Source: a virus
Virus record (IMG/VR): IMGVR_UViG_3300010399_000006
Coordinates: 1-64,000 of that record
DNA: 64,000 nt
Reading direction: 5' to 3' (one strand)
A program made the translations under genes and the position numbers. The notes under the pieces were generated by a model. That model was not told the origin of the DNA. It made no database searches and saw only the letters and a list, made by a program, of their open reading frames with translations. Below are positions 1 to 64,000 of the stretch, one piece after another (within the stretch, counting starts at the first letter, position 1; the number at the start of each line of letters is the position of its first letter).

Positions 1-14
1 ACTGCGTGATCATT

Positions 15-108
15 CAGGGGTTAGCTCAATTGGTAGAGCGTCGGCGTGCTAGGCTTCGGCCTAGCCACATGCCGGAGGTTGGTGGTTCGACTCCATCACC
101 CCTGACCA
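15..108 (+). tRNA. tRNA-like RNA lacking an anticodon loop
   Basis: A perfect 7-bp acceptor stem (15-21 with 98-104), discriminator A and encoded CCA (106-108), a D arm (GCTC/GAGC, 24-27 with 36-39) and a T arm (GGTGG/CCATC with loop TTCGACT) are all present. Where the anticodon arm should be, bases 41-48 pair with 68-75 and 49-54 pair with 59-64, capped by TTCG (55-58) on a C-G pair, with a 3-nt bulge CCA at 65-67. No 7-nt anticodon loop can be drawn, so it cannot decode in the usual way. It may be a tRNA mimic or decoy, or a tRNA with an unrecognised small intron. The tRNA-like fold is certain; its role is unknown. Confidence 0.8.
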
Positions 109-146
109 AATCACCGTTCAGCATCTCGTGGAACGAGTCTGTTGGA

Positions 147-551
147 CTGCCGGAGTGCCCATACCTGCGGCGTTGGGTTTTTGACTTCGGAGCGTTCTCA
201 ATCCGCGTCCACCGTTGGCAGTCATCCGACGATGAGCGCGCGTTCCACGACCATCCGTGGTGGTTCTTAACTCTGGTTCTGTGGGGCTCGTACGTCGATT
301 CCTCGCCCTCCGGTCGCGACCTATTACGAATCGGCTCCGTTCGTTGCCGCTCAGCAAACCACCGCCATACCGTTGAAGTCCTAAAACCCGGTACGTGGAC
401 GATTCTCATCACCGGCCGGGCTTCTCGCCGTTGGGGCTTCTGGGTCGATGACAAGCTACTACGTCGCGACAAGTACTTTGCTGAACACGGCCACCATCCG
501 TGCACTTCAGGATCTCCGGTACGAATGCGGCCTGATGGTAGTCGCATATAG
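147..551 (+). CDS. Cupin-like small phage protein, start uncertain
   Basis: The reading frame has clear protein character: a hydrophobic VFDFGAFSIRVHRW segment, then a histidine-rich AFHDHPWWFLTLVLWGSY motif and a later HRHTVEV followed by a GTWTILITG strand. This HxHPW...G pattern is typical of small cupin (double-stranded beta-helix) proteins in phages, where the histidines may bind a metal. There is no ATG, GTG or TTG between the 3' end of the tRNA-like RNA and the conserved part. The frame runs upstream through the RNA gene, which is surely not coding. A CTG at 147 is the only canonical-like start, so the start, or a start-codon mutation, is unresolved. The helicase follows 11 nt downstream. 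Substrate unknown. Confidence 0.5.
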   Translation: MPECPYLRRWVFDFGAFSIRVHRWQSSDDERAFHDHPWWFLTLVLWGSYVDSSPSGRDLLRIGSVRCRSANHRHTVEVLKPGTWTILITGRASRRWGFWVDDKLLRRDKYFAEHGHHPCTSGSPVRMRPDGSRI

Positions 552-562
552 TTGGGACAATC

Positions 563-2239
563 GTGACCCGGCCGTTCCCCCCACCATCAGCATTCGGTGC
601 TCCATCGCGATATACCGACTGGAGACCGGAACAACTGAAAGCACTCTTTCAGGTCTCCGACAGCGAGAAGATCTACCGCCAAGTCCTAGCCCCATGTGGG
701 TCTGGGAAAACGCTCCTCGCACAGATGCTCATTGCCATGCACGGCGGTCGCGGTCTGATCCTCACTGAACTCCTCGGGTTGATGGATCAGCACATCGAGG
801 ACGCCCGTGGGAGTGGATACAAGATTGCCGATCTGCGTGGAGCTGGTAACTATCCGTGTCCGGTACTCCAGCGCGGCGGTAGATACGCCCACCTAGCCGA
901 CTCCCGCCGTGGTACTAATTGCGACGCCGGTCCGTGCAGATCCGGTCTACCGTGCCACCTGCGTACTAACGGGTGTCCGTACTACGATGCCGAAAAGCGA
1001 GCCCGAGAAGCGGACATCGTAGTCAGTAACTACGCAAAGTGGTTAGTGACCGACGAAGATAGCGAATCGTTGGGTAAGTTCGATTGGTTAATACTTGACG
1101 AAGTCCATCAAGTGCCCCGTTCAGTGGCTAATGCAATGCGGATCGACATTAATCTGGAACAAATCGGAGAGTTACTTAGCATTCGCACTCCTGATCCCCG
1201 ACGATCACCGATCCGTGACTGGTACGAGTGGAGCCAACTGGTCGTTGGTAGGTCTGTCGATCGCCACAACCAACTAAAGGAAGAACTGAAACTAGCCCGC
1301 GAAACTGGCACGGTAGATCGATACGACATGGACAGACTGGCTGGTCTCCAACACGTCGTACGTACCGCCGACAAGTTGCAGAAACTCCGTTCCGGCGAGT
1401 GGATCGTTACTCAGCCTGCCAGTCGATCGATCAGATTCGAGGTTCTATGGCCACGTGAGTACTGCGATAAGTTACTCTTCAGAGGTATCCCCAATGTGGT
1501 AGGTCTCAGTGCCACCGCTCCGAGGAAGACGTTCAACTACCTCGGACTCGACGACGACGAATTCGACTTCTTTGAGTTACCGTCGTCGTTCCCCATCGCC
1601 AATCGCCCGGTGTATGTAATTCCGTTCGGCTATGTGCAGTGGAATATGACTGCCGACTCGATACGGAAGTGGATCAACGGTATTGATACGCTGTTCGGCA
1701 AGCACGGCGACGGACGTAAGGTTTTGGTAGATACCATCAGCTATAAGTGGCAGAATACCCTACTGGAGAACTCACGCTACTCCCACAGGATGATTGCCAA
1801 CAGAGACTCCAAAGACACCGCTAGAGCTGTGGAGTACTTCCGCAGTCCGGAGTCGCCGGATGACTCTATTCTGGTTGGACCGTCGTTCAGCGGTGGGTAC
1901 AACTTTCCTGGTCGAGCGTGTGAGCTGGCAATTGCGTGCAAGCTGCACTTTCCTGATATGCGCGATCCGGTGACCAAAGCGCGGTGCGATTCTGATCCGA
2001 CGTTTAAACCGTACGAGATGATGCAGCGGTTGCAGCAGTTCGCCGGTCGGTTAGTGCGGAGCCGTCGAGATCGGGGGATGACAGTGATCGCCGATGGGCA
2101 TGCCATGAGGTTTTTCGACCCAGCGGAGGGCAATCGGAGGTACGCCGCAAAGTACTTTTTGGATGCTGTACAGGTGGTGAGGAGTGGGTTGTTGCCGAAG
2201 CCATTGCCGAAGTTGACTGATGAGGAGATCGGTGAATGA
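563..2239 (+). CDS. DinG/XPD-like superfamily 2 DNA helicase
   Basis: A 558-residue ATP-dependent helicase of the XPD/DinG type, expected to unwind DNA 5'-3' during replication or repair. Walker A is APCGSGKT at about residues 43-50 and the DEVH box lies near residue 180 (WLILDEVHQV). Between them a cysteine group (NC-x4-C-x5-C and GCPYYD, residues about 120-140) sits where XPD and DinG hold a 4Fe-4S cluster, followed by the family-typical ADIVVSNY. C-terminal motifs include GLSATAP and QQFAGRLVRSRRDRG, the helicase motif VI arginine finger. Start is GTG. Its stop overlaps the next ATG by 4 nt. The Fe-S cluster is inferred from the cysteine placement. Confidence 0.88.
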   Translation: MTRPFPPPSAFGAPSRYTDWRPEQLKALFQVSDSEKIYRQVLAPCGSGKTLLAQMLIAMHGGRGLILTELLGLMDQHIEDARGSGYKIADLRGAGNYPCPVLQRGGRYAHLADSRRGTNCDAGPCRSGLPCHLRTNGCPYYDAEKRAREADIVVSNYAKWLVTDEDSESLGKFDWLILDEVHQVPRSVANAMRIDINLEQIGELLSIRTPDPRRSPIRDWYEWSQLVVGRSVDRHNQLKEELKLARETGTVDRYDMDRLAGLQHVVRTADKLQKLRSGEWIVTQPASRSIRFEVLWPREYCDKLLFRGIPNVVGLSATAPRKTFNYLGLDDDEFDFFELPSSFPIANRPVYVIPFGYVQWNMTADSIRKWINGIDTLFGKHGDGRKVLVDTISYKWQNTLLENSRYSHRMIANRDSKDTARAVEYFRSPESPDDSILVGPSFSGGYNFPGRACELAIACKLHFPDMRDPVTKARCDSDPTFKPYEMMQRLQQFAGRLVRSRRDRGMTVIADGHAMRFFDPAEGNRRYAAKYFLDAVQVVRSGLLPKPLPKLTDEEIGE

Positions 2240-2526
2240 TCTACTCCGCATGGGCTTTAGTGTCTGTTCTGTTCGTCGCTCTGGTCACCACAAAACTGGA
2301 AATGGGTAGTCGTGCTGAGTGGAAACGGCGATACGAAGCGGAGGCTGAGCGTCATAGGCATACACACTCACTCTGGCTTAAGACCGTTCATGAGAACGCT
2401 GCCAACGGTTATCACCACGCTAAGCTCGCCCGCCGCATCCATCGTCAACGGGAGGAGATCAAGAAACTGAAGTTAGCCCTTCGTGGGACGGCTACCGTGC
2501 CGACAATAATGAGGTCGGGTGAATAG
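2236..2526 (+). CDS. Small single-pass membrane protein with basic coiled-coil tail
   Basis: A 96-residue protein whose first about 20 residues (YSAWALVSVLFVALVTTKL) form one hydrophobic segment, followed by a charged, helical His/Arg/Glu-rich domain (repeated RR, RHRH and REEIKK stretches) that probably forms a coiled coil in the cytoplasm. ATG overlaps the helicase stop (ATGA), so it is translationally coupled. No known family is recognised. It could anchor a replication protein at the membrane, but this is only position-based inference. Confidence 0.7.
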   Translation: MIYSAWALVSVLFVALVTTKLEMGSRAEWKRRYEAEAERHRHTHSLWLKTVHENAANGYHHAKLARRIHRQREEIKKLKLALRGTATVPTIMRSGE

Positions 2527-2886
2527 ATGGATCGGTTGGGACGTGCTGACGGTACCAGTGCAAAGGAACGACGTGCCGTACGTATGTCCAAGCGCGGGCT
2601 GGTTACCTTCGGCAAAGGCCGTCCGCGTGGACTGCATCAGCGCGAAATCCTTGCCTACCTCGTGGAGGAGCGCGGAGATACGTGCGGGATCTGCAACCGG
2701 GCGCTTGGCGAGTTGGCCCTGTGCAACATTGACCACATCATCCCGCTCGGCAAGGGCGGTACCAACGCGTGGTCCAATCTCCAACCAGCGCACATCGTGT
2801 GCAACAACGCCAAGGGAGACACCATCGGATTCACCATAACTGACAGCACTGGAGGTGACCTACAGATCAGCGAAGAAAGTTCTTGA
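2527..2886 (+). CDS. HNH endonuclease
   Basis: A 119-residue HNH nuclease. The fold is marked by CGIC (first zinc knuckle), then the catalytic-type stretch NIDHIIPLGKGGTN, NLQPAHIVCN and a final N-x2-K. The cysteines (CxxC ... C) should bind structural zinc, and the first His of DHI would be catalytic. It begins right after the previous stop and lies between the helicase and the putative ssDNA-binding gene. It may be a free-standing homing endonuclease or a resolving nuclease used in DNA metabolism; the sequence does not decide. Confidence 0.85.
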   Translation: MDRLGRADGTSAKERRAVRMSKRGLVTFGKGRPRGLHQREILAYLVEERGDTCGICNRALGELALCNIDHIIPLGKGGTNAWSNLQPAHIVCNNAKGDTIGFTITDSTGGDLQISEESS

Positions 2887-2911
2887 CACACCGTCAGACC
2901 AGCAGTAACGT
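2883..2911 (+). promoter_or_regulatory. Candidate sigma70-type promoter
   Basis: TTGACA at 2883-2888, a 17-bp spacer, then TAACGT at 2906-2911, about 85 nt before the gene at 2997. The -35 box is perfect but the -10 box is weak (three of six matches). It overlaps the HNH stop codon. A GTACGTACC sequence follows near 2942. Confidence 0.45.
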
Positions 2912-2996
2912 ACCCACTCACCTAGCGGTACTTACCAAATCAGTACGTACCACTACACATCCAGCAACCAGTAACTAGAAGGAAAGGACAAACTGT

Positions 2997-3935
2997 ATGC
3001 CGAGTGCAGCAAAAGCAGATCTACTCCGTGGACCCAAGCGGCTCGATGATGTCGATTTCATCTTCCACAACCCCCGATTCGAGGAACGAGAGAAAACCAA
3101 CGGCGGACTCACCGCCGCGTTCTTCATCGCCGATCTCGAACTCAACGATGGCCACCAGGAGGAGACGGCGTGGGAGATCGCCCCGGTGGATTGGCTCAAC
3201 GATCGCGACAGTGGCGAACCAAAGGCTCAGGTCACCGAGGATGGCAAGTTCATCGACGTGGACGAGCAGAACCCGTATCAGATCAGCGGCGCCAGCGAGG
3301 CCGGGGCGCTGTTTCAGTCGTTGGAGGACAACGGCATCAGCAGCTCCGTGATGGCGCGTTTGTGTGCCGAACCGGAAGTGCTGGAGGGCGTCAAGGTCCA
3401 CGGTATCCAGCAGGCCACCGGTAGAACGTACGTGTCGAAGAAGGGTGCACGGAAGGGCCAGACCATCGAGGTGACCGTGCTGGTGGCCGAGTCGGTCATC
3501 GAAGACCCCAACACCGACACGAAGAAGAAAACGGCTGCTAAGGCCGGTGCCAAGCCCACTGCTGGTGCCAAGCCCGTGGGTCGTCCGCCGCGCAAGCCCG
3601 AGCCGGAACCCGAACCGGAAGAGGAATCCACCGAGGAAGAAGGTATCTCGGAGTTGGATCAGACAGGTATCGATACAGTCCAGAAGATCTTTGCGTCGGT
3701 CGTTAGCAAGACTCCACGGGAGTACGTTAGGACGTTCTCTCCTCGTCAGTACGACGGCGGTGTACAGATCGCGCAGATGGGGGCTGGTGCGATGATGGCC
3801 TACAAGGGCAAGCAGCCGCCCAAATCGAATCTAGTTAAGATCCTGACGGACCCGAATTGGGCTGAGCAATTCGCCGAAGTTGGCGGGTGGACGTTCGACC
3901 GGAAGAAGGGGATCTACTTCCCCGTGACCGATTAG
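2997..3935 (+). CDS. Putative single-stranded DNA-binding or recombination accessory protein
   Basis: A 312-residue protein preceded by a good ribosome site (AAGGAAAGGA). The N-terminal about 170 residues are beta-rich and of mixed charge (DVDFIFHNPRFEEREK ... ISGASEAGALFQSLEDNGI). A Lys/Ala/Pro and Glu/Pro-rich linker follows (about 175-215), then a compact C-terminal domain with aromatic residues (GWTFDRKKGIYFPVTD). This layout, between the helicase and the recombination nucleases and with its own likely promoter, resembles phage ssDNA-binding proteins, but no diagnostic motif is visible. That it is a gene is secure; the function is an inference from position and domain style. Confidence 0.6.
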   Translation: MPSAAKADLLRGPKRLDDVDFIFHNPRFEEREKTNGGLTAAFFIADLELNDGHQEETAWEIAPVDWLNDRDSGEPKAQVTEDGKFIDVDEQNPYQISGASEAGALFQSLEDNGISSSVMARLCAEPEVLEGVKVHGIQQATGRTYVSKKGARKGQTIEVTVLVAESVIEDPNTDTKKKTAAKAGAKPTAGAKPVGRPPRKPEPEPEPEEESTEEEGISELDQTGIDTVQKIFASVVSKTPREYVRTFSPRQYDGGVQIAQMGAGAMMAYKGKQPPKSNLVKILTDPNWAEQFAEVGGWTFDRKKGIYFPVTD

Positions 3936-4055
3936 TATTTCTAAGTTGCAAGCGGCGGGCTGGCGTCGTCACATCTCAGCTAGTGGAAGGGGTGACAATC
4001 TGAGTAACCACCCTACCAGCACCGTTGGATTTGAGTTCGAGTGGAATCCGCCAGA

Positions 4056-4754
4056 ATGCTAATCCGTAGACGCCCACTCGAACTCAAATCTCAACTCTAC
4101 TCTCGGGAGTACAACGTAGATCGTTCCATTGGCTGCCATCTTATGGATGTAGTGAATTATGTCGATAAAGTTGGCGGTCACTCCAAGCAGCGTACCGACG
4201 TATCACAACGAATGCTCGAATCAATGGCTACCGTAGGATTCACATGGGAGCACGTCGCCGCGCGAACCGAACAGATAGAACTAGCTCTCAGTCTAGAAGC
4301 AATGCGAATGGAGTACGTACACCGGCCGGAACTGATCTTCCCTGGAGAGCTGTTCTGGTGCCAACAGTGTGACGACGTACTCCAAGGTGGACTGATCGCC
4401 AAGGAGCACTGCAAGAGCCGAAAACACAACGGGATCTTCTTCACTCCTGACGGCATCAACACCGCACGGCAACGAGTAGCGGAGTTCAAGTTTACGTGGG
4501 TGAGTAGCAGTAGAACTGGCGACGATCACATGGACGGGATCTGGAAATGGCCCGTTCAGAACATGGCGTACTGCTACGGTACTGGGTATCTGATGGGTGA
4601 GTTGAAAGCGGTGTTCGTCGTGGGGGACTATAAACAGAGTACGTACGAACCGTTCCCCGAGGCGTATGAGTTTGATCTGGATTACAGCCAGAGAGAGCTA
4701 GATGAGAACTTTAGTTTGATCGTGAACAATGCTAGAGCACTGGAGTGGATCTGA
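4056..4754 (+). CDS. PD-(D/E)XK nuclease, RecB/Cas4-like
   Basis: About 232 residues, the likely recombination exonuclease of the phage. The core motif is VAEFKFTW (E-x-K), followed by a helix with WPVQNMAYCYGTGY that fits the conserved Gln and Tyr of RecB/Cas4-type nucleases, then strands (KAVFVVGDYK). A CQQC pair and a later HCKSRKH sit before the motif and may bind zinc. Start choice is hard: GTG at 4041 is possible and neither start has a good ribosome site. A 20-codon CTG-started frame at 4000-4062, with a strong GGAAGGGGTGA site, ends across the ATG at 4056. Coupling or a frameshift that removed the true N-terminus is possible. The NADAR gene follows directly. Confidence 0.75.
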   Translation: MLIRRRPLELKSQLYSREYNVDRSIGCHLMDVVNYVDKVGGHSKQRTDVSQRMLESMATVGFTWEHVAARTEQIELALSLEAMRMEYVHRPELIFPGELFWCQQCDDVLQGGLIAKEHCKSRKHNGIFFTPDGINTARQRVAEFKFTWVSSSRTGDDHMDGIWKWPVQNMAYCYGTGYLMGELKAVFVVGDYKQSTYEPFPEAYEFDLDYSQRELDENFSLIVNNARALEWI

Positions 4755-5192
4755 ATGACAACTCGAATAGATAGATTCATCGGTAAGTACCGCTGGTTGT
4801 CCAACTTCGCTCCGGTGAACGTGTTGCTGGATGGTGTTCTATATCCCACTGTCGAACACGCATATCAGGCGGCTAAGACGGAGGACACCAACGAAAGACT
4901 ATCAATCTACGACTGCGATAGTCCTGGTGGAGCCAAGAGGCTCGGCAGGAAAGTGACACTCCGATCAGATTGGGAGTCCGTCAAGGTCGATGTCATGAAC
5001 GATCTCCTGCAGCAGAAGTTCCGCCAACCTCAGTACCGTCTTCAGCTTCTCCAAACTGGAGACGCCACGATCGTCGAGGGCAACAATTGGGGCGACTCCT
5101 ATTGGGGAGTCTGTAGAGGAGAGGGTCAGAACATGCTCGGCAAGATCATCATGAGAGTGAGAGAAGAACTGTTGGCAGAGGAGAATCAATGA
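4755..5192 (+). CDS. NADAR (YbiA-like) domain protein
   Basis: A 145-residue single-domain NADAR protein. Seen in order: FIGKYRWLSNF, YPTVEHAYQAAK, SDWESVKVDVM and GQNMLGKIIMRVREEL, which match the family's conserved F...LSNF, EHxYQxxK, W..V..DVM and N-LGxxLM blocks. NADAR proteins act as N-glycosidases on ribosylated substrates, and some remove ADP-ribose from guanine in DNA, antagonising DarT-type toxins. In a phage it could protect DNA from such a host defence or take part in a nucleotide or cofactor pathway. It begins 0 nt after the nuclease stop and overlaps the following ATPase gene by 4 nt. Confidence 0.85.
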   Translation: MTTRIDRFIGKYRWLSNFAPVNVLLDGVLYPTVEHAYQAAKTEDTNERLSIYDCDSPGGAKRLGRKVTLRSDWESVKVDVMNDLLQQKFRQPQYRLQLLQTGDATIVEGNNWGDSYWGVCRGEGQNMLGKIIMRVREELLAEENQ

Positions 5193-6079
5193 CTCCAGTG
5201 AGTAGATCTACACCGGCAAGCAAATCGGTACGTACTGACAACGACTACATCGATCCACCAGAACCCCAACGCAAAACGATCTGTCTGATCTTCTCCCTAA
5301 CGGGCGAGGGGAAATCGACTATGGGTCTGAAGTACGTACCTGGGCCGGTCAGCTACCACGATGTAGACAATCGTGGATTCAACGCCTGCAAAAAAGCCAG
5401 ATCCGAGGGTAAGGTAGTCCGTTACCTGGATCTGGACTACCCACGACACATCGCCGACATGGACGAAAAAGAGGCAATGGCCGCCGCCAAGTCGGTGATC
5501 GATCGTCATTGGAAAAATCTGGAGTGGTCCGTCCGTGAATCAGAGAAAGGTAACGTTCGTACGATCACTTGGGACACCGCCAGCGAATTAGCCGATATCG
5601 TGAACATCATGTTCACTGGCAGGCCGGAACGCCGTGGCGACGACTACGGTGCCAGCTCCAACATGGTCAAGGTGGAGCTGATGAAGATGATCAAGACCGT
5701 CCGCAACGAAGGCAACGCCAATCTGGTGATGCTCGCCCACGCCAAAGAAGTGTGGGAGAAGGCCGGTACCACCAGCAGCGGCAAAGAGAAACGAGCCGCC
5801 ACTGGTAAGTACACATTCAGAGGACCGGCTGAACTGGCGTCCAGCGCTGATTGGGCCGGTCACCTGCGACTGGCGGCGACAAGTGTCAAGGCGCGGGCGA
5901 GTGAGAAGAGCAAGTTGCACGAACTGGAGATCACCAAGGCGGGGATTATTCTGTCAACCCTCGGGGACGTGTATACCGAACAGCAGTGGGGAGAGCCGGA
6001 CGACGGTGGGTATGGACCGTTCGCGTTTGCCTGCTCGATGCAGCACATCGATAGCACTCCAGAGGACTGGATGGAATGA
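5189..6079 (+). CDS. Sak4-like RecA-fold ATPase (single-strand annealing/recombinase type)
   Basis: A 296-residue P-loop ATPase. Walker A is SLTGEGKST (residues 36-44), preceded by a hydrophobic strand (ICLIF). A Walker B-like strand VRTITWDT lies near 125 and a NLVMLAHAKEVWE strand with a polar sensor near 180, the usual order in phage Sak4/RecA-core ATPases. The first 30 residues are polar and probably disordered. It sits between a RecB/Cas4-like nuclease with NADAR and an ERCC4 nuclease, with 4-nt overlaps on both sides, which supports a recombination and replication-restart cassette. DNA annealing or strand exchange is inferred from the family. Confidence 0.8.
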   Translation: MTPVSRSTPASKSVRTDNDYIDPPEPQRKTICLIFSLTGEGKSTMGLKYVPGPVSYHDVDNRGFNACKKARSEGKVVRYLDLDYPRHIADMDEKEAMAAAKSVIDRHWKNLEWSVRESEKGNVRTITWDTASELADIVNIMFTGRPERRGDDYGASSNMVKVELMKMIKTVRNEGNANLVMLAHAKEVWEKAGTTSSGKEKRAATGKYTFRGPAELASSADWAGHLRLAATSVKARASEKSKLHELEITKAGIILSTLGDVYTEQQWGEPDDGGYGPFAFACSMQHIDSTPEDWME

Positions 6080-7038
6080 CTGTATTGATTGACCCTTGCG
6101 GAGGTTCGGTCGATCTACACCAACTCCTCCCTCGTGGTGGTTCCGTACTTAGTGATCTCCTTCTGGTCGGTTCCAACAACCGCGCTGACGCCGCGTGGTT
6201 CGGCAACGGTCCCGATCCGTCGCGACCGCCGTACATCGGTGTCGAGAGGAAGAGGCTAGGCGATGCCCTCCAATGTATGCAGGACGGTCGATTGGTAGAA
6301 CAGCTTCGAGGCATGGTCACTACCTACAACCACGCTTGGGTGCTGATCGAAGAGGAGATCAGATCCAATCCCACCAATGGCCTGCTGGAGAAACTACTCC
6401 ACGACAGATCCAAGAAAACCGGCAAGCGCGGCGGTGGTAGTGGCACCAGGCATTTCAACTGCAACTCCAAGTGCCGGTGGGTTCCGGCATCGGTAGGTAC
6501 AAAGCGTAAACTTATGTGGCGCGATTTCCGTCACTGGTTATCGTCACTGATTCACGTAGCTACCGAGGAGAGTGGAGTCATCGTACGTCACGAGTTCACC
6601 CGGAACCCTACCGAGACTGCCGACTTCCTGTGGACCGAGTACACATGGTGGCAGAAGGATTGGAAGGACCACGACAGCCTGAAGGTGTTCAATACTTCAG
6701 GACCACTGCCCAATATGAAGCCCTGCGTGTGCGATCATCCCAAGGCCAGCCACGAGGGCAGACGCAGTAAGTGTGCTCGGTGTTCGTGTGACCGGTACGA
6801 GCAGGCGAGGACGGTATCTACCCTGATTGCTCCACCTGATGTAGCTAGATATGCCAAGGAAACTGATGGAGTTGGCTGGGACCGGGCGCTGGCTCTGGCG
6901 GATAAGTTCGCGTCGGTGCGAGAGCTGTTCAACGCCGGTGCGGATGATCTGGTGATCAAGGGCGTGATAGGTAGGAAGTTGGCGGAGGGGATGGAGAGGC
7001 AGTGGACTAGGGAGCGGACGATACGGAGGCCGAAATGA
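6076..7038 (+). CDS. ERCC4/XPF-type nuclease with helix-hairpin-helix tail
   Basis: A 320-residue nuclease. The active-site signature GVERKRLGD (residues about 55-63) is the ERKxxxD motif of the XPF/MUS81 family. A C-terminal region (about 265-315) with GWDRALALADKFASVRELFNA and VIKGVIGRKLAEG looks like tandem helix-hairpin-helix DNA binding. Between them a cysteine/histidine cluster (CVCDHPKASHEGRR-x2-CARCSC, about 215-237) forms a probable zinc finger. Such enzymes cut branched or flapped DNA, fitting the recombination cassette. It overlaps both neighbours by 4 nt. Confidence 0.85.
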   Translation: MTVLIDPCGGSVDLHQLLPRGGSVLSDLLLVGSNNRADAAWFGNGPDPSRPPYIGVERKRLGDALQCMQDGRLVEQLRGMVTTYNHAWVLIEEEIRSNPTNGLLEKLLHDRSKKTGKRGGGSGTRHFNCNSKCRWVPASVGTKRKLMWRDFRHWLSSLIHVATEESGVIVRHEFTRNPTETADFLWTEYTWWQKDWKDHDSLKVFNTSGPLPNMKPCVCDHPKASHEGRRSKCARCSCDRYEQARTVSTLIAPPDVARYAKETDGVGWDRALALADKFASVRELFNAGADDLVIKGVIGRKLAEGMERQWTRERTIRRPK

Positions 7039-7532
7039 TTGTAGCTGGCACTGGACACCGCCCTGACAAACTCGGCGGATATAGACAGTCTGTATTAGAT
7101 CGGCTGATTGACCTTGCGTTGGATTCTCTACGCTCCATCAAACCAAAACTGGTAATCACTGGTATGGCTCTCGGTTGGGATACGGCGTTAGCTCTGGCAT
7201 CGATTGAGCTGGGAGTGCCGTTCCATGCGTACGTACCGTTCAAGGGTCAGGAATTGGCGTGGCCGAAGGATAGCCAGATCAAGTATAGGGATCTACTGAA
7301 GTCGTCCGACAAGGTAGTGGTCTGTTCGCCGGGAGACTACTCGAATGAGAAGATGCAAATCAGAAACGAGCAGATGGTCAACGATTCTGATCTGCTGATG
7401 GCTCTTTGGAATGGCTCACCCGGTGGGACTAGAAACTGCCTAGAGTACGCCGGTAGTGTCAAACGTAAAATCGTGAACGTATGGCCGTACTGGATCAAAC
7501 ACTACCGCAAGTGCCCAAACCAGCACATCTAG
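7035..7532 (+). CDS. SLOG-fold (YpsA/DprA-like) Rossmann protein
   Basis: 165 residues with N-terminal IVAGTGHRPDK, central LVITGMALGWDTALA and C-terminal DLLMALWNGSPGGTRN, matching the G-HR, GxxxGxD and W-G-xGGT nucleotide-binding loops of the SLOG superfamily (DUF1273/YpsA group). These proteins bind nucleotide ligands; some SLOG proteins are linked to signalling by NAD-derived or modified nucleotides in defence, while others act in DNA uptake or processing. Here it is coupled to the ERCC4 nuclease and lies 1.9 kb from the NADAR gene. Ligand unknown. Confidence 0.8.
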   Translation: MIVAGTGHRPDKLGGYRQSVLDRLIDLALDSLRSIKPKLVITGMALGWDTALALASIELGVPFHAYVPFKGQELAWPKDSQIKYRDLLKSSDKVVVCSPGDYSNEKMQIRNEQMVNDSDLLMALWNGSPGGTRNCLEYAGSVKRKIVNVWPYWIKHYRKCPNQHI

Positions 7533-7536
7533 TACG

Positions 7537-8094
7537 ATGGTCGGTCCCAATCAGCGTTACGGTCTGCTGACAACCATCCAGATAGACCACAAGTCTGGTG
7601 GCCGCAACTGGTGGCGCTGCCGTTGCGACTGCGGTAACTACACCACTATCCGCCAGGACTCTCTCCACAAGAACCGTAACCACTCATGTGGGTGTACCAG
7701 GAAGACCAGAAACCAGAAACACGGTGACTACCAGTCGAGTACGTACCAGTCGTGGCGAGCGATGCGGCGGAGATGTAATGATAAGAAGTTCGTATCGTAT
7801 CCGTTCTACGGTGCGTTGGGGGTAAGGGTTTGCGCCGAGTGGGACGATTCGGAGACCGGCTATCAGCAATTCCTAGCTGATATGGGGGAGCGGCCCGCTG
7901 GGATGACCCTGGATCGGAAAGACACCACCGGTGACTACACTCCAGGTAACTGTCGTTGGGCGACGAGGAAAGTTCAGGACTCTAATAAGCGTATGGCGGT
8001 GGAGACCAGAGAAGCAGCACAAGAGTTGGACTATTGGGAAGAACAAGAGCGGGAGTACCTGAAGGGGTTGGAGAACTCGGCTGATGAGGGTTAG
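7537..8094 (+). CDS. HNH-like endonuclease / DNA-binding phage protein
   Basis: A 185-residue member of a widespread phage family. N-terminal RCRCDCGN and SCGC form a zinc-binding half. The second half shows YQSWRAMRRRC, YPFYGALGVRVCAEW, FLADMGERPAGMTLDRKD, then GDYTPGNCRWAT, a recurring pattern in phage HNH-like proteins with an NxCxW replacement of the HNH core. The C-terminus is acidic and helical. It starts 4 nt after the SLOG gene and overlaps the polymerase start by 11 nt. Whether it cuts DNA or only binds it is unknown. Confidence 0.75.
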   Translation: MVGPNQRYGLLTTIQIDHKSGGRNWWRCRCDCGNYTTIRQDSLHKNRNHSCGCTRKTRNQKHGDYQSSTYQSWRAMRRRCNDKKFVSYPFYGALGVRVCAEWDDSETGYQQFLADMGERPAGMTLDRKDTTGDYTPGNCRWATRKVQDSNKRMAVETREAAQELDYWEEQEREYLKGLENSADEG

Positions 8095-11080
8095 AGGCGA
8101 GGGTCCGAAGTCAGCACGGGTGATGCTCATCGGCGAAGCGAGCGGCGCCGCAGAGGATGAGAGGGGGCGCCCGTTCGTCGGAAAATCCGGAAAAGAACTT
8201 ACACGCTATTTGGAGAAGGCGAGTAAGATCAAACGTTCGTCGGTATATATCACCAATCTGGTGAAAGAACGCCCGCAGACGAAGAAGGTTGGCGGGAACA
8301 ACGCACCCACCACCGACGATATCAAGAGAGACGAACCGGAACTCATACAGGAGATCATCAATGTTAAGCCGACGTTCGTGGTTGCAGTTGGTAGGTACTC
8401 TGCTCGGTGGCTGCTTGGGTCTGATGCGTCGATCGAGAGCTGCCACGGGTTCGCCTTCCCCATCGGCGAGGAGTGCCGCAAGAGACTTCTATCAAGTATG
8501 GCTCAAAGTGTGCCCAGACCACGGGCCGGGTTGCCATCTGATGTACACCACTCTGGGTCTTCACGACACCGTTCGTCTCGGAGAGGTACACACACCGGCC
8601 AAGCCGTTCAACCATCATCTATTTCCGTTCATGAAATTCAGTCAGTTGACGGGAAAGAATCTGGATGGCTTGATCGACTCCACGTCATCGTCGTAACCCA
8701 TCCAGCAGCCGGACTTCACCAATCCGGCACCCAGCCTCAGATTAACGTTGACTTTATCCGCCTCGGTCAGTACGTCCGTGGAGAACTCGATCCCACTCCA
8801 CCGATCGACCAGTTCCCCGATCCCGACTACTACGAAATTCGTCAGCCAATACCACAACTATCTCCCCGCGACGTAGCAGTAGATACCGAATCCCGATTGG
8901 ATGGTAGTCATATTTGGGGCGGCAGCTACTCCTTCCATCCAGGTAGCGGCGCTGTGATCAGAGCGGCCAATCGCCGTCTGTTACCATCGTTCAGAGATCT
9001 GCTCTTCACCCACCGCATTGGTCTGCACAACGCCCCCCACGATCTACGAGTCATAGCCAAGTGGTTGGGCCTATCTATCTACGATCTGTGCAGTCAGATG
9101 CGGTTCGAATGCACCATGCAGATGGCGTTCGTCTACCGGCTGCTGCCGTTGGCGCTGAAGTCGATCGGCAAGCGATTCTTCGGCATGCCCACCAGAGATT
9201 ACCGGGAGGTAGTGGGTCCGGCGGATCAGCAACTAGCAGTGGAGTATCTACTGAAGGTACTCGACAACCAATGTGTGGTGTGTGGGGGAGTTGGTCAACT
9301 AGTTGACGATACCCGCAAGCATAAGACCAGTGGGAAGTTGCTGGAACCCAAAGCAGTACCGTGTTCTGAATGCGGGGGTGACGGTACTGGTTGGGATGCG
9401 CCTGAAGAGCAACTGAAATGGGACAACAAAAAGAAGCGCATGACGATCAGTCGTGGGCAACGGATGGGGACCAGAGTTCGGAAGGCACTGGAGAGAGTAG
9501 ATACGCTGGAGCTGGAGGGCGGTGCAGATAGTGCGGTTGATCAGTACTCTCAACAGGAGATCGACGAAGGTGACGACAAGCCGCCAGCAGGATTGCAGAA
9601 GTGGTGGAGATCGCAGATGAAGTATGAGTTCCGGTTGCAGGCAGAGGAGCAACTGGGACAGATACCAGAAGCCACGTTGCATGATATCGATCAGTCCGTA
9701 GCTATTGAATATAGTGCTTGTGACTCCGACATGACCGTACGGTTCTGGCCCTACGTAGAAAAGTTGGTCAAGGACGAAGGACTCTGGTCAGTCTACGAAG
9801 TTGATCGCGACGCCATGCCGATGTTCTGTCAGATGATGGAGGTCGGTTGGAAGATTGACGTACCGTACCTGAAGGAGCTATCGAACCAACTCAGTAACCA
9901 GATGGATGTCAAGCTGTACGAACTGGAGCAACTGGTAGGTCACTACGTCAGTCCGAGCAGCTACACTCAGGTTGGAGATCTGTTGTTCGGAGAACTAGGG
10001 ATGGAGCCGCTGTACATCACCGATAGCGGTGCTCCATCTACCAAGGACGATGTACTTAGCGATCTGAAACTCCAAGCAGCGAAGCTGATGGACGAGAGCG
10101 AGCAGCACCGTACTCAGTTTCGGTCGATCGAACTGATTCAAGATCATCGCGAACTATCGAAACTGAAAAGTACGTACACCATCAAACTGCCTAGGATGGT
10201 GGACGACTCCGACAGAGTACATACCGAACTCAAACAGGCAGTGACGGAGAGTCGTAGACCGGCCAGCAGGAATCCAAATCTTGCCAACGTGCCAACTAGA
10301 TCCGATAACGGACGACTGGTCAAGTACGCGTTCACTTGCGATCCGGATCACGTCCTCGTGGAAGCGGATTTTTCCCAGGCGGAGTTCAAGGTTCTGGCGC
10401 ACGAATCCGGTGAGAAGTCACTCATCAACGCCATCAACGACGGTCTCGATCCGCACGCGCTGACGACCAGTAAGATCTTCGGCATACCCCTGAAGAAGGT
10501 CGATAAGAACAGTTGGCAGCGCCGGGTCAGCAAGATGGTGTCGTTCTTGATTCTCTACGGTGGATCGGCAGTGCTGCTCAAAGCCAAGCTGAAGACCGAA
10601 GCGCAGATGGATGTGCCGGTAGAGGACTGCCAAAAGTGGATCGACGACTACACGTCCGCCAAGGGGTACGCGGCGATCGGAGAGTACATACAGGATTCGA
10701 TCGCGATGGCGAGAAGGTACGGTTACGTCGCCGACTCGTGGGGCCATCGCCGGTACCTACCTGGGGTGTACTCCGAGCTGTACGGGGTGCGAGCCGAAGC
10801 GGAACGGATCGCGGTCAACCATCGGATTCAGTCGTACGTCTCGGGAGTGATCAAACAGGCGATGATTACTCTTTGGAACGACTCCCTGCCGAGGTTTCGG
10901 AAGCGGGCGTACTGCGAACCCCTCATGCAAATCTACGACAGTTTAGTGACCGAAGTCCATAAATCCATAGCCGAGGAGTGGAGAGATGAGATGGTGCGGG
11001 TGATGTCGAACGTGGTCAAGCTGAAGGTACCTCTGACGGCGGAGGGGAAGATCGGCACCCGGTGGTCGGAACTGGAGTAA
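8084..11080 (+). CDS. Uracil-DNA glycosylase-like domain fused to family A DNA polymerase
   Basis: 998 residues, the main replicative polymerase. Residues 1-240 resemble a family 4/5 uracil-DNA glycosylase: VMLIGEASGAAEDERGRPFVGKSGKEL near the start and VVTHPAAGLH near 205. A proofreading exonuclease follows (VDTES about 265, LHNAPHDLRVI about 310, YSACDSDMTV near 545), with a DnaJ-like double zinc knuckle (CVVCGGVG ... CSECGGDG, about 396-440) inserted. Polymerase motif A is EADFSQAEFKVLAH (about 760), motif B RRVSKMVSFLILYGG (about 815) and motif C IYDSLVTE (about 950). Between about 8475 and 8685 the long frame becomes Ser/Arg/His-rich, while the +1 frame reads like genuine protein, so a pair of compensating frameshifts probably lies in the glycosylase domain. 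Glycosylase activity is uncertain. Confidence 0.9.
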   Translation: MRVRGEGPKSARVMLIGEASGAAEDERGRPFVGKSGKELTRYLEKASKIKRSSVYITNLVKERPQTKKVGGNNAPTTDDIKRDEPELIQEIINVKPTFVVAVGRYSARWLLGSDASIESCHGFAFPIGEECRKRLLSSMAQSVPRPRAGLPSDVHHSGSSRHRSSRRGTHTGQAVQPSSISVHEIQSVDGKESGWLDRLHVIVVTHPAAGLHQSGTQPQINVDFIRLGQYVRGELDPTPPIDQFPDPDYYEIRQPIPQLSPRDVAVDTESRLDGSHIWGGSYSFHPGSGAVIRAANRRLLPSFRDLLFTHRIGLHNAPHDLRVIAKWLGLSIYDLCSQMRFECTMQMAFVYRLLPLALKSIGKRFFGMPTRDYREVVGPADQQLAVEYLLKVLDNQCVVCGGVGQLVDDTRKHKTSGKLLEPKAVPCSECGGDGTGWDAPEEQLKWDNKKKRMTISRGQRMGTRVRKALERVDTLELEGGADSAVDQYSQQEIDEGDDKPPAGLQKWWRSQMKYEFRLQAEEQLGQIPEATLHDIDQSVAIEYSACDSDMTVRFWPYVEKLVKDEGLWSVYEVDRDAMPMFCQMMEVGWKIDVPYLKELSNQLSNQMDVKLYELEQLVGHYVSPSSYTQVGDLLFGELGMEPLYITDSGAPSTKDDVLSDLKLQAAKLMDESEQHRTQFRSIELIQDHRELSKLKSTYTIKLPRMVDDSDRVHTELKQAVTESRRPASRNPNLANVPTRSDNGRLVKYAFTCDPDHVLVEADFSQAEFKVLAHESGEKSLINAINDGLDPHALTTSKIFGIPLKKVDKNSWQRRVSKMVSFLILYGGSAVLLKAKLKTEAQMDVPVEDCQKWIDDYTSAKGYAAIGEYIQDSIAMARRYGYVADSWGHRRYLPGVYSELYGVRAEAERIAVNHRIQSYVSGVIKQAMITLWNDSLPRFRKRAYCEPLMQIYDSLVTEVHKSIAEEWRDEMVRVMSNVVKLKVPLTAEGKIGTRWSELE

Positions 11081-11089
11081 AATTGGTGG

Positions 11090-11125
11090 TTGACAGCACG
11101 TCAGGTTGGATGTATGGTATATACC
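11090..11125 (+). promoter_or_regulatory. Leaderless promoter with palindromic operator-like site
   Basis: TTGACA (11090-11095), a 17-bp spacer and TATGGT (11113-11118), with ATG at 11129. Transcription should start within a few bases of the ATG, leaving no room for a ribosome site. GGTATATACC (11116-11125), a perfect palindrome, overlaps the -10 box and start site and would block polymerase if bound. Confidence 0.65.
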
Positions 11126-11128
11126 AAC

Positions 11129-11302
11129 ATGCGAACTGACACGATAACTAGAATCAAAGCCATGCTGGAACAGGTACTCGACGGGGAGATCAAGAGGGCA
11201 GAAATCGATCTGGTCGGTCAGGGCAAGATTACTGTCTACCGTGCTGGAACTGTGGTACGTATCGATCTCCTGCCGGATGCCGATAACCCCGATATGTCGT
11301 GA
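11129..11302 (+). CDS. Small protein from a leaderless message
   Basis: 57 residues, beginning MRTDTITRIKAMLEQVLDG and continuing with an alternating beta pattern (KITVYRAGTVVRIDLL). The frame extends upstream to a TTG, but that codon is the -35 box, so ATG at 11129 is the start. No ribosome site precedes it and the promoter places +1 almost on the ATG. No family recognised. Having its own strong promoter just after the polymerase gene suggests a regulatory or early role. Confidence 0.6.
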   Translation: MRTDTITRIKAMLEQVLDGEIKRAEIDLVGQGKITVYRAGTVVRIDLLPDADNPDMS

Positions 11303-11311
11303 GGTGAAGGA

Positions 11312-11451
11312 GTTGATCTTTGAGTGTTCGTGATTGCAGCGGATTCCATCGAGGCCGCAAGAGACCACTACCGTTGATGGGCGAGCTGTACCCGATGATG
11401 GCGAACCCGTAGGTGTTGCGCGTATGCAGTCACGAACATCGAGAGATCAAC
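11312..11451 (+). ncRNA. Structured RNA element closed by a 26-bp imperfect stem
   Basis: Bases 11312-11337 pair with 11426-11451, 26 positions of which about 21 are Watson-Crick and two G-U, with a small internal loop. The enclosed 88 nt hold at least one further hairpin (GCGG, 3-nt bulge, CC with GGCCGC, 11339-11358). The 3' strand ends 4 nt before the GGAGG ribosome site of the gene at 11463. It could be a cis-acting regulator of that gene or an independent small RNA. No known riboswitch core is recognised. Confidence 0.55.
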
Positions 11452-11462
11452 ACGGAGGCTGA

Positions 11463-11699
11463 ATGACGTTTAGAGTAGTTACCAAGGGTGCCTGCGATCG
11501 GTGTGGACTCGCCGATGAACGCGATGGGGCGGAGTACGGTATACCGCCCAAGGGTTGGTCAGAAATTACGATCAACACCCGGAGTCGTGGGCGTGAGGAC
11601 TCTGGCTGGACCAACTCCAAATCAACTAGATACCTGACTTGTCCTAGCTGTACTGATGCCGTCAAAGAAGTAGTTACCGCTACTGGAGACCAAACCTGA
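11463..11699 (+). CDS. Zinc-ribbon small protein
   Basis: 78 residues with two cysteine pairs, CDRC near residue 11 and CPSC near 60, separated by about 45 residues, a likely zinc ribbon. GGAGG lies 5 nt before the ATG. The stop overlaps the next ATG by one base. Function unknown; such proteins in phages often bind host polymerase or nucleic acid. Confidence 0.75.
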   Translation: MTFRVVTKGACDRCGLADERDGAEYGIPPKGWSEITINTRSRGREDSGWTNSKSTRYLTCPSCTDAVKEVVTATGDQT

Positions 11700-12127
11700 T
11701 GCCAACCGTACAAGTACCTCTCCAACCGTACACCGCGATCACCAAGCTCGCTAAGAGCAAGCGGTTCAAAGAACTCGCTGCCGAGAAGATCTCCCTCAAA
11801 CAGCAACGCGAGAGGGTCGCCGCGCGGGAAGAGGAAGTCAACGCCGAACTCTATCTGGTGATGGACAAGGACATCGACGACGACGACACCAAATCAGTGG
11901 AGTTCGAGGGCTACATGCTGACGAAGATCGACGCCGGTACCACCAGCAAGTTCAGCAAAACCGATCTGATGAAGAGACCCATTCGCTGCACCGGCTGCGC
12001 TGAGTGCAAAAAGAAGAAGGTAACGCTGTTCGTCACGGCGGTAGACATCGAGGCATGTACTACCGAGGGGAGCAGGAAACCCACGGTGAGTGCTGAGAAG
12101 ATCGATAAGGACAAAAAGAAGAAATGA
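11699..12127 (+). CDS. Coiled-coil protein with CxxCxxC cluster and lysine tail
   Basis: 142 residues. Residues 15-55 are a charged helix (KLAKSKRFKELAAEKISLKQ, then EREE-type repeats) likely to form a coiled coil. An acidic DIDDDDTKS follows, then CTGCAEC around 98-104, a possible metal site, and a run of lysines at the C-terminus (DKDKKKK). Starts 1 nt inside the previous stop and overlaps the next gene by 4 nt. Not recognised. Confidence 0.75.
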   Translation: MPTVQVPLQPYTAITKLAKSKRFKELAAEKISLKQQRERVAAREEEVNAELYLVMDKDIDDDDTKSVEFEGYMLTKIDAGTTSKFSKTDLMKRPIRCTGCAECKKKKVTLFVTAVDIEACTTEGSRKPTVSAEKIDKDKKKK

Positions 12128-12372
12128 CTTTCGCCGCCACTGATACCTCAGCGGTATGTACCGCCCAACCGTGCATGCACTACGGCGAGGAGCAGCGTCA
12201 CGATCGCCAGCACCAACTCCGTGAGCACTGCACGGTACCGGTGGTGATGTGCAGCAAGTGTCAAGTGGTACCGGTGGGGAGATCGGAAGAAGAGTTGCTT
12301 GGTGGTGGATGGATTAGAGTTAGTGATCAGAGTGGAATCAGTTATCGGTGCGGTACTTGTGGGGTAGCATGA
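12124..12372 (+). CDS. Cys/His-rich small protein
   Basis: 82 residues with C-x4-C, CSKC and CGTC pairs plus several histidines (HDRQHQLREH), probably binding one or two zinc ions. ATGA overlap upstream and downstream. Unknown function. Confidence 0.7.
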   Translation: MTFAATDTSAVCTAQPCMHYGEEQRHDRQHQLREHCTVPVVMCSKCQVVPVGRSEEELLGGGWIRVSDQSGISYRCGTCGVA

Positions 12373-12656
12373 TGGTGATGGAGATGGGAATGGAGCCGCG
12401 TTGCCGGAATTGCTGGCGACCGTACGCGATGCATACGGAGGGGCAGGATAAGCACGGCGGATGGCACATGTGGTGCCCCGACTGTCAGGACGAGTACGAG
12501 CCCGACGAATCGCCCGAAGCGCGCGTTCACGCAGCAGCGGATGAGTGGATTGAACTCTGTCGAAGGCGAGGGTATGCGCCGGAAAGCGAAGTGTCGGAAG
12601 TTGAGCGACGGTTCGTGGCCGCTCTGCTAGCAATCGAGAAAGCAGCCAACGAGTGA
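12369..12656 (+). CDS. Zinc-binding small protein
   Basis: 95 residues. CRNC near residue 11 and CPDC near 36 make a likely zinc knuckle, followed by an acidic segment and a long helix (RVHAAADEWIELCRRR ... RRFVAALLAIEKAA). ATG at 12369 overlaps the previous stop as ATGA and is preferred over the GTG at 12348. A long open frame on the opposite strand here is Pro/Arg-rich and is rejected. Confidence 0.7.
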   Translation: MMVMEMGMEPRCRNCWRPYAMHTEGQDKHGGWHMWCPDCQDEYEPDESPEARVHAAADEWIELCRRRGYAPESEVSEVERRFVAALLAIEKAANE

Positions 12657-12662
12657 CAGCTT

Positions 12663-12679
12663 CGGCGGAACACCCGCCG
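12663..12679 (+). other. GC-rich hairpin before ribosome site
   Basis: CGGCGG (12663-12668) pairs with CCGCCG (12674-12679) around a 5-nt loop, just before AAAGGAGGAGG. No T tract follows, so it is more likely a message-stabilising or translation-tuning hairpin than a terminator. Confidence 0.45.
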
Positions 12680-12696
12680 CGAAAGGAGGAGGGAAG

Positions 12697-13080
12697 TTGA
12701 AGCCATATCCCTATCGGCCTAGCGTCGTGCAGAACCGGAAGTTGGTAGGCTTCATGGCCTTCAACCACGCTACCGGCGCGATGAAACTCTGCGACGGATA
12801 CAGCCCGTGGCTCAAGGGGATGAAGCGACAAATCTTTGCGGGTGCCGGTGCCGACAAAGAGGCCACCGTTTTCAAGGACCCGTCGTCGGCGTTGCTTTGG
12901 ATCAGGAGGACGATTCAACAGGGACGGACCGAATGGAAGCGACGTTGCCGAGAAGACGGTACGGCAACGCGCTGGCAGGATTCCGACTGGAAATGGTTGC
13001 ATCGCGAGACGTGGTCTGTTATTCGGGTCTTCGTCGCGCTCAACTCCGAACACCAACCGAACCGAAAAGGAGCCCCATGA
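12697..13080 (+). CDS. Small phage protein, TTG start
   Basis: 127 residues, TTG start placed by a very strong AAAGGAGGAGG site 6 nt upstream. Begins MKPYPYRPSVVQNRKLVGFMAF and contains GAGADKEATVF, a Trp-rich helix (WIRRTIQQGRTEWKRRC) and DSDWKWLHRETW. No family recognised. Its stop overlaps the ATG of the lipoprotein gene. Confidence 0.7.
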   Translation: MKPYPYRPSVVQNRKLVGFMAFNHATGAMKLCDGYSPWLKGMKRQIFAGAGADKEATVFKDPSSALLWIRRTIQQGRTEWKRRCREDGTATRWQDSDWKWLHRETWSVIRVFVALNSEHQPNRKGAP

Positions 13081-13565
13081 AACGAAGAATCGTCCCCCTG
13101 TTTCTCATCGCAGTTCTCACCACCGGTTGCGGCACGATGGGCAATATCTTCCGCCGTTCCGGCACCGCTACTGACGCGAAGACAGCATCACTCCAAGCCC
13201 TGTCCACCACAACGCGTACGGCGAAGCTACTGGTGACGGCAGCGGCAGCTCTCGCCGATGCCGGGGTGATCACCGAGCCCCAGTGGCGTAAGATCGCCGC
13301 AGCGTCAGTGAACGCTGGCAATGCCCTCCAGGCGTGGCACGATGCGCTTCAGGCCAACAAAGACGCGACCGAGTACGTGGCTGTCGTGGGGCAGGCGCTA
13401 GCTGTGCTGGAAGCGCTGATGCCCGAGCCGTCCGGTAAACGGTCGAGTCCAGCAGCGTCAGTTGCACCGGAGACGTTCACTCCCGGCATGCCGGTCTCAC
13501 TCACTGAGTTGTCGTCTGCAATCTTCCAACTCTCCCATCCATCACTTTTGCGCCGCGCCGCGTAA
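13077..13565 (+). CDS. Lipoprotein
   Basis: 162 residues. MKRRIVPLFLIAVLTTGCGT is a signal peptide with lipobox LTTGC, so the mature protein starts at Cys18 and should be lipid-anchored in a Gram-negative envelope. The rest is helical and alanine-rich (TTTRTAKLLVTAAAALADAG ... ALAVLEALMPE). ATG is chosen because a longer frame upstream would remove the signal; it overlaps the previous stop as ATGA. Possible roles are outer-membrane spanin or superinfection exclusion. It is 7 kb from the endolysin, which weakens the spanin idea. Confidence 0.75.
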   Translation: MKRRIVPLFLIAVLTTGCGTMGNIFRRSGTATDAKTASLQALSTTTRTAKLLVTAAAALADAGVITEPQWRKIAAASVNAGNALQAWHDALQANKDATEYVAVVGQALAVLEALMPEPSGKRSSPAASVAPETFTPGMPVSLTELSSAIFQLSHPSLLRRAA

Positions 13566-13589
13566 CCAGAAAGCGCGAGGAGGACACTG

Positions 13590-13817
13590 ATGCCCGCACT
13601 GCTCCAATTCCTGACCGTCATCCTTCCGCTGGTGCCGGAACTGACTTCGCAGTTCCGATCGGCGTTCGTCCAAGTGGGCGGCGACCCAGCGGATTTCGAC
13701 AAGATCCTTGCGGAGATCCAGACTGATATCGATGTACTGAAGAATCCCGATTCGCTACGGAAACGCAAGACAGCAACAAGGGCGACGGGGAAAAAGAAAA
13801 AGGCGGAGCAAGCGTGA
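13590..13817 (+). CDS. Small helical protein with lysine-rich tail
   Basis: 75 residues preceded by GCGAGGAGGAC. An N-terminal hydrophobic stretch (LLQFLTVILPLVPEL) may insert into or lie on the membrane. A helical middle and a basic tail (RKRKTATRATGKKKKAEQA) follow. Unknown function. Confidence 0.65.
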   Translation: MPALLQFLTVILPLVPELTSQFRSAFVQVGGDPADFDKILAEIQTDIDVLKNPDSLRKRKTATRATGKKKKAEQA

Positions 13818-13857
13818 ATCGACAGTATCAGACACCGTAGTTAGAGAGGAGATACCC

Positions 13858-14547
13858 ATGAAGGACGCGACAGACATCACAGTCATTCTCGATCGTAGCG
13901 GGTCGATGGATATGATCAAGGCAGACACTATCGGCGGGTTCAACCAGTTCCTTGCCGAGCAGCAGAAGGAACCCGGAGAGTGCTCACTGACACTCATCCA
14001 GTTCGACACGCAGAACGCTCAGGAGTACGTCTGCAACGCGGTCCCGATTGCCGACGTAAAGCCTCTGACGGAGTTGACGTTCGTACCGCGTGCTGGAACG
14101 CCGCTCTACGACGCTCTCGGTCAAGCGATCGTACGTACCGGAGAGAGGTACGCTGCGATGCCAGAAGATCAGCGACCGGAGAAGGTGCTGTTCATCATCA
14201 TCACCGATGGTGAGGAGAATTCCAGCAAAGAGTATGATCGCGCCAAGGTGTTCGCGATGGTCGGTGAACAGGAGAAGACGTATGGCTGGCACTTCATCTA
14301 CATCGGAGCCAATCAGGACGCTATGGCTGTTGGAGCGAGCGTCGGCGTTCGCGCAATGGCTTCCATGACGTACGCTCCAACGCCAGATGCGATTCACGCG
14401 ACCTACACCAGCCTGTCTGCCAACGTGAAGTCGGCGCGGATCGGTGCTCGGGCACAGATGGGAGCGAACCTCGGGTGGACTGACGAACAGCGGAAGAGGG
14501 CACGCGGTTCTGGCTCTGGATCTTCTAACAGGCCGAAGGGGCAATGA
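13858..14547 (+). CDS. von Willebrand factor A domain protein
   Basis: 229 residues. A complete metal-ion-dependent adhesion site is visible: DRSGSM (residues 12-17), threonine in PRAGTPLYDALG (about 80), and IITDGEENSS (about 118), giving the DxSxS...T...D set. Helix and strand alternation through residue 190 fits one VWA domain; the last 30 residues are Gly/Ser/Arg-rich. VWA proteins mediate metal-dependent protein-protein contact. Between two lipoprotein genes it may act at the host envelope or as a partner of another phage factor, but there is no signal peptide. Confidence 0.85.
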   Translation: MKDATDITVILDRSGSMDMIKADTIGGFNQFLAEQQKEPGECSLTLIQFDTQNAQEYVCNAVPIADVKPLTELTFVPRAGTPLYDALGQAIVRTGERYAAMPEDQRPEKVLFIIITDGEENSSKEYDRAKVFAMVGEQEKTYGWHFIYIGANQDAMAVGASVGVRAMASMTYAPTPDAIHATYTSLSANVKSARIGARAQMGANLGWTDEQRKRARGSGSGSSNRPKGQ

Positions 14548-14825
14548 CCGTGAAACGTGCACTAGTCTTCGCTGCCATCCTACTTCTCGTCACGTCGTGT
14601 GCGTCAGGCCCAACACCGCGCGATCTTGCCCAACTCACCTACTACCGCATGACCCACAAGGTGTTGGTGTTCGTGCCCGGCCCTGACGGTCTGGTGAGTT
14701 GCTGGGTGAGTGAGCGGAACATCCCGAAAGGTGCGGCGCAGTGCCAAGCGGATGCGTTCGCCGTGAAGTCGAAAGTACAATCGCAACCACAAACCCAAAC
14801 ATCAACGGGAGGAGCAGGACGATGA
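14544..14825 (+). CDS. Small lipoprotein
   Basis: 93 residues. MTVKRALVFAAILLLVTSCA is a signal peptide with lipobox LVTSC and Cys19 as the lipidation site. The mature part has a beta-like segment (HKVLVFVPGPDGLVSCWVS) and a Gln/Ser/Thr-rich tail. ATGA overlaps on both sides. With the lipoprotein at 13077 it makes two envelope proteins flanking the VWA gene. Confidence 0.75.
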   Translation: MTVKRALVFAAILLLVTSCASGPTPRDLAQLTYYRMTHKVLVFVPGPDGLVSCWVSERNIPKGAAQCQADAFAVKSKVQSQPQTQTSTGGAGR

Positions 14826-15307
14826 GCAACTTCGCAGAACTTAAACAGGCAATCGATCAACTGAAGGCAGAGGTGGGCGGACTGCGAGACGACGTGAATC
14901 AAGTCCTCGCAGCGGCAACTGGTGGCGGCTTGCTCGGCGTCGGCGAGCTGAATGCCGGAGCACTCAAGGTGGACGCCGACGCACAGACCATCTTCGCCAA
15001 GCGGTGGAACTCGGCGGCGGAAGCGGAGCGGGACCTCGATCCGATCAACGCCGCGACCGTGACCAACGGCGGCCAAGTCTACAACTGGGGTCCGGCCTTC
15101 AACGAAGGCGGCAAGTTCATGGCGTTCACCAACCCGTCCGCCGAGGCGACGAACTTCTTCTTCCAAGGCCCGCTGTACAAGGCGGCGGCGGCGAAGAAGG
15201 CGGCGCAGCCCGACACTCGACCGGCTGACGTGGACGTGGACGCGGGCAGTGCCGATCGTCAGCAGCGCGTGCAGTCGGCGACGGAGAAGGACGGGGAGCA
15301 ACCGTAG
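14822..15307 (+). CDS. Coiled-coil protein, function unknown
   Basis: 161 residues. Residues 3-32 are a coiled-coil helix (FAELKQAIDQLKAEVGGLRDDV). A Gly-rich and aromatic middle with NGGQVYNWGPAF and ATNFFFQGPLY follows, then an Ala/Lys and acidic tail. Begins in ATGA overlap with the lipoprotein. No family recognised. Confidence 0.7.
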   Translation: MSNFAELKQAIDQLKAEVGGLRDDVNQVLAAATGGGLLGVGELNAGALKVDADAQTIFAKRWNSAAEAERDLDPINAATVTNGGQVYNWGPAFNEGGKFMAFTNPSAEATNFFFQGPLYKAAAAKKAAQPDTRPADVDVDAGSADRQQRVQSATEKDGEQP

Positions 15308-15310
15308 CCA

Positions 15311-15442
15311 ATGGGCGCCTCCCGCATCGATTGCTGTACCGAATGCGGCTGCGAGATCCCTGAGTGGCAGACGTGCGGGTGCGAGCACAGCGAGGGCGGT
15401 GGGCAGCATCATCGAGAGTGTTGTAGGTGGAGGCAGCGATGA
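15311..15442 (+). CDS. Very small Cys-rich protein
   Basis: 43 residues with nine cysteines and two histidines (CCTECGC, CGCEH, CC), a dense metal-binding pattern. It starts 3 nt after the previous stop and overlaps the next ATG by 4 nt, which supports it as a real gene. Function unknown. Confidence 0.55.
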   Translation: MGASRIDCCTECGCEIPEWQTCGCEHSEGGGQHHRECCRWRQR

Positions 15443-15624
15443 CCAGATGGTCCGTGAACGAAGTCGGATGCCTGCCCGAAGAAGACGTGTGTAGCCTCCA
15501 TAGTCAGCCGTTGGTGTGCGATCACGGCTGTGATAGCGCCAAGCCTCACAAGTGCGGGCCTGAAATGGTAGAGGTAGGAAGTGACACACCGTACACGGTC
15601 GTAGAGTCTCAGTTGAAGAGGTAG
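15439..15624 (+). CDS. Small Cys/His-rich protein
   Basis: 61 residues, ATG in ATGA overlap with the preceding gene. Contains CSLHSQPLVCDHGCDS and HKC, a likely zinc site. The C-terminus (TPYTVVESQLKR) is polar. Unknown. Confidence 0.55.
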   Translation: MTRWSVNEVGCLPEEDVCSLHSQPLVCDHGCDSAKPHKCGPEMVEVGSDTPYTVVESQLKR

Positions 15625-15730
15625 ATCGAATGCCCGCCACTTAGTGTGTTGCGGACAGAGCAGTGGCCGGGGAGCACGGGAAAACTCAAATACCGATGCT
15701 CACCCGGCTGCTGCGATTTGAAGGGCGCAG

Positions 15731-15979
15731 ATGAAGAAATGTAGACCACGATGCTGGTTCACGGTGTACGGATGTCCGGGTGAGACAACTCCGTACTGCG
15801 TCCGGTGCGGTGCGAAGAATCCGCGCTGGCCCAAATTCCACTGTGCCTATAAGTACGAAAAGGGTGGCTACTACTGCCACCACTGGCTTTCTGCTCATTC
15901 GGACTTACTCGATCACAAGCCTGTGGCGCTGAATTTCGGCGTGGACCGCAGAAGCGAACGCGGTGCATGTCCAAGTTGA
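15731..15979 (+). CDS. Small zinc-binding protein
   Basis: 82 residues with C-x3-C, CVRC and CHH (KKCRPRCWF, YCVRCG, YYCHHW). The upstream sequence has AAGGGCGCAG as a modest ribosome site. Stands alone between short gaps of about 100 and 30 nt. Unknown function. Confidence 0.55.
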   Translation: MKKCRPRCWFTVYGCPGETTPYCVRCGAKNPRWPKFHCAYKYEKGGYYCHHWLSAHSDLLDHKPVALNFGVDRRSERGACPS

Positions 15980-16008
15980 GCGATTCAGGACGAAGGAGAT
16001 AGACGCAC

Positions 16009-16056
16009 ATGAAGCTATCTGAAGCAAGAGTCTTAGGAGTGCCGGTGGTATCGTGA
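16009..16056 (+). CDS. Possible 15-codon leader peptide
   Basis: MKLSEARVLGVPVVS, preceded by GAAGGAGATAG and ending in a GTGA overlap with the homing endonuclease start. It may only serve to couple translation of that gene. Short, so uncertain. Confidence 0.35.
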   Translation: MKLSEARVLGVPVVS

Positions 16057-16688
16057 GGCGCCTTCGCTACATTCAGACGTGTGAGGTTTGCAACGTTGAT
16101 TTTTGGATTACTCCATCCTTGGTGGGAGTGCGGTTTACGTGTTCTTTGCGCTGTAGAAGATCACTGGCTATCGCTCGTGTGTCGGGTGCCATCACTACAT
16201 TCCTTACAGGCAATGATCAGTTCATACGCTGGCCATTGACCAAAAGAAAAGAGGCGCTTGTTGATACCAAAGATGTACCGCTAGTCGCTCAGTACAAATG
16301 GCATGCCGCCCAGTTCGGACATAACTGGTACGCACGAACAAACATCACGTTGGATAGTGGTGAACGATGCACCATTACCATGCACACACTACTTATGGGA
16401 AGTAGGTCTGGGCATGAAGTGGATCATAGGGATGGCAATGGTCTCAATAACCGGCGACTCAATTTGCGCTGGGCAACGCGTACCCAAAATAGAGCAAACC
16501 AACGTCGTTCGTCGTCTACGTCCGGAGTGAAGGGCGTCTACTGGCATTCACGCGACAAGACATGGCAATCAGCTATCGCCGGTAAACATCTCGGCTACTT
16601 CAACTCAAAAGAAGAAGCACAATCAGCGTACGCCGCTGCCGCAGAACAACTATATGGAGAGTTCGCATGCACAACACCAATGTCGTAA
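16053..16688 (+). CDS. HNH homing endonuclease with AP2 DNA-binding domain
   Basis: 211 residues. An N-terminal zinc finger (CEVC ... CSLRC) is followed by a beta-rich region and the HNH core: TMHTLLMG, HEVDHRDGNGLNNRRLNLRWAT and QNRANQ. The C-terminal 55 residues (SGVKGVYWHSRDKTWQSAI, LGYFNSKEEAQSAYAAAAEQLYGEFA) are an AP2 DNA-binding domain. This is a free-standing, self-spreading nuclease gene; it interrupts a run of small genes and its start is GTG coupled to a tiny upstream frame. Confidence 0.9.
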   Translation: MRRLRYIQTCEVCNVDFWITPSLVGVRFTCSLRCRRSLAIARVSGAITTFLTGNDQFIRWPLTKRKEALVDTKDVPLVAQYKWHAAQFGHNWYARTNITLDSGERCTITMHTLLMGSRSGHEVDHRDGNGLNNRRLNLRWATRTQNRANQRRSSSTSGVKGVYWHSRDKTWQSAIAGKHLGYFNSKEEAQSAYAAAAEQLYGEFACTTPMS

Positions 16689-17038
16689 ACATGTCACTAT
16701 CAACTGCGATCAGGCTGGGATCGATGTTGGGGCCGCAAGGATTCTTTCGTCGGCGACACTACGTAGATAGCGAAACAATTGCAACGTGTGCCGTAGGTGC
16801 GGCGGAGGCGGCGATCGATGGGAACGTTTTCATCGTGTTTCCGATTCTACTCTCGCCATTTACTACCTGCTGCAAAGACGGATATTCAGCGGGCGATGTG
16901 TATGCACACATCTCTCACTTGAACGATCATCACCGTTGGACCCGCGAGCACATCGCCGATTGGGTTGAGCGGATCGAGAATGCCCAAGAGCTGACGACGA
17001 TCACGACTACGACGGAACTTGCTGAGGTGCCAGCGTGA
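16667..17038 (+). CDS. Conserved-looking small protein, unknown
   Basis: 123 residues overlapping the endonuclease end by 22 nt; GGAGAG lies 6 nt before the ATG, which supports this start. Contains a Cys-bearing helix (ATCAVGAAEAAIDG), a hydrophobic VFIVFPILL, and a HLNDHHRWTREHIADWVERIE helix. The Thr-rich tail overlaps the next gene by 4 nt. Not recognised. Confidence 0.65.
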   Translation: MHNTNVVNMSLSTAIRLGSMLGPQGFFRRRHYVDSETIATCAVGAAEAAIDGNVFIVFPILLSPFTTCCKDGYSAGDVYAHISHLNDHHRWTREHIADWVERIENAQELTTITTTTELAEVPA

Positions 17039-18645
17039 GCACTCTGTGGCCCAAGCCCGGCTCCACCACTTCCGCCGGTCTAAAAACCGCTACTCCACCC
17101 ACCAATCTGAAGTGGCTCGCTCGTCTGCTCGACTCCAACTCGATCAGCGAACTCCACCAATACCCCGGCACCCTGCGCGCCCGCAAGCTGATCCGCGTCC
17201 CATCAGGACTCGCCGCCAACCTCTCATGGGCAATCGTCCACTATGACAACGCACGACTCGAACAACGATTGGCGACGGGCAATCCAATGCCCGACATGCG
17301 GATGTCGAACGGCGAGATGATCCTATCGCCAGATGGGCTGTTTAAACCCAAAGACAACTGGCCGGTACCTAGCGCGGATACCCACAGTCCTATCTCCAAT
17401 CTCACCGTCGATGATCGCGGGGTGATGTATCTAGCGTGTGGGTTCTGGGGCTGGGGAGGGATCGTCTATCGAGGAGGCGGGTTGCAGTCTGTGTTCTACG
17501 TCCACCCCGATGCTGCTCTGGGGGTGGCACCGAATCCGACGTACGTACTGCCGTTCAAAGTAGGGACTAGGTATTTGGCGTTGGCATCGCAGGGCAACGT
17601 GTCAGCGCTATGGGACGTGACCAATCTGGTGGCACCGAAGCAGCTCGTCCGGTTTGAGTTCGGCGTCATCACCCACGCACAAGCGTCGGACGGCCGGATT
17701 GCGGCGGTGTGTGAAGACGGGTGGGTTCGTACGTTCACACCGTCGTCGCTACTGGTCGGCAAGCTGGTTGGAGCGTTTGGCGGCGTGGGGTTGCCGTCAG
17801 CGGCAGCTACCGATGGAACTGACTTCTACTATACATCGAGCGCTCTAACGGTACTTACTTCGGACGGACGTACCCACAACGTGGTTATACCGTACGCACT
17901 GAATAGGTCGGGGGTCGATTGGAGCGAGAACTACCTGACACTGTGGGGAGTGGATAACACCGGCAAGACCCTCCATGTGTTCAAGACTCCATCACTGACT
18001 GAGATCCCGTTCGGCAGTTTCTGGCAGAAGTGCTACTGGCAGAACCGCGATATCGGATTTGCGGTGCCGCAGAACAGTGGGTTCGATCAGTCAGCGGGGC
18101 AGTGGTCACATGGAGTGGTAGTGGGTGGGAGGTTGCATACGCTGGTTGGTGGGTTGTGGGATGTGTGGGGGCTGGAGACGGGTACTGGAACGGTTACGAC
18201 GCAACCTCCCGTACATCCACCTGTTCAGCCGCCAGTTCAACCACCCACTCCTCCTCCGGTGACTCCACCGCCTCAGCCCCCACCGGTAACTCCACCAGTC
18301 ATCCCTCCGGTAACTCCTCCCCCAACTGGTACTGGTCTGACGGCAAAGGCGTCGAAGACCACCGTACTGGTCGGCGAGAGATTCGTCCTATCAGTAGGTG
18401 GTATCAACCCAATGCCGAGCGGCTGTAGGTGGCTGTTCCTAAAGCGCCCATCTACGGTGGTCGTAGGTCAGGTAGCTGGGGCCAGTACGATCAGTCACCA
18501 GTTCGACTCAGTAGGTGAGTACGTAGCGTCGTGCATCGTCGGTGGATTGGAGACCAGTCCAGTGACTATTACTGTGAATGGAGTAGCTACCGTGAAAGCT
18601 GGTTCTGGTTCGGGTACGGTTAGGGAACGGGCGGTACGTACATGA
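17035..18645 (+). CDS. Large beta-rich protein with proline linker and Ig/PKD-like domain
   Basis: 536 residues in three parts. Residues 1-375 are rich in short strands with repeating Gly/Asp turns and aromatics (LTVDDRGVMYLACG, YLALASQGNVSALWDV, IAAVCEDGWVRTF), resembling a beta-propeller. Residues about 385-430 are a long Pro/Val/Thr linker (PPVQPPVQPP, PPVTPP repeats). The last about 100 residues (TVLVGERFVLSVGG ... EYVASCIVGG-ETSPVTITV) resemble an Ig/PKD domain. There is no signal peptide. It may be a virion surface or carbohydrate-binding protein placed outside the late cluster. GTG start overlaps the previous stop. Confidence 0.75.
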   Translation: MSTLWPKPGSTTSAGLKTATPPTNLKWLARLLDSNSISELHQYPGTLRARKLIRVPSGLAANLSWAIVHYDNARLEQRLATGNPMPDMRMSNGEMILSPDGLFKPKDNWPVPSADTHSPISNLTVDDRGVMYLACGFWGWGGIVYRGGGLQSVFYVHPDAALGVAPNPTYVLPFKVGTRYLALASQGNVSALWDVTNLVAPKQLVRFEFGVITHAQASDGRIAAVCEDGWVRTFTPSSLLVGKLVGAFGGVGLPSAAATDGTDFYYTSSALTVLTSDGRTHNVVIPYALNRSGVDWSENYLTLWGVDNTGKTLHVFKTPSLTEIPFGSFWQKCYWQNRDIGFAVPQNSGFDQSAGQWSHGVVVGGRLHTLVGGLWDVWGLETGTGTVTTQPPVHPPVQPPVQPPTPPPVTPPPQPPPVTPPVIPPVTPPPTGTGLTAKASKTTVLVGERFVLSVGGINPMPSGCRWLFLKRPSTVVVGQVAGASTISHQFDSVGEYVASCIVGGLETSPVTITVNGVATVKAGSGSGTVRERAVRT

Positions 18646-19841
18646 GTACCGAATTTGAGTTTGGGGAGCCATGCGCTTGTGGCGATGCGACTATTGGCAA
18701 GGTCACTTATTCTGAACACCTAAGCCATCCAGACAAAAAGCTGTTTACGCGCAGACAGGTCCACAACAGCTACGGGTGTGTTAATGGCGCTGCGCCGTGC
18801 ATACACTCACAATCGATCGCGGACAGGCCAACTACAGATCTGACGGCCGGTGAGGCAGCGGGACTAGCGAGTGATCCTATCTACAATCCACTCCAAGAGC
18901 AGTGTTGTGATCGGTGGCCGCACGATCTGCGGACTGCATGCACTACCGGTGTAGGAGATGATCCGGCGAAGGTGGCAACGGAAGGTCTATGCAGGTACTT
19001 GCGCGAGTATACCGGACACGGTATCTCTCCGGACTCGGTTGGTGCCATCATCCGAGCAGCGTATGCCGACCAAACGGCGGAGTTGGAGGGGTGGAGCAAA
19101 GCTGTTGATGCTGGCCTTTACGCTCATCTCGTCTGCGTTGATCTCGCGCTCAGTTCATGGCCGTGTGAGCGGAATGTGAATGCGGTTGACTGTGGGCATC
19201 AGTACTGTCGCGATCACGCAATGTGCCAAAAAATCACCGATCTCCAGTGCCAGCTCGCCGAACGAGATCGCAACGCACAGGCCGCCGTGGATGGCTTCAG
19301 TGAGACGCGACGCACACTCCAGGGAGAGCTGGTGCGCCGTGACCAGCGCATCGCCGAATTAACGACGCAACTCGCAGCATGGGACTTACACGAGAAGGTT
19401 GATCACCCCGGCTGCTACGGTCCACCACTGACCACACCCGAGAGCCGCGTACCGCAGATGGATTGGGAGCAAGTGCGGCAGAACGGCGGGCCGCCGTGCT
19501 ATGCGCTACTCGGCGAGACGATGCCGGACGGCGAGACGGCCAAGTATTGTGGACGGGCGAAGAGGTGGGCTGGGCATTATGTCTTGGCAGGGCATCCGTT
19601 TGTCGCAGTCCCCTTCCCACAACCGCCAGAAGCGCAACCGTCCGATGGGACAACGGCGGCGGTCGATCGCCACTCCGGTGCTCACGGACTGCTATCCGAA
19701 ACTGAATCCGTCAGCCGTCCTAACCGAATCAAGCCCGGCTGGATGTGGTGCTACAACCCAATCTGTAACTACACCGCTCCGGCGCTAGGATGGTGCGTAG
19801 AGCATCAGAAACTCGATACGTGCTGGTCGGTTACAGCTTGA
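18642..19841 (+). CDS. Cys-rich multi-finger protein, unknown
   Basis: 399 residues with many Cys/His clusters (CACG, CCDRW, CGHQYCRDHAMC near 190, CYNPICNY and a final C-x2-H) separated by a coiled-coil segment (KITDLQCQLAERDRNAQ ... ELVRRDQRIAELTTQLAAW, about 195-245). The cysteines suggest several zinc sites. Start ATGA-coupled to the preceding protein. Its end overlaps the convergent membrane protein gene by 11 nt, so the two operons meet tail to tail with no spacer. Not recognised. Confidence 0.7.
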   Translation: MSTEFEFGEPCACGDATIGKVTYSEHLSHPDKKLFTRRQVHNSYGCVNGAAPCIHSQSIADRPTTDLTAGEAAGLASDPIYNPLQEQCCDRWPHDLRTACTTGVGDDPAKVATEGLCRYLREYTGHGISPDSVGAIIRAAYADQTAELEGWSKAVDAGLYAHLVCVDLALSSWPCERNVNAVDCGHQYCRDHAMCQKITDLQCQLAERDRNAQAAVDGFSETRRTLQGELVRRDQRIAELTTQLAAWDLHEKVDHPGCYGPPLTTPESRVPQMDWEQVRQNGGPPCYALLGETMPDGETAKYCGRAKRWAGHYVLAGHPFVAVPFPQPPEAQPSDGTTAAVDRHSGAHGLLSETESVSRPNRIKPGWMWCYNPICNYTAPALGWCVEHQKLDTCWSVTA

Positions 19842-20010
19842 GAGTGTGAAGTAGCGGAGCTACGAACTTCACCAGTACGTAGATGACCGTCACCGCAATA
19901 ACGAGGGCGACGATAATACGCTTGATCGTTACGTCCATTTGGATCATAGATACCAAATAGAGAGCAACCCCGACGATGATAAGAAGAATGATCAGTCCGA
20001 TGAGGCTCAT
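19831..20010 (-). CDS. Small two-helix membrane protein (Thivi_2564-like)
   Basis: 59 residues with start MSLIGLIILLIIVGVALYL, a short IQMDVTIKRII loop, then a second membrane helix (VALVIAVTVIYVLVKF). This pattern matches a small membrane protein family (Thivi_2564-like) common in phages near lysis genes. As the last gene of the leftward late operon next to holin-like and endolysin genes it may be part of the lysis module. Confidence 0.75.
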   Translation of the reverse strand: MSLIGLIILLIIVGVALYLVSMIQMDVTIKRIIVALVIAVTVIYVLVKFVAPLLHTLKL

Positions 20011-20282
20011 ACGGTAGTGTTTCCTTTCTTCGCTGCGAGGTTGTCTTGGGTCTTCTCCGCTGCGTCGCTCACCGCTGCATCCGGTGGAGATTTAGTTAGT
20101 CCCATTACGAACGCGTTGGTAGTTACCGCTACCAGTCCGAAGATCGGTCTGTACTTCTCCCACTCCTTGACGTTCCCACAATAGACCATAGCTGAGTTGG
20201 TCACCGTCAGGAACAGAATGAAGACGGAGCGCTTGGTGCGGGTCCACCATGCTGGACGGGTAGCACGGCGGCGGATCGTCAC
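20007..20282 (-). CDS. Putative holin
   Basis: 91 residues. A basic N-terminus (TIRRRATRPAWWTRTKR) is followed by a hydrophobic helix (SVFILFLTVTNSAMVYCG) and a second (FGLVAVTTNAFVMGL), with a charged C-tail. Small size, two membrane helices and position two genes from an endolysin fit a holin that permeabilises the inner membrane. GTG start overlaps the upstream stop; the following gene starts 4 nt inside. Confidence 0.6.
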   Translation of the reverse strand: MTIRRRATRPAWWTRTKRSVFILFLTVTNSAMVYCGNVKEWEKYRPIFGLVAVTTNAFVMGLTKSPPDAAVSDAAEKTQDNLAAKKGNTTV

Positions 20283-20728
20283 CCTTCCTGCTCTTTCCGC
20301 TGCAGCGCGTTGTGCTCGATGCCGAGCGCTTCGAGCTTCTTGTTCACGTTGTTCGCCTCGCGCGACGCCTCCAGCGCGTTCACGTTCGCGTCACGGCTGA
20401 TGGCGGTGTTCTCCGCGATCATCGCCGTGAGCTTCTTGTTCTCGGCGAGGAGGTCGCGGGCGACGATGCGCGCGGCTTCCTTGGCGACGGCAGCGACCGC
20501 CGCGGCGAGCCGTTCTTCGCGCTCGCGGACTTCCGTCACAGTCATCTGATGCTCAGCGCTGCTCTCGTTGCGGAGGGTGCGCTGCCTGCTGCCGAGTATG
20601 AGGGTGGCGAGGACTTGAACGGTTGCCATCACGGCCAGCAGGACGGCGGTGTTGACGTTGCGGTCGAACCAGCCTTGCGGTGGCAAGTCGGCGAGTTGAA
20701 TCACCAGCAGGAGCGTGATAAGCATCAC
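20279..20728 (-). CDS. Membrane-anchored coiled-coil protein (spanin- or holin-like)
   Basis: 149 residues. Two hydrophobic segments (MLITLLLVIQLADL and AVLLAVMATVQVLATLIL) precede a long helix with Glu/Arg/Ala heptads (VREREERLAAAVAAVAKEAARIVARDLLAENKKL). That layout, next to endolysin and holin-like genes, resembles an inner-membrane spanin, although no matching outer-membrane lipoprotein is embedded nearby. Overlaps neighbours by 4 nt. Confidence 0.55.
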   Translation of the reverse strand: MMLITLLLVIQLADLPPQGWFDRNVNTAVLLAVMATVQVLATLILGSRQRTLRNESSAEHQMTVTEVREREERLAAAVAAVAKEAARIVARDLLAENKKLTAMIAENTAISRDANVNALEASREANNVNKKLEALGIEHNALQRKEQEG

Positions 20729-21165
20729 CCCGGCAACTCCGCATGCGGCATGTCGTTGAGCGACTCGTCAGGATCGGGAACGACCGGCCAGCCGTCCCCG
20801 TCCCAATCGCCACCCCAGCGCAATCCGAACCGCTGAAAGAGTTGCCCGAGGCTCCAGTAGAGAGCAACAAGCATCGCCCTGTCGAAGCCCTCAACGTTGT
20901 CGATGTACGCGCCGTCGCTCAGCCGGAAGATCCCGAAGTCGATCGCACGCGTCGGTTTCGTGTTGTGCTTGCTCTTTCGCTGAACACCATCGAAACGTGA
21001 CCGGCCCGCCTTGAACGCGACCATCTGCTCATCGGTGGATCGATACACTTCGATTGGTCGAGTCTCGTATCCGAGCGGTCGGAACGTCGCGTTGAACCGG
21101 TCGGTAGCGGCGGTCGCCTTTGTGACCAGCGTTGGGTCGGCGTCGGCGTAGTCTCGTGTCGGCAT
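20725..21165 (-). CDS. Endolysin, M15-type (VanY/L-Ala-D-Glu peptidase-like)
   Basis: 146 residues. EVYRSTDEQMVAFKAGRSRFDG leads into SKHNTKPTRAIDFGIF, carrying the first zinc His and Asp. A GLRWGGDWDGDG turn and NDMPHAELPG with the last zinc His follow. This spacing is that of phage M15 peptidases, which cleave peptide bonds in peptidoglycan to release progeny. There is no signal peptide, so export would rely on a holin. Flanked by small membrane proteins that complete a lysis cassette. Confidence 0.9.
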   Translation of the reverse strand: MPTRDYADADPTLVTKATAATDRFNATFRPLGYETRPIEVYRSTDEQMVAFKAGRSRFDGVQRKSKHNTKPTRAIDFGIFRLSDGAYIDNVEGFDRAMLVALYWSLGQLFQRFGLRWGGDWDGDGWPVVPDPDESLNDMPHAELPG

Positions 21166-21171
21166 GACAGG

Positions 21172-21474
21172 TTACGCTTGTGGCAGCTTCCCGTGCGCGA
21201 GATCATTGATCGCGGCGCGGATTTCGGCGGTCCACTTCCGCATCAGATTTACATCCTCGGTCCCGTCGCCAATCCACCTGATGAGTAGCTGTGCCTGCTC
21301 ACACCCTTTGAAGCCGTCGAGTGACGCTGTGATCCCGAGCCAGGACAGGATGTTGCGGTAGGCATCGGCGGTCTTCGCGAGTTCGGCCGCGTCGGGGCCG
21401 TCTATCAGTTTGGCGAGTTCGGCGATGAATCCACCGTTGTTGATGATCTTCTTGATGCTTGGGTCCATGTTCAC
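21172..21474 (-). CDS. Small helical protein, unknown
   Basis: 100 residues, mostly helical (KKIINNGGFIAELAKLIDG, NILSWLGITASLDGF, RKWTAEIRAAINDLAHGK). GGAGGACAGTGAAC precedes the ATG. Located between the endolysin and a membrane-anchored protein; it may belong to the lysis or virion set. Not recognised. Confidence 0.65.
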   Translation of the reverse strand: MNMDPSIKKIINNGGFIAELAKLIDGPDAAELAKTADAYRNILSWLGITASLDGFKGCEQAQLLIRWIGDGTEDVNLMRKWTAEIRAAINDLAHGKLPQA

Positions 21475-21887
21475 TGTCCTCCTAGTTTGGGCGGATCGGG
21501 GATGTTGGGAGTTGGCAGCCCTCGTAGCCGCATTGTCGTCGTAATCTCGGTCATAGACTTATTCACGTTGAGATTGTATGCGTACTGGTCACGAATAAAG
21601 TCCCACGCGATTTTTTGATTGTCTTTGAGATAGTTGATGTCCTTGCTCTGAGCGGTAAGGGCGTTGGACGTCGTTTGGTTAATAGAGACGATGTTCTTGT
21701 TCATCTCCTTCATTTCGTCGAGCATCTTGTTGGCAATGAAAAGCACGAGGGTCAGAAGCAGTCCGCAGACGCTAAGAAGTATACCGAATGCTGCCATCCA
21801 CGTCTTCGGATCTTGCCATGCACCAACTGGCCTACTCTCCCGGCGATCGTCAATGCCCGAAGTACGCCTGTCGATATCGTCGGCCAT
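21471..21887 (-). CDS. Single-pass membrane protein with coiled coil
   Basis: 138 residues from the ATG with AAGGGCGGT upstream; a GTG 24 codons earlier (21959), abutting the previous stop, is an alternative. Polar N-terminus, one membrane helix (WMAAFGILLSVCGLLLTLVLFIANKM), then a periplasm-like coiled coil (EMKEMNKNIVSINQ) and a Pro-rich end (TPNIPDPPKLGG). Could be a holin or spanin component or a structural gene product. Confidence 0.65.
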   Translation of the reverse strand: MADDIDRRTSGIDDRRESRPVGAWQDPKTWMAAFGILLSVCGLLLTLVLFIANKMLDEMKEMNKNIVSINQTTSNALTAQSKDINYLKDNQKIAWDFIRDQYAYNLNVNKSMTEITTTMRLRGLPTPNIPDPPKLGGQ

Positions 21888-21959
21888 TACACCGCCCTTC
21901 TCGGTCTCGCCACTGTCAACAGCATGAAGTAAATAAGTCATGATAGCAGACCCAACCAC

Positions 21960-23561
21960 CTACTGTTGCTGGATAGCACCCAGTCGGGCGGGCTCCTCAC
22001 TGTCTCTACTCAACCGGTCAAAGATATAGCCACTACCGCCGAGTGTATCCGCCAGTAGCTTGTCCAGCTCTGCTCCCAAGTTCTTACCAGCACCAGCACC
22101 ACTCGGTAGGTTGAACTGTTTGGTGGCTGCTGACCAGTTAGTACTGGCCTGTTGGCGTAGACGATCGAGTTCTACGGCGGTGAGCGGTCGCTGTTGGCCT
22201 TTGGTGATGCCGGAGATCGACGCTCGCATGCGGTTGGCGAATGAGGTAGTGGCTGCTTGGAGGCGAGCGTCAGGACGAACATTGGCGGGTGTAGTGGCAC
22301 CGGTTGTAGGGGTCGTAGGCGGTTTCTGCTCAGTGGTCTGTTTGACCAGCCGTTCGGCGTCGAAGATCGGCTTCTGCGTCTCTGGGTTGGTAGACAGTAG
22401 ACCGGCAGAACCACTGACAGACATAGGAGTGGCCGTCGTACGTGCAACGGGCGGAGATCCAGTGGGTGGTCCTACAAACGCGTTCGATTGGCCACCAACG
22501 TTGCCACTCTCGCCCCTGGTAGCGTCACTCATGTACTGATTAAGTAGCCAATCGGCCGATGAAATGGGCGGCTGAGTTGACGGCAATGGCGATGGTTCGG
22601 CGAGCGGGATTGATCCGCGAGATCCGGGATCTCCAGTATATGGAGGGCTGTACTCCGGTACCGGTCGCGGACTTACGAACGCGTTCGTCGCACTGCCTGA
22701 TTGAGAGGGAGCGTCACCAAAGGCGGCCGATTGGGAGAGATCCATGCTGCCGATCTGTGGAGTGACTGCCGGAGTAGTAGTAACTTGTGGCTTAGCGATA
22801 CGTCCCTTGATGAGATCGGAGACAGCCGGACCTACGGTTCTGCCAGCAATATCTCTGATCAGGTACTCACCGACCTTGGCACGAAGTGACGGAGGAGCAG
22901 TGGTAGTTACCTCCGGTATCGTCTCTCCGTACACTGGCATGAATCCGGACGGAGGTGGGCCGTTCCACACTTCCGGTAGTGCTGTAGGTGCCTGAGTTGG
23001 GGTGCGCGTGGCGAATGAAGACGCATCAGCCATACCGCCCACTCGACCGCTGATGTTCTCCATAGCCTTCGGGCCGCCACCAGCTAGAGCGGCAATGATC
23101 GTCGGCGTCAGTGTCCCCAGAGCACCACTATAGTTACCCTCTCCAATTTGAGTCATTGGCAGAGCCATCGGATTGGCCTGATTGATGACAGCTAGCCCTT
23201 GCGCTGGAGTCTTAGCTTTGAGAGCACTGTCTTTCATCGCTAGTGCCTGTTCCAGTCCAGGTACCCATTGCGGACCGGGAGTGAGACGATGCTTGATCTC
23301 ATCCACGCTGGTGGGTCCACCGACTGCTCGCCACGCACTACCAAAATACCCAGGGGTATCTGGTCCGGCCGGTTGGCTAACACCGCGTCCAGCCTTAACG
23401 TCTTCCGGCGTCAATCCGCGTGCAGCCAGTCTAGCTCTCGCTGTCTCTGCTGGAGTGGAACGTAGCGCTGCTAGACGAGACTCAAAAGTCGATGACTCTA
23501 CGGACGGTGCTCCACCGTTGGAACTTCTCATCGCTTCAAGTCTCTCGGCGAACGATGGCAT
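21960..23561 (-). CDS. Putative internal virion or ejection protein 1
   Basis: 533 residues, Ala/Pro/Thr/Ser/Gly-rich with short helical parts at the N-terminus (FAERLEAMRSSN, RARLAARGLTPEDVKAG) and C-terminus (FANRMRASISGITKG, TAVELDRLRQQAS). A small Ala/Gly helix (IIAALAGGGPKAMENI) could touch membrane. It is one of four consecutive low-complexity proteins downstream of the tail fibre gene, the position of ejected core proteins in short-tailed phages. Function inferred from order and composition. Confidence 0.6.
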   Translation of the reverse strand: MPSFAERLEAMRSSNGGAPSVESSTFESRLAALRSTPAETARARLAARGLTPEDVKAGRGVSQPAGPDTPGYFGSAWRAVGGPTSVDEIKHRLTPGPQWVPGLEQALAMKDSALKAKTPAQGLAVINQANPMALPMTQIGEGNYSGALGTLTPTIIAALAGGGPKAMENISGRVGGMADASSFATRTPTQAPTALPEVWNGPPPSGFMPVYGETIPEVTTTAPPSLRAKVGEYLIRDIAGRTVGPAVSDLIKGRIAKPQVTTTPAVTPQIGSMDLSQSAAFGDAPSQSGSATNAFVSPRPVPEYSPPYTGDPGSRGSIPLAEPSPLPSTQPPISSADWLLNQYMSDATRGESGNVGGQSNAFVGPPTGSPPVARTTATPMSVSGSAGLLSTNPETQKPIFDAERLVKQTTEQKPPTTPTTGATTPANVRPDARLQAATTSFANRMRASISGITKGQQRPLTAVELDRLRQQASTNWSAATKQFNLPSGAGAGKNLGAELDKLLADTLGGSGYIFDRLSRDSEEPARLGAIQQQ

Positions 23562-25162
23562 TAGTCAGTGACCTTATAGCCAGCGGCGGTGGCTTCCTGT
23601 TCGGTAGCGCCCATCCGCTTCAGTTCCGTACGGGTGACGGTTTTAGATGCAGAATTAGAACCACCACCACTAGTGGTGGACGCACCCGGAGCGGAAGTGG
23701 CGCTGGTGGAGCTGTTGCTGAAAGCAAAATCAACAGTAGATGGATCTACCTTTAGCACATTCGCGAGAATGGCAACGTTGCGCGGACTGAGTACGGTGAA
23801 GTCGCGTCCACGTCCCACGCCGGTCTGATACTGAGCATCTGCCTCTGCCAGACGATCCTGCATCAATTTGACGGTCATTTCGATGGCGCCCTGACGTGCC
23901 GCAGGGGAGAGGTACTGACTAAGAGACTCGCGCATCTTCTCGCGTTCTGCTTGACCGGAGATCGACGATCCTCTGAGCATGGTTTCTGTTTCGTTGGCGA
24001 CGGCATCCGCCGCCCGGTTGTATGCGGCGAGGCGTTTCTGAAAGTCGGGGCTGAACTGATTGGCTACCATGTTGGTAGCGCGGTTAGTTACAGATGGGAG
24101 GAAGTTACTGTTGTTGAGAGCATCCCCAGCGATTTTCAGTTCGCCGACGTGATCGATGAGCTGGCGAATGGTCTTTAGCGCATCGCCGTTCTTTCCAGAG
24201 GTGAAGTTCTTCTTCGCCGCAACCTGCGTTGGGTAGTCGCTCATACTGAAGGCAGGGTCGAGCTGCTTGACCTTAGTTTCCAGTAGAGCCACGACTTCCG
24301 GTTTCCAGCGGCGGAGCAGCATGGGGTCGAAGTCGCGGCTGGCTAGATCTCTCACCATCTGATCGGCACCATCAGCGCCACCTGGAGCGGAACTGGCGCC
24401 GTAGCCAGAACCATACCCGGAGCCTCCAGCAGCGGAACCGGCACCACCTGACAGGGAATTCATGAAGTTGTTCTGCAACTGCTGACTTCTAGTTTCTGTA
24501 CCGATCTTCGCAGTGAGAGCGTTCCTCTCTCGTGCCTGCGCTTGGGCACTATCCGTCTGCGCTCCCTTTAATGTGACATCAGCACCTTTCACACGAGTAG
24601 CCGCTTGGGTATCTACTGTTTGCGGTCCGGCAACGTAGTCAGCCTGAGCGCCAGCGTGACGGCCCTGTTGTCGCTTCAGTTCGATATCGGCCATACCGAT
24701 CGGACCGGTGTTGTCATATACCTTGTTCGCATCAGGTATCACCTTGGCTGATACACCCTGGGCGGTGGCGAAGTCCTGCGGCGACAGATAGCGGCGAGCA
24801 GCAGTGGTTTGAGTATAGTCGGCGTTCGGATTTAGACCGGTGAGGTTCGTGGTAGCTATGATGTCCGACTGGAACCGGTCCGGAGTGAACCCTTGCTGGA
24901 CCGACATGTTCTGCCTAGCCAATAGATCCTTGAACTCCTCTTCAGGGGTTCGAGCGGTAGCTGATTGGGGAATCGTGAGACCACGCGATGCATTCGGGTT
25001 GGCCTGCATCAGTGCCACGCGACGGTCGAACGGCTGGCCCTGCATGAGCGCGGCGAGGTACTGGCGCTTAGCCTGCTCCTCATCAGCCGCACGCTGTTGG
25101 AGGTGCGACAAAGAGTCGGAGATGGTCTGTAGACCTTGGGGGCGTGGATCGATGATTTGCAT
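23561..25162 (-). CDS. Putative internal virion or ejection protein 2
   Basis: 533 residues. The first 230 are Gln/Ala/Arg-rich helix with coiled-coil-like stretches (LSHLQQRAADEEQAKRQ, ELKRQQGRHAGAQAD). A Gly/Ser region follows (GSGYGSGYG), then a helical domain (VALLETKVKQLDP ... RLAAYNRAADAVANETE) and a Ser/Thr-rich tail. Shares a stop-start junction with the next gene. Likely packaged with DNA, by position and composition only. Confidence 0.6.
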   Translation of the reverse strand: MQIIDPRPQGLQTISDSLSHLQQRAADEEQAKRQYLAALMQGQPFDRRVALMQANPNASRGLTIPQSATARTPEEEFKDLLARQNMSVQQGFTPDRFQSDIIATTNLTGLNPNADYTQTTAARRYLSPQDFATAQGVSAKVIPDANKVYDNTGPIGMADIELKRQQGRHAGAQADYVAGPQTVDTQAATRVKGADVTLKGAQTDSAQAQARERNALTAKIGTETRSQQLQNNFMNSLSGGAGSAAGGSGYGSGYGASSAPGGADGADQMVRDLASRDFDPMLLRRWKPEVVALLETKVKQLDPAFSMSDYPTQVAAKKNFTSGKNGDALKTIRQLIDHVGELKIAGDALNNSNFLPSVTNRATNMVANQFSPDFQKRLAAYNRAADAVANETETMLRGSSISGQAEREKMRESLSQYLSPAARQGAIEMTVKLMQDRLAEADAQYQTGVGRGRDFTVLSPRNVAILANVLKVDPSTVDFAFSNSSTSATSAPGASTTSGGGSNSASKTVTRTELKRMGATEQEATAAGYKVTD

Positions 25163-25204
25163 GATCAGTTTAGATATCTATTACTGTACTAGTTACGATA
25201 CTAG

Positions 25205-26716
25205 TTATGGTGCTACATATCCGGTCGGATTGAAGTTCGGCACCAGTCCAGCCGGTGGGAACGTCATACCGCCCATCAAACCAAGTAGATACTGGTAGTA
25301 ATCGGACGCCAGTTTGTCCTGACCGAGTTGGAAATCGTAGCCCTTCCACTTGTCCTCGTACGGCAGACCGGTGATGAACTTCTTCCAATCGATATCGCTT
25401 GCGTATTTGGATGCGTCAGCAGCGGCGCTAGCTCCGGCACCAGCGGTAGATGCACCGATCTGCGCAGCTTGGATGCCGTACTGACCGCTGATCTCCGCGA
25501 GGGCCTTTTGCAGCGCTCGGTCCTTGGCGGCTTCGCTCGATTCGTACGTCCAACCGGCGAGACCGGACTGTTGCTGGTTGACTAGATCAGCCAGACCGCG
25601 CGATTGGGCCATCGAGTAGGCACCGGAGTTGATCGCACCGGAGTTGCCGCCAGCGGTGGCGAGTGCTCGGAGGTAGTCTTCTTGCTCTTGCTGCCACAGA
25701 GGGCTCATCAGGTTGCGGAGGTAGGCGAGGGATTCGGGGTCGCCACCCGCACCAGTAACTCCACCAGCGCCACCAGCTCCACCAGCAGCGGCGCCGCTCT
25801 CACCGCGAGGACCAGCAATAGCATTGGGGTCAGCAGTGCGGGTGGGATCTAGTGCGGGATTCCACGCGTTGCCACCACCAACGATACCTCCACCGCCAAC
25901 TCCACCAGTCAGGTCAGGTGGAGTAGTTGAGACGATCCCACCGGGAGCACCACTGTCGGGCGGCTTGGTGCCAGTGCCGGGCATACCGGGTAGACCGCCG
26001 ATTGCTCCACCCATCGTGCCGGGAGTCAGACTACCGGTACCACCAGCGGAGAGCTGGTTGAGGTACCAGTCTCCGAATGGCACGTTGACCTTACCGGCTA
26101 GAGCTAGACCGCGAAAGTCATTGACGTCTTTGGGGGTGATGTTGGCGAATGCAGGATTGCGGTCGGCGAAGCTACGGTAGTACTCCGCCATTGCATTGAG
26201 GTCGTTCGGATCGCTCGGTGGCTGCATCGGAGTGACTGGTTGGACCGGTGCATGCGGTTGGAGGGTGGGGATGCCGGTAGTAGGTACTGGAGTAGTAGTT
26301 GGAGTGGTCTGTACTGGACCCGGCACTCCACCTGGAATACCCGCGCCGATACCACCGCCAACGGGTGATGCCTGCTGATACGGTTGTACATCTGCTTCGG
26401 GCATCGCCGTCGCCGTGGACTGACCAACGAATGCCGAAGACACCGGTAGCTTGACGGGCATCGTCGATACCGGTACCGGTGCCTGCGTTGGTACTTGACC
26501 ACGCTGTGGAGTGAGCATTCGAGCCCACGCCTGCGCGGCGTTGCCGAACGCCGAGAAAGCGTCTTTGCCGCCACCGGGATTGGATTGCACAGCAGCATTG
26601 GTGGCTGATGAACCGGTCTGTGAGCCCTGTTGGCCGTTACCGGCAGCTCCACCATACACGCTGTCTTGGGTGGAGTATGGATTGGTGTTTGCGTCGTATG
26701 GATTGTAGGGAGGCAT
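25205..26716 (-). CDS. Putative internal virion protein 3, Gly/Pro/Gln-rich
   Basis: 503 residues of low-complexity Gly, Pro, Val, Thr and Gln repeats (PPYNPYDANTNPYST at the start, PGGIVSTTPPDLTGGVGGGG in the middle), with a structured C-terminal helix set (EDYLRALATAGGN, ALQKALAEISGQYGIQAAQIG). The repetition gives long open frames on the opposite strand that are not genes. Likely virion-associated. Confidence 0.6.
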   Translation of the reverse strand: MPPYNPYDANTNPYSTQDSVYGGAAGNGQQGSQTGSSATNAAVQSNPGGGKDAFSAFGNAAQAWARMLTPQRGQVPTQAPVPVSTMPVKLPVSSAFVGQSTATAMPEADVQPYQQASPVGGGIGAGIPGGVPGPVQTTPTTTPVPTTGIPTLQPHAPVQPVTPMQPPSDPNDLNAMAEYYRSFADRNPAFANITPKDVNDFRGLALAGKVNVPFGDWYLNQLSAGGTGSLTPGTMGGAIGGLPGMPGTGTKPPDSGAPGGIVSTTPPDLTGGVGGGGIVGGGNAWNPALDPTRTADPNAIAGPRGESGAAAGGAGGAGGVTGAGGDPESLAYLRNLMSPLWQQEQEDYLRALATAGGNSGAINSGAYSMAQSRGLADLVNQQQSGLAGWTYESSEAAKDRALQKALAEISGQYGIQAAQIGASTAGAGASAAADASKYASDIDWKKFITGLPYEDKWKGYDFQLGQDKLASDYYQYLLGLMGGMTFPPAGLVPNFNPTGYVAP

Positions 26717-26740
26717 AATTGGTAATTCTTACTCTCCCTT

Positions 26741-27673
26741 CTACGGTTGGGTGACGTTCATGCCGCCACCGCCGACGTTACCAGTTCCAATACCTAGACC
26801 ACCGCCAACTCCAGCGGCGGGCTTAGCACTGTTGATATAGGACGTAGCGATGGCGAGAGCTACCTGTGGGTCGATACCGTAGGTGGATGCGATGGCGGTG
26901 GCAATGCCTTGGACACCAGTTTGGGTGATCTCTGGGTGCTGGCTGAGCCACTGGGCGATGCCGATGGCTTGCTGCGTGCCGCCACCAGCAGGAGCGCCAG
27001 TACCAGCCGGGGTACCGGGAGGGCCAGCAACGCCAGCAGCGTTCGGCGCACCGTTACCACTCATCCACGCTTGCTGATTACCGGTGGACTGTCTGATGAG
27101 GTTCTGGTAGTAGTCGGCATTGGTACCGCCCGGTGATCCAGACGGACTCAGTGTGGGCGGCGTCAAACCCTGATAAGCCATTGGAGTGGCTGATGTGCGG
27201 TTCCACGGCAGAGTGGGAGCGACGCGGCCGATCTCCGATTTGCCGATGTCAGACACGATTCCGGCGTTGTACTTAGTGGCGGGGTTGTCGAACGCTTGAA
27301 TGTAGCGGCGATAGAGTTCACTCTGCTCGGGGGAGAGCGGAGTCTGGTGGTACGTGGGTTTCTGGAGTGCTTGGTATGCACCCAGACCGAACTGCCCAGC
27401 AGTAGCGAGTAGGCCGTAGTTATTAGCCAGCCAGCTACCGGCACCGGCGGTTTGGGCGGGCATCTGAGTTACGCCGGTAGTTACCGGTACAGAGGTAGTT
27501 TGCGATGTGCTGCTGCCCATCCCCGGTGCACCGCCACCGGGAGTACCGGTCGTGCCGGGGGAACTGGCCGGACCCGACTTCTTCATGTTCTGGATATCGC
27601 CCAGACTGAATCCGTGAGGAGCCAGCCATTGGGCGGTATCGTCGTCGAATCCGTACTGCTGCGGTTGGGCCAT
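26741..27673 (-). CDS. Putative internal virion protein 4
   Basis: 310 residues. N-terminal YGFDDDTAQWLAPHGFSLGDIQNMKKSG, then Gly/Pro/Thr low complexity, a short structured part (SELYRRYIQAFDNPATKY) and a Gly/Ala-rich end (IATAIASTYGIDPQVALAIATSYI). Composition matches the next gene, suggesting they act together in the virion. A CCATCGTACGG sequence upstream is shared with the gene at 32150. Confidence 0.6.
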   Translation of the reverse strand: MAQPQQYGFDDDTAQWLAPHGFSLGDIQNMKKSGPASSPGTTGTPGGGAPGMGSSTSQTTSVPVTTGVTQMPAQTAGAGSWLANNYGLLATAGQFGLGAYQALQKPTYHQTPLSPEQSELYRRYIQAFDNPATKYNAGIVSDIGKSEIGRVAPTLPWNRTSATPMAYQGLTPPTLSPSGSPGGTNADYYQNLIRQSTGNQQAWMSGNGAPNAAGVAGPPGTPAGTGAPAGGGTQQAIGIAQWLSQHPEITQTGVQGIATAIASTYGIDPQVALAIATSYINSAKPAAGVGGGLGIGTGNVGGGGMNVTQP

Positions 27674-27775
27674 CTTAGATCACTCTCGATTTCTGCCCTG
27701 GGTGATCCCGTACGATGGCGGTTCAGGACTGTACCAAATCGGATTGTACATCAGTAATCAGTAGGAGAGAAGTTT

Positions 27776-29470
27776 CTATTGCAATGAGATCCAGATTGTG
27801 AATGAAACATGGATGTTGTTCGTACCGTTGGGCCAGTTGCCGAGGTTGGCGTAGAACACTCGTACGTACCCCGTGCCGACCGCTGTTTGAGCGAGACCGG
27901 TACCGTATGTGGTAAAGCCGTCCACTGAGTAGGTATAGGGAGTGGAAGCGATTACTGCTGCTAGACCGGATGCGGGGATAGCCACGCGGAGTTCACTGGG
28001 GGTAGTGGCAGTGGTCGTGGAGTCGAGTTTGACCATTAGGCACATCAGCTTGGGGCCGATGAGGAAGTAGCGGTAGGTGGTCTGGTCGGCCGATTGGACA
28101 GTCCAAGTGCCGGTGCCGGAAGTGAAGTTGCCGGATGCGTATGCTACGTCAGTGGGGGTGGTGACGAGAGCTGTTTCGGTGGCGAGGGTGCCACCACCAG
28201 CGGCGTTCTGATGATTGTGTGTGGAGTTAGTGAATGACGCAATGGTGGGGGTAACGATCGTCGGCGAGGTGCCGAACACCAGTGCACCAGATCCCGTCTC
28301 GTCAGTGACAGCGGCGGCGAGGTTGGCACTCGACGGAGTAGCTAGAAACGTCGCTACATTCGCGGCCAGTCCACTGACTCCAGTGCTGATCGGCAGTCCG
28401 GTGCAGTTGGTGAGAGTGCCTGATGTGGGGGTACCGAGGATTGGAGTAACTAGTGTTGGGGAGGTGGCGAAGACGTTAGCGCCAGAGCCGGTTTCGTCAG
28501 TCAGTGCGGCGGCGAGATTAGCACTGGAGGGCGTGGCGAGGAAGGTAGCTACGTTCGACGCTAGACCACTGACACCGGTACTGATGGGGAGACCAGTACA
28601 GTTAGTAAGTACTCCTGCGCTGGGGGTGCCGATGTTGGGGGTTACTAGGACTGGACTGGTATCTACGACGAATTTGGTACCGGTGCCTGTTTGAGAGGCA
28701 ATGGAGGTGGCATTACCTACAGAAGTAATTGGTCCCGTCAAGTTTGCGTTGGTGACCACTGTCGTTGCTAGGGTGGCCGTCGCTGCGTTGCCGGTCGTGT
28801 TAGCGGCGTTGTTCGGGATATCACCATATATTTGTTTGTCAACGATGCAGCGTCCACCGAGAGTGGACTGTTTGACAATCTGGTTGGCACCACCGGTAGT
28901 GGAGAGATCAGCAGCAGTTCCACCGCGAGCCAGGGCGAGCTGGCCGGTAGCTATTTTCGATGCGTCTAGGAACGGCACATCGGCGGCAGGTATCAGCCCA
29001 ACAGTAAATACCGCACCGACTCCAGCTTGCTTGACGTACTGACCAGCGCCGCCAGTGGCTGATAGGTCGGTGCCGGTGCCGCCGAACGCCAATCCGGTGA
29101 TGCCAGTTCCACTAGTGGGCGATAGACCAGTACGAGATCCTACCGGTATGGCGTTGTCGTACGCTCTGATTCTGATCTCGCACGGTGCTTGGGCGATCGA
29201 GCACCGCACCATCACCACTCCCTGTTGGGTGGAGGTGTTCGGCGTCCAGAGCTGGCGGTCGCACTCGTAGTAGTAGATGAAACCGCCCGACATGACCGTA
29301 CCGGCGATGCTGTTCGGGGTGATGCCAGTGGGCAGGGTATGGGGGACGCTAAACGCCGTACCGGCAGCAGCCGGAGAGTCGATCGCGGTGACCGACTCGT
29401 AGGCTAACTGGCCGAGCAGGCGTTGGAGTAGCGATTTGGCCTTCTCCCAATCGAAGAAGGTGACACGCAT
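27776..29470 (-). CDS. Tail fibre protein with 65-residue tandem repeats
   Basis: 564 residues. The N-terminal about 60 (WEKAKSLLQRLLGQLAY) may attach to the tail. The middle holds Thr/Gly repeats of phage-fibre type, including two near-identical copies of a 65-residue unit with cores LTNCTGLPISTGVSGLA and VATFLATPSSANLAAA, and a partial third. A C-terminal domain (TPYTYSVDGFTTYGTG ... NIHVSFTIWISLQ) would bind the receptor. Trimeric beta structure is expected. Recombination between repeats could change fibre length. Confidence 0.8.
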   Translation of the reverse strand: MRVTFFDWEKAKSLLQRLLGQLAYESVTAIDSPAAAGTAFSVPHTLPTGITPNSIAGTVMSGGFIYYYECDRQLWTPNTSTQQGVVMVRCSIAQAPCEIRIRAYDNAIPVGSRTGLSPTSGTGITGLAFGGTGTDLSATGGAGQYVKQAGVGAVFTVGLIPAADVPFLDASKIATGQLALARGGTAADLSTTGGANQIVKQSTLGGRCIVDKQIYGDIPNNAANTTGNAATATLATTVVTNANLTGPITSVGNATSIASQTGTGTKFVVDTSPVLVTPNIGTPSAGVLTNCTGLPISTGVSGLASNVATFLATPSSANLAAALTDETGSGANVFATSPTLVTPILGTPTSGTLTNCTGLPISTGVSGLAANVATFLATPSSANLAAAVTDETGSGALVFGTSPTIVTPTIASFTNSTHNHQNAAGGGTLATETALVTTPTDVAYASGNFTSGTGTWTVQSADQTTYRYFLIGPKLMCLMVKLDSTTTATTPSELRVAIPASGLAAVIASTPYTYSVDGFTTYGTGLAQTAVGTGYVRVFYANLGNWPNGTNNIHVSFTIWISLQ

Positions 29471-30007
29471 TTACTTAGCCTTCTTCTTAGCGGGCTTCTT
29501 CTTCTTAGGAGTAGATACCGGAACAGGTTCCTCTTCGGCTTCCTCAACTTCCTCTTCCGGCTCTTCGACTTCTTCGACTTCTTCGACCGGTTCTGGCTCT
29601 GACTCTGGCTCTGGCTCTGACTCGGGTTCCACTTCCATCTCGACTGGCAGATCGGCCTTCGTGACAGGTACCACTCGTCCTGTCTCAGGTTCCGGTTCAG
29701 GTTCTGGCTGGAGATCGGGAATCGGATCTGGTTCTACTGCTGGTCCTACGTCGATCACCGGATTGGAAGTGTCGTTGGTGGGCATGACGCTAGTAGGTAC
29801 CGGTGCGGCGGTGGGGTGTTTCTTGAACGCGTTCCGAGCGGCGTTCGACTGATCTGCTGTCAGGTGGTCGCACGGCTTACCGAATGCCAGATCGCACGCC
29901 AGCGGGTGGAACTCCACACCGGCCGTGGCGCAGTACTGTTCCACTGCTTTGGCGGTGGCGCCGCCTTCGACCATCGCTTCGATCACACGCATCGTCTTCC
30001 TGTTCAT
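29471..30007 (-). CDS. Acidic Pro/Glu-rich protein with lysine tail
   Basis: 178 residues from an ATG preceded by GAGGAGGACGTG; a longer frame into the upstream gene is rejected. The N-terminal about 65 residues are a small helical domain with three cysteines (RVIEAMVEGGATAKAVEQYCA). The rest is PEPEPEPE, EEVEEVEEPEEE and KKKKPAKKKAK, encoded by CTT/TCG-like microsatellite DNA. Unstructured linker or DNA/protein mimic; function unknown. Confidence 0.7.
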   Translation of the reverse strand: MNRKTMRVIEAMVEGGATAKAVEQYCATAGVEFHPLACDLAFGKPCDHLTADQSNAARNAFKKHPTAAPVPTSVMPTNDTSNPVIDVGPAVEPDPIPDLQPEPEPEPETGRVVPVTKADLPVEMEVEPESEPEPESEPEPVEEVEEVEEPEEEVEEAEEEPVPVSTPKKKKPAKKKAK

Positions 30008-30017
30008 CACGTCCTCC

Positions 30018-32150
30018 TCATAGATTGCTGGACACTGCTGTTGGGTTGGACCTCTGAATACGCTCACCGAGGATTTGTACGGTAGCACTGGCACCGGAGA
30101 AGTTGAAGTACTCCGGTCCAGCCTTACCGGTGTGCTTGATAGCGATAGTCATGCGTTCGTCTGATTGCCACAGGTCAACGGTCATCGGTTGGTAATCCCC
30201 CGACGCCAGCGGAGCAATCTCGATAGTATTCTCCGCATCCCACGTCGTGCCACCATCGAACGACACGCGATAAGTAGTCGTAGAGTCTGTTTGGTCTCCG
30301 GTGATCTTGTGGTCAATATCGATGGTCTCCACGAGGAAGGTTTGTTTGGGGTCTTTGGTGATCAGTGGCCGCACCCAGTACTCGGCGGTTACTTCACGTT
30401 CGGTACCAGTGATGTTGTCGAGAGTCTGACCGGTGCGGAGTTTGATGATGTCTTTGGTGTCCTTCAGCGCAGCCCACATCTCCCGCCGAGTCTCGCCTTG
30501 CGGCTTCATGTACATCAGGTCGTTGATCTCCAGATCAGCGCCATCCACTCCGGTGATGGTGATCGGTCCAGTCCACGTCTGCGTGATCAGACTATAGACA
30601 TACAGTTTCCCCGGCTGTAGGTATACCCATACTTCTTCGTCGTCAACGTTGATCCGTAACAGTGGGTAAAGACCACCGGAGTTGGCTACCTGGAGTGGTG
30701 CCGTAGCTGCCAGTGTGGTGGAGTTGAACAAGGTCTCGCGCATACCGGGACCGGCCAGCGGGGTGGGATTGCCGTCGCCGCTCCATTCGTAGACTTCGTT
30801 CTCTCCGACAAAGTACAGCCGGTTGCGGAAGTGGTCGATTGCCGTGGTAGATATGCAGCCGACGTTCTCCAACAGTCTCAGGAAGACAATTGGTAGATCG
30901 GCGTTGTCCTGCTGGCCGAACACCCATATCCCGTTCGACTTGAACGCACACAACATTCCGTTGATGGATCTGACAGTTGTAAGCGGTCCTTCGATCTCCC
31001 GGCAGTCGTAGTAGGCGTTTGGTCTCCAGTTCGATGGGCTATCGACTTCGCACCACATCAACCGGGACATATTCATGACCTGATCGCCGAGCGGTTCGGC
31101 CGAGTTGCAGTAGGACTTGGTGAATACGAACCGCTCTTGGTAGAACGCTAGTCCCTTGCCGACACCCGTTTTGTCGCCTACGTCCACTGAGCCGGTGACG
31201 GCAGCTACGCTGGCGTTGCCCGGCTTGTACTTGATGTAGGCGGTCACTCCGGCTGGCAGGAGGAACGACTTGACGAACGTCTGCCACTCCGGGTTGATCG
31301 ACGACGACGCCACCAGTATGTCCATCGATCCCCACACCGTAGTCCCAGCGGCGTCTTCCACGGTCACGGTGAACGGCATGCTGGTAGTTGCACTTCGGGC
31401 CTTGAACTGTGGGCGAACGGTGACCCAATTGGGCTCGGTGGTGGTAAGTACGCTACCGAACGTCTTAGCGGAATCACCAGCGGCGGCGATGGTCAGAGTT
31501 CGGACATTACCCGTTACGGCGACGGTGCAGCCGGTGAGGGTCCACTTGGCAGCATTCTCAAACTGAGTGGCAACGTCTGTACCGTTCAGCAGATTGTTGA
31601 ACCCACGAGCCTCAGCTATACCGGCTAGGAAGAGGCGGTGGTTGTAGCTAGTGATCGAGTTACCACTGAATCCGGACAGGACTCCAGCGCTGATCGTACC
31701 GAAGGCATTGGTATCGACCGTGGTGCCGTCGTACGACACCCCAGTGTCGTATAGGTTGGGGTGCTGGAGCATATACACCTTACCCAGAAATCCCACACTG
31801 TCAACCGCGTAGAAGTTGAGAGATCCTATATCAGAGTACGTACCGTCCGTAGCTCTCAAAGACATATATCCGCCAGTCGTGTTGGACGACGGAGAGGCAA
31901 TGAGCTTGTCAGTACCGGAAAGAACGTCAGCAGCCGTGTAGTGGATCAGTCGTCCGGTCTGCGCGGATGGTTGGTCCGAGTCTCGCATCCAACCAGATCG
32001 CATCTCAACGCGCGGTCCCGATCGAATAAAGACATTCTTAGCCATCGGCGTGGCTCCCGGTGGGATCTTCGCCAGATCACCTGCCGTGAACAGACCCGCA
32101 CCAATCGAAATTGGTAGCGCCTGACGGTTGGACTTGTATTTAGCTGCCAT
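30018..32150 (-). CDS. Tail stabilisation/needle-adaptor-like protein (podovirus type)
   Basis: 710 residues, beta-rich throughout, with repeated kelch-like strands (HRLFLAGIAEARGF, LAFYQERFVFTKSY, NRLYFVGENEVYEWSGDG, EEVWVYLQPGKLYVYSL). Size and layout fit the P22 gp10-type or tail tubular protein B-type component that joins the head-tail adaptor to the tail tip. Its neighbour at 32561 resembles the adaptor. No active-site motif. Assignment is by fold style and order, not by a signature. Confidence 0.65.
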   Translation of the reverse strand: MAAKYKSNRQALPISIGAGLFTAGDLAKIPPGATPMAKNVFIRSGPRVEMRSGWMRDSDQPSAQTGRLIHYTAADVLSGTDKLIASPSSNTTGGYMSLRATDGTYSDIGSLNFYAVDSVGFLGKVYMLQHPNLYDTGVSYDGTTVDTNAFGTISAGVLSGFSGNSITSYNHRLFLAGIAEARGFNNLLNGTDVATQFENAAKWTLTGCTVAVTGNVRTLTIAAAGDSAKTFGSVLTTTEPNWVTVRPQFKARSATTSMPFTVTVEDAAGTTVWGSMDILVASSSINPEWQTFVKSFLLPAGVTAYIKYKPGNASVAAVTGSVDVGDKTGVGKGLAFYQERFVFTKSYCNSAEPLGDQVMNMSRLMWCEVDSPSNWRPNAYYDCREIEGPLTTVRSINGMLCAFKSNGIWVFGQQDNADLPIVFLRLLENVGCISTTAIDHFRNRLYFVGENEVYEWSGDGNPTPLAGPGMRETLFNSTTLAATAPLQVANSGGLYPLLRINVDDEEVWVYLQPGKLYVYSLITQTWTGPITITGVDGADLEINDLMYMKPQGETRREMWAALKDTKDIIKLRTGQTLDNITGTEREVTAEYWVRPLITKDPKQTFLVETIDIDHKITGDQTDSTTTYRVSFDGGTTWDAENTIEIAPLASGDYQPMTVDLWQSDERMTIAIKHTGKAGPEYFNFSGASATVQILGERIQRSNPTAVSSNL

Positions 32151-32211
32151 AATTACGGGAATCTACCGTACGATGGTTTCACACTTCACTTCGCAAAACA
32201 GGAGACTGCAA

Positions 32212-32544
32212 ATGAAGAGAATTTCTCTGACTATGGTCGTACTCTTTGCCCTGGCTACCAGTGCCGTACCTGACTGCTTCCAGATCTGCTACCAGGAAGG
32301 CTATTGCGTGTGGATCTGCGACGGCCGGGACTACAACCAGGAACTCACCGAAGTCCCTAACTGGTGCGTGTATGACTCCGGCGATCGGGTGTTCGTTCAT
32401 TCGTCTGGGCCGTTCCAACCGGACAAGTGGTACGTGGTGCATTACGACGATCCAGACCAGAACGCTAAGGCGTATCAGTACTCTCTCAACGGATGGTCCG
32501 TAGACTGGTACGTTGGCGGGTGCTACATCTTCAACTTGTCGTAG
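32212..32544 (+). CDS. Secreted Cys-rich protein encoded against the late operon
   Basis: 110 residues. MKRISLTMVVLFALATSAVP is a clear signal peptide with a likely cut after ATSA. The mature part has Cys pairs (DCFQICYQEGYCVWICDG, CVYDSG, GGCYIF) and many Trp/Tyr residues, a compact disulphide-bonded domain of SH3-like length. GGAG lies upstream of the ATG. It is the only rightward gene inside the leftward structural block, so it needs its own promoter (TTGGAC with TAATTA near 32130-32155 is weak). Typical of a moron gene acting in the host periplasm. Confidence 0.75.
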   Translation: MKRISLTMVVLFALATSAVPDCFQICYQEGYCVWICDGRDYNQELTEVPNWCVYDSGDRVFVHSSGPFQPDKWYVVHYDDPDQNAKAYQYSLNGWSVDWYVGGCYIFNLS

Positions 32545-32560
32545 ACCACTGACATCAGAG

Positions 32561-33283
32561 CTAGTTACCACCGTACACCCCAACTCTATCAATAAGTCCT
32601 TCCACATCTATGTGCTGCGACTGCGCCGCATCTTCCACAGCACCGATGTTGAGGGACAGATCCAACTTAACCTTTACCTCAGCGTCCCACGCCGCCATCT
32701 TGTCCAACCACCCCTTGGATCTAGCACCGATCGCCGCTGCTAGGAGCACGGCGGTGTCGTGCCACAAATCAGACATCACTGGAGCGTCGTCATCGGCACT
32801 CATCGACGGCTCTCGCTGGATACCGTGGTAGAGCAGTAGAGTTCGGTAATCAGTTGGAGTTACTGATGGCGTTGGGTAGTAGTAGATACTGTGGCCGCGC
32901 ATCGTCCATAGCGTGGGAAAGCCTTTGCGAGTTGCTGGTTTGGCGACGGTATCGAACTTCTCCGGACGGAAGTAGCTCATCGGTTGAGCGCGGTCGAAGT
33001 TGTGATTGGGGGACTGTTTGTTGTACGTACCTACCGATGTAATTAGCAGCTTGTCGCCGGGCATCGCTTGGTTGTTGATGCCGTCGATGGTCAACTCAGA
33101 ATCCCATGAGCATCGGAGTTCGGGGAAGAGGTCGATGCCGCGCTCCAATCCCTTGATGCCCATCAGTACCACGTCGTTGAGCCCACGGTTGACCCACGAC
33201 TGGACATCGGCATAGAACGGATCAGAGGTACGCATGTTGACTAGCATGCGCATCACTTCTGATTTCATTTCGAGGTTGTTCAT
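32561..33283 (-). CDS. Head-tail adaptor (tail tubular protein A / gp4-like)
   Basis: 240 residues. N-terminal helices (MKSEVMRMLVNMRTSDPFYADVQSWVNRG) begin like the adaptor proteins that bind under the portal, and a C-terminal domain is helical (WHDTAVLLAAAIGARSKGW, WDAEVKVKLDLSL). A central beta part contains TMRGHSIYYYPTPSVTPTDYRTLLLYY-like strands. The position next to the stabilisation protein supports the call; no exact signature was seen. Confidence 0.65.
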   Translation of the reverse strand: MNNLEMKSEVMRMLVNMRTSDPFYADVQSWVNRGLNDVVLMGIKGLERGIDLFPELRCSWDSELTIDGINNQAMPGDKLLITSVGTYNKQSPNHNFDRAQPMSYFRPEKFDTVAKPATRKGFPTLWTMRGHSIYYYPTPSVTPTDYRTLLLYHGIQREPSMSADDDAPVMSDLWHDTAVLLAAAIGARSKGWLDKMAAWDAEVKVKLDLSLNIGAVEDAAQSQHIDVEGLIDRVGVYGGN

Positions 33284-33340
33284 CTTGTTTTAGTTTTCGT
33301 ACGGAAGTTGAAACTAGTTAGTGTTCGAGCTGGTCTTGTT

Positions 33341-35185
33341 TTAGTTAACGCTGACTCCGGGGGTCTTGACGTTCACCACTTCGATCAGCGCTACGGCATC
33401 GTGATTTGTGCTGGCCCCGGCTGAGCGGACGATCTTGCAGTCGATAGTGAATGTGTTGACCGCCGTGATACCACCACTGACTGCTGATGCTGTGAGTTGA
33501 ACGTCGCAATTGGCAGTAGCACCAGCGGTAGCAGAGGCGACGGCTTCGGATGAAGCAACCATTTTGGCGTTAGCTCCGGCGATGCGGCTAACAGCGAAAC
33601 TGTACGTAGCAGATTGAGTGGAATCCTGATCTCCGAGAGCACCGATGAGTCGAATGAAGATACCAGCGGCGTGGTTGGCATTGGGGACGGTGACTGTAAC
33701 GAGGGTGGTAGTGGTGTTGTCGGCGACGTTGAACAGGAACCTGTTCATTCGTTGGCTGCTATACGAACCGATTGTGGTTGACCACGTTTCACTGGTACTT
33801 ACCGGCATGTTGCCACTGGAGGTCCAACGCGTACCCCGCTGGTCGGTCTGGATCAGGCTGTTCCAGTTGACCGTGGAGGATGGATTGAGCCAACAGTTGC
33901 GAACAGTGAGATCTATGCATCCATCGGCGTTTATAGCTTCAGAGGTACCAGTGTAGATACAGCTCTCAACCAGGGCACGGTCGAGACCACGAAGGTAGAA
34001 GCCCTTATTGGTGGTGAGTAGTCCTCCGGTAACCTTTTTAATGGTGACACCGCGTTGGACGGATGCGTCGCGAGCGATGTAGACATGGTAGCCAGCGGCA
34101 GTGGCACCCTCCCACCGGATGCCGGATATGTCTACCCCGTCACCGGTAACCGAGGAGGCGCCAACACCGGTGTCGTTCCAGTAGAAACCAGCGGTGCCGC
34201 CGACGAAGGCGTTCCGGCCATCCATCGTGAAATTGGTGACGTTGACACCCTTGACGATTTGGAACGCGGGGTTGCCGGTGGGGAGAAGGTCCAAGTCGTG
34301 GAAGTGGGCGTGATCGTTGTCGATCGTCAGGTTCGGGTCGTCGTTGCAGATGATCGGGATATTGGCGGCGATCAGCGAGGTACCGCAATCGAGCAGTTCT
34401 CGCCCACGGTAGTCAATACCGATGGACGCACTGGTAGCGTCGTAACAGCCGTTGATATGGCAACGGGTGAATGAGAACGTCGATGAATCGACGATCTTCA
34501 CCATCGTTTTTACGTACGTAGTGTCGGCGGAACGGAACTCCAAGTCGCGGATAGCGCAGTAGTTGATGGAGATCGCGGTGGACATCTGGAACGTCAGGAA
34601 CGTCTTGTTGGTGGCGGTGGGTTCGAAGCGGAGTTTCGACGCGGAGCGGCCATCGCCCAGGAAGGTCATGCCGTGGAAAGCGACGACGGATTCTCCGGTG
34701 AACTTGTATACACCGGCCGGGAAGTAGATCACCGCTCCGGTGGTGGGTAGACCTGGAGTTTTGGCGTTGTAGACGGCGAGGATAGCGTTGAGCGCGGCGG
34801 TATTGTCAGTGGAGTTGTCGCCGATCAAACCGTGGGCGAGGACGTTGACGAAAGTGGGTTGCAGATCGGAGGATTGGATTCTCCAGTATGTCTGGTCCCA
34901 CAGGAGGGTGATGACGCCGTTCTCCGGTACGTCCGGTGGGAGTGGGCCGACGATGTTGCCACCAGAGCCGAAGAGCCACGTCGAGCCTGATTTCTTGATC
35001 AGATATGAGACGTTGGAGTTGTGGGCGTAGCCGCCGTTGATGGTCGTGATGGTCGCTGAGCCGGAGACGACGTGTACAGCGTCGGTAAGAGTGATAGAGG
35101 TGGCGGCAGTGAGTTCTGCACCCAGTCCACCGGAGAAGACGTAACCAGCGGGGGCATATGCACTGTTGTTGTTGTTGGTCGGCAT
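33341..35185 (-). CDS. Tailspike with pectate-lyase-like beta-helix
   Basis: 614 residues. A Gly/Thr head-binding part (1-110) is followed by NVLAHGLIGDNSTDNTAALNAIL and GAVIYFPAGVYKFTG, the classic start of a right-handed parallel beta-helix in phage spikes. Coils then recur with Asn/Asp/Gly turns (TMDGRNAFVGGTAGF, GVTIKKVTGGLLTTNKGFYLRGLDRALVESC). A C-terminal beta domain follows from about 450. Such spikes bind or cut surface polysaccharide. Catalytic residues cannot be assigned by eye. Confidence 0.85.
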   Translation of the reverse strand: MPTNNNNSAYAPAGYVFSGGLGAELTAATSITLTDAVHVVSGSATITTINGGYAHNSNVSYLIKKSGSTWLFGSGGNIVGPLPPDVPENGVITLLWDQTYWRIQSSDLQPTFVNVLAHGLIGDNSTDNTAALNAILAVYNAKTPGLPTTGAVIYFPAGVYKFTGESVVAFHGMTFLGDGRSASKLRFEPTATNKTFLTFQMSTAISINYCAIRDLEFRSADTTYVKTMVKIVDSSTFSFTRCHINGCYDATSASIGIDYRGRELLDCGTSLIAANIPIICNDDPNLTIDNDHAHFHDLDLLPTGNPAFQIVKGVNVTNFTMDGRNAFVGGTAGFYWNDTGVGASSVTGDGVDISGIRWEGATAAGYHVYIARDASVQRGVTIKKVTGGLLTTNKGFYLRGLDRALVESCIYTGTSEAINADGCIDLTVRNCWLNPSSTVNWNSLIQTDQRGTRWTSSGNMPVSTSETWSTTIGSYSSQRMNRFLFNVADNTTTTLVTVTVPNANHAAGIFIRLIGALGDQDSTQSATYSFAVSRIAGANAKMVASSEAVASATAGATANCDVQLTASAVSGGITAVNTFTIDCKIVRSAGASTNHDAVALIEVVNVKTPGVSVN

Positions 35186-35220
35186 CTTCCGCTTTCTGTT
35201 TGACGGTTACAGTTCGCTGA

Positions 35221-35835
35221 TTACGGTAGAGTTAGCGTTTCGATGTGAATCGATCCGGTGCTGCCAGTGGTCTGATCCAAGTTGGCAACGGTGGCGATCA
35301 GATGTGCTTTGACGGCCGTGGTCGCTGTGTACGACGGTAGATCGTACCCAGTCAGATTGGCCCCCAGGTCACCTACAACCGCTCCATAGATGGTATTCAC
35401 TGCTGCCTTGATGGAGACGGCAATGATGTAGTCGATGTAGAGGGCAGAGGTGCGACCGATTGCCATGGTAAGGGTAGTCGGCCCAGCAGCCTGTCCGGTA
35501 ATTACCGACCACACCCGTTTGACTACCGTCTTAGCTGGCAGGGTACAGATCGTGATATCGCCGGTCAGATTGGCGCCCAATGCCACAACCATGGCGTTGG
35601 TCCAATCGAATCTGTGAACGACGGACTGTGCCAGTGAATTGGCGGAGTACGTCATGGTCCCAGGCGTAAGGGCTCCGGTAGACAGAGATAGGGATGTAGC
35701 TGAAGCCACTCCTAGAGTTGGAGTGGTCATCGTCGGACTGGTGATGGTTGGAGTGGTAATCGTCGGCGACGTGGCACGGACAAGACTGTCCGTACCGGTG
35801 GTGGAGCCGACGATGCCGTGTGAGAGGTCGCTCAT
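35221..35835 (-). CDS. Fibre-like structural protein
   Basis: 204 residues. N-terminal SPTITTPTITSPTMTTPTLGVAS repeats resemble short fibre shafts and the Thr-rich repeats of the tail fibre gene. The rest is a beta-rich domain (NAMVVALGANLTGDITICTLPA, TTLTMAIGRTSALYIDYIIAV). Possibly a head fibre or accessory tail fibre. Confidence 0.6.
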   Translation of the reverse strand: MSDLSHGIVGSTTGTDSLVRATSPTITTPTITSPTMTTPTLGVASATSLSLSTGALTPGTMTYSANSLAQSVVHRFDWTNAMVVALGANLTGDITICTLPAKTVVKRVWSVITGQAAGPTTLTMAIGRTSALYIDYIIAVSIKAAVNTIYGAVVGDLGANLTGYDLPSYTATTAVKAHLIATVANLDQTTGSTGSIHIETLTLP

Positions 35836-35845
35836 GGTGGGTGAC

Positions 35846-36163
35846 CTACACTGTTACTGGCGAGATGGCGATCTTCGCGCCGGAGGTATCACTGTCCCAC
35901 CACACGTTGGGCAGGTAGACAGAATTACCTTCTGGATTACCGGCGATCGTGAATGAGCGGTCAGTGGAGTTGAGCGTTACGTCGTAGACGGTGGAGGAGA
36001 CGGAGTTGGCCTTGCCGAGCGGCTTGGGCAGGCCGATGTAGATGTTGGTGCCGCTGATCCACTCGATGGTGCAGCGCTGGCAGGCGAACTCGGTTGGGAG
36101 GTTGGTCAGCGGAGTGACGAACGCCTGCCGGGTACCAGCAGCAGTGAGGGTTAGGACTGGCAT
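35846..36163 (-). CDS. Small beta-rich virion protein
   Basis: 105 residues with strands (LTLTAAGTRQAF, CTIEWISGTNIYIGLP, SFTIAGNPEGNSVYLPNVWWD) and two cysteines (ACQRC). Size and content resemble a capsid decoration or head-fibre base protein. Between the fibre-like gene and a zinc-bearing structural gene. Confidence 0.6.
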   Translation of the reverse strand: MPVLTLTAAGTRQAFVTPLTNLPTEFACQRCTIEWISGTNIYIGLPKPLGKANSVSSTVYDVTLNSTDRSFTIAGNPEGNSVYLPNVWWDSDTSGAKIAISPVTV

Positions 36164-36184
36164 CGTATGGCCTCCAGTATCGAG

Positions 36185-36760
36185 TTAGGTGACGCGAAAG
36201 GCGTCTGGGAAGCGGGCACCGTTGAAGTAGAAGATGTAGTTGCCAGTTGGAACTAGACCGGACGCCGCAACAGTGAGAGTCCATGAGAGCTGATCGGTGG
36301 AGATCGTACCGGCGCTGAACGTGATACCGGAATGGGAACTGGTGACTACGTCAGAGGTGGAGAATCCGACACCGGTTAGAGCGAGAGACACTGATGGGCC
36401 TCCGGAGACTAGTTGGATCTGTACTGGGTAGATGGTCGAACCGGACGCTAGTTTGGTACATACCGATACGCCATCCATCAAGCTGTAGAGATTGCCCCTG
36501 CCGAGGCGTTCGGTGTTGCGTTCTATGTTGTCGGTAGTGAGTCGGGTGGCTTCCAGTTGAGCTTCTGCTGCGAGGCGTTCGCGTTCACTAAGCGGCGTGT
36601 CGTGTGCGCAGTTCGGCTTGCAGACTTTGTGGCCGTCTTCGATGACCAGTAGGTCGAACGGGTACCGCCCTTCGCAGGACTCGCAGCGAAAGTCAAGTAG
36701 TTGACCATCTGCTAGACGGTCATCGTCGAAGACGTTCGGCGAGATGGATGGGTGGCTCAT
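36185..36760 (-). CDS. Structural protein with zinc finger and Ig-like domain
   Basis: 191 residues. FRCESCEGRYPF and VCKPNCAHD give a CxxC ... CxxxC zinc site in the first 55 residues. A helical spacer (ERERLAAEAQLEATRL) is followed by an Ig-like beta domain (VQIQLVSGGPSVSLALTGVGFST ... SWTLTVAASGLVPTGNYIFYF). The ATG has no ribosome site and lies 6 nt from a possible -10 box. Ig-like domains on capsid or tail surface often bind host glycans. Confidence 0.65.
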   Translation of the reverse strand: MSHPSISPNVFDDDRLADGQLLDFRCESCEGRYPFDLLVIEDGHKVCKPNCAHDTPLSERERLAAEAQLEATRLTTDNIERNTERLGRGNLYSLMDGVSVCTKLASGSTIYPVQIQLVSGGPSVSLALTGVGFSTSDVVTSSHSGITFSAGTISTDQLSWTLTVAASGLVPTGNYIFYFNGARFPDAFRVT

Positions 36761-36766
36761 TTGATT

Positions 36767-36795
36767 GTTTAAACGCCGTTATCGTGATTGGTCAA
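36767..36795 (-). promoter_or_regulatory. Candidate internal late promoter
   Basis: On the minus strand: TTGACC (36795-36790), a 17-bp spacer and TTAAAC (36772-36767), then 6 nt to the ATG of the gene ending at 36185. No ribosome site is present, so the message may be leaderless. The -10 match is modest. Confidence 0.35.
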
Positions 36796-36820
36796 CTAGT
36801 AGACTAATTCAGAACCTAAT

Positions 36821-36850
36821 GGGGTAGGGACTCTGCGCCATCCCCACCCC
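36821..36850 (-). terminator. Stem-loop downstream of the major capsid gene
   Basis: GGGGTAGGGA (36821-36830) pairs with TCCCCACCCC (36841-36850), nine of ten positions, around a 10-nt loop, 30 nt past the capsid stop. There is no T tract, so it may be a partial terminator or a processing and stability hairpin that lets capsid message outnumber downstream genes. Confidence 0.5.
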
Positions 36851-36879
36851 ACGCTAAGTACTCCCCCAGCACACCCGAA

Positions 36880-37869
36880 CTACACTCCGGCGCAGCGGAC
36901 GATGTGACGGAACGACAGGAAGTCGATGCCGTGGATGGTGGTGCATTTGAAGATCACCCCACCGGTCGCGATGTCTTTCTCCTTCTGGAACGTCGGAGGG
37001 AGGAATTCGAACTGGTACAGCGGGTGATTCTTGCGGTCCATGATCATCCACGACGTGTCGGTGTCGGCGAGGTAGTCGTTGATGAGGTACGAGTAGCGGC
37101 GCTTCTCAGCGTCCTTCGGGCCAGATGCCACCAGCGGGTTGATGTTGTTGTTGAACGTGTCAACCTGCTTGTCGGTGCCGAAGATCTCCGCCAGTCTCCA
37201 CTCCCACCACTTACCAGCGACAACGAGGATGTCGTTGGCGGGCGGCTGAGGGCGTCCCTCGTCGTTCTTCATGTTGCGCAGCATCGTCACGCCCTCTTGG
37301 ATGGCAAGTTGGCTGATGGGCTGCGAACCCTGAATGTTGGAAATGGTCACGACGGGGGTTTTGATCGACGTGTGTGATGCTGAGAAGAGAGCCAGTCCGT
37401 CGCGACCGGTGCCATTCCACGGGCCGTTCTGCGCGGTGGACGTACCAGCGGTCTGCGGCAGGGTGCAGATGACTTCTTTGGTCCACTGCCACGTGTCCTT
37501 GAACTCCTGGTTGATGTCCTCGAACATCTTCACCTTGTCCTCGTACACGCGCTTGTTCCGCGCCATGTACCAGAGGAGTTCTTCGCCGACGATCACGCCG
37601 TTGGTGAACTTGTACCAACTGGACGTACGGTCCTGGCCGGGCTCGAAAGCGTCCTTTTTGAACTGGCCGAACTCCGGAGTCTGCTGGAAGGGGCCGAGTC
37701 CAACAGTGGTCGTAGAGCGGTAGTCCTGACCGCGACTCGTATCACCGTCGTGGGTGAACTTGCCGCAAATGTCAGGGAGCAGTGTTTTGGTGTCGCGGAA
37801 GTTGAGATCCTGAACTCGCGACAACAGGTTTGCGAACTGAGCGAGTTGGTTAGGTGCGCTGACTGCCAT
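36880..37869 (-). CDS. Major capsid protein
   Basis: 329 residues, of HK97-fold size. Features: N-terminal helix (QLAQFANLLSRVQDL), a long E-loop-like region, acidic helix (NKRVYEDKVKMFEDINQEF), GRDGLALFSASHTSIKT, NDILVVAGKWWEWRLAEIFGT, and DYLADTDTSWMIMDRKNHPLYQFEFLPP. GLALFSASH followed by a late SWMIMDRKNHP is typical of phage major head proteins. The gene follows scaffold and decoration-like genes, has GAGGAGGAC before its ATG, and ends before a strong hairpin. Confidence 0.85.
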   Translation of the reverse strand: MAVSAPNQLAQFANLLSRVQDLNFRDTKTLLPDICGKFTHDGDTSRGQDYRSTTTVGLGPFQQTPEFGQFKKDAFEPGQDRTSSWYKFTNGVIVGEELLWYMARNKRVYEDKVKMFEDINQEFKDTWQWTKEVICTLPQTAGTSTAQNGPWNGTGRDGLALFSASHTSIKTPVVTISNIQGSQPISQLAIQEGVTMLRNMKNDEGRPQPPANDILVVAGKWWEWRLAEIFGTDKQVDTFNNNINPLVASGPKDAEKRRYSYLINDYLADTDTSWMIMDRKNHPLYQFEFLPPTFQKEKDIATGGVIFKCTTIHGIDFLSFRHIVRCAGV

Positions 37870-37881
37870 GTCGTCCTCCTC

Positions 37882-38337
37882 TTAGAAGCCTTCGACGTTC
37901 GCAGAATCGAACGTGAAGAGCACTCGCGGGTTGGTGTCAGAAAGGGTGGACCCCGGAGCGAGGGCGACGACCTGTGCGGTGTCTTCGGTCTGCGCCGTGT
38001 CGAGATACCAGAACTTGGTGGTGGAGTCGCGAGTGAAGCCGACGTTCGCGTAGAAGTCAGTCTGCGCGATGGTGCCAATCCACGTAGCTTCGTAGAGTCG
38101 TCCCGGCTTGATGGGCCAGTACTCTACGGGCGCGCTGGTAGTACCACTGGCGGCTTTCTTTGCGATGCCTCGGAGTGCGGTGGGATCGGCGGATGCCTCG
38201 GCGAGCTTGCCGGAGGCGTTGACCAGAAGCGCTCCCTCAACCCACGCTTCGGTAGCGTCTTCGACACCCATCTGGGTGCCTTCGCGGATCAGTTCGAGAT
38301 CCCAGAGTGCGATAGGACCGATGTTGAATGTAGTCAT
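37882..38337 (-). CDS. Head decoration or capsid-stabilising protein
   Basis: 151 residues lying directly upstream of the major capsid gene. Strand-rich (FNIGPIALWDLELIREGTQ, VEGALLVNASGKLAEASADP, PGRLYEATWIG, KFWYLDTAQTEDTAQVVALAPGSTL). LVNASGKLAEASADPTALRGIA resembles the capsid-associated DUF2190-type proteins. Role from size and position. Confidence 0.65.
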   Translation of the reverse strand: MTTFNIGPIALWDLELIREGTQMGVEDATEAWVEGALLVNASGKLAEASADPTALRGIAKKAASGTTSAPVEYWPIKPGRLYEATWIGTIAQTDFYANVGFTRDSTTKFWYLDTAQTEDTAQVVALAPGSTLSDTNPRVLFTFDSANVEGF

Positions 38338-38421
38338 GATGTCGTTTCACCATTTCGGTCCTCCAGTGGTTGTTAGTGGTTGAGCCGCTTTCCACGACGG
38401 CATTGGGTCAGTAGTTAGTGG

Positions 38422-39342
38422 TTAGTAGAGACTGGCGATTGGTTGAGTGGTGGCGACGAATGCGGTCGGTAGAGGGCTGATGGCCGTGACGCCGATGGTG
38501 GCTGAAGCCTGAACGATACCGAAAGCCGTGCCGATCAGATGACAGTTGGGCCGGGCGCTGGCGCTGGAGTACTGGAATCCGATGAGGTACTTCGCAGGAC
38601 CGACAGCAGCGTACGGCGTCGCGAAGGGGATCGACTGATAGGCGTCAGTGCCGGAACCGGCGGTGGCGGCTGACACGGCGGCGGCGATTGCGACGCCCGC
38701 AGAGGTATAGAGCGCAACGGTGATGTTGCCGGTTACGTCCGAGCCGTTGAAGTGACGAACACCGGTCAGAGTCATGTTGCATGGAACGAAGATCTCTACG
38801 GTGTAGACGCTGGTCGTGGTGGGGGTCAGCTCAGAACCGTCAGCAGCGGCCGTAGCTGGAGCGCCACCGGTGTGGATCTGACCGCACGGGGTGGCCGAGA
38901 ATCCGCCAGCAGCAGCTACACCGCCAGTGGGAGTGATGGCACCACGGACGGTAGTAGCACCGGAGTCGAGAACGGTGATGTTGGTGTTGGCGTTGGCGTG
39001 ATCACGAAACAGCAGTGACGTGACCGGCTGGACGATGGACTCGGACGTACCGTTGAACACGATACCGTCGTCGGTCAGGATGATGCCGTCATCGGTGATC
39101 GTCAGGCCGTCGTCGGTGATGGTAACGCCACCATCAGTCACCGTGAGACCGCCAGCAGTGACAGTGAGGCCACCGGCAGTAACGGTGAGACCGCCCGATG
39201 CTACGCTCAGCCCAGACAGGAGAGCGAGAACGTCGGCGGTGAGGGTTTCGAGCGCAGCAACGCCAATTGCGGTGACCGCACCGGAGCCGGGCGGTCTCGT
39301 GATCGACGTACCCGCTTGGGGCGGAGACGGAATTGCAGACAT
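38422..39342 (-). CDS. Capsid-cluster protein with seven-residue beta repeats
   Basis: 306 residues. Residues about 45-100 carry eight near-copies of a seven-residue unit: GGLTVTA, GGLTVTD, GGVTITD, DGLTITD, DGIILTD, forming a probable triple-stranded beta fibre shaft. The C-terminal about 170 residues are a beta domain (TVEIFVPCNMTLTGVRHFNG, GPAKYLIGFQYSSASARPNC). Probably a head fibre protruding from the capsid, or receptor-related. Confidence 0.7.
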   Translation of the reverse strand: MSAIPSPPQAGTSITRPPGSGAVTAIGVAALETLTADVLALLSGLSVASGGLTVTAGGLTVTAGGLTVTDGGVTITDDGLTITDDGIILTDDGIVFNGTSESIVQPVTSLLFRDHANANTNITVLDSGATTVRGAITPTGGVAAAGGFSATPCGQIHTGGAPATAAADGSELTPTTTSVYTVEIFVPCNMTLTGVRHFNGSDVTGNITVALYTSAGVAIAAAVSAATAGSGTDAYQSIPFATPYAAVGPAKYLIGFQYSSASARPNCHLIGTAFGIVQASATIGVTAISPLPTAFVATTQPIASLY

Positions 39343-39413
39343 GAGTTTGGTCCTCCGTTAAATGGATAACGGTAGGATCAATACGTACCAGCGTAGTAAC
39401 TACTAACTACTAT

Positions 39414-40007
39414 CTATGCTGGTTGCTTGACCCTCACATCATCCACGTTGTACCGGTGTTCAGATACCGTCATCTCCGGAGGAAGGACCGAGACGCCTTT
39501 GTCGTCGAACGACGAGCCGATGCGTTTTGCGGAATCCGGAAGGATCGAGTCCATCTGCTGAAGTTTCGCCAGTTCCGAGAAGTAGCGTTCAGCGGGACGA
39601 ACCATTACCACTTCGTAAAGGTCTTTACCCTGGGCGTTGCGCCCCACGGGGAGACAGATACGATTATCAACTACTTGGTAGGCTTTGCGCAACTCTGGGC
39701 CGAGACTCCACTCTTCGGCCTTGCACTCTTCGAAGCCTTTTTCGAAGGTCAGCAGCATCCAGAGCTTGCGGGACTCGGTAGAGCCGTCGTCACAGTAGCG
39801 AGTGAAGTTGAACTCCAGGGTGGGGTCGGGGATGTAGACGATATCTCCGCGCCAGAACGACCCGAGGTAGTACGAGGAGCCGGTGAGGGACTTGCGGGTC
39901 TGGTCCAGAGGGATACCCAGTCGGGGGTGAAGTTTGGGGATGGTGCTGGTGATGGCGATGTCTCCGCCGTACAGGTAGCGGTTGGTGTCATTGATCTCGA
40001 TAGGCAT
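39414..40007 (-). CDS. Structural protein of the capsid region, unknown
   Basis: 197 residues: YLYGGDIAITSTIPKLHPRLG, GSFWRGDIVYIPDPTLEFNF, LWMLLTFEKGFEECKAEEWSLG, LYEVVMVRPAERYFSEL. No family recognised; position between scaffold and head-fibre genes suggests a head protein. AGGAGAACTTC precedes the ATG. Confidence 0.65.
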   Translation of the reverse strand: MPIEINDTNRYLYGGDIAITSTIPKLHPRLGIPLDQTRKSLTGSSYYLGSFWRGDIVYIPDPTLEFNFTRYCDDGSTESRKLWMLLTFEKGFEECKAEEWSLGPELRKAYQVVDNRICLPVGRNAQGKDLYEVVMVRPAERYFSELAKLQQMDSILPDSAKRIGSSFDDKGVSVLPPEMTVSEHRYNVDDVRVKQPA

Positions 40008-40052
40008 GATTGAAGTTCTCCTGCTTTCCTGATCGGTAATGTTGGTATGTAC

Positions 40053-40073
40053 TGATTACTGATTACTGATTAC
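40053..40073. repeat. Three tandem copies of TGATTAC
   Basis: Three perfect 7-bp copies in the short gap between the gene starting at 40007 and the stop of the scaffold gene. May be a protein-binding site or simple slippage. Confidence 0.7.
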
Positions 40074-40078
40074 TATGT

Positions 40079-41119
40079 TTATGACTCGTCGGTCAGACCA
40101 GCAGTCTGATCAGCGTACGCGATATCGCGGAATTCCTCAAGGGTGTACGGTTTGAGACCGCGACGAGTGCGGTTGACGTTCCACGCATCCAAGTGCTCTT
40201 TGAGAGCGTTGTCCATGTGCTTGTTGCCGGTGGATGCGGGGCGCTTGGCAGTGGGGGTGGTAGTTACCGCTGGACGGCCATTACCGGCAGCGGGGGCAGC
40301 GGGGGTTACGCTGGTGGTGGCGGGGATGAGTTTGGCGGCGTTCTGCCGAAGCATATTACCGGCTAGTACCCAGTTCTCGGTGACGGTGGGGTCGGCACCG
40401 TTGTTCGCCATGACGGTAGCCAGCCACGGACGTACCGACAGGAAGGTGGGTTCGTCCATCTTCAGTAGTTCGCGCGCTTTGACTTGGGCAGTTTCGGCGC
40501 GGATCTGTAGGTTCTGGTTGGCGAGACCGGCCATCTGCTGCTGTAGCCCTTGGGTGACTTGCGCGACTTGCTGGTTGACCTGTTGGGTGACAAATTGGGG
40601 GATGGCGTTGAGAACCGTACCCGGAGTGGAGAAGAGCTGCTGAGGGTCTTCGATGCCCAGTTGGGTATACGGCTGGGCAGGAGTGGCCGGAGGAGCGCCA
40701 GTTGAGGCTCGGATGCGGTCCAGCTCGGCGAACATTACATCGTTGAGTCGCTTCTGTGCTTCGTACTGCGCGACGGCTTCGTTCTTCTGGAATCCTGCTT
40801 GGTGCTCACGAGCCAGAGCGCCTTTGAGAGTGCTCCACGCTTCCTTGCGGGGTTTGCCGCGTAGTGACGGTGGGAGATCGTCGTCGTCGGCGGGCTGGTC
40901 CCAAAAGTCCACCGGCTGAGCGGGAGTGGCCGGAGTGGTATTTACCGTAGCTCCGAGTTCAGTACCGGTATCCGTAGCCGATGTGGTATCTGCTGGCGCT
41001 GCCGGTGTCTGTGCCGGTTCAGTCGTTGTGGTTGTGGTGGGCGCTGGATCTGTCGGTGGGTTCTGTTCATAAAACGTATCCATCTCTGCTCGGGGGTCTG
41101 CTACCGGTGTGACTGTCAT
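40079..41119 (-). CDS. Putative scaffolding protein
   Basis: 346 residues. A Thr/Pro/Ala/Asp-rich N-terminus (1-80) is followed by a long helical region (LKGALAREHQAGFQKNEAVAQ, FVTQQVNQQVAQVTQGLQQQ, LQIRAETAQVKARELLKM) and a basic C-terminal segment (KHMDNALKEHLDAWNVNRTRRGLKP). Acidic/flexible start, helical rod and basic capsid-binding end match scaffolding proteins. Lies between portal and capsid genes as expected. Confidence 0.7.
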   Translation of the reverse strand: MTVTPVADPRAEMDTFYEQNPPTDPAPTTTTTTEPAQTPAAPADTTSATDTGTELGATVNTTPATPAQPVDFWDQPADDDDLPPSLRGKPRKEAWSTLKGALAREHQAGFQKNEAVAQYEAQKRLNDVMFAELDRIRASTGAPPATPAQPYTQLGIEDPQQLFSTPGTVLNAIPQFVTQQVNQQVAQVTQGLQQQMAGLANQNLQIRAETAQVKARELLKMDEPTFLSVRPWLATVMANNGADPTVTENWVLAGNMLRQNAAKLIPATTSVTPAAPAAGNGRPAVTTTPTAKRPASTGNKHMDNALKEHLDAWNVNRTRRGLKPYTLEEFRDIAYADQTAGLTDES

Positions 41120-41153
41120 TGTTTCAGTCCTCTCTTTCTCTTACTGCTATCAC

Positions 41154-41438
41154 TTACTGCTCTTCTACTTCTTCTGGTTGCTCTGTATCCGAAAGAATCG
41201 TCTGCGGTACGGCGAGCGCGAACTCCAATCCCTTGATGAACCCCTGCATCTCCCGCCAGTCTCCGTCGTCTTTACCTCTCCTCCGGCTACGCTGGTAGAT
41301 TTCCGACCGCAGGAGCCGCACCCATTCCTTGACCACTTGGGAGCGGCTGAAGGTTGTCCAGTCCCGAGGATTGATCGACACCGGCAGGAACAGATCCGTT
41401 GCCTCCGGCATTTGGAACAGGTCCAGATTGAGACTCAT
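41154..41438 (-). CDS. Small protein overlapping the portal gene end
   Basis: 94 residues, starting inside the portal gene 152 nt before its stop, in another frame. GGGAGG lies 6 nt before the ATG. LFLPVSINPRDWTTFSRSQVVKEWVRLLRSEIYQRSRRR is well-formed helical protein. The tail is acidic (TEQPEEVEEQ). Location suggests a head-assembly factor; function unknown. Confidence 0.7.
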   Translation of the reverse strand: MSLNLDLFQMPEATDLFLPVSINPRDWTTFSRSQVVKEWVRLLRSEIYQRSRRRGKDDGDWREMQGFIKGLEFALAVPQTILSDTEQPEEVEEQ

Positions 41439-43653
41439 TAGTACCTCCCATTGGGGATGAGGATGTAGATGTGGGTGTGGTGGTAGGCGTTATGTTGATA
41501 CCGGCCATCTGAGCGATAGCCATGACGAACTCCGGTGGTAGCTGACCAGACAGAGAGATCTTTACATCGGGTACTTTCGGCGTTTCTGATGGCGGCGGAG
41601 CGCTGGCCATCTTCTTTTGTAGTGATTCGATATTCTCTCGGATCATCTCCGGCTTCATGGCGTACTGAGATACGTCGTGGCGGCGGGCGTTCTTGAACAT
41701 GGACGCCAGCATGAGTTCGCGGCGAGTGATCCAGAAGATGCCCATCTCCTGGAACTCTGACGGGACACCGGGGAGCATGATCTGGCCGGTAACAGCCATG
41801 GCGAACTGGTTGGCTCCGTCGATCTCCTTACCGAGTACCAGATCTTGCTGGAACATGGCTTCTGGCGTCTGGTCGGAGGTGGTCGCTTTGAGTACGAATC
41901 GGAGCTGATCGGTGATTGCTTCTCGCGGAAGGTGGATGGTACGGCTGATCACCGCATCGGTCTTGTCGTCGAACGACGGTATGGTCTGCTCCGGTGCATA
42001 CTGAGCTAGTGACTGTACGTACATCAGGGCGAGGTCACCGATTCTGGTTGCCAGTCCGGCATAGATCTGCTTGGGTTGCAGTTTGGAGAGATCTTGCTGT
42101 TGGGCAAACGCACCAGATGTAACACGGGACAGGTCGGCGGTGGCGTTGTCGTACTGAGTGGAGAGGCCCATCTCAGTGGCGCCGTTTTTGAGGAACGTGA
42201 TCTCGCTGGCGATGGATTCGATAGGCGTACCGAGTGGAGTTAGCTTCACGTCCTCCATCTCATCAACAGGTACGACCATGCCCGGACGGATGTTCGATCT
42301 ACGGGAGAGGAATGTAGCGGTAGATGTACCCTTCCGCACCATGATCACGGAGACGTTGCGCATCACCATGTTCTGGACTTGCAGGTGAAAGAGGTTCGAG
42401 GCGTAGCGTTGGAACGGTGCTACGTCTTCGACTGTACAGGTACCGGAGTAGCTGTTCGGTCGCTGGCGCATGAACCAGTCGATGTACGGGCGCTTACCGT
42501 TCCACGAATCGAGCAGCCAGCAGGAGAGCAGGGTTTCGGTTTTGACGTGGAAGTCACCGACCAGTTCCATCCACGTAATGGTGGTTGGGTCGTCTTCGGT
42601 GAGGATGGGCCAGCGGAAGTTGACTTCTACCACTGGGTGGGTTTTGGCGGGGTCTAGTTCCCGGCGCTTATCGACACGCTCGGTGACTCGTTTCTTGCGT
42701 TTGGTGGAATCGGTAGTGGTGTCCTCTGCTGAGTAGAGAACTCGTTCGATATCCTCGTCGGACGGTCCTACTGATTTGCCATCGCCGTCAACCTCGTCGG
42801 GATCGGTGCAGAAGTCCCACTCACCGGAGGAGATCTTCATCCGTACGGTGGAGGTATCCGGTTCCATTCGCATGCCGATCCACGGGGACTTCTGGATGTC
42901 GGTGTGGCCGAATGGAACTAGGAAGTCGTCACCGGGGACATTGATGATCTGAACGGATTCGCCATCGACGATGGTGCGGTACTCCGGGGCGTTGATGATC
43001 TGAATGGGCTGACCATTGGGGGTCTCTTTGACTGTACCGGTCTCGTCGGCGGACAGGAACGGGAGCATCCGGTTGGCGATGCGGATGCGCTGTTCGTCGT
43101 GGATGATTTTGAGTACGGCGGGGAACGTACCGTCTTGGAGTCCTTCCATCGCCCAATCGGATAGGACTTTGCGGATTGGCAGACGGTGGGACCACTTGAA
43201 ATGGAGGAGGGATTCGATGGCATCGGCTTCTTCAGAATAGGTTACGGTTACGTCTTCAACGATGCCGGTGTCGGGGTTGGGAGTGGTGATGTGGAAGACG
43301 CCATCGCCCAATGGGAGTACCGATACGGTGGGCTCGGCGGAGAACACCCGATCCATCAGCCATGCGTGCTGCTGGTTGGCTTGCTGGCGGGAGAACGGCA
43401 AGGTGATCGTCTCGCCCTTGCCGGCGATACCTTCGTAGGCTTCTATGTTCTTGGAGCGTTTGGTGAGGGCGTTCTCGCGGTCGTCGGAGCACTTTTTGAT
43501 TTGACGCGAGAGGTAGGTTTGGACACGGGATTTTTCGTCGTCGATGAAGACGATCTTTTGGTGGAGGTTGTACTTGTCGGCGACGATACGTGCGTTCGGT
43601 TTGCCCGAGTCTACGAGAGAGGCTGTGGGGTCGAGAGAGGAGAGATCTAGCAT
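41287..43653 (-). CDS. Portal protein
   Basis: 788 residues, the large portal expected for a P22-like podovirus; twelve copies would form the DNA gate at one capsid vertex. Features: KCSDDRENALTKRSKNIEAYEG (N-terminal wing helix), FSRQQANQQHAWLMDRVFSAEPTV, repeated beta segments, FLKNGATEMGLSTQYDNATADLSRVTSGAFAQQQ and a low-complexity Pro/Gly/Ser C-terminus. Follows terminase genes. Its last 50 codons are also read in another frame by the small gene at 41154. Confidence 0.8.
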   Translation of the reverse strand: MLDLSSLDPTASLVDSGKPNARIVADKYNLHQKIVFIDDEKSRVQTYLSRQIKKCSDDRENALTKRSKNIEAYEGIAGKGETITLPFSRQQANQQHAWLMDRVFSAEPTVSVLPLGDGVFHITTPNPDTGIVEDVTVTYSEEADAIESLLHFKWSHRLPIRKVLSDWAMEGLQDGTFPAVLKIIHDEQRIRIANRMLPFLSADETGTVKETPNGQPIQIINAPEYRTIVDGESVQIINVPGDDFLVPFGHTDIQKSPWIGMRMEPDTSTVRMKISSGEWDFCTDPDEVDGDGKSVGPSDEDIERVLYSAEDTTTDSTKRKKRVTERVDKRRELDPAKTHPVVEVNFRWPILTEDDPTTITWMELVGDFHVKTETLLSCWLLDSWNGKRPYIDWFMRQRPNSYSGTCTVEDVAPFQRYASNLFHLQVQNMVMRNVSVIMVRKGTSTATFLSRRSNIRPGMVVPVDEMEDVKLTPLGTPIESIASEITFLKNGATEMGLSTQYDNATADLSRVTSGAFAQQQDLSKLQPKQIYAGLATRIGDLALMYVQSLAQYAPEQTIPSFDDKTDAVISRTIHLPREAITDQLRFVLKATTSDQTPEAMFQQDLVLGKEIDGANQFAMAVTGQIMLPGVPSEFQEMGIFWITRRELMLASMFKNARRHDVSQYAMKPEMIRENIESLQKKMASAPPPSETPKVPDVKISLSGQLPPEFVMAIAQMAGINITPTTTPTSTSSSPMGGTNESQSGPVPNAGGNGSVPAGVDQSSGLDNLQPLPSGQGMGAAPAVGNLPA

Positions 43654-43812
43654 CTATTTACGTTCCGATCTGCTGGAGCTGTTGGGCTTGAACCCGGCTT
43701 CGTTCCGATTCACGACCAGCACACGTCCATCCGGAGTAAAGATCTTCACACTGGTGCGCTCTTTCGATTCGACCGTTACTGTCTTCTGCCACACTGCCGG
43801 ATCATCACTCAC
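43654..43812 (-). CDS. Small protein between terminase and portal
   Basis: 52 residues, GTG start overlapping the upstream stop (GTGA), GAGAGG 8 nt before. WQKTVTVESKERTSVKIFTPDGRVLVVN is a beta-like segment; the end is Ser/Arg-rich. Its stop abuts the portal ATG. A long opposite-strand frame here is rejected. Confidence 0.65.
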   Translation of the reverse strand: MSDDPAVWQKTVTVESKERTSVKIFTPDGRVLVVNRNEAGFKPNSSSRSERK

Positions 43813-44174
43813 CGTTCAACCTCTCGATCTGCCGCGTGGTGGAAAGCGTCCGCCCCGTCCACTGGAGGATCTTCCATTACCCGTTGCGCCGCATCACGCG
43901 GCAGATCCAAAAGTCGAGTGTGAATTGCCACGAAATGTCTCGTTGCCGAGCAGGAGTGAGTATCCCAATACGGATTCGTCGGATCGGCCCACGGCACATC
44001 AAACGTGTCAGCGTAGTTGCCAGCAAACACCTGTGGGCACGCGGTACATTGAAGAAAGCCGAGGGCGTTTCGTTCAGTTACACGTACTTCTTCACCATCG
44101 CCCAATAACATCGTTATTCCGGCTTGGACTTCGGGCTTGCAGACCCCACCAACTACACGGTTGGTCAGTTCCAT
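43809..44174 (-). CDS. Zinc-binding small protein of the packaging cluster
   Basis: 121 residues from an ATG with GGAG 5 nt upstream, overlapping the large terminase stop by 10 nt. FLQCTACPQVFAGNYADTF and a later CSATRHF-x5-H suggest a C2H2-type finger. The C-terminal helix (RDAAQRVMED) is polar. Not recognised. Confidence 0.65.
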   Translation of the reverse strand: MELTNRVVGGVCKPEVQAGITMLLGDGEEVRVTERNALGFLQCTACPQVFAGNYADTFDVPWADPTNPYWDTHSCSATRHFVAIHTRLLDLPRDAAQRVMEDPPVDGADAFHHAADREVER

Positions 44175-46099
44175 GTGAACTCCATAGGATCGAACGACAC
44201 GTCGATCATCGTTGCCGGATCGCAATCCCGTGTCACCTGGGCGAGCTGATCTCGGGCGTACGATTCAGTAGTACCAGCTACGTCTTCGCCGGTTGGCTGG
44301 CCGAAGAGAGTGACCATCATGGCGATAGCATCCAGAATGTCGTCTTCTGGATCTTCGGACGCGGAGTTGTAGCCGAGCATTTCAGTATCTCTGTCGTGAT
44401 CCTCGGGATCTAGCAACAGCGTCATCTGAAGCAGACCGGCGAGAACGCCGTTGTAAATGCGCATCGTCTTCTGGATTCCACTGGGGGACAGCTTGACGAT
44501 TCGCCGGGCCAGAAACGAGAACTCTTCGGCGCGTTGCATCCACACCGCAGTGGTTTGCTGAGCGGCATTCGACTCGATACCCACTTTTCGCGGCGGGTTA
44601 GATCTACCGCCCCACTGGTTGAATACCATAGGTATGGCGTTAAGCAGATCAGCGTAACCTCTACCGCGACCAGCACGGCCTTTGAGGGCGTAGATATATC
44701 CTTGCGGATCTTGGCACCCAGCAGCTACCGCCCACTTGTCGCCCTTACCGCTGACTGCTTGGTCTACAGCTAGAACTCTAGGTAGGGTAAGTGGGTCGTA
44801 CTCGACGTACGCGTGCTTGTTGCCGCGACTGCATCCCATCCAGCAGCGACACTCATCAGTGGATGGTTCCAGTTGGGGATTGGTTTTGGGGATCTTCTGC
44901 CCTTTGGCGTCAACGGTCCATAGATACCGGCGTATGAATCGCCTGTGTTCCTCTTTGCCGGTACGCTGACTGATGGACTTTTTAACTACCCATGTGAAGT
45001 ACGACCTGCGGAGCAGTTCGGTGGAGAACTCCATCGATCCGGCTTCGTGGGCAGTCATGCAGAAGTTCTGCATCCACGAGATAGCGCCGTGTTTGGGGTT
45101 CGAGAGGGTTTCCTTCCGCATCTCTCGAATGGCATCGAGACTGTTGAGTTCTGGCAGTACTGGTATGCCATCGTCGAGAAGGTTGGATAGGTTCCACGCT
45201 GCCCCGGCGTGGTGGCGCCATATCGGAATGACCAGAGAGATGTATCCGGCGTCCGGAGCACTCAGTGTGGCGTGGTCGTCCTTGGCGCCTTGAATGGTGC
45301 CGTTGAATACGTACCGCGCTCCGCCCCAACGCTCCGCCATCGAGATGCCGCGAAGGGATGCGATGAAGCGGTTCGCGTCGTCAACCGTGGCGTCACCCTG
45401 TTTGGCTTCGGTGGAGGAGAGATCGTCCCCGTAGATCAGATGGTAGTGCTTGGAGTACCACTGGGAGTTGACGCCGCGCGCCTCGATCGTTTCCTGCTCC
45501 GGTACGGTGCGGCCGTACATACGAATCCACTTTTTGGTGATCTGTGCTTCGGGATTGACTGGGAAGAGTCGATCTGGGTAGTACGTACGGTACTCATCGG
45601 TGCGCATCATGTTGCCGATCGCCTCGCACATTGCCCATGCGGCATCGTCGGACTTGGAGACGATGGCGATGTTCCTGTTGGGATCAACGCTGCCGGTCCA
45701 GAGAACTACGTCGCGTCCGATGGTGGTTTTGCCGGACGCACGGGCGATGCGGTCGTTTACTTTTTCCAAAATCTTTGCTAGCTGGCGGATACCGGTACGG
45801 GTGTTCCAATCGACCGGTGGTGACTGGGATCGGAGGAAGCGACGGATTTGGGTGACTACTTCTGAATCGTAGGTGTTGAGGCACGCTGCGAGTCGTACGG
45901 CGTCCCCGGCGAGTAGATACGCGAGTGGTCGGTGGAACCGTTCGATGTCCTCCGCCCCGTGCTTACACACCCACTTGATGAACAACCACACATCGGCGTC
46001 CATCGCTCGGCGGCGTTCGCCGATCTGTTCGGATGTGAGTATTACCCGATCTTCGATCTCCCGAATTTCGGCTGTAGCAGTGGCGGTAGCGGGACTCAC
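44165..46099 (-). CDS. Terminase large subunit
   Basis: 644 residues, the DNA-packaging motor and nuclease. Walker A-like ARASGKTT (about residues 118-125) with a preceding strand, IAIVSKSDDAAWAM next, Walker B LIYGDDL near 224, and an RNase H-like nuclease half with VLAVDQAVSGKGDKWAVAA (Asp near 445), KVGIESNAAQQT and a late acidic DDILDAIAMM (about 590). Start coupled to the small subunit (ATGA). These motifs are the family's own. Confidence 0.9.
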   Translation of the reverse strand: MSPATATATAEIREIEDRVILTSEQIGERRRAMDADVWLFIKWVCKHGAEDIERFHRPLAYLLAGDAVRLAACLNTYDSEVVTQIRRFLRSQSPPVDWNTRTGIRQLAKILEKVNDRIARASGKTTIGRDVVLWTGSVDPNRNIAIVSKSDDAAWAMCEAIGNMMRTDEYRTYYPDRLFPVNPEAQITKKWIRMYGRTVPEQETIEARGVNSQWYSKHYHLIYGDDLSSTEAKQGDATVDDANRFIASLRGISMAERWGGARYVFNGTIQGAKDDHATLSAPDAGYISLVIPIWRHHAGAAWNLSNLLDDGIPVLPELNSLDAIREMRKETLSNPKHGAISWMQNFCMTAHEAGSMEFSTELLRRSYFTWVVKKSISQRTGKEEHRRFIRRYLWTVDAKGQKIPKTNPQLEPSTDECRCWMGCSRGNKHAYVEYDPLTLPRVLAVDQAVSGKGDKWAVAAGCQDPQGYIYALKGRAGRGRGYADLLNAIPMVFNQWGGRSNPPRKVGIESNAAQQTTAVWMQRAEEFSFLARRIVKLSPSGIQKTMRIYNGVLAGLLQMTLLLDPEDHDRDTEMLGYNSASEDPEDDILDAIAMMVTLFGQPTGEDVAGTTESYARDQLAQVTRDCDPATMIDVSFDPMEFTWN

Positions 46100-46674
46100 G
46101 AAGCAACTCCCTCCGCTACGTCCCCAACCACCTCAGCGTCGATGGCATCAGCAGCGACTACTCCAGCGGGCAATCTACCGAGCAGGCGTTGGGACTTGAT
46201 CATGTCGATCTCCTGCTCCTGAGCTGCTAGTTCCCGTACTGTTTTGGGATTGAACACGGCGTGCATGATCCCGCCAGAGTGCTTGATATCGAGACTCCCC
46301 TTGGGCTTACCTTCGATGTACTCAATCACTCTCCACGCCGAATCGATATCTCCGTCTTTGATCGCTGCGACGATCTGGCTCCACGCCTCGCCGAGCTGTT
46401 CTTCCATCTTCGCCCGTAGGCTCTTGGCGGTGACTTCGATGGTAGATACCTGCTTTTCGCGCTTGGCCAGTAGTGCCCAATCGAGCAGTCGTTGGTACTC
46501 GGATTTGTGTTGGGGGTCATTGAGGTGCTTGTAGAGCATCCGGACGGAGACGCCGGTTGGCTTGTTGCTGGTGGAGATGCGGGCGGCGATCTCTCCTTCG
46601 TTATGTCCGAATGCGCGCAAGACGATCATCTGCACACAGAAGAGGCACGCGGTATCTGGAACTCGGGCGGTCAT
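46096..46674 (-). CDS. Putative terminase small subunit
   Basis: 192 residues. N-terminal helix-turn-helix-like part (VLRAFGHNEGEIAARIST ... VRMLYKHLND), a coiled-coil middle (TIEVTAKSLRAKMEEQLGEAWSQIVAAI) and an acidic C-terminus (AEVVGDVAEG). DNA recognition plus oligomerisation is the expected small-terminase design, and it precedes the large subunit with a 4-nt overlap. No ribosome site is evident before the ATG. Confidence 0.7.
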   Translation of the reverse strand: MTARVPDTACLFCVQMIVLRAFGHNEGEIAARISTSNKPTGVSVRMLYKHLNDPQHKSEYQRLLDWALLAKREKQVSTIEVTAKSLRAKMEEQLGEAWSQIVAAIKDGDIDSAWRVIEYIEGKPKGSLDIKHSGGIMHAVFNPKTVRELAAQEQEIDMIKSQRLLGRLPAGVVAADAIDAEVVGDVAEGVAS

Positions 46675-46975
46675 AACGTGATCACGCTGGTGGGGGTAGA
46701 GGTAGGTGTGGAGGTGTCGGAACCGCCCGTTGGAAGGGCCGGTATGAGGGCGATTGAGGTGGTTGGAACGGACGGTTCTGACACTACCGATCAGAGTGAG
46801 GTTGGTATAGACCGGCTGTCAATATCGATGCGTCCCCAGACAGAGTGGCGGTAAGTGGTTGGTAAAGTAGTTGACTAGTTGGTGGTGTGGATCTAAGATG
46901 CGTTTCCAACGTGGCGGCCAGAATTCGCAAAAGATGCTCGAATTGCAGGTTGAGGGCGTCAAGGAAACGTGATTT
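46675..46975. other. Divergent intergenic region between late and rightward operons
   Basis: 301 nt without a gene. It separates the terminase operon (leftward) from the GroES-like operon (rightward). A rightward promoter is clear at 46871-46899. A TTGACA on the minus strand (46821-46816) could be the -35 box of the late operon, but no convincing -10 box is spaced correctly. G/T-rich on the plus strand. Confidence 0.6.
46871..46899 (+). promoter_or_regulatory. Promoter for the 47-49 kb operon
   Basis: TTGACT (46871-46876), a 17-bp spacer and TAAGAT (46894-46899). The leader to GTG at 46976 is about 70 nt and carries AAGGA. Confidence 0.6.
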
Positions 46976-47491
46976 GTGCCCAAGATGCTATTCGAAGGCA
47001 CGTCGGAACGGACTTCTGCCAGTACTGCCGAGCAAGATACCGCCGAGATCGAGGAGGAACGAGTGACTAAGCAAATAACTAAATCGGAAATGGCAACTGA
47101 AGAGGAAAAGATCGCCGAAGCACAGCGGAGGTACCGGTTGTGTGCTGGACGGATTCTGGTGGCGCGGGATCAGGTACCGGTTGCGGCGGATGGAGAGTAT
47201 GTGGCATCCAAGGTGGTCACTGCTGGTGGGCAAGAGGTAGCAATTCTGGGTACTCAGGAGCGCGGCCAGATCAATCAGGCGTTCGAGCCCTGGGGGCAAG
47301 TGCTGCTGATTGGGAATAGATACAAACCGGGTGACTACCGGCCGGACGTGAAGATCGGCCAGCGGGTGTTCTTCTCACCAACTGGAGCGAGGGATCTGGA
47401 GCTGGTGGTGGGTGAGGAGAAGATGACGGTGACGATGATTCCATTCGAAGCAGTAGTGATGGTAGATACCGGAGAGAAGGTAGACGCGTGA
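46976..47491 (+). CDS. GroES-like co-chaperonin
   Basis: 171 residues. After a polar, acidic N-terminus (1-52), the rest follows the Cpn10 plan: RILVARDQVPV (first strand), SKVVTAGGQEVAILGTQERGQI (mobile-loop region), WGQVLLIGNRYKPGDYRPDVKIGQRVFFSPTG (G-xVL-xxG ... VKxGDxVxF) and TMIPFEAVVMV (C-terminal strand). Phages use such proteins to help host GroEL fold capsid proteins. It is the first gene of its operon, next to the terminase. Moderately sure. Confidence 0.65.
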   Translation: MPKMLFEGTSERTSASTAEQDTAEIEEERVTKQITKSEMATEEEKIAEAQRRYRLCAGRILVARDQVPVAADGEYVASKVVTAGGQEVAILGTQERGQINQAFEPWGQVLLIGNRYKPGDYRPDVKIGQRVFFSPTGARDLELVVGEEKMTVTMIPFEAVVMVDTGEKVDA

Positions 47492-48078
47492 ACGACGAGC
47501 AGAAAGCATACGCGGCGACTCCATCGGCTGATCTCGAACGGCAGATCATGGACTCCAGTGTACCGAAGAACGAACGCGAACGCTGGGCTTCGCATGAGAT
47601 CCACAGACTGAGAGACATCATCGATGGTGGATGTCCGATGCATCCAGTTGGTGGGATTGGACGGGCGAAGAAGAAGTTCCTATCGGTGTGTGCGGAGTGG
47701 GCAGATGCGCTGATCGGAGATGCCGTTAGGACGAAGGAGTATGGCTACACGATCAAGTTCAAGCCCGAAGATGTGATCCCCAAAGTGGTCTACGGTGAGC
47801 CGGAAGCGGAAGCGTCGATGGCTACCGAACTTCTCGCCATCATCCGAGAAATGAATGGGACTCTATCTAATTCGACTCTACCGGCGGAGATCAGGGTTGG
47901 AATGGTACGTACTCTAGTCAACCAGACTGTGGAGAGATACCGTAGTGACGTAATCATGAAGGGCATTCGTATCGACGAACTACCGGACGTTCAGCGGAAG
48001 GTGTGGTTGGCTGGATGGCAGTTGATGGTTGATGCGTGGGACGCCACACCGACTTCAGCACCGGAGATCTCACCTTGA
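47488..48078 (+). CDS. Helical protein, unknown
   Basis: 196 residues, GTG start in GTGA overlap. Helices: SADLERQIMDSSVPKNERERWASHEIHRLRDI, KKKFLSVCAEWADALIGD, MATELLAIIREMNGTLSN, EIRVGMVRTLVNQTVERYRSD. No motif recognised. Confidence 0.7.
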   Translation: MNDEQKAYAATPSADLERQIMDSSVPKNERERWASHEIHRLRDIIDGGCPMHPVGGIGRAKKKFLSVCAEWADALIGDAVRTKEYGYTIKFKPEDVIPKVVYGEPEAEASMATELLAIIREMNGTLSNSTLPAEIRVGMVRTLVNQTVERYRSDVIMKGIRIDELPDVQRKVWLAGWQLMVDAWDATPTSAPEISP

Positions 48079-48224
48079 AGGCCAGATTCAAACCGAAACA
48101 CCCATTCTCGAAACGTGAGCTACTGCGAAAACTCCAGAGGTTCCTGTGGGTCGTGTTCGGGTGGATAGCACCAGAGATCACAACCAGAATGTGCGAGAGA
48201 CTAGGAAAAGTGAGGGTTGAATGA
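48075..48224 (+). CDS. Small basic protein with hydrophobic segment
   Basis: 49 residues, TTG start in TTGA overlap with the preceding stop. Basic start (LKARFKPKHPFSKRELLRKLQRF), short hydrophobic segment (LWVVFGWIAPEI), basic end. Its stop overlaps the next ATG. Possibly membrane-associated; unknown. Confidence 0.5.
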   Translation: MKARFKPKHPFSKRELLRKLQRFLWVVFGWIAPEITTRMCERLGKVRVE

Positions 48225-48553
48225 AAACCTGTGCGCGATGTGAAATCGAAAAACTGACGTTCGCCGTCAAGGCTCAGTACCGAATCCTCTTCGAGCTGAT
48301 ACCGCTCGTTGGGCTGAGTTCTACCGAGCGCCGTATCGAGCCAGCGCGGGATCGGGCGATGAAAGAGCTGAACGGGATTGTGGAGAACTGGAGGACTCAT
48401 GTCTGTACGCACCAACCAGCGATCAAGCCGGAAACAGTCAGACCGGAAGAAGTCAAGCCGGAACCAAAAGCGGAAGCAGAAGAGCCAGCCGAAGAATCGA
48501 CCGAAGAGCCGATCATCGAATCGTCAGCCCCCAAAACCAAAAAGAAGAAGTAG
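48221..48553 (+). CDS. Small protein with CxxC and acidic Pro-rich tail
   Basis: 110 residues. TCARCEIEKLTF begins a compact helical domain (FELIPLVGLSSTERRIEPARDRAMKELN). The C-terminal 45 residues are Glu/Pro/Ala repeats ending KTKKKK. That acidic tail is read in the next frame by the following gene as a Lys/Arg/Ser-rich tract. Confidence 0.65.
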   Translation: MKTCARCEIEKLTFAVKAQYRILFELIPLVGLSSTERRIEPARDRAMKELNGIVENWRTHVCTHQPAIKPETVRPEEVKPEPKAEAEEPAEESTEEPIIESSAPKTKKKK

Positions 48554-48764
48554 ACCCTCGGTATCTACCACTAGTACTGATCTGCCGGATGCGGTACGAT
48601 TGGACGTTGTGGTAGGTACTCTCTCCACGCAGATCCCAACGGAGTGGTTGGGAGACGGGAAGAAGATGGCTGAGGTGAAGGCGAAGATGCTGGGTAAGGT
48701 TGGTGGGGAGATAGATCGGGTGATTGGTGGGGCGGTGGAGAAGTGGATGGAGCTAACTCGATGA
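48399..48764 (+). CDS. Small protein overlapping the preceding gene by 155 nt
   Basis: 121 residues from an ATG with GGAGG 6 nt upstream. The first 50 residues, read through the acidic tail of the previous gene in another frame, are Lys/Arg/Ser/Gln-rich. The remainder is normal: VRLDVVVGTLSTQIPTEWLG, MAEVKAKMLGKVGGEIDRVIGGAVEKW. A TTG at 48600 is an alternative start that would avoid the overlap but lacks a good ribosome site. Confidence 0.5.
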   Translation: MSVRTNQRSSRKQSDRKKSSRNQKRKQKSQPKNRPKSRSSNRQPPKPKRRSRPSVSTTSTDLPDAVRLDVVVGTLSTQIPTEWLGDGKKMAEVKAKMLGKVGGEIDRVIGGAVEKWMELTR

Positions 48765-48788
48765 CTCTAGATATCGGAGGATCGTCTG

Positions 48789-49310
48789 ATGGGCGGAGAC
48801 GCTAGTCACCACACTGATTTCGAGCCCACCGCCGAGGATCGAGAGATGGCAGAGAAGCTATCCGAACTCGGAGACCTGTTCGCCGATGTCTTTGCCGATG
48901 TCCCACGGGACGGAGACGTGAGTACGGTCACTAGTCTGCTGAAGGATCGGGCGTATCTGTTTTTCTATGGATCGTTGACGACTATGGAGTTGTGGACGAG
49001 AGTAGCTAGGGCATTCCGTATTGCCGGATTCAAGATCGACTTCGGAGCGGGCAGGAGAAATCCACACGAGCCGTATGAGTTCCGTGCCCAGTACATGTGC
49101 GAGCCTCAGCGTCCAGTACCGGGTACGTACTGCCGTAGATGTGGACATTCAGATCCGATGTACATGGATCGGATGGCAGCCAAGGTACGTAGAGATGGTG
49201 ATGGACGTACGGAGTTACCGTGCTGTGGCAATAAGCATTGCTTATGTACATCGCACATGGTGGAGACGTACACCGTAGATACCACGTCTCCGTGGCCTTC
49301 GCTGCGTTGA
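48789..49310 (+). CDS. Zinc-binding protein, unknown
   Basis: 173 residues. Acidic helical first half (TAEDREMAEKLSELGDLFADVFADV), AYLFFYGSLTTMELWTRVARAF, then a Cys-rich end (YCRRCGHSD, LPCCGNKHCLCTSH). CxxC pairs suggest one or two zincs. Unknown. Confidence 0.65.
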   Translation: MGGDASHHTDFEPTAEDREMAEKLSELGDLFADVFADVPRDGDVSTVTSLLKDRAYLFFYGSLTTMELWTRVARAFRIAGFKIDFGAGRRNPHEPYEFRAQYMCEPQRPVPGTYCRRCGHSDPMYMDRMAAKVRRDGDGRTELPCCGNKHCLCTSHMVETYTVDTTSPWPSLR

Positions 49311-49321
49311 TCTTTCGGTAG

Positions 49322-49351
49322 TTGACTGGTACGTACCATCAGTGGTAGCAT
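49322..49351 (+). promoter_or_regulatory. Leaderless promoter with GGTACGTACC operator-like site
   Basis: TTGACT (49322-49327) and TAGCAT (49346-49351), 18-bp spacing, ATG at 49359. The perfect palindrome GGTACGTACC occupies 49328-49337, directly after the -35 box. No ribosome site fits before the ATG. Confidence 0.65.
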
Positions 49352-49358
49352 CCTCAGC

Positions 49359-50129
49359 ATGGATACCACCAGCAGTTCGCAGCCACAACCTAAAGATCCA
49401 CGGCTCAACCCTACTCTCGCGGACAAGGTAGCGAAGGCGAGGGCACGCTGGGAGGGTCGTCGGTCGGGCGGTGGTGGTAGAAGTAAGATCACTGCATCAT
49501 TCGACGATCTGTTGGATCTGATCGTGCCAGACTGCTTGACGTGGAGCGACATTGGATCAGAGCTGGGTGTATCGCGAGAGCGAGCGCGGCAGATCTTCCG
49601 TGATTACTTCTCTGCACTGTTCCCGAAGTATAGGTTTCCGGGTAGAAAGCGGCGACGAGTCTGCTCCATTCAGAGGCGAGTGGAGCGGATCAAGGCGTTG
49701 GAGCCGGTTGGTAACGCCGCTGAGGCTGCCCGGCGAGCATGGTTGGCCGGTATCGCGGACGTTCGGGCAGTTACCTACCCCAAGAGCGTGAGAGCTTCAT
49801 CGCTGCGTCTGATCGTGAACGGCAAGGCGGTGACGGTACGTAGCAGTAAAAGCCCATCCATAATGCACCCCCGTTCATTGGTTGGTTATTACCGGTTTCC
49901 GACTACGGCGGGCCAGACCCTACCGTGTGAGTTCGTGATTCTGCTGGCTGGAACGCAGACATTCGTGATGCCGCGTGATGTGTTTATGTCATGGAATGGT
50001 AACCTCAGCGGAAATGCAGTTAGGGATAGGTACATACCTGAGCATCCGAACACGTATTGGATGAACGCCCATCTGGGACAGACAGACTGGTTGTGGCAAT
50101 ACCGTGAAGCGTGGCATCTACTGAAGTAA
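49359..50129 (+). CDS. Transcription regulator with sigma-region-4-like helix-turn-helix
   Basis: 256 residues. LTWSDIGSELGVSRERARQIFRDYFSALF (residues about 60-90) is the helix-turn-helix of sigma region 4, including the VSRERxRQI recognition helix. A basic stretch follows (GRKRRRVCSIQRRVERIK). The C-terminal 140 residues form an alpha/beta domain (SLRLIVNGKAVTVRSSKSP, PCEFVILLAGTQTFVMPRDVF) without a recognised family. No other sigma regions are present, so it is probably a DNA-binding regulator rather than a sigma factor. Own leaderless promoter. Confidence 0.75.
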   Translation: MDTTSSSQPQPKDPRLNPTLADKVAKARARWEGRRSGGGGRSKITASFDDLLDLIVPDCLTWSDIGSELGVSRERARQIFRDYFSALFPKYRFPGRKRRRVCSIQRRVERIKALEPVGNAAEAARRAWLAGIADVRAVTYPKSVRASSLRLIVNGKAVTVRSSKSPSIMHPRSLVGYYRFPTTAGQTLPCEFVILLAGTQTFVMPRDVFMSWNGNLSGNAVRDRYIPEHPNTYWMNAHLGQTDWLWQYREAWHLLK

Positions 50130-50143
50130 ACAGGTGTGTACCA

Positions 50144-50284
50144 ATGGAACTCTACCGCTCGTACGACTGGATCACCGCACTGCTGTTCTACCTCGGATTG
50201 GCCGGACTGGTAGTGCTGGTGGATTGGGCATTCTGGGGTAGAAACGGAAATGGAGATAGCCGTGGTCGTGGAGGTAGACCATGA
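50144..50284 (+). CDS. Small single-pass membrane protein
   Basis: 46 residues: ITALLFYLGLAGLVVLVDWAFWG is one membrane helix, with a Gly/Arg-rich cytoplasmic tail. ATGA overlap with the next small gene. Unknown. Confidence 0.5.
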   Translation: MELYRSYDWITALLFYLGLAGLVVLVDWAFWGRNGNGDSRGRGGRP

Positions 50285-50394
50285 AATGCGATGACGATGA
50301 TTTCAACGAAGACGCAGGTGATGTGGTGCTGGCTATTCGTGGGTTTAAACGGTGCGGGTGTCGGAGATCGAATCGGTTGGAGCCAATCGTCTAA
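50281..50394 (+). CDS. Very small acidic/Cys protein
   Basis: 37 residues, ATGA-coupled upstream and TAATG-coupled downstream. Acidic start (KCDDDDFNEDAGD) and FKRCGCRRS end. Support comes only from coupling and frame continuity. Confidence 0.4.
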   Translation: MKCDDDDFNEDAGDVVLAIRGFKRCGCRRSNRLEPIV

Positions 50395-50636
50395 TGGCCG
50401 TCAGAATCAGACTCGGCGGTAGTCCCATCGTCTGCGCCGCGATGCACCCCGAACTACCCGGAGATGTCTACATCGATGATCCACTCCACTATCGTCTCAG
50501 TACGGAGTACGGCATCCTCGTCAGCGAGTACATGGAGCGGCACAAACTGGACGGGCTGTGGTGGTGGTACGACGAGGTACCGGAGGGTAGAGTGATCGAT
50601 CCGTTCTACGCCGGTCAGAGGGGGTCGATTTGGTAG
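50394..50636 (+). CDS. Small protein, unknown
   Basis: 80 residues, ATG overlapping the previous TAA (TAATG). Contains IRLGGSPIVCAAMHPELPGDVYIDDPLHYRLSTEYG and EYMERHKLDGLWWWYDEVPEG, a compact aromatic-rich domain. Not recognised. Confidence 0.65.
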   Translation: MAVRIRLGGSPIVCAAMHPELPGDVYIDDPLHYRLSTEYGILVSEYMERHKLDGLWWWYDEVPEGRVIDPFYAGQRGSIW

Positions 50637-50914
50637 ATACCGGTAGTGGTAAGTTCTACCGACCGGTCGGCGCTCCAATCAACCCTACTGCCACCAAACT
50701 GACCGGCCGCTGTACCGGCTGCAAACAATCGTTGGGCTCCCAAGTAACTCAACTCCGGGTGGGTAGGATCTGCTACCTGTGTGATCGGGTGATCCTCCGC
50801 CATGAGAAGTACTTTTTCTCGGAGAGTGGTGTGCGGCATCGGGATTGCGACGATCCAGAGGGGTACGGAGCGGTGGTAGTGCCGATGGATACGGTGGTGG
50901 AGACCGGTAGATAG
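50630..50914 (+). CDS. Zinc-finger small protein
   Basis: 94 residues, TTG start with AGAGGGGG upstream. CTGC near residue 28 and CYLC near 49 form a zinc site, followed by a HEKYFFSESGVRHRDC segment that may supply a second. Resembles LIM/treble-clef arrangements. Unknown. Confidence 0.6.
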   Translation: MVDTGSGKFYRPVGAPINPTATKLTGRCTGCKQSLGSQVTQLRVGRICYLCDRVILRHEKYFFSESGVRHRDCDDPEGYGAVVVPMDTVVETGR

Positions 50915-50949
50915 GTGAGTAGGTGGGTAGTAGGTGAGTAGGTGGGTAG
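50912..50949. repeat. Tandem 19-bp repeat made of TAGGTGRG units
   Basis: TAGGTGAGTAGGTGGGTAG occurs twice without a gap. Each unit holds two TAGGTGRG octamers. The array ends 19 bp before the -35 box of the HerA-like gene. Confidence 0.75.
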
Positions 50950-50968
50950 ATCGAGTGGTAGTTGGTGG

Positions 50969-50998
50969 TTGACACCGGTACGTACCACAGACTACACT
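50969..50998 (+). promoter_or_regulatory. Leaderless promoter with GGTACGTACC operator-like site
   Basis: TTGACA (50969-50974), an 18-bp spacer and TACACT (50993-50998), ATG at 51009. GGTACGTACC (50977-50986) lies in the spacer, as at 49328. No ribosome site precedes the ATG. Confidence 0.65.
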
Positions 50999-51008
50999 CT
51001 ACACCAAC

Positions 51009-52784
51009 ATGAAGAAGCTACACATCGCTGACGATCTATCCCTACCGGTTGACGCCGCAACCCAGACGTTCGCGTTCATCGCACGCAAGGGTGGCGGGAA
51101 GACTTATGCGGCCGGGAAGCTAGTCGAGCTGCTAATGATCGCTGGAGTTCAAGTGGTGGTCATGGATACCGTGGGTAACTGGTACGGTCTGCGGCTCTCT
51201 GCCGACGGTCGCAGTAGAGGATTCGACATTCCCGTGCTCGGTGGTCTGCGCGGAGACATCGATCTGGAAGCACGCGGTGGAGAGTTGATCGCTGACATCG
51301 TTGCTGATACCGGTAGGAGTTTGGTCCTAGATGTAAGTCAGTTCTCGATGACCGACCGAAAGAGGTTCGCCGTTGCGTTCGGTGAACGTCTCTGGCGCCG
51401 AAAGAAGGGCGAGCATCACCCCACTCCGCTACATCTCGTGATCGAGGAGAGTCAGCTGATCGTTCCTCAGTTCACCGGCAAGACCGGTGGAGACGACGCG
51501 CGGATGCTCGGTGTGTACGAGGAGATCATCCGACTAGGCAGGAATTATGGAATTGGCGTGACTATGATCTCCCAGCGACCGCAATCAGTAAATAAGGAAG
51601 TCCTCAACCAAACGGAGTGTCTGTTCGTCGGTCAGGTCAACGGGTCGCAGGAACGCGATGCTCTGAAGAAATGGATCACCCACCAAGGGATGGATGTTGG
51701 ACTGGTTGATGAGTTGCCGTCCCTGGCGGTAGGTACGATGTATGTGTGGTCTCCTCAGTGGTTGAGGATTCTACGCAAGGTACGTATCGGTAAGAAGGAG
51801 ACGTTCGACGCCAGTGCTACGCCAAAGGTCGGTGAGAATCGTCCGAGACGTGAACTGAAGCCGCTCGATTTGGATGACCTGAAGGAGAAGCTGACAGCTA
51901 CGATAGAACGGCAGAGGGCGGAAGATCCGAGGGAGCTGAAGAAACAGATTGCTGATCTGAAACGGCAACTAGACGCCAAGCCAGCGGTAAGTAGGTCGGA
52001 GGTAGATCCGGCGAAGGTACGTGAGCTGGCTGGTAAATTGGCGGATCGTGCAGTGGCGAAGGCGCTACGGCCCATCCACACGCTACATCGGAAACTGGCA
52101 ACGGAGTTCTCGTCTCTGTCGCTCGACTTCGCGGCAATCAACACAGAATTCTCAGATCTGGTGGAGAAGGCCAAAGAGATCGAACAGCCTGATTTGGATC
52201 TGGAAGAGCCTGCGATTAGAAGGGCGGTGGAACCGACAGTCGAACAGCGACGACCAGCACCGCCTACCGTGGCGTCCACGCGCAATCCGGTACCGATTCG
52301 TAATCGACCCAACGGTGACGACGGTAATCAGAAACTCCCCATCGGCGAACGGGCCTGTTTGATCGTCGCGGCGATGCGACCGGACGGAGCAACTAGAACA
52401 GAGATCTCTGTCCAGACCGGATACAAGCGCTCTACTCGCGATGCCTATATCCAGCGGCTACGTGAGAAGGGCTACGTCGAGATATCGAGCGAGAATGTGG
52501 TAGCTACCGATAGCGGTATCGACGCACTGGGCAGTGACTACGAGCCGCTACCAACGGGTAGTGCTCTCCGGGAGTGGTGGATGGGCAGGTTGCCGATCGG
52601 CGAGGCTCAGATTCTCGGGCATCTGGTCAAGGTCTATCCGGACGGCATGGATCGGGACACGATCAGCGATCTGACGGGGTTTAAACGATCTACGAGAGAT
52701 GCATATCTAAAGCGGCTATCGACCAAGAGGTTGGTTGTTGGCGATCGTGGACCGGTAGCTGCGAGCAGGATTCTCTTCAACTAG
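51009..52784 (+). CDS. HerA/FtsK-type ATPase with duplicated winged-helix C-terminus
   Basis: 591 residues. The N-terminal 280 form a HerA-type (DUF87-like) motor: FIARKGGGKT (Walker A, residues 23-32), VVVMDTVGNWYGLR, LHLVIEESQ (Walker B, about 145), RLGRNYGIGVTMISQRPQSV, ECLFVGQV. A coiled coil follows (about 300-410). The C-terminal 150 hold two similar winged-helix units, each with KRSTRDAYIQRL or KRSTRDAYLKRL. Hexameric HerA proteins move DNA in repair, plasmid transfer and defence. Here it stands alone under its own operator-bearing promoter. Confidence 0.8.
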   Translation: MKKLHIADDLSLPVDAATQTFAFIARKGGGKTYAAGKLVELLMIAGVQVVVMDTVGNWYGLRLSADGRSRGFDIPVLGGLRGDIDLEARGGELIADIVADTGRSLVLDVSQFSMTDRKRFAVAFGERLWRRKKGEHHPTPLHLVIEESQLIVPQFTGKTGGDDARMLGVYEEIIRLGRNYGIGVTMISQRPQSVNKEVLNQTECLFVGQVNGSQERDALKKWITHQGMDVGLVDELPSLAVGTMYVWSPQWLRILRKVRIGKKETFDASATPKVGENRPRRELKPLDLDDLKEKLTATIERQRAEDPRELKKQIADLKRQLDAKPAVSRSEVDPAKVRELAGKLADRAVAKALRPIHTLHRKLATEFSSLSLDFAAINTEFSDLVEKAKEIEQPDLDLEEPAIRRAVEPTVEQRRPAPPTVASTRNPVPIRNRPNGDDGNQKLPIGERACLIVAAMRPDGATRTEISVQTGYKRSTRDAYIQRLREKGYVEISSENVVATDSGIDALGSDYEPLPTGSALREWWMGRLPIGEAQILGHLVKVYPDGMDRDTISDLTGFKRSTRDAYLKRLSTKRLVVGDRGPVAASRILFN

Positions 52785-52803
52785 AAATTGGAGGTAGATA
52801 CTG

Positions 52804-52962
52804 ATGGGAATGTTCGATCCACCCGACCCGCCCGATATCAACGATGGACCAGATCCAGAAGAAGAGCGCCAACGCTGGTTGGAGCAGCAAGTGGAAGAGG
52901 AACGGGAGTACGGTCTGTATCTAGCCGAAGTGATGGATCGGGAAGGACTGCCGACCGAATGA
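52804..52962 (+). CDS. Small acidic protein
   Basis: 52 residues: FDPPDPPDINDGPDPEEERQRWLEQQVEEEREYGLYLAE. Strongly acidic with a helical second half; GGAGG lies 8 nt upstream. Stop overlaps the next ATG. It may mimic DNA or bind the preceding ATPase; unknown. Confidence 0.6.
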   Translation: MGMFDPPDPPDINDGPDPEEERQRWLEQQVEEEREYGLYLAEVMDREGLPTE

Positions 52963-53147
52963 ATAACTACTGTCCGCCAGAACTCAGGTACGCCTTGGAG
53001 ATATCGAGAGTCCTTTCTGAGAAATGTACACACGGATGTCGGTACTCTGGCGACTGTCCCCAATGCAGGGTGACCAGGGCGGAGAGACTTCGAGCCTTGG
53101 ACGTAGCCTACGGCAAGAAGAATCGTGATGTCACGTCCTATCGGTAG
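52959..53147 (+). CDS. Small zinc-binding protein
   Basis: 62 residues: LSEKCTHGCRYSGDCPQC gives a C-x3-C-x5-C-x2-C cluster after a short helix, followed by a basic helix (RAERLRALDVAYGKKNRD). ATGA-coupled. Unknown. Confidence 0.6.
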   Translation: MNNYCPPELRYALEISRVLSEKCTHGCRYSGDCPQCRVTRAERLRALDVAYGKKNRDVTSYR

Positions 53148-53163
53148 TACGTTAGTTGACCAC

Positions 53164-53192
53164 TTGACATCCTACGTACCAGTAAGTACTAT
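53164..53192 (+). promoter_or_regulatory. Sigma70-type promoter
   Basis: TTGACA (53164-53169), a 17-bp spacer and TACTAT (53187-53192). TACGTA lies in the spacer and again downstream, related to the GGTACGTACC site. The leader to the ATG at 53237 is about 38 nt. Confidence 0.6.
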
Positions 53193-53236
53193 CTCGTACG
53201 TACAACTGAGTTGGAACTGATTTCGGAGCAGAACTG

Positions 53237-53569
53237 ATGAGCAGAACCTACCGCAACCACCAGAGCCGTACCAAATCAAGGGGGGAGCGAGTTGTCTCCA
53301 ACAGCAATAGCAACAGCAATAGCAATCGAGATAGATCCTTCCGCCAGTTCCAGCTCGTCGTCCACGACCGAGTTACCGACGACGAGGCCGACAGAGGCAC
53401 TAAGCTCGAACTTGACCGCACTGACATCCGTAGATACGACTGTGCCGAGCACGGGACGGTCGTTCCTCTACCAAACAGCTATCGATGTCCGTACTGCCTG
53501 CCGGTCGCCGAAGATGAACACAGTTTTGCTGTCACTGTGGGGAGTAGTGTCGTTCTCAATCCGTCGTGA
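53237..53569 (+). CDS. Small protein with SN repeat and Cys knuckle
   Basis: 110 residues. Basic N-terminus, then SNSNSNSNSN encoded by an AGCAAT/AACAGC microsatellite, a beta-like FRQFQLVVHDRVTDDEADR, and YDCAEHGTVV ... YRCPYC, which could bind zinc. Unknown. The microsatellite may vary in length. Confidence 0.55.
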   Translation: MSRTYRNHQSRTKSRGERVVSNSNSNSNSNRDRSFRQFQLVVHDRVTDDEADRGTKLELDRTDIRRYDCAEHGTVVPLPNSYRCPYCLPVAEDEHSFAVTVGSSVVLNPS

Positions 53570-53629
53570 TCGTACATTTGCCGGTCACTAGTAGTTGAAT
53601 CTGAAAGTCGAAAGCGAGGTAACTAATCT

Positions 53630-54157
53630 ATGGGCCGTACATTCACCAATCTCCACATCCGCAAGTCTCCCAGCACCGACTCCGACACCTTCTGCGGAGG
53701 CAGCCACTCCGAGCTGTGGAAGATCGAACTGCGATCGGTGGCGCCGAATCAGGCCAGCAAGCTGAAATCAGATGATCATCCCTGTCGGCGGTGTCTGAAG
53801 GCGTTCAACGCCAAAGTGGCTACTGATGCCAAGCCGAAGAAAGAGAAGAAAGAGAAGTCAACCAAAGCAGCAAAGACGGCGAAACCGGCGAAGGCCGCAA
53901 AGTCCGGTACGAAGGCGGTAGCGAAACCGGCTGCGAAGGCCGCTGCGAAGACTGCACCGAAGAAAGCAACAGAGAAGAACGCCAAGCCGACAGCGAAACC
54001 GAAGGCGAAGGCCAAAGCGGCCAAAAAGAGCACTGCTGCTCCGCCGTCCACCCCGTCTGCTCCGACCACTCCGATCAGCACGCCAGTACCGGCTCCAGCT
54101 CCGACTCCAGCCGTCGAGCCCGTTGAAGCAGAACCGGACGAACTCGATTCACTGTAA
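53630..54157 (+). CDS. Histone H1-like Lys/Ala/Pro-rich DNA-binding protein
   Basis: 175 residues. A small N-terminal domain (SDTFCGGSHSELWKIELRS ... HPCRRCLKAF) has four Cys/His for zinc. Residues about 65-135 are KPAKAAKSGTKAVAKPAAKAAAK-like repeats as in H1 tails and bacterial H1-like proteins. A Pro/Thr then acidic end follows. Such tails bind DNA without sequence preference; the protein may condense phage or host DNA. GAGGTAAC precedes the ATG. Confidence 0.7.
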   Translation: MGRTFTNLHIRKSPSTDSDTFCGGSHSELWKIELRSVAPNQASKLKSDDHPCRRCLKAFNAKVATDAKPKKEKKEKSTKAAKTAKPAKAAKSGTKAVAKPAAKAAAKTAPKKATEKNAKPTAKPKAKAKAAKKSTAAPPSTPSAPTTPISTPVPAPAPTPAVEPVEAEPDELDSL

Positions 54158-54170
54158 ACTAGTCTCGTCA

Positions 54171-54291
54171 GAGAACCGGGAAGGACCAATTGACCTACCG
54201 CCACGCTGAACTCGCCCAAAGCTCTCCAGCTACCAGCGCGGCGGTCCTCCTGACGGCCTTCCCAGCCGAATAGGTCACCTTCCCGGTTCTC
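54171..54291 (+). ncRNA. Structured RNA element with 14-bp perfect closing stem
   Basis: GAGAACCGGGAAGG (54171-54184) is perfectly complementary to 54278-54291, and ACC/GGT extends it past a 2-nt bulge. Inside, ACCGCCACGCT (54197-54207) pairs with AGCGCGGCGGT (54235-54245) at ten of eleven positions, and an AGCT/AGCT hairpin caps it. The whole is a nested three-helix fold between two genes. No open frame fills it. A regulator of the gene at 54320 or a separate small RNA. Confidence 0.65.
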
Positions 54292-54319
54292 GACGTTTCC
54301 ACCGAGGCAGCGGCAAACC

Positions 54320-54511
54320 GTGTATCGACAGTTCCTACTCAGTTCCGGCAACACCCGTCTCTATACTTGGCTGGAGGACGACCCACGTCTGAAGTCCGGT
54401 ACGGAACTAACTCTGAAGGGAGACGACATGGAGTGGACCGTCGTCGAACGGTACTCGATAACCAGAGAAGATCCACCGGACGTGCGGTGGAGGGTAGGTG
54501 GATTGGTATGA
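54320..54511 (+). CDS. Small beta-rich protein
   Basis: 63 residues, GTG start. RQFLLSSGNTRLYTWLEDDPRL, GTELTLKGDDMEWTVVERYSITRED and WRVGGLV suggest a small SH3-like barrel. Stop overlaps the next ATG. Unknown. Confidence 0.6.
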   Translation: MYRQFLLSSGNTRLYTWLEDDPRLKSGTELTLKGDDMEWTVVERYSITREDPPDVRWRVGGLV

Positions 54512-54831
54512 ACGGCATGCCGAGGTACGACAGTAACTACGTACTAAGTACCGCTGATGATCTGGAACGCACAGCCAACGAGAACGATAGAGCCCTGTCC
54601 GGAATCTTGGTGGTACTGCTGATTGAGTCGGCGGAGATGTTACGCGATTACGCCGAGTCCGGTGCCATCGAGAACACCAATCGACTGGAAAACGTCGTTA
54701 GAGCCGAGATCGCCAAAGAAGTGAACATCGGACCACTAGCGTCGCGACTGCTTCATCGGCTGGACAAGCCGTGCGGGTGTGTCGTGCAGTGCGGATCGGA
54801 AGTAGAGGCTGGAGTGGTCCACAACCGATGA
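54508..54831 (+). CDS. Small helical protein, unknown
   Basis: 107 residues, ATGA-coupled. TADDLERTANENDRALSGILVVLLIESAEMLRDYA is helical with a hydrophobic stretch; the end has PCGCVVQCGSE. Not recognised. Confidence 0.6.
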   Translation: MNGMPRYDSNYVLSTADDLERTANENDRALSGILVVLLIESAEMLRDYAESGAIENTNRLENVVRAEIAKEVNIGPLASRLLHRLDKPCGCVVQCGSEVEAGVVHNR

Positions 54832-55139
54832 GTCAACCTATCTACGGACGGTGGTTCGATGCCAAGACCGTCCCCGGTCCCTCCAGTCCAGACGTGTGGT
54901 ACGTGACCGCCCAACGCAACCAGGAACGCGAGCTGGGTACCGGAGCCGTCATCACGTACACCACTGTTCGAGCACATCTACCGGGCGGACACTTTCCTGA
55001 TTCGGCTGAAGTGTGGATGCGGATACCGCCACCGCCGTGGCTCTGGAGATCCGGTGGAACGACCTACTCACATCTGCACGACAGCGGCTGTGCCTACCGT
55101 GGGTGTGAAGATCCGACGCACGAAGCTCCGACCGAATAG
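54828..55139 (+). CDS. Small Trp/Pro-rich protein
   Basis: 103 residues, ATGA-coupled. YGRWFDAKTVPGP, VWYVTAQRNQERELGTGAVITYTTVRAHLPG, WMRIPPPPWLW and HLHDSGCAYRGCEDPTH with possible metal ligands at the end. Unknown. Confidence 0.55.
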   Translation: MSQPIYGRWFDAKTVPGPSSPDVWYVTAQRNQERELGTGAVITYTTVRAHLPGGHFPDSAEVWMRIPPPPWLWRSGGTTYSHLHDSGCAYRGCEDPTHEAPTE

Positions 55140-55402
55140 CTCAGGTACGTACTCCACCAATCAGTGTGGTAGAATCCCCATTCAGCGGCTCACGCGTAGT
55201 GCGTCGCGGCATGATCTTTTGCGTGCACTTCACTGGAACTGAAGACAGACATCAATCGACTTTGGGGAGTCGGGTCGGTCACAGGGCACGCGCTTGGCCG
55301 ACCACCTGAACCAACCAACCATCAACGCCAGTATTAGGAGATCGACGATGCTCATTCAGAGGGAGGTGGCTATGCGGACAGTTTAGAAAGGAGAACTGAC
55401 GC
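55140..55402 (+). other. Non-coding leader with hairpins and possible promoter
   Basis: 263 nt. AGGTACGTACT lies at about 55142-55152, and a -10-like TAGAAT about 17 nt downstream without a -35 box. TCCCCA near 55177 can pair with TGGGGA near 55264, and GGTCGG with CCGACC within 55274-55304. A 12-codon frame with AGGAG (55348-55386) precedes the next gene. The folding may belong to a larger RNA domain continuing past the tRNA. Confidence 0.45.
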
Positions 55403-55570
55403 ATGGCTGCTCAAGACAAATCGACGAAGGACAAGCAGATGGCGGCGTACATGAAGGCCCACAAGATCGATCGCACCACCGGACGTTGCGCACTCTGCTA
55501 CCGCGAAGTGACCATCGACAATCCGGCCAAGGGAACCAAGTTCAATCACCGTTGCGGCATCGTCAAGTAA
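55403..55570 (+). CDS. Small zinc-finger protein
   Basis: 55 residues, AAAGGAG before the ATG. Basic start (KSTKDKQMAAYMKAHKIDR), RCALCYREVTI and FNHRC provide a C-x2-C ... H-x-C site. Stands just before the tRNA/non-coding segment. Unknown. Confidence 0.65.
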   Translation: MAAQDKSTKDKQMAAYMKAHKIDRTTGRCALCYREVTIDNPAKGTKFNHRCGIVK

Positions 55571-55661
55571 AGAGTTCGTGAGCTAGGCCGCTGAGGAGCG
55601 CGCGTCCCAAGGATAGGCTCCATCGGTCCCGAATGGTGCGGCGAATCGGGACACTATCAAC

Positions 55662-55738
55662 GTCTCCAGAGCATGATTGGACTATGCATCAGACTTCTAA
55701 TCTGAGGGTTCCGAGTTCGAATCTCGGTGGGGACACCA
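55662..55738 (+). tRNA. tRNA-Arg (anticodon UCU)
   Basis: A complete 77-nt cloverleaf: acceptor GTCTCCA/TGGGGAC, D arm GCAT/ATGC, anticodon stem TCAGA/TCTGA with loop CTTCTAA (UCU), T arm CCGAG-TTCGAAT-CTCGG, discriminator A and encoded CCA. It reads AGA codons, which are frequent in this phage's genes. A 7-bp hairpin (GTCCCGA/TCGGGAC, 55626-55652) lies just upstream. Confidence 0.95.
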
Positions 55739-56090
55739 GAACTTATAGATCCCCCACAGCGGTACTGGTGGGGAGTAAGCCCAGAAAAGACATCAGGAAC
55801 GTCACAGGCTCGTTGATGATGCTGACGACGGGAACCCGAAGTCACCCCGTTAGCTCCGCAATAGGGTCTCGTACATGCGCGGGACGGAGGGGTGTCTACG
55901 GACCTGATGAAACGTGCTGGCAGGGCCGAGGGCGCCTGAAACGAAGTCCCTGGAAGCTGGTCGATCCCGTAGGCCAGCAAATTGCGGTCTGCCGTTGGAG
56001 GGCACCTAGGCCCGCTCGCACATCGGTATCTAAAGCCGTGAAGCCCGGCACGGAACTGCGAACCGGGCACCTGAACTACTGAGTCGAGTC
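55739..56090 (+). ncRNA. Highly structured non-coding RNA candidate beside the tRNA
   Basis: About 350 nt with no convincing gene but many local helices: CCCCAC/GTGGGG near 55752, CACCC plus CTCCG with CGGAGGGGTG (about 55841-55895), GTCTCG/CGGGAC inside it, GTC-TACG-GAC with a UNCG-type loop, GCTGG/CCAGC (about 55956-55978), GGGC/GCCC near 56003 and GCCCGG/CCGGGC (about 56044-56070). Position next to a phage tRNA and helix density recall large ornate phage RNAs such as GOLLD or ROOL, but no conserved motif of those was identified. Confidence 0.5.
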
Positions 56091-56116
56091 GAACGGTACC
56101 TACCCACTACACCGCA

Positions 56117-56533
56117 CTACTCGGGACTGTTACTCGACACCGAGAACGGAAATGGCGGCAACCACACGTTTTGCCCTGGATCGGTCTGCTCACCCTGAAT
56201 AGCAACGATCCTCTCTGCCCACGCCAGCGCCCGCCCGTAGTGCTCATCCCAGCATTCGCGGAACACCAGCTTGCGGAGGGCATCGAACTGCGTCTTGGGC
56301 AACCCCGCCGCCTCCAGCACGGTAAGCACCCCGCCGACCAGATGTTGCGTGTAGTCGCGCAGCTCCCGGACGGCGAACAGCTCGGCGGTGTACGAACTGA
56401 CGGGGATGCGCGGTGAGGAAGTGGATTGAGGTTGGTCGGCACTGATTGCCGCTGGTGACTGGGGCTGGTTGACGGTGAACGTGGCGCCGGACGCACCGGT
56501 TGAATTACCTGAAACTGCTGGGATCTCTGTCAT
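56117..56533 (-). CDS. Reverse-oriented small protein (moron-like)
   Basis: 138 residues, the only leftward gene in this rightward region. GAGAGGAGAC precedes its ATG. Ser/Thr/Pro/Gln-rich first 45 residues, then a helical domain (ELRDYTQHLVGGVLTVLEAAGLPKTQFDALRKLVF, YGRALAWAERIVAI). Helical part resembles small phage structural or acetyltransferase-free unknown proteins; no family assigned. Opposite orientation suggests independent expression. Confidence 0.7.
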   Translation of the reverse strand: MTEIPAVSGNSTGASGATFTVNQPQSPAAISADQPQSTSSPRIPVSSYTAELFAVRELRDYTQHLVGGVLTVLEAAGLPKTQFDALRKLVFRECWDEHYGRALAWAERIVAIQGEQTDPGQNVWLPPFPFSVSSNSPE

Positions 56534-57226
56534 GGAATGTCTCCTCTCTACTCTCTAACTCAGTATCTACTGATCTCAAACTTAACTGGTGTTCGACTCG
56601 ACTTAGTAGCGATACTAACACCAACCAGTCCAGTAGTCACTGCTCGCGGTACAGTTCACCTCCCAGCACCTACCACCACTCTCCATCCACCACCACAACT
56701 GAACTTCCCTAACCCACTGATTCCTAACTACTTTACGCCATAAAGTAACCACCACCGATACCTCGACCCACCGACCTGCACGCCGTGAACTGCTACCCGT
56801 TGATTGGTATGTACTGTTTGTGATTTTTTGTTGCGTAGCGGTAAGATGTTGCGCCCCACCACTTCTCCGCCTCGAATGGGACATGGGCTAGGGTGCCTGA
56901 TGGACTTAGTTACACACCTATTCACTAACTGATAGGTGGTGGAGTGGTAGTTGTGTAAGTGCTAGATGCTGACCAGTGGTCAGTAAACTGAGCGGTGGTT
57001 AGTGAACGTGTTCAATAGTTGATAGCTACCACATCTATCTACCGCGCGGCGGTGGTGGGTCGTGGGGATATGCCGCTCTCGCGGACCTTGTGAACCTGGC
57101 GACGTGACGGATCGGCAGGCGAGCGGACCGTCTAACCGTCCAGCCCCTCCAGCCATCGAGCCGTCCGGCCCTCGATAGCGCGGCGGAGCGGTACGCGGGC
57201 AGTGCCGCCAACCCCTGCCAAATTAG
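56534..57226. other. Long non-coding region
   Basis: About 690 nt with no credible gene. The left part is C/A-rich on the plus strand with several stop codons. A hairpin CACCTAT/ATAGGTG lies near 56913-56936, a 15-bp palindrome at 56969-56983 and ATCGAG/CTCGAT near 57154-57176. It runs into the palindrome array at 57227. Together they are the best candidate in the window for an origin or control region. Confidence 0.55.
56969..56983. promoter_or_regulatory. 15-bp palindrome, operator-like
   Basis: CTGACCA-G-TGGTCAG, perfect with a single central base, in the long non-coding region. A dimeric DNA-binding protein is a likely ligand. Not repeated exactly elsewhere that I noticed. Confidence 0.5.
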
Positions 57227-57358
57227 TTGGGAGTCCATTCAATGGGAGACCATACGATATTGCATGGGAGACCAAGTAATAACGTATGGGATACCAAGCA
57301 ATCGCCCCGCCAATCACCGTGCGGCAGATGTATGGGAGCCAATTGAATGGGAGTCCAT
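57227..57358. repeat. Array of six ATGGGAG-N-CCA palindromic sites
   Basis: Copies begin at 57227 (TTGGGAGTCCAT), 57242, 57264, 57286, 57332 and 57347, spaced 15, 22, 22, 46 and 15 bp. Most read ATGG-N4-CCAT or CCAA, so each is an interrupted palindrome. Spacings of 22 bp equal two helical turns, placing sites on one face. This is an iteron or operator array ending 128 bp before the leaderless promoter at 57486. Confidence 0.75.
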
Positions 57359-57485
57359 CCATCTGTGGATCAGTCCATCAGAGGTACGTTCACAGTGGTT
57401 AAGGTGGAGGGAGAGAGGTGCGGGTCGTATCTACTTCCGTCATCATTGGAACATAGAAATAGTTCGCTGATGTGGCTAATTCATA

Positions 57486-57514
57486 TTGACTTTGGTACAT
57501 ACCGGATGTATATT
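57486..57514 (+). promoter_or_regulatory. Leaderless promoter with GGTACATACC site
   Basis: TTGACT (57486-57491), a 17-bp spacer and TATATT (57509-57514), ATG at 57521. GGTACATACC (57494-57503) sits in the spacer, a one-base variant of the site at 49328 and 50977. Confidence 0.65.
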
Positions 57515-57520
57515 GATTGC

Positions 57521-58069
57521 ATGCAAACCGAGCAAAAACTCCTACACGCCACCTGCCGTCGTTGCGATTGGGAACGCCGTGAGGACGAGTACGAAACATA
57601 CTGCCGACCGGATGTGCTGCATGATTACCCGACGCCGGAAGGTATTGCAGTCAGCACGCGACGGGCGGCCCTGCGAGCATGGTTCGAGTCTCATCCTAAC
57701 GCAATGTACGCGTATGAGTTCTTCGACGGGCGAATCATCGAAGAGTCAGCCTACGTTGCCTCCCTCACGTCGCGCACAGCGCGGCTAGTAGCTATCGCGT
57801 CGGACGGCTTTCCGGCGCTGAGATCGCGCTATACGGTGGATCTGCCGGCGGCCGTGCGGAAGCTGCAAGAGGACATCGCAGCGGGATACGCGGCTGCCGC
57901 GCGAATCGGAGCAAAGTCAATCGTGCGGTTCCACGGGCGGCGCAGCATCGAGCAGGAGCAGGACCAGGGGGAGCAGGAGTTACCGCCGTGCGTCCTAGCA
58001 ATGGGTTGCTACTGCGCCGGGCATGCACGCGGGAATCCGAGCAGCGCGGCGTGTGATACGACCGAATGA
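57521..58069 (+). CDS. Zinc-binding protein from a leaderless message
   Basis: 182 residues from ATG 57521, placed by the promoter; ATG 57506 lies inside the -10 region and is rejected. CRRCDWERREDEYETYC near the start may bind zinc. A helical region follows (STRRAALRAWFESHPNAMYAYEFFDG, RLVAIASDGFPALRSRYTVDLPAAVRKLQED), then a Gln/Glu stretch and a Cys-rich tail (PCVLAMGCYCAGHARGN). First gene of the last operon. Unknown. Confidence 0.65.
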   Translation: MQTEQKLLHATCRRCDWERREDEYETYCRPDVLHDYPTPEGIAVSTRRAALRAWFESHPNAMYAYEFFDGRIIEESAYVASLTSRTARLVAIASDGFPALRSRYTVDLPAAVRKLQEDIAAGYAAAARIGAKSIVRFHGRRSIEQEQDQGEQELPPCVLAMGCYCAGHARGNPSSAACDTTE

Positions 58070-58099
58070 AGCGGACAAAGGAAGAGGAGAGGAACGGCA

Positions 58100-58462
58100 A
58101 TGAACGCGACGAACAGAGTACCGGTTGGAATCAACTTCTGCGACCACGGACACCATACCGACGACGAGACACGATTGCTCCCGATCGGTGGGGGTGGCAA
58201 CGTCATCGTTTGCTTCACTCACTGGGAGTATGAACTGCGATTCAGGCGGGAGCGCATCGCGGCTGGCGTGCCTTTCGATCTGCCTGAGTGGAAATCGCTG
58301 GCGATCTACGGCACTGAAGCTGTGCAGCAACCGGCCCGGCGAATCGGCGCCGGAGAACTGGCAGCGTACGAGCGAGTTCCCAGTGTTCGGGTACAGCTGC
58401 ACTGCCTGTGGCGGGCGGTTTCGCAGCGACGAACGGACACCCTACGCGAACCTGAACGGTAA
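58100..58462 (+). CDS. Small protein, C-terminus possibly frameshifted
   Basis: 120 residues with AGGAGAGG upstream. NFCDHGHHTDDETRLLPIGGGGNVIVCFTHWEYELRFRRERIA and VPFDLPEWKSLAIYGTE are well formed. The last 35 residues are Arg-rich and less convincing, while an overlapping frame reads a clean zinc knuckle. Either two genes overlap or one gene shifts frame. Confidence 0.55.
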   Translation: MNATNRVPVGINFCDHGHHTDDETRLLPIGGGGNVIVCFTHWEYELRFRRERIAAGVPFDLPEWKSLAIYGTEAVQQPARRIGAGELAAYERVPSVRVQLHCLWRAVSQRRTDTLREPER

Positions 58463-58517
58463 GCCGTTCGAAGCGTACCGCTGCGACGTTTGCCACAACG
58501 CGGCAGTGGGCGTGTAG
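58383..58517 (+). CDS. Small zinc-ribbon protein overlapping the previous gene
   Basis: 44 residues from a GTG. FGYSCTACGGRFRS and YRCDVCHNAAVG form a CxxC ... CxxC zinc ribbon. It overlaps the preceding frame by 80 nt. No strong ribosome site, so it may be the real C-terminus of the upstream gene. Confidence 0.45.
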   Translation: MFGYSCTACGGRFRSDERTPYANLNGKPFEAYRCDVCHNAAVGV

Positions 58518-58584
58518 CGGGCGTTGACTCTCGCGCACTCCTCACCACGAGTAGCGGGGTGGGGAGGGTGGGAGGTTCAAACCA

Positions 58585-58725
58585 ATGGATCAAATTCAGA
58601 GCACTACGGTTCAGGTTTCCTACTTGCTTGAAACCGCCGTTGCTATAGTCGCATTCAGCGTCGGCATCACCGTTTGGCTGTTGTTCGTGGCGTGGCCGTG
58701 GCCGTTCGCTGTTTCGGTGGGTTGA
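58585..58725 (+). CDS. Small membrane protein
   Basis: 46 residues: LETAVAIVAFSVGITVWLLFVAWPWPF is one membrane helix after a short polar start. GGGAGG lies about 12 nt upstream. Unknown. Confidence 0.5.
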   Translation: MDQIQSTTVQVSYLLETAVAIVAFSVGITVWLLFVAWPWPFAVSVG

Positions 58726-58734
58726 CGACAGTAA

Positions 58735-58800
58735 GGTGACGGTTGCGCTGCTGCACACTCGCGAACCCTGGGCGACTGTGCAGCGAGCGGAGGTGTCACC
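58735..58800 (+). promoter_or_regulatory. Hairpin element around the ribosome site of the 58801 gene
   Basis: GGTGAC (58735-58740) pairs with GTCACC (58795-58800), immediately before the GTG start. Inside, CTGCACA (58751-58757) pairs with TGTGCAG (58777-58783). The GGAGG site lies between the two 3' strands. The fold could limit ribosome access; a regulatory role is inferred. Confidence 0.45.
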
Positions 58801-58995
58801 GTGAGCGGAACATTCAAAGTGGAGTTCAGTACCGATAACGCAGCATTCGAGTGCGACGGAGCGACGGTAACGGGTCGCAACATCGAGATCGCCCGCATTC
58901 TGCGTCAGATCGCGGAGCAGGTGGACAACGATGAGGAGTCCGGCAGCGTGCGCGACGCGAACGGCAACAAGGTCGGAACGTGGGGTGTCAAGTGA
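58801..58995 (+). CDS. Small protein, unknown
   Basis: 64 residues, GTG start with GGAGG upstream. FKVEFSTDNAAFECDGATVTGRNIEIARILRQIAEQVDND: a beta hairpin then a helix, resembling a common small phage protein type. Coupled to the next gene. Confidence 0.65.
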   Translation: MSGTFKVEFSTDNAAFECDGATVTGRNIEIARILRQIAEQVDNDEESGSVRDANGNKVGTWGVK

Positions 58996-59264
58996 AGCGG
59001 GCAAGCATCGCCACTGCTCTGCTGTTCGTCGCCACAACCGCCGTAGCAGCCGTCACGCCCACCACTCCGCCGAAGTGGTACGTGGCCCGAGTGCGCCACG
59101 TGCAGGGCACCGAGATTCGGCCGGCGTGTGGTGAGCTGTATGGGCCATTCCGCAAGGGTGAGATCGCTGCCGAGTTCTGCTCGCACATCCCGACGCCCGC
59201 CTACAGTTGCACCGTTGAGCCTGTGCTGCCGCGTAGTGAGTGGATGAGGAAGGGGGCACGATGA
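58992..59264 (+). CDS. Small exported protein
   Basis: 90 residues from GTG 58992 (GTGA overlap). MKRASIATALLFVATTAVAA-type N-terminus is a signal peptide with likely cut after VAA. The mature part has three Cys (RPACGEL, EFCSHIPTPAYSC). Periplasmic; unknown role. Confidence 0.6.
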   Translation: MKRASIATALLFVATTAVAAVTPTTPPKWYVARVRHVQGTEIRPACGELYGPFRKGEIAAEFCSHIPTPAYSCTVEPVLPRSEWMRKGAR

Positions 59265-59530
59265 AAACGATCTACAAGTACCCCTTCCGTCCGACCGATC
59301 GAATCGTTATCGACATGCCCGAGGGAGCCGAAATTCTCTGCGTCCAGATGCAGCACGGCACCCCGCAGGTGTGGGCCGTGGTCAATCCCGATGCGATGCC
59401 GAAAGCTCGCGTTCTCTGCCTGCGTGGCACTGGTCACGCGATGAAAGGTAATGAGGGCCACTACGTTGGCACGTTCCAGATGGACGGTGGAATGCTGGTG
59501 TTCCATCTGTTCGAGGCGGTGCAGTCATGA
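59261..59530 (+). CDS. DUF7352-like small protein
   Basis: 89 residues: MKTIYKYPFRPTDRIVIDMP, GAEILCVQMQHGTPQVWAVVNP, GHYVGTFQMDGGMLVFHLFE. This strand order matches a common phage family (DUF7352) of unknown function. ATGA-coupled both sides. Confidence 0.75.
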   Translation: MKTIYKYPFRPTDRIVIDMPEGAEILCVQMQHGTPQVWAVVNPDAMPKARVLCLRGTGHAMKGNEGHYVGTFQMDGGMLVFHLFEAVQS

Positions 59531-59712
59531 GCGCCACCTACGCCGACTCCCTCCGCGAGTTGCAGCACGCCGCCCAGGACACCATTGACCGGATCGAGCG
59601 CAAGTACAACGGCAGGACGCGCGTCGAGATGGTCAGGCGGGAGTGTGAGAGGGAGAGTGATGTGGAGATCCGCGCGGCGTTGCGCGAAGGAGGTACCCGT
59701 GGCTTGGATTGA
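59527..59712 (+). CDS. Small helical protein
   Basis: 61 residues, ATGA-coupled, charged helix (SLRELQHAAQDTIDRIERKYNG). Contains the AAGGAGG ribosome site of the next gene near its end. Unknown. Confidence 0.55.
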   Translation: MSATYADSLRELQHAAQDTIDRIERKYNGRTRVEMVRRECERESDVEIRAALREGGTRGLD

Positions 59713-60061
59713 TGCGATGCTGCCTGCCGAACAGTGGCACCGAGAGAACGTCATGCGCGAGACGTGGGGTCATCTCGCACCGAAGCGGAACAAATCCTAT
59801 CGCGGGTTCATCACCTTCGCGATCGGCTGCTACGACTCCGGCGAGCTGAATCCGACCGTCCTGGCATGCGAGCTGGACGAGTTAGAAGACTCGCCATGGC
59901 TCTACGACGAGTTGAATGATTGGTTGCAATCTACGTCCGACCAGTACCAAGTTGGATGCGTCTACAGGTTCGTCGGCAAGTTCCGAAACTACCAGTTCGT
60001 CGGCGAGACCGTGAAGGTCTTCGATAGCTCCACGGCGTTGCGCGGGGCGGTGCAATCGTGA
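59699..60061 (+). CDS. Small acidic protein, unknown
   Basis: 120 residues, GTG chosen because AAGGAGG lies 6 nt before. WIDAMLPAEQWHRENVMRETWGHLAP, GFITFAIGCYDSGELNP, ELDELEDSPWLYDELNDWLQ, VYRFVGKFRNYQFVG. Not recognised. Confidence 0.65.
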   Translation: MAWIDAMLPAEQWHRENVMRETWGHLAPKRNKSYRGFITFAIGCYDSGELNPTVLACELDELEDSPWLYDELNDWLQSTSDQYQVGCVYRFVGKFRNYQFVGETVKVFDSSTALRGAVQS

Positions 60062-60222
60062 CCACCTCCGCCCCCTGCCCCGTATGCCAGTCGCCGACTC
60101 CGATCCAAACGGACAGCGAGAACGGCGAGCGGTACTTCGCCATCCACTTCGACGAAACAAGCATCAGTCCCGATCCCGGCGTGTGCGCTGGGACGTACAA
60201 GGATTTTGAGGAGGTTCAATGA
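60058..60222 (+). CDS. Small Cys-containing protein
   Basis: 54 residues, GTGA-coupled. APCPVCQSPTPIQ is a CxxC knuckle; a later Cys and His may complete it. GAGGAGG for the next gene lies at its end. Unknown. Confidence 0.5.
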   Translation: MTTSAPCPVCQSPTPIQTDSENGERYFAIHFDETSISPDPGVCAGTYKDFEEVQ

Positions 60223-60683
60223 ACACTTTTGGTTATCGGCACGCCCGCGCAATGGGAATTCCGACTCGTCGCCGTCGCCGCGTCGTGACCCGCGCGAACA
60301 GCAAGCGAGCGCACAACCTAGCACCGCCGTCGTGGGTCGATGAGGTTGTCGCCGAAGTTCGCGATCTCATGGGGTTCTACTCCAAGCGGCTTCTTATCCT
60401 GTGGCGCAAGTCACCCACGTCAAAGCTCAGCTCCGGCCATACGAAAGTGAAAGCGGGCGAGATCGTCATCACCGCCGGTTCGTGCGAATGGGACCAAGGC
60501 GATACGCTGCTCCATGAGCTGGCGCATTGGCTCCTGCCGCGCGGCGTGAATCACCGGCTCCGCTTTTGGCGGTTGTATTGGCAACTCATCGATCACTTCG
60601 GGTTGGATCGCGGCAAGGCCCTTCAGCGCGCGGAGGCGTACCGGAAACGTGCGGCGGTGGCATTCACGGAGACATCGCTATGA
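60219..60683 (+). CDS. SprT-like zinc metalloprotease
   Basis: 154 residues. GDTLLHELAHWLLP carries HExxH with a following helix, and NHRLRFWRLYWQLIDHFG supplies a third His. Upstream strand AGEIVITAG fits the SprT/zincin edge strand. N-terminus is basic. SprT proteins degrade DNA-bound or host proteins; in a phage it might remove a host DNA-bound factor. ATGA-coupled. Confidence 0.75.
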   Translation: MNTFGYRHARAMGIPTRRRRRVVTRANSKRAHNLAPPSWVDEVVAEVRDLMGFYSKRLLILWRKSPTSKLSSGHTKVKAGEIVITAGSCEWDQGDTLLHELAHWLLPRGVNHRLRFWRLYWQLIDHFGLDRGKALQRAEAYRKRAAVAFTETSL

Positions 60684-60949
60684 CCCTCATCCACACAGCA
60701 ACCGTGAAGCTTTCCCCGCGTTGGATCGAGCACTCACCCGACACCGACCGTAACGGGATGATGCAGTGCGGGAAGGTTCCGCCGCGCACGCCCGCCGCCG
60801 TCATCCGCTCAGAGGCATGGGTCTGCCCCGCTGATCTCATTGGAGAGCGGCACACGCACTGCGCGGGTTGCGGACGCCTCGTAAGCAGTGGTGATTGGGA
60901 CGCGAAGTCGATCGCGGAATTCACGCTGGGCATCGGAGGCCCATCGTGA
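60680..60949 (+). CDS. Small zinc-binding protein
   Basis: 89 residues. QCGKVP, VCPADLIGERHTHCAGCGRLV: His/Cys set for zinc. ATGA-coupled. Unknown. Confidence 0.55.
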   Translation: MTLIHTATVKLSPRWIEHSPDTDRNGMMQCGKVPPRTPAAVIRSEAWVCPADLIGERHTHCAGCGRLVSSGDWDAKSIAEFTLGIGGPS

Positions 60950-61032
60950 CCACCTGCCCGAAGTGCCACGCCACATTCCGGGTCGCGGTGCCACGTTGCC
61001 CGTATTGCGGAACGAAGAGGAGAACGAAATGA
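60946..61032 (+). CDS. Mini zinc-ribbon protein
   Basis: 28 residues, GTG start: TTCPKCHATF ... RCPYCGTKRR, a minimal CxxC-x10-CxxC ribbon. Overlaps both neighbours by 4 nt, the main reason to accept it. Confidence 0.45.
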   Translation: MTTCPKCHATFRVAVPRCPYCGTKRRTK

Positions 61033-61274
61033 CGCGAGAAGAATTGGCTACCGAAATCGAGCGATGGGAGCCGTATATGTCCAGTGCGTCGCTCGTCGTT
61101 TTGTCTCAGATTCGGCGCGGGTTGAGGCTGACCGGCACGCCCGTCGAAGTTTCCGAGTTGTTCGCCGAACTGATAGCGCCGCACATGCGCGAGCAGGCAC
61201 GAATGGAACTGCGCCCGCTCGATGAGAATCTGAAACCCGCCACGACGAAGGCGGAAAGGATGGATCGCTCATGA
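61029..61274 (+). CDS. Small helical protein
   Basis: 81 residues, ATGA-coupled. TREELATEIERWEPYMSSASLVVLSQIRRGL and SELFAELIAPHMREQARMEL are amphipathic helices. Unknown. Confidence 0.6.
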   Translation: MTREELATEIERWEPYMSSASLVVLSQIRRGLRLTGTPVEVSELFAELIAPHMREQARMELRPLDENLKPATTKAERMDRS

Positions 61275-61468
61275 GCTTCGTTGACGATTTCGATTTGGAC
61301 AACTACGAGACAGTTGAAGAGTTGAGGGAAGCGCGTTCGGACATTCGGAGCGAGATCAGTGTCCTAAATCAGTACGTGGCTGGTATCAACGCCAAAATCA
61401 TTCTGCTCGAAGTAGCCGAGAGCGACCGACTCGACGCGATCGACGCGGAAAGGATGGACGGGCGATGA
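61271..61468 (+). CDS. Small coiled-coil protein
   Basis: 65 residues, ATGA-coupled: an acidic start (FVDDFDLDNYETVEELREAR), then a heptad helix (SEISVLNQYVAGINAKIILLEVAESDRL). Unknown. Confidence 0.6.
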   Translation: MSFVDDFDLDNYETVEELREARSDIRSEISVLNQYVAGINAKIILLEVAESDRLDAIDAERMDGR

Positions 61469-61686
61469 GCAATCAGCCGAAAGTTGCCTACGAAGAAACG
61501 TACAAGCGTGGTGCGATGGTAATCATGAAAGACCATCTGCCGGTGTGTGGACATCTGATGAGCGGCGCCGTGGTCCTCTCCGCTGAGTTGCTAAAGGCGG
61601 GCACGCTCGACGACGGGACCGAATTCCAGAACATCCGACTGGTCATTCAGCCGCCACCCGACACCGCCGCGAAGGGGGGCGAGTGA
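61465..61686 (+). CDS. Small protein, unknown
   Basis: 73 residues, ATGA-coupled. YEETYKRGAMVIMKDHLPVCGHLMSGAVVLSAELL and IRLVIQPPP; mixed alpha/beta. Not recognised. Confidence 0.55.
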   Translation: MSNQPKVAYEETYKRGAMVIMKDHLPVCGHLMSGAVVLSAELLKAGTLDDGTEFQNIRLVIQPPPDTAAKGGE

Positions 61687-61961
61687 TGCTCTGTTTGGAA
61701 TGCAAGCGACTCCGTCAGAAGTGCCCTACGTGCCGACTGGTAGGCGAGCGTGACCGCCTTAAGCGAGAGAACGCGACGCTTCGGAGTGCGCTGGAGCCGT
61801 TCGTGCGGTTCATCGTGACTTTCGATGCGATGGGCTTGGCTTCGAACGATGATGTTTTCTACGTGGCGCGCTGCGAGAAAACTCGCGCGTCGCTCCGGCT
61901 GTCGGAGTTCCGCACCGCCCGCGAAGCACTCGCATCGCTGGACAAGAAGGAAGGTGAGTGA
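61683..61961 (+). CDS. Small zinc-finger/coiled-coil protein
   Basis: 92 residues, GTG start. CLECKRLRQKCPTCR is a zinc knuckle, followed by LVGERDRLKRENATLRSAL (leucine-zipper-like). A finger plus zipper suggests nucleic-acid binding. Unknown. Confidence 0.6.
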   Translation: MMLCLECKRLRQKCPTCRLVGERDRLKRENATLRSALEPFVRFIVTFDAMGLASNDDVFYVARCEKTRASLRLSEFRTAREALASLDKKEGE

Positions 61962-62347
61962 TGGCGGTACCAGAAACGAAGGCTGAGACGTTGCGGCAAT
62001 GGGTCGTTAAGTGGCTCATCGAGGCAGACTACTGCAACACAAACGGAGTCATTCACGGTGACGGCGTTGGCAGCGAGTACACCGTCCATGTGCTGCCTGT
62101 CGGTGAGTTGGAACGGTTGCGGAAGCACAACGAGCTGCTGCGTCGGGATGTAGTTTATCGTGCCGAATTGGGAGGGCGGCAGTCCGTGCTCATCGAGAAG
62201 TACGAGATCCTACTGGCCGACGTTCACGCGCTCATTTCGAACGGTACTCAACGCGCCAGCATCATCGCAACCATCGACAGGCGGCACGATGCCATCACTG
62301 AGTACGATCGCGAGACGAAGCGTGAGACGAAGGGAACACCATCATGA
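61958..62347 (+). CDS. Small helical protein
   Basis: 129 residues, GTG start. AETLRQWVVKWLIEADYC, VGELERLRKHNELLRRDVVYR, YEILLADVHALISNG. Similar helical style to its neighbours. Unknown. Confidence 0.6.
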   Translation: MMAVPETKAETLRQWVVKWLIEADYCNTNGVIHGDGVGSEYTVHVLPVGELERLRKHNELLRRDVVYRAELGGRQSVLIEKYEILLADVHALISNGTQRASIIATIDRRHDAITEYDRETKRETKGTPS

Positions 62348-62742
62348 GCAAGAGCGAGAAATGGGCCACGCGATACCGTACGATCAAATGCCGCAACTGT
62401 GGACGCACGAGGGCTATCGAACGTCCGAAGGTAGTATGCCATCGTTGCGTAGATCATCGTTGGCAGCGTGAGCGCGGCGGTTGTACGGCCGAACTGCACC
62501 ACGGTCCTGGGCATCAATCAACCACGTACTGTGAGGTCCAATCCGGCAAGCACCGGAAAGAGGGCGGACGGATAGTCCACTCGGCCCGCTACAATAGTGG
62601 CGAGATGGTATGGCATGGGCGGCACGGATGCACTGGCTACTTCGATGAACCGACTGATGACCCGAAAAGCGGCGAACGGTGGGAAGGGGCCAGAGGTGCG
62701 CTCTACTCGTCGAAGACGCGGGCCGATGAGAGTGAGAGATGA
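62344..62742 (+). CDS. Cys/His-rich small protein
   Basis: 132 residues. CRNCGRTRAIERPKVVCHRC is a four-Cys zinc finger; a second set (GCTAELHHGPGHQSTTYC, HGRHGC) follows. May bind nucleic acid. ATGA-coupled both sides. Confidence 0.6.
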   Translation: MSKSEKWATRYRTIKCRNCGRTRAIERPKVVCHRCVDHRWQRERGGCTAELHHGPGHQSTTYCEVQSGKHRKEGGRIVHSARYNSGEMVWHGRHGCTGYFDEPTDDPKSGERWEGARGALYSSKTRADESER

Positions 62743-63047
62743 GGAAGAGGGACGAAGCGATGAGAGAGACGAACGAACAACCAGACATGATCCACATCGC
62801 CGTGACCAAGAGAGCGGCGGAGTTCTACGCACTACTGCTGACCCGATTGGGCGGCAATCCGAACGGACCACGAAAAGAGATCGCCACTGACGTATTGGAT
62901 CAACTAGAAGTGCAGGGCGTGACGTTCTCCGGACTGCCGAAGTATCTTGAGCTACGGGAGTACTTCAATCGTGGACAAGATCCGGTGCTGCCGTATCTAG
63001 CGGAGCGGTGGCCGGAAGCCGTACGCGAGAGGAAGGGGACGAAGTGA
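62739..63047 (+). CDS. Small protein, unknown
   Basis: 102 residues. MIHIAVTKRAAEFYALLLTRLGG, LDQLEVQGVTFSGLPKYLELREYF, LPYLAERWPEAV. Compact alpha/beta. ATG or internal ATGs possible; ATGA coupling favours 62739. Confidence 0.6.
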   Translation: MRKRDEAMRETNEQPDMIHIAVTKRAAEFYALLLTRLGGNPNGPRKEIATDVLDQLEVQGVTFSGLPKYLELREYFNRGQDPVLPYLAERWPEAVRERKGTK

Positions 63048-63265
63048 TGACCGGTGACGGTAACAATCGACCACCATTCTGGCAGGCAGTTGACTACGGA
63101 ATTGAACGGGCACCAATCTTAGGTGGATGGCTGGTCCGTACGTACTTCACGATTTGGGATGATCGCGGAGGGCGTGAGGACAGGAACGCCGGAATTACGT
63201 TTGTTCCAGATCCAAAACATGTGTGGAGTCCGTTCTTCCCGAAAACGGGAGAGGATGACAGGTGA
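63044..63265 (+). CDS. Small protein, unknown
   Basis: 73 residues, GTG in GTGA overlap (ATG follows directly). WQAVDYGIERAPILGGWLVRTYFTIWDDRGG is beta-rich and aromatic. Unknown. Confidence 0.55.
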   Translation: MMTGDGNNRPPFWQAVDYGIERAPILGGWLVRTYFTIWDDRGGREDRNAGITFVPDPKHVWSPFFPKTGEDDR

Positions 63266-63480
63266 AGCGAATGCGACAACTCTCATATTGGATTAAAGAG
63301 CGGTGCAACCCACAACTCGGTACGTACTACGTAGCGTGCGGACAGTTGACTGTTGCCGAGGCTAAGCGCATGGAGCGCACTATCTACGGCGACAACACCA
63401 TGCTCCGGTTCGCTACCAAAGAGTTGTACGACGCTAAGCTGGATGAGTTGCGCAAGGCCGGAAAGCGGGTGCAATCGTGA
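63262..63480 (+). CDS. Small protein, unknown
   Basis: 72 residues, GTG start, GTGA-coupled. LSYWIKERCNPQLGTYYVACGQLTVAEAKRMERTIYG, basic helical end. Unknown. Confidence 0.55.
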   Translation: MKRMRQLSYWIKERCNPQLGTYYVACGQLTVAEAKRMERTIYGDNTMLRFATKELYDAKLDELRKAGKRVQS

Positions 63481-63563
63481 TGATTGCATTCTTCCGTCTG
63501 CGGTGTGAGTTCGGTTGGTATCGATACGCCATCCGTCGCCACATCTGGAGGGCAAAACCATGA
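63477..63563 (+). CDS. Very small aromatic/basic protein
   Basis: 28 residues: MIAFFRLRCEFGWYRYAIRRHIWRAK. Coupled at both ends (GTGA, ATGA). Amphipathic basic helix that could bind membrane. Uncertain. Confidence 0.4.
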   Translation: MMIAFFRLRCEFGWYRYAIRRHIWRAKP

Positions 63564-63812
63564 AGGGTCCAACGAAGATAGAGGATCGTATCGACCAGCT
63601 ATACCGGTGGATGCAGACCGTTCACGCAGACCGGTACGCACGAATGGGCCAAGGACTACCGGCCGTGGAACGAGAAGCCGAAAGACAAGCGGCACAGGTG
63701 TGCGGAGTACTGCGATCATTCTGTCTATCACATCGAGTGTGGGTGTGGAGTGGGTCGCAAGGCCACCAAGGAAGAGTTCAATCGAGCTAGTGAGGCATAC
63801 GGTGGTTACTGA
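63560..63812 (+). pseudogene. Small gene interrupted by an apparent frameshift
   Basis: Starts MKGPTKIEDRIDQLYRWMQT in one frame. After about 63640 the +1 frame reads EWAKDYRPWNEKPKDKRHRC, CDHSVYHIECGCGVG and RKATKEEFNRASEAYGGY, ending at 63812 just before the next ribosome site, whereas the original frame becomes unlike protein. A single-base error or programmed +1 shift would join them into about 83 residues with a zinc site. Confidence 0.55.
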
Positions 63813-63824
63813 GGAGGAGATACG

Positions 63825-64000
63825 ATGAGCGGGGTACTGAATCCAGCAATGCATGCGCAACGACCAACCAAACAGGCCGCCAGCACAACCGTGTCACTAC
63901 CACCGATCGAGATGGTAGAGGTATCAGTCTCTTTCAGGTGTAGCACCCGGCGATGCTTCAAAGCCAAGATCCGGCTGCGTACCAAAGACATTTTCGAACA
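63825..64000 (+). CDS. Partial gene running off the window
   Basis: ATG with GAGGAGGAG upstream; 58 codons seen (MSGVLNPAMHAQRPTKQA, VEVSVSFRCSTRRCFKAKIRLRTKDIFE). Beta-rich with two Cys. The 3' end lies beyond the window. Confidence 0.6.
   Translation, partial: MSGVLNPAMHAQRPTKQAASTTVSLPPIEMVEVSVSFRCSTRRCFKAKIRLRTKDIFE

Follow-up and report, generated by a model that had tools for sequence, protein, structure and literature searches.

A tRNA-like gene with a hairpin in place of the anticodon loop

The analysed window comprises the first 64,000 nucleotides of the 72,850-bp IMG/VR virus record IMGVR_UViG_3300010399_000006. Close to its start lies a tRNA-like gene with a type-I body (Table 1). 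The covariance search proposed in the first-pass annotation confirmed the gene as a tRNA by matching positions 15–105 to the Rfam tRNA family RF00005 (53.3 bits, E 1.2e-8). The score clears the 29-bit gathering cut-off of the family and is near that of the ordinary tRNA-Arg(UCU) encoded by the same virus at 55662–55738 (56.2 bits for 55662–55735). The RNA folds as a cloverleaf at -44.4 kcal/mol (z -3.83), and none of 200 shuffled sequences folded as well. The acceptor, D and T arms and the CCA are thus intact, as had been annotated, and the body contains U8 and A9.

The 7-nt anticodon loop with a decoding-competent U33, a hallmark of RF00005, is absent. Instead, the anticodon stem UCGGC/GCCGG closes on a 25-nt region folded into a hairpin, the helix of which is capped by UUCG. 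Taken by itself, the 25-nt loop reaches -13.2 kcal/mol, a value equalled by 26 of 20,000 mononucleotide shuffles. The arm was initially described as a 14-bp helix of 8 and 6 bp separated by a CCA bulge. This register is one of two with nearly equal energies, and the alternative of 7 and 7 bp separated by a CAC bulge is better by about 0.8 kcal/mol. In the alternative register, positions 48–65 make up a perfect 18-nt hairpin. This hairpin occurs once in the window, even with up to three mismatches allowed, and an exact copy of the 33-nt arm sequence was not found in viral_contigs.

Before any processing, the RNA lacks an anticodon loop and therefore cannot read codons, which upholds the original reading of the gene as written. 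ARAGORN also places a tRNA at 15–108 and labels it tRNA-Pyl(cta), which would make it an amber-decoding tRNA. The CUA is part of the helix, in the 5' strand of the hairpin, rather than of a loop. Furthermore, TAG, TGA and TAA are all used as gene ends in this virus, and TAG terminates seven of the 19 well-supported genes. Therefore, we rejected the label as a mis-call, and amber decoding is extremely improbable.

Table 1 Coordinates of the tRNA-like gene, its structural elements and the overlapping reading frame
Feature	Positions	Strand	Basis
Reading frame continuing through the tRNA; starts at a GTG overlapping the upstream stop (GTGA)	6–551	+	translation
tRNA-like gene, 94 nt, type-I body, CCA encoded	15–108	+	RF00005 53.3 bits, ARAGORN, fold z -3.83
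Acceptor stem 5' strand CAGGGGU, seven Watson-Crick pairs with 98–104	15–21	+	sequence, fold
D arm GCUC / GAGC, loop AAUUGGUA	24–39	+	sequence, Rfam alignment
Extended anticodon arm UCGGC-GUGCUAGGCUUCGGCCUAGCCACAU-GCCGG, 13–14 bp, 3-nt bulge on the 3' side	41–75	+	folds at -20.7 kcal/mol
Perfect 18-nt hairpin GCUAGGC-UUCG-GCCUAGC filling the anticodon loop; exact removal leaves GU-CAC-AU	48–65	+	sequence, folds
CAC bulge (CCA, 65–67, in the other register); anticodon 34–36 (Val) if 48–65 is removed	66–68	+	sequence, suboptimal folds
T arm GGUGG-UUCGACU-CCAUC	81–97	+	sequence, fold
Acceptor stem 3' strand ACCCCUG, discriminator A73, CCA (106–108)	98–108	+	sequence

The tRNA-like gene starts 5 nt past the upstream stop codon. 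Co-directional genes come next, one ending at 551 and the next encoding a DNA helicase (563–2239). The conserved-looking part of the reading frame that runs through the tRNA begins downstream of it, and the tRNA-like residues of its N-terminus seem spurious; the translation contains no usual start codon soon after the tRNA. The ends of the record are an exact 123-bp repeat (1–123 and 72728–72850), and 123 is a common k-mer of MEGAHIT, employed in JGI assemblies with that program. The repeat is probably a k-mer overlap left by the assembly of a circular genome and not a biological terminal repeat. Since it includes the tRNA, the apparent second copy at 72742–72832 is almost certainly one gene read twice.

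The virus encodes a PolA-type polymerase, a large terminase and an SU10-like portal. A NADAR-domain protein (Pfam PF08719, E 5.8e-27), from a family linked to ADP-ribose removal, is encoded at 4755–5192 of the window and is a possible counter-defence gene. No near relative of the virus was found among 50,697 phage records. Neither a blastn search of window positions 1–8000 against INPHARED nor a tblastn search with the terminase identified a relative, and the helicase and polymerase had distant matches only, mostly with 24–35% identity. Searches of IMG/VR with three protein probes (helicase, portal and DNA polymerase) yielded no confirmed relative.

Possible excision of the hairpin as a short intron

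The insert may be a short intron, the 18-nt hairpin being positioned between U33 and the anticodon of a tRNA-Val gene. Its excision and the joining of the exons would produce tRNA-Val(CAC), or the GAC isoacceptor if a neighbouring cut were used. The exact removal of 48–65 leaves a tRNA-Val-like loop with U33 and A37 in place, but these two residues also fit a simple extension of the stem. A classifier of tRNA bodies that is blind to the anticodon gives Val as its top choice (71% top-1 accuracy in cross-validation), whereas the nearest BLAST match to the spliced form is a phage tRNA-Trp. The isotype of the body is therefore not firm.

We evaluated introns by an exon test, in which one contiguous stretch is removed from anywhere in the arm and the remainder is inspected for a 5-bp stem, a pyrimidine at position 32, U33 and a purine at position 37. 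The test spans the whole arm and not the loop alone, because the stem of the anticodon arm is where certain genuine inserts are located. Expected values were derived from shuffled inserts, and archaeal genome contigs served as the positive control: 29 of 32 archaeal intron-containing tRNAs were compatible with the test (4.3 expected). The strict test has no solution for the window tRNA, in which a purine (G) would occupy position 32. The failure is at this position alone, and four solutions are obtained by hand from the sequence if the requirement for a pyrimidine is ignored. A G at position 32 is present in about 1% of normal viral tRNAs (6/626). Thus, the strict test weakens the case for the unusual intron suggested in the first-pass annotation, but the removal of the exact hairpin does leave U33-CAC-A37.

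The window RNA shares with archaeal introns of the bulge-helix-bulge (BHB) type an anticodon-arm helix interrupted by a 3-nt bulge. However, it has one bulge followed by a closed UUCG hairpin, and its exons are not canonical at position 37/38. Six folds lie within 1.5 kcal/mol, and none of them shows the BHB pattern, a 4-bp helix between two 3-nt bulges. Group I or II introns have no Rfam match at E<=1 in positions 1–400, and the 18-nt insert compares with ribozyme cores of hundreds of nucleotides. Searches of the virus record for two RNA ligase families, RtcB and T4 Rnl1-type, gave no match, though a ligase of the host could serve. Among 50 records of the viral class with long anticodon loops described below, and counted from that class alone, RtcB is encoded in two and T4 Rnl1-type ligase in six, with both in one, so that seven of the 50 carry a ligase; several of the seven are very large phages.

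Inserts in phage tRNAs are already known as the "enigmatic introns" of Lak megaphages (Devoto et al. 2019, PMC6784885), which share with the window RNA the presence of extra sequence in a phage tRNA. The Lak introns were judged against intron-less homologues, whereas no homologue of the window RNA was found and its excision leaves a loop that is not fully canonical. The virus also differs from Lak megaphages in its size of 73 kb and in the standard stop usage of the genes examined. Short inserts whose removal restores canonical arms are present in some clostridial and phage tRNAs, which also argues for an intron. We retain the intron as the main rival explanation, since the removal of 48–65 leaves U33-CAC-A37 and the classifier favours Val, but consider it somewhat unlikely.

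The scan also identified other tRNA inserts. An insert of 39–43 nt is located nearly always after position 28 in tRNA genes with Lys, Asp, Asn, Ile, Arg and Leu anticodons, and its removal produces perfect anticodon arms. It was found in bacterial genome contigs (L275, L298, L307, L310, L326, L335, L341, L344, L362, L365, L366 and L374) and viral contigs (L168, L181, L186, L205 and L221). The 17 distinct inserts all begin with an A-rich stretch, which precedes a hairpin that covaries and has a UUG-type tip; (A)CAGCAA follows the hairpin. The Rfam matches of L326, L366, L187, L248 and L309 are to tRNA and tmRNA families alone. These inserts likely represent an undescribed family of short tRNA introns in Clostridia and phages, separate from the window RNA, which lacks both the motif (UUG-type tip hairpin, then ACAGCAA) and the position after nucleotide 28. 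A second recurrent insert, UACUUUUCGCU..GGCA..AAAGUUCCUAU, is present in tRNA-like genes of carriers including Chryseobacterium and Winogradskyella (L276, L286, L303, L305, L312, L313, L322, L327, L330, L332, L355, L357, L372 and L386). Other tRNAs of bacterial genomes and viruses combine a UUAUA-type anticodon loop (UAU) with a long variable arm containing a CAGAU(A/U)AG-like sequence (L316, L328, L354, L368, L045, L055, L171, L197, L201, L238, L254 and L261), a type-II shape that is odd for tRNA-Ile.

Rebuilt anticodon arms in other viral tRNAs

A scanner requiring acceptor, D, T and 5-bp anticodon stems was run on pattern-matched viral loci, a sample enriched by design, so that its counts give no frequency. 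It identified 60 distinct type-I tRNAs in which the anticodon loop has at least 13 nt, beside 631 normal ones. In an earlier run, the same scanner found 56 on real loci and 0–1 in reversed or Markov sequence. The stems of the 60 long-loop tRNAs are paired as well as those of the 631 normal ones, a comparison that is a sanity check rather than a measurement, as the selection thresholds were slightly different. The quality of the stems indicates that the long-loop tRNAs are not decaying wholesale.

Twelve of the 60 long-loop tRNAs were compatible with the exon test (10.2 expected). Among those with short inserts (loops up to 45 nt), the 7 of 42 that were compatible correspond to the chance level of 7.1, and most of these arms therefore hide no canonical loop. 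Two homologous pairs retain the inserted helix through compensatory changes. In L112 and L117, the helix differs at three pairs, each altered on both sides, between constant flanks (AAA...UACCUAA), and neither arm is reducible to a canonical loop. The helix of the Thr(UGU)-like pair L223 and L258, inserted between positions 36 and 37, also covaries; since this pair is intron-compatible, we do not count it as evidence for non-decoding tRNAs. The long-loop class is surely mixed and holds several different things.

Several extended-arm tRNAs lie among normal ones at 5590–7150 of viral contig L263 (identical to L265), and the extended ones end in NCCT, not NCCA. L006, L190 and L060 have homologous extended arms with the common sequence CCCUCA(U/A)GGUGAAGG(A/G)CC..AAA(C/U)GC.GGGA, and no canonical loop is recoverable from L006 and L190. 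A further candidate for a tRNA with an insert, H41 (CP053388), was rejected, as it consists of two adjacent normal tRNAs. In the searchable literature, we found no report of phage tRNAs with the anticodon arm rebuilt without a recoverable loop.

The window gene may instead be a formerly decoding tRNA lately broken by the insertion of a small palindrome, the body being intact for want of time. Consistent with this, the window contains a single copy of the insert, which is an exact and perfect palindrome, and no relative shows that it has been kept. However, similar rebuilt arms with stems as good as normal recur in many viruses, inserts are kept by compensatory change in some viral pairs, and all seven acceptor pairs of the window RNA are Watson-Crick. 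We regard a recent disruption as quite unlikely.

Possible action of the RNA through its tRNA body

We tentatively favour the reading that the gene produces a processed, non-decoding tRNA-like RNA that works through its tRNA body, most likely as a decoy; we rank this as possible, though short of probable. The intact body and CCA, a hairpin beyond chance expectation, the recurrence of the viral class and the compensation in L112/L117 are consistent with such a role, as are the outcome of the exon test for the window RNA and for viral short inserts and the lack of RtcB and T4-type ligase matches in the record. The retention of U33 and A37 upon removal of the hairpin, as for an intron, counts against it. 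RNase P, 3'-processing enzymes and EF-Tu read the acceptor/T half of a tRNA, and an RNA of this shape can therefore be produced and may be stable in the cell. Because RNase P and the 3'-end enzymes recognise this half and the CCA, those of the host would presumably cut the RNA from the co-directional transcript. It would then accumulate with the hairpin still in place and act through its body, not by decoding. The 13–14-bp anticodon arm should be unfit for the ribosomal A site and gives anticodon nucleases no loop to attack, so that the hairpin would take the RNA out of reach of both. We speculate that the RNA is an expendable decoy which, having no anticodon loop to cut, would occupy enzymes gripping the tRNA elbow, acceptor or CCA, for example a tRNA-cutting defence nuclease. 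One enzyme with such a grip is Cas12a3, which contacts a tRNA at its T-arm, acceptor stem and CCA tail, the last of which it cleaves (PMC12851939); the part of that report considered here describes no viral decoy. We found nothing linking this virus to a Cas12a3 system.

The tRNA body might alternatively be a scaffold that shields the hairpin, which would be the active part, such as a small regulatory RNA or a protein-binding hairpin. The hairpin runs on directly from the anticodon stem, a design shared by engineered tRNA scaffolds. In opposition to this, the helix is nearly fully paired and capped by UUCG, leaving the 3-nt bulge alone exposed, and the window contains no second copy of the hairpin. 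A scaffold is thus a very unlikely explanation.

The body-acting RNA proposed here resembles other phage type-I tRNAs in its body, CCA, processing signals and place between phage genes, but has a hairpin where they have a 7-nt anticodon loop. It shares a proposed link to tRNA-cutting defences with the anti-defence tRNAs of phages (van den Berg 2023, PMC10264068; PMC11555353). However, those tRNAs still decode and replace the cut ones, which the window RNA cannot do as written. It is conceivable, if doubtful, that phages widely encode non-decoding tRNA-shaped RNAs, with structured elements in the anticodon loop and the body under selection, that these RNAs counter tRNA-directed defences of the host as decoys or scaffolds, and that the window RNA is a minimal member.

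The function of phage tRNAs is still debated between codon compensation and the evasion of tRNA-cutting defences. A non-decoding tRNA body separates the two ideas: since it cannot decode, any benefit that it provides must arise by a route other than codon supply. If the insert is spliced instead, bacteria and their phages would have a route of short-intron tRNA splicing distinct from those of group I and II introns. In both cases, such genes are concealed by ordinary annotation, as exemplified by the tRNA-Pyl label of the window RNA.

Follow-up and report, generated by a model that had tools for sequence, protein, structure and literature searches.

The window, by which we mean the whole stretch of DNA analysed (64,000 bases), covers bases 1-64000 of a virus record that is 72,850 bases long. 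The first and last 124 bases of the record are identical (the opening 50 bases are found again at 72727 and the closing 50 at 73-122, without mismatch), and the record therefore closes into a circle. The virus is a tailed phage, with PHROGs or Pfam matches for terminase, portal, polymerase, helicase and HerA-like genes. The Pfam scans covered 10, 10 and 66 ORFs in overlapping sets, with ten large leftward ORFs and the polymerase outside them. The PHROGs scans covered 10, 10, 10, 66, 10, 24 and 26 ORFs, again in overlapping sets, and the families listed were 25 of 58 in the 66-ORF scan and 25 of 41 in the 24-ORF scan. The features at the locus of interest are as follows.

56117-56533, minus strand: divergent leftward gene, 138 aa, no family match
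56534-57520: gene-free gap holding the array, 987 bp
56905-57010: second dyad cluster, with TTACACA/TGTGTAA, TTCACTAAC/GTTAGTGAA and CTGACCA-G-TGGTCAG
57222-57243, plus strand: dyad unit 1, 22 bp, 14/14 consensus positions, 7-bp overlap with unit 2
57237-57258, plus strand: dyad unit 2, 22 bp, 13/14 consensus positions
57259-57280, plus strand: dyad unit 3, 22 bp, 14/14, abuts units 2 and 4
57281-57302, plus strand: dyad unit 4, 22 bp, 12/14 consensus positions
57303-57326: gap without a unit, 24 bp, best other match touching it 8/14
57327-57348, plus strand: dyad unit 5, 22 bp, 11/14, CCA shifted by one base, 7-bp overlap with unit 6
57342-57363, plus strand: dyad unit 6, 22 bp, 12/14 consensus positions
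57364-57372, minus strand: DnaA-box-like word TGATCCACA, one mismatch to the DnaA-box consensus TTATCCACA, 13 such matches in the record
57428-57527: A+T-rich stretch, 64% A+T, includes the promoter and the start of the gene
57486-57514, plus strand: sigma-70-type promoter match TTGACT-17-TATATT, 10/12 consensus match
57521-58069, plus strand: leaderless gene, 182 aa, no family match above the curated cut-off

The gap at 56534-57520 is the largest in a hand-made gene list over 563-58517, and it corresponds to the gene-free region of about 1 kb described in an earlier note on this DNA. The gap contains two ORFs, of 89 and 76 aa, that look spurious; among the scans that included both, one gave three PHROGs of unknown function, as families not tied to their members. 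The leaderless promoter that the same note had placed near the array is found as the consensus match TTGACT-17-TATATT, with an ATG 6 nt after the -10 element. Three further good leaderless promoters are located at 49359, 51009 and 72434. The structure predictions for the 182-aa protein (mean pLDDT 32.5) and for an HTH-containing protein encoded at 49359-50129 (mean pLDDT 42.4) were both too poor to support a search by fold. The A+T-rich stretch 57428-57527 ranks second among the non-overlapping 100-bp windows of the record. The second dyad cluster lies about 210 bp to the left of the array in the same gap, with an RNA folding z of -2.4 for 56895-57025. The plus strand also changes abruptly from C-rich to G-rich near 56800, within the gap: positions 56651-56800 contain 15 G and 66 C, and positions 56801-56850 contain 15 G and 3 C.

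Several other features of the record were observed. A tRNA gene with a CTA anticodon, which ARAGORN calls Pyl, is located at 15-108 (again at 72741-72834 of the record) and is a possible amber suppressor. Were TAG read as sense, 5 of the 18 listed TAG-ended ORFs would extend by 88-162 codons and the others by 1-38. A VWA-like protein encoded at 13858-14547 has relatives of 40-43% identity in Microbacterium phages, which gives a faint hint of an actinobacterial host. The gene at 53630-54157 has, by eye, a lysine-alanine-proline-rich, histone-H1-like tail. The plus strand 4-fold GC skew over 41200-55200 is mostly 0.2-0.5 up to about 50 kb, in genes of both directions, and then near zero or mixed. 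Some short words exceed their expected number record-wide, with GTACGTAC occurring 32 times (1.0 expected) and GTAGATAC/GTATCTAC 23 times (1.75 expected), and GTANNTAC prefers CG in its middle (32/107).

The array is built on six 12-bp dyads starting at 57227, 57242, 57264, 57286, 57332 and 57347, with successive spacings of 15, 22, 22, 46 and 15 bp, exactly as the earlier note had given them. The word ATGGN4CCAT is exact in two of the six sites and deviates at one position in the other four; the site at 57332 (ATGGGAGCCAAT), one base short, fits TGG-N3-CCA better. Words with up to one mismatch to ATGGN4CCAT occur 25 times across the 64-kb window against 22.0 expected, i.e. without enrichment, so that the bare word is meaningless and the improbable feature is the clustering of the sites. 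The six sites fall within a span of 121 bp, while in 300 first-order Markov genomes the largest cluster per 121 bp was at most one site in 99 genomes, two in 196 and three in 5. When the 72,850-bp record was scanned with a matrix on both strands, the six sites took ranks 1-6, a result that is partly true by construction since the matrix was built from the same sites; in leave-one-out scans the omitted site still ranks 2nd to 9th. The next match after the six is TTGGGAGCCCAA at 50732 on the minus strand. All six sites share an asymmetric GGGA centre in the same orientation. Because every centre reads GGGA on the plus strand, the dyads are also direct repeats.

Alignment of the flanks shows an imperfect palindrome of 22 bp, ATTNNWTGGNNNNCCAWNNAAT, to be the actual unit, with outer arms beyond the 12-bp dyad reading ATT at one end and the mirrored AAT at the other. 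Arm agreement is 29/36, a value reached by none of 20,000 randomised flanks (highest 28), where the cores and local base composition were kept, arm distance and sequence were left free, and overlapping pairs share bases. The copies vary in their linkers and keep the arms and core, and the centre of unit 5 is reduced to three bases. With a 22-bp unit, the 22-bp steps correspond to abutting units and the 15-bp steps to units overlapping by 7 bp. Units 2, 3 and 4 (57237, 57259, 57281) abut exactly, and the 7-bp overlaps are ATTCAAT in units 1-2 and ATTGAAT in units 5-6. Of the 21 offsets at which units would overlap, only five (4, 10, 15, 16 and 20), the observed 15 among them, leave the consensus free of conflict with itself. 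The description of the spacing as helical is appropriate for the 22-bp steps (about 2.1 turns) but not for those of 15 bp (about 1.4) and 46 bp (about 4.4). We consider the six units to be a real array of dimer-type sites.

In the lambda CI/Cro switches, several dyad operators follow one another at about 20-24 bp close to an early promoter. The present array is alike in having several dyads at similar steps near a promoter, but no repressor is recognised, the sites lie 122-264 bp upstream and no divergent promoter is seen. In iteron plasmid origins (P1, F, RK2, pSC101), as here, same-orientation repeats, a near-helical 22-bp step and an adjoining DnaA-box-like word are found; however, plasmid iterons bind monomers (PMC5043065), whereas the sites here are dyads, and no Rep protein was found. 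The lambda ori has 19-bp inverted repeats which bind O dimers beside a 40-bp A+T-rich region (PMC5043065), and the iterons of lambdoid phages are located inside the initiator gene (PMC7466680). These origins, including the six-iteron origins of Stx phages, resemble the array in having a row of dyads, each about 20 bp long and suited to a dimer, with an A+T-rich region on one side (PMC5043065, PMC7466680). In contrast to them, the array lies outside an initiator gene, has another sequence and two overlapping pairs, no O-like protein was found, and the A+T-rich stretch is 64 bp away and overlaps a promoter. The stoperators of Cluster A mycobacteriophages are asymmetric 13-mers, monomer-bound and spread through the genome (PMC9283540). 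They share repeated one-orientation sites with the array, which differs in consisting of dyads in one cluster. The stoperator reading was therefore rejected, as the phage has one dyad cluster and two weak outliers in ORFs, not asymmetric sites dispersed over the genome. The TtrR box GTGG-N4-CCAC has the TGG-N4-CCA skeleton in common by letters only, with no sign of kinship. A literature search, mostly without full text, did not find such an array described; the sequence of the array is new, while its kind is already known.

No close relative with the same gene order was found in the searches made. A blastn search of 56001-59000 against 50,697 phage records gave no match. By tblastn, distant matches only were obtained for the polymerase, helicase, HerA-like and VWA-like proteins and none for TerL, portal and the 182-aa protein. 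Viral contigs were also scanned with peptides of the 182-aa protein, the HerA-like protein, TerL and the polymerase; these scans, which detect close relatives only, gave no relative. One capsid-domain relative was found (contig L011), in a record from which a TerL match is absent; the presumed capsid protein, when scanned against genomes, gave no match. The array pattern itself was matched elsewhere 23 times, the 15-bp pair in 6 viral matches and the 22-bp pair in 4 viral and 13 genome matches. None of these has the architecture of the array; they are pairs in open frames, lone pairs or plain tandem repeats, as assessed by motif counts for six contigs (L003-L008), by sequence and ORFs as well for L007 and L008, and around the match for the other 17. 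Near-perfect tandem repeats with TGGGANNCCA cores occur in unrelated genomes (L047, L054-L058), among them 22-bp units in a Thiotrichaceae bin.

Most probably a virus protein docks on the six copies, and would there either start DNA copying or control early genes. The earlier note had named an iteron-type origin and a multi-operator switch as the main options. Both still rank ahead of the other readings, and the idea of an array of dimer sites gains strength from the 22-bp dyad unit. GC skew lends the origin no support. We regard a lambda-type iteron replication origin, with putative initiator dimers on the dyads, as the best explanation, with close to an even chance of being correct. In such an origin, one phage initiator dimer would occupy each 22-bp dyad; the abutting units 2, 3 and 4 would align three dimers on nearly one face of the DNA, while units 1-2 and 5-6, which share an arm, would hold paired dimers on roughly opposite faces. 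The resulting nucleoprotein complex would bend and strain the DNA and open the A+T-rich stretch 57428-57527 to its right, possibly helped by rightward transcription from 57486-57514, and copying would start at the array.

The predicted sites are, in form, suited to a dimeric initiator, and the origin reading is favoured by the same-orientation dyad repeats with their 22-bp period, by the A+T-rich neighbour 64 bp to the right, and by the location in the largest gene-free gap listed, where a second dyad cluster also lies. However, the A+T-rich stretch is shared with the promoter, which explains it equally well, and this argues against an origin. Also against it, unit 5 is imperfect, the 46-bp step breaks the phase, and the DnaA-like box is only one of 13 in the record and for that reason not significant by itself. 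No initiator gene, O-like or other, was recognised beside the array or among the scan matches listed, which counts against the origin as well, as does the contrast with lambdoid iterons in that the array is not inside such a gene. The GC-skew check proposed in the earlier note was run at 4-fold sites gene by gene and gave no support for an origin at the array: there was no significant sawtooth (42 of 300 permutations were as good), and 57300 is a poor break point.

The HerA-like ATPase gene (51009-52784) has weak HTH matches near its C-terminus. Its relatives, collected with a two-sequence profile, occur in 31 viral contigs which have almost nothing else in common with the phage. In three of the 31 (L022, L024, L027), short repeats are found inside a gene matching replication-initiation PHROGs beside HerA, which is in favour of the origin; L024 passes a looser repeat filter only, not that of the density count. 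In another contig (L013), repeats judged similar by eye only lie inside a 302-aa ORF 4.8 kb from HerA. Repeat clusters near HerA are 1.7 times denser, with 11 in 152 kb compared with 17 in 399 kb farther away, a count which also included L009. This enrichment is weak and, like the distance of 4.4 kb between the present array and HerA, speaks against the origin.

A serious though doubtful alternative is an array of operators or upstream-activator sites, in which a phage or host dimeric regulator on the six dyads would control the promoter 57486-57514. This promoter heads a rightward gene block that continues through the end of the record to the replication genes at 0-11 kb, and it shares one gap with the dyads. 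However, the sites extend from 264 bp to 122 bp upstream of the -35 element, too far for simple occlusion, and the operators of a multi-operator switch would be expected to overlap or touch the promoter, whose -35 element is 122 bp from the last 22-bp unit. Sites with up to two mismatches outside the array number 2 against 0.27 expected (maximum 2 in 200 shuffles), and one of them, a dyad with two mismatches at 50727-50748 that is among the two next-best, is about 220 bp upstream of the -35 element of the leaderless start at 51009. On the other hand, this outlier is within the apparent coding frame 50630-50914, the one at 47850 is within the ORF 47488-48078, and no comparable site is close to the promoters at 49359 and 72434. 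A repressor was not recognised among the Pfam and PHROGs matches listed, where a very diverged one could be missed. More specifically, no integrase, CI-type repressor or ParA/ParB/ParR is among these matches, which weakens a lysogeny switch and counts in favour of the origin. It also makes improbable a centromere-like partition site or an array of integrase arm sites in a temperate or plasmid-like phage, although repeats at a fixed spacing in a gene-free gap would suit such sites in form.

The same palindromes could be transcribed into a structured RNA, with nested hairpins of the plus strand in which the shared orientation would be loop sequence. Of 200 shuffles, only one folds as well as the 151-nt plus strand (z -3.2, compared with -1.1 for the minus strand), but any set of palindromes folds well and the single units are weak (-0.3 to -6.1 kcal/mol). 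Since a promoter match upstream of the array and an Rfam match at E up to 1 are both absent, this explanation is quite improbable. Chance, or a decayed satellite repeat without function, might be considered because tandem repeats of the same core exist in unrelated genomes. Here the linkers differ while the arms and core are kept, and no simulation reached either the observed cluster size or the arm agreement, so that this possibility is very small indeed.

The origin and operator readings could also be combined. The abutting and arm-sharing registers may form a single two-state platform, in which the abutting trio would open the origin and the arm-sharing end pairs would set early transcription, both run by an initiator-regulator without known relatives in an orphan phage group; we consider this unlikely. 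For most uncultured phages, neither origins nor early switches have been mapped. At 142 bp, the precisely delimited array is short enough for assays of replication or promoter control, and it could also serve as bait to capture its binding protein.
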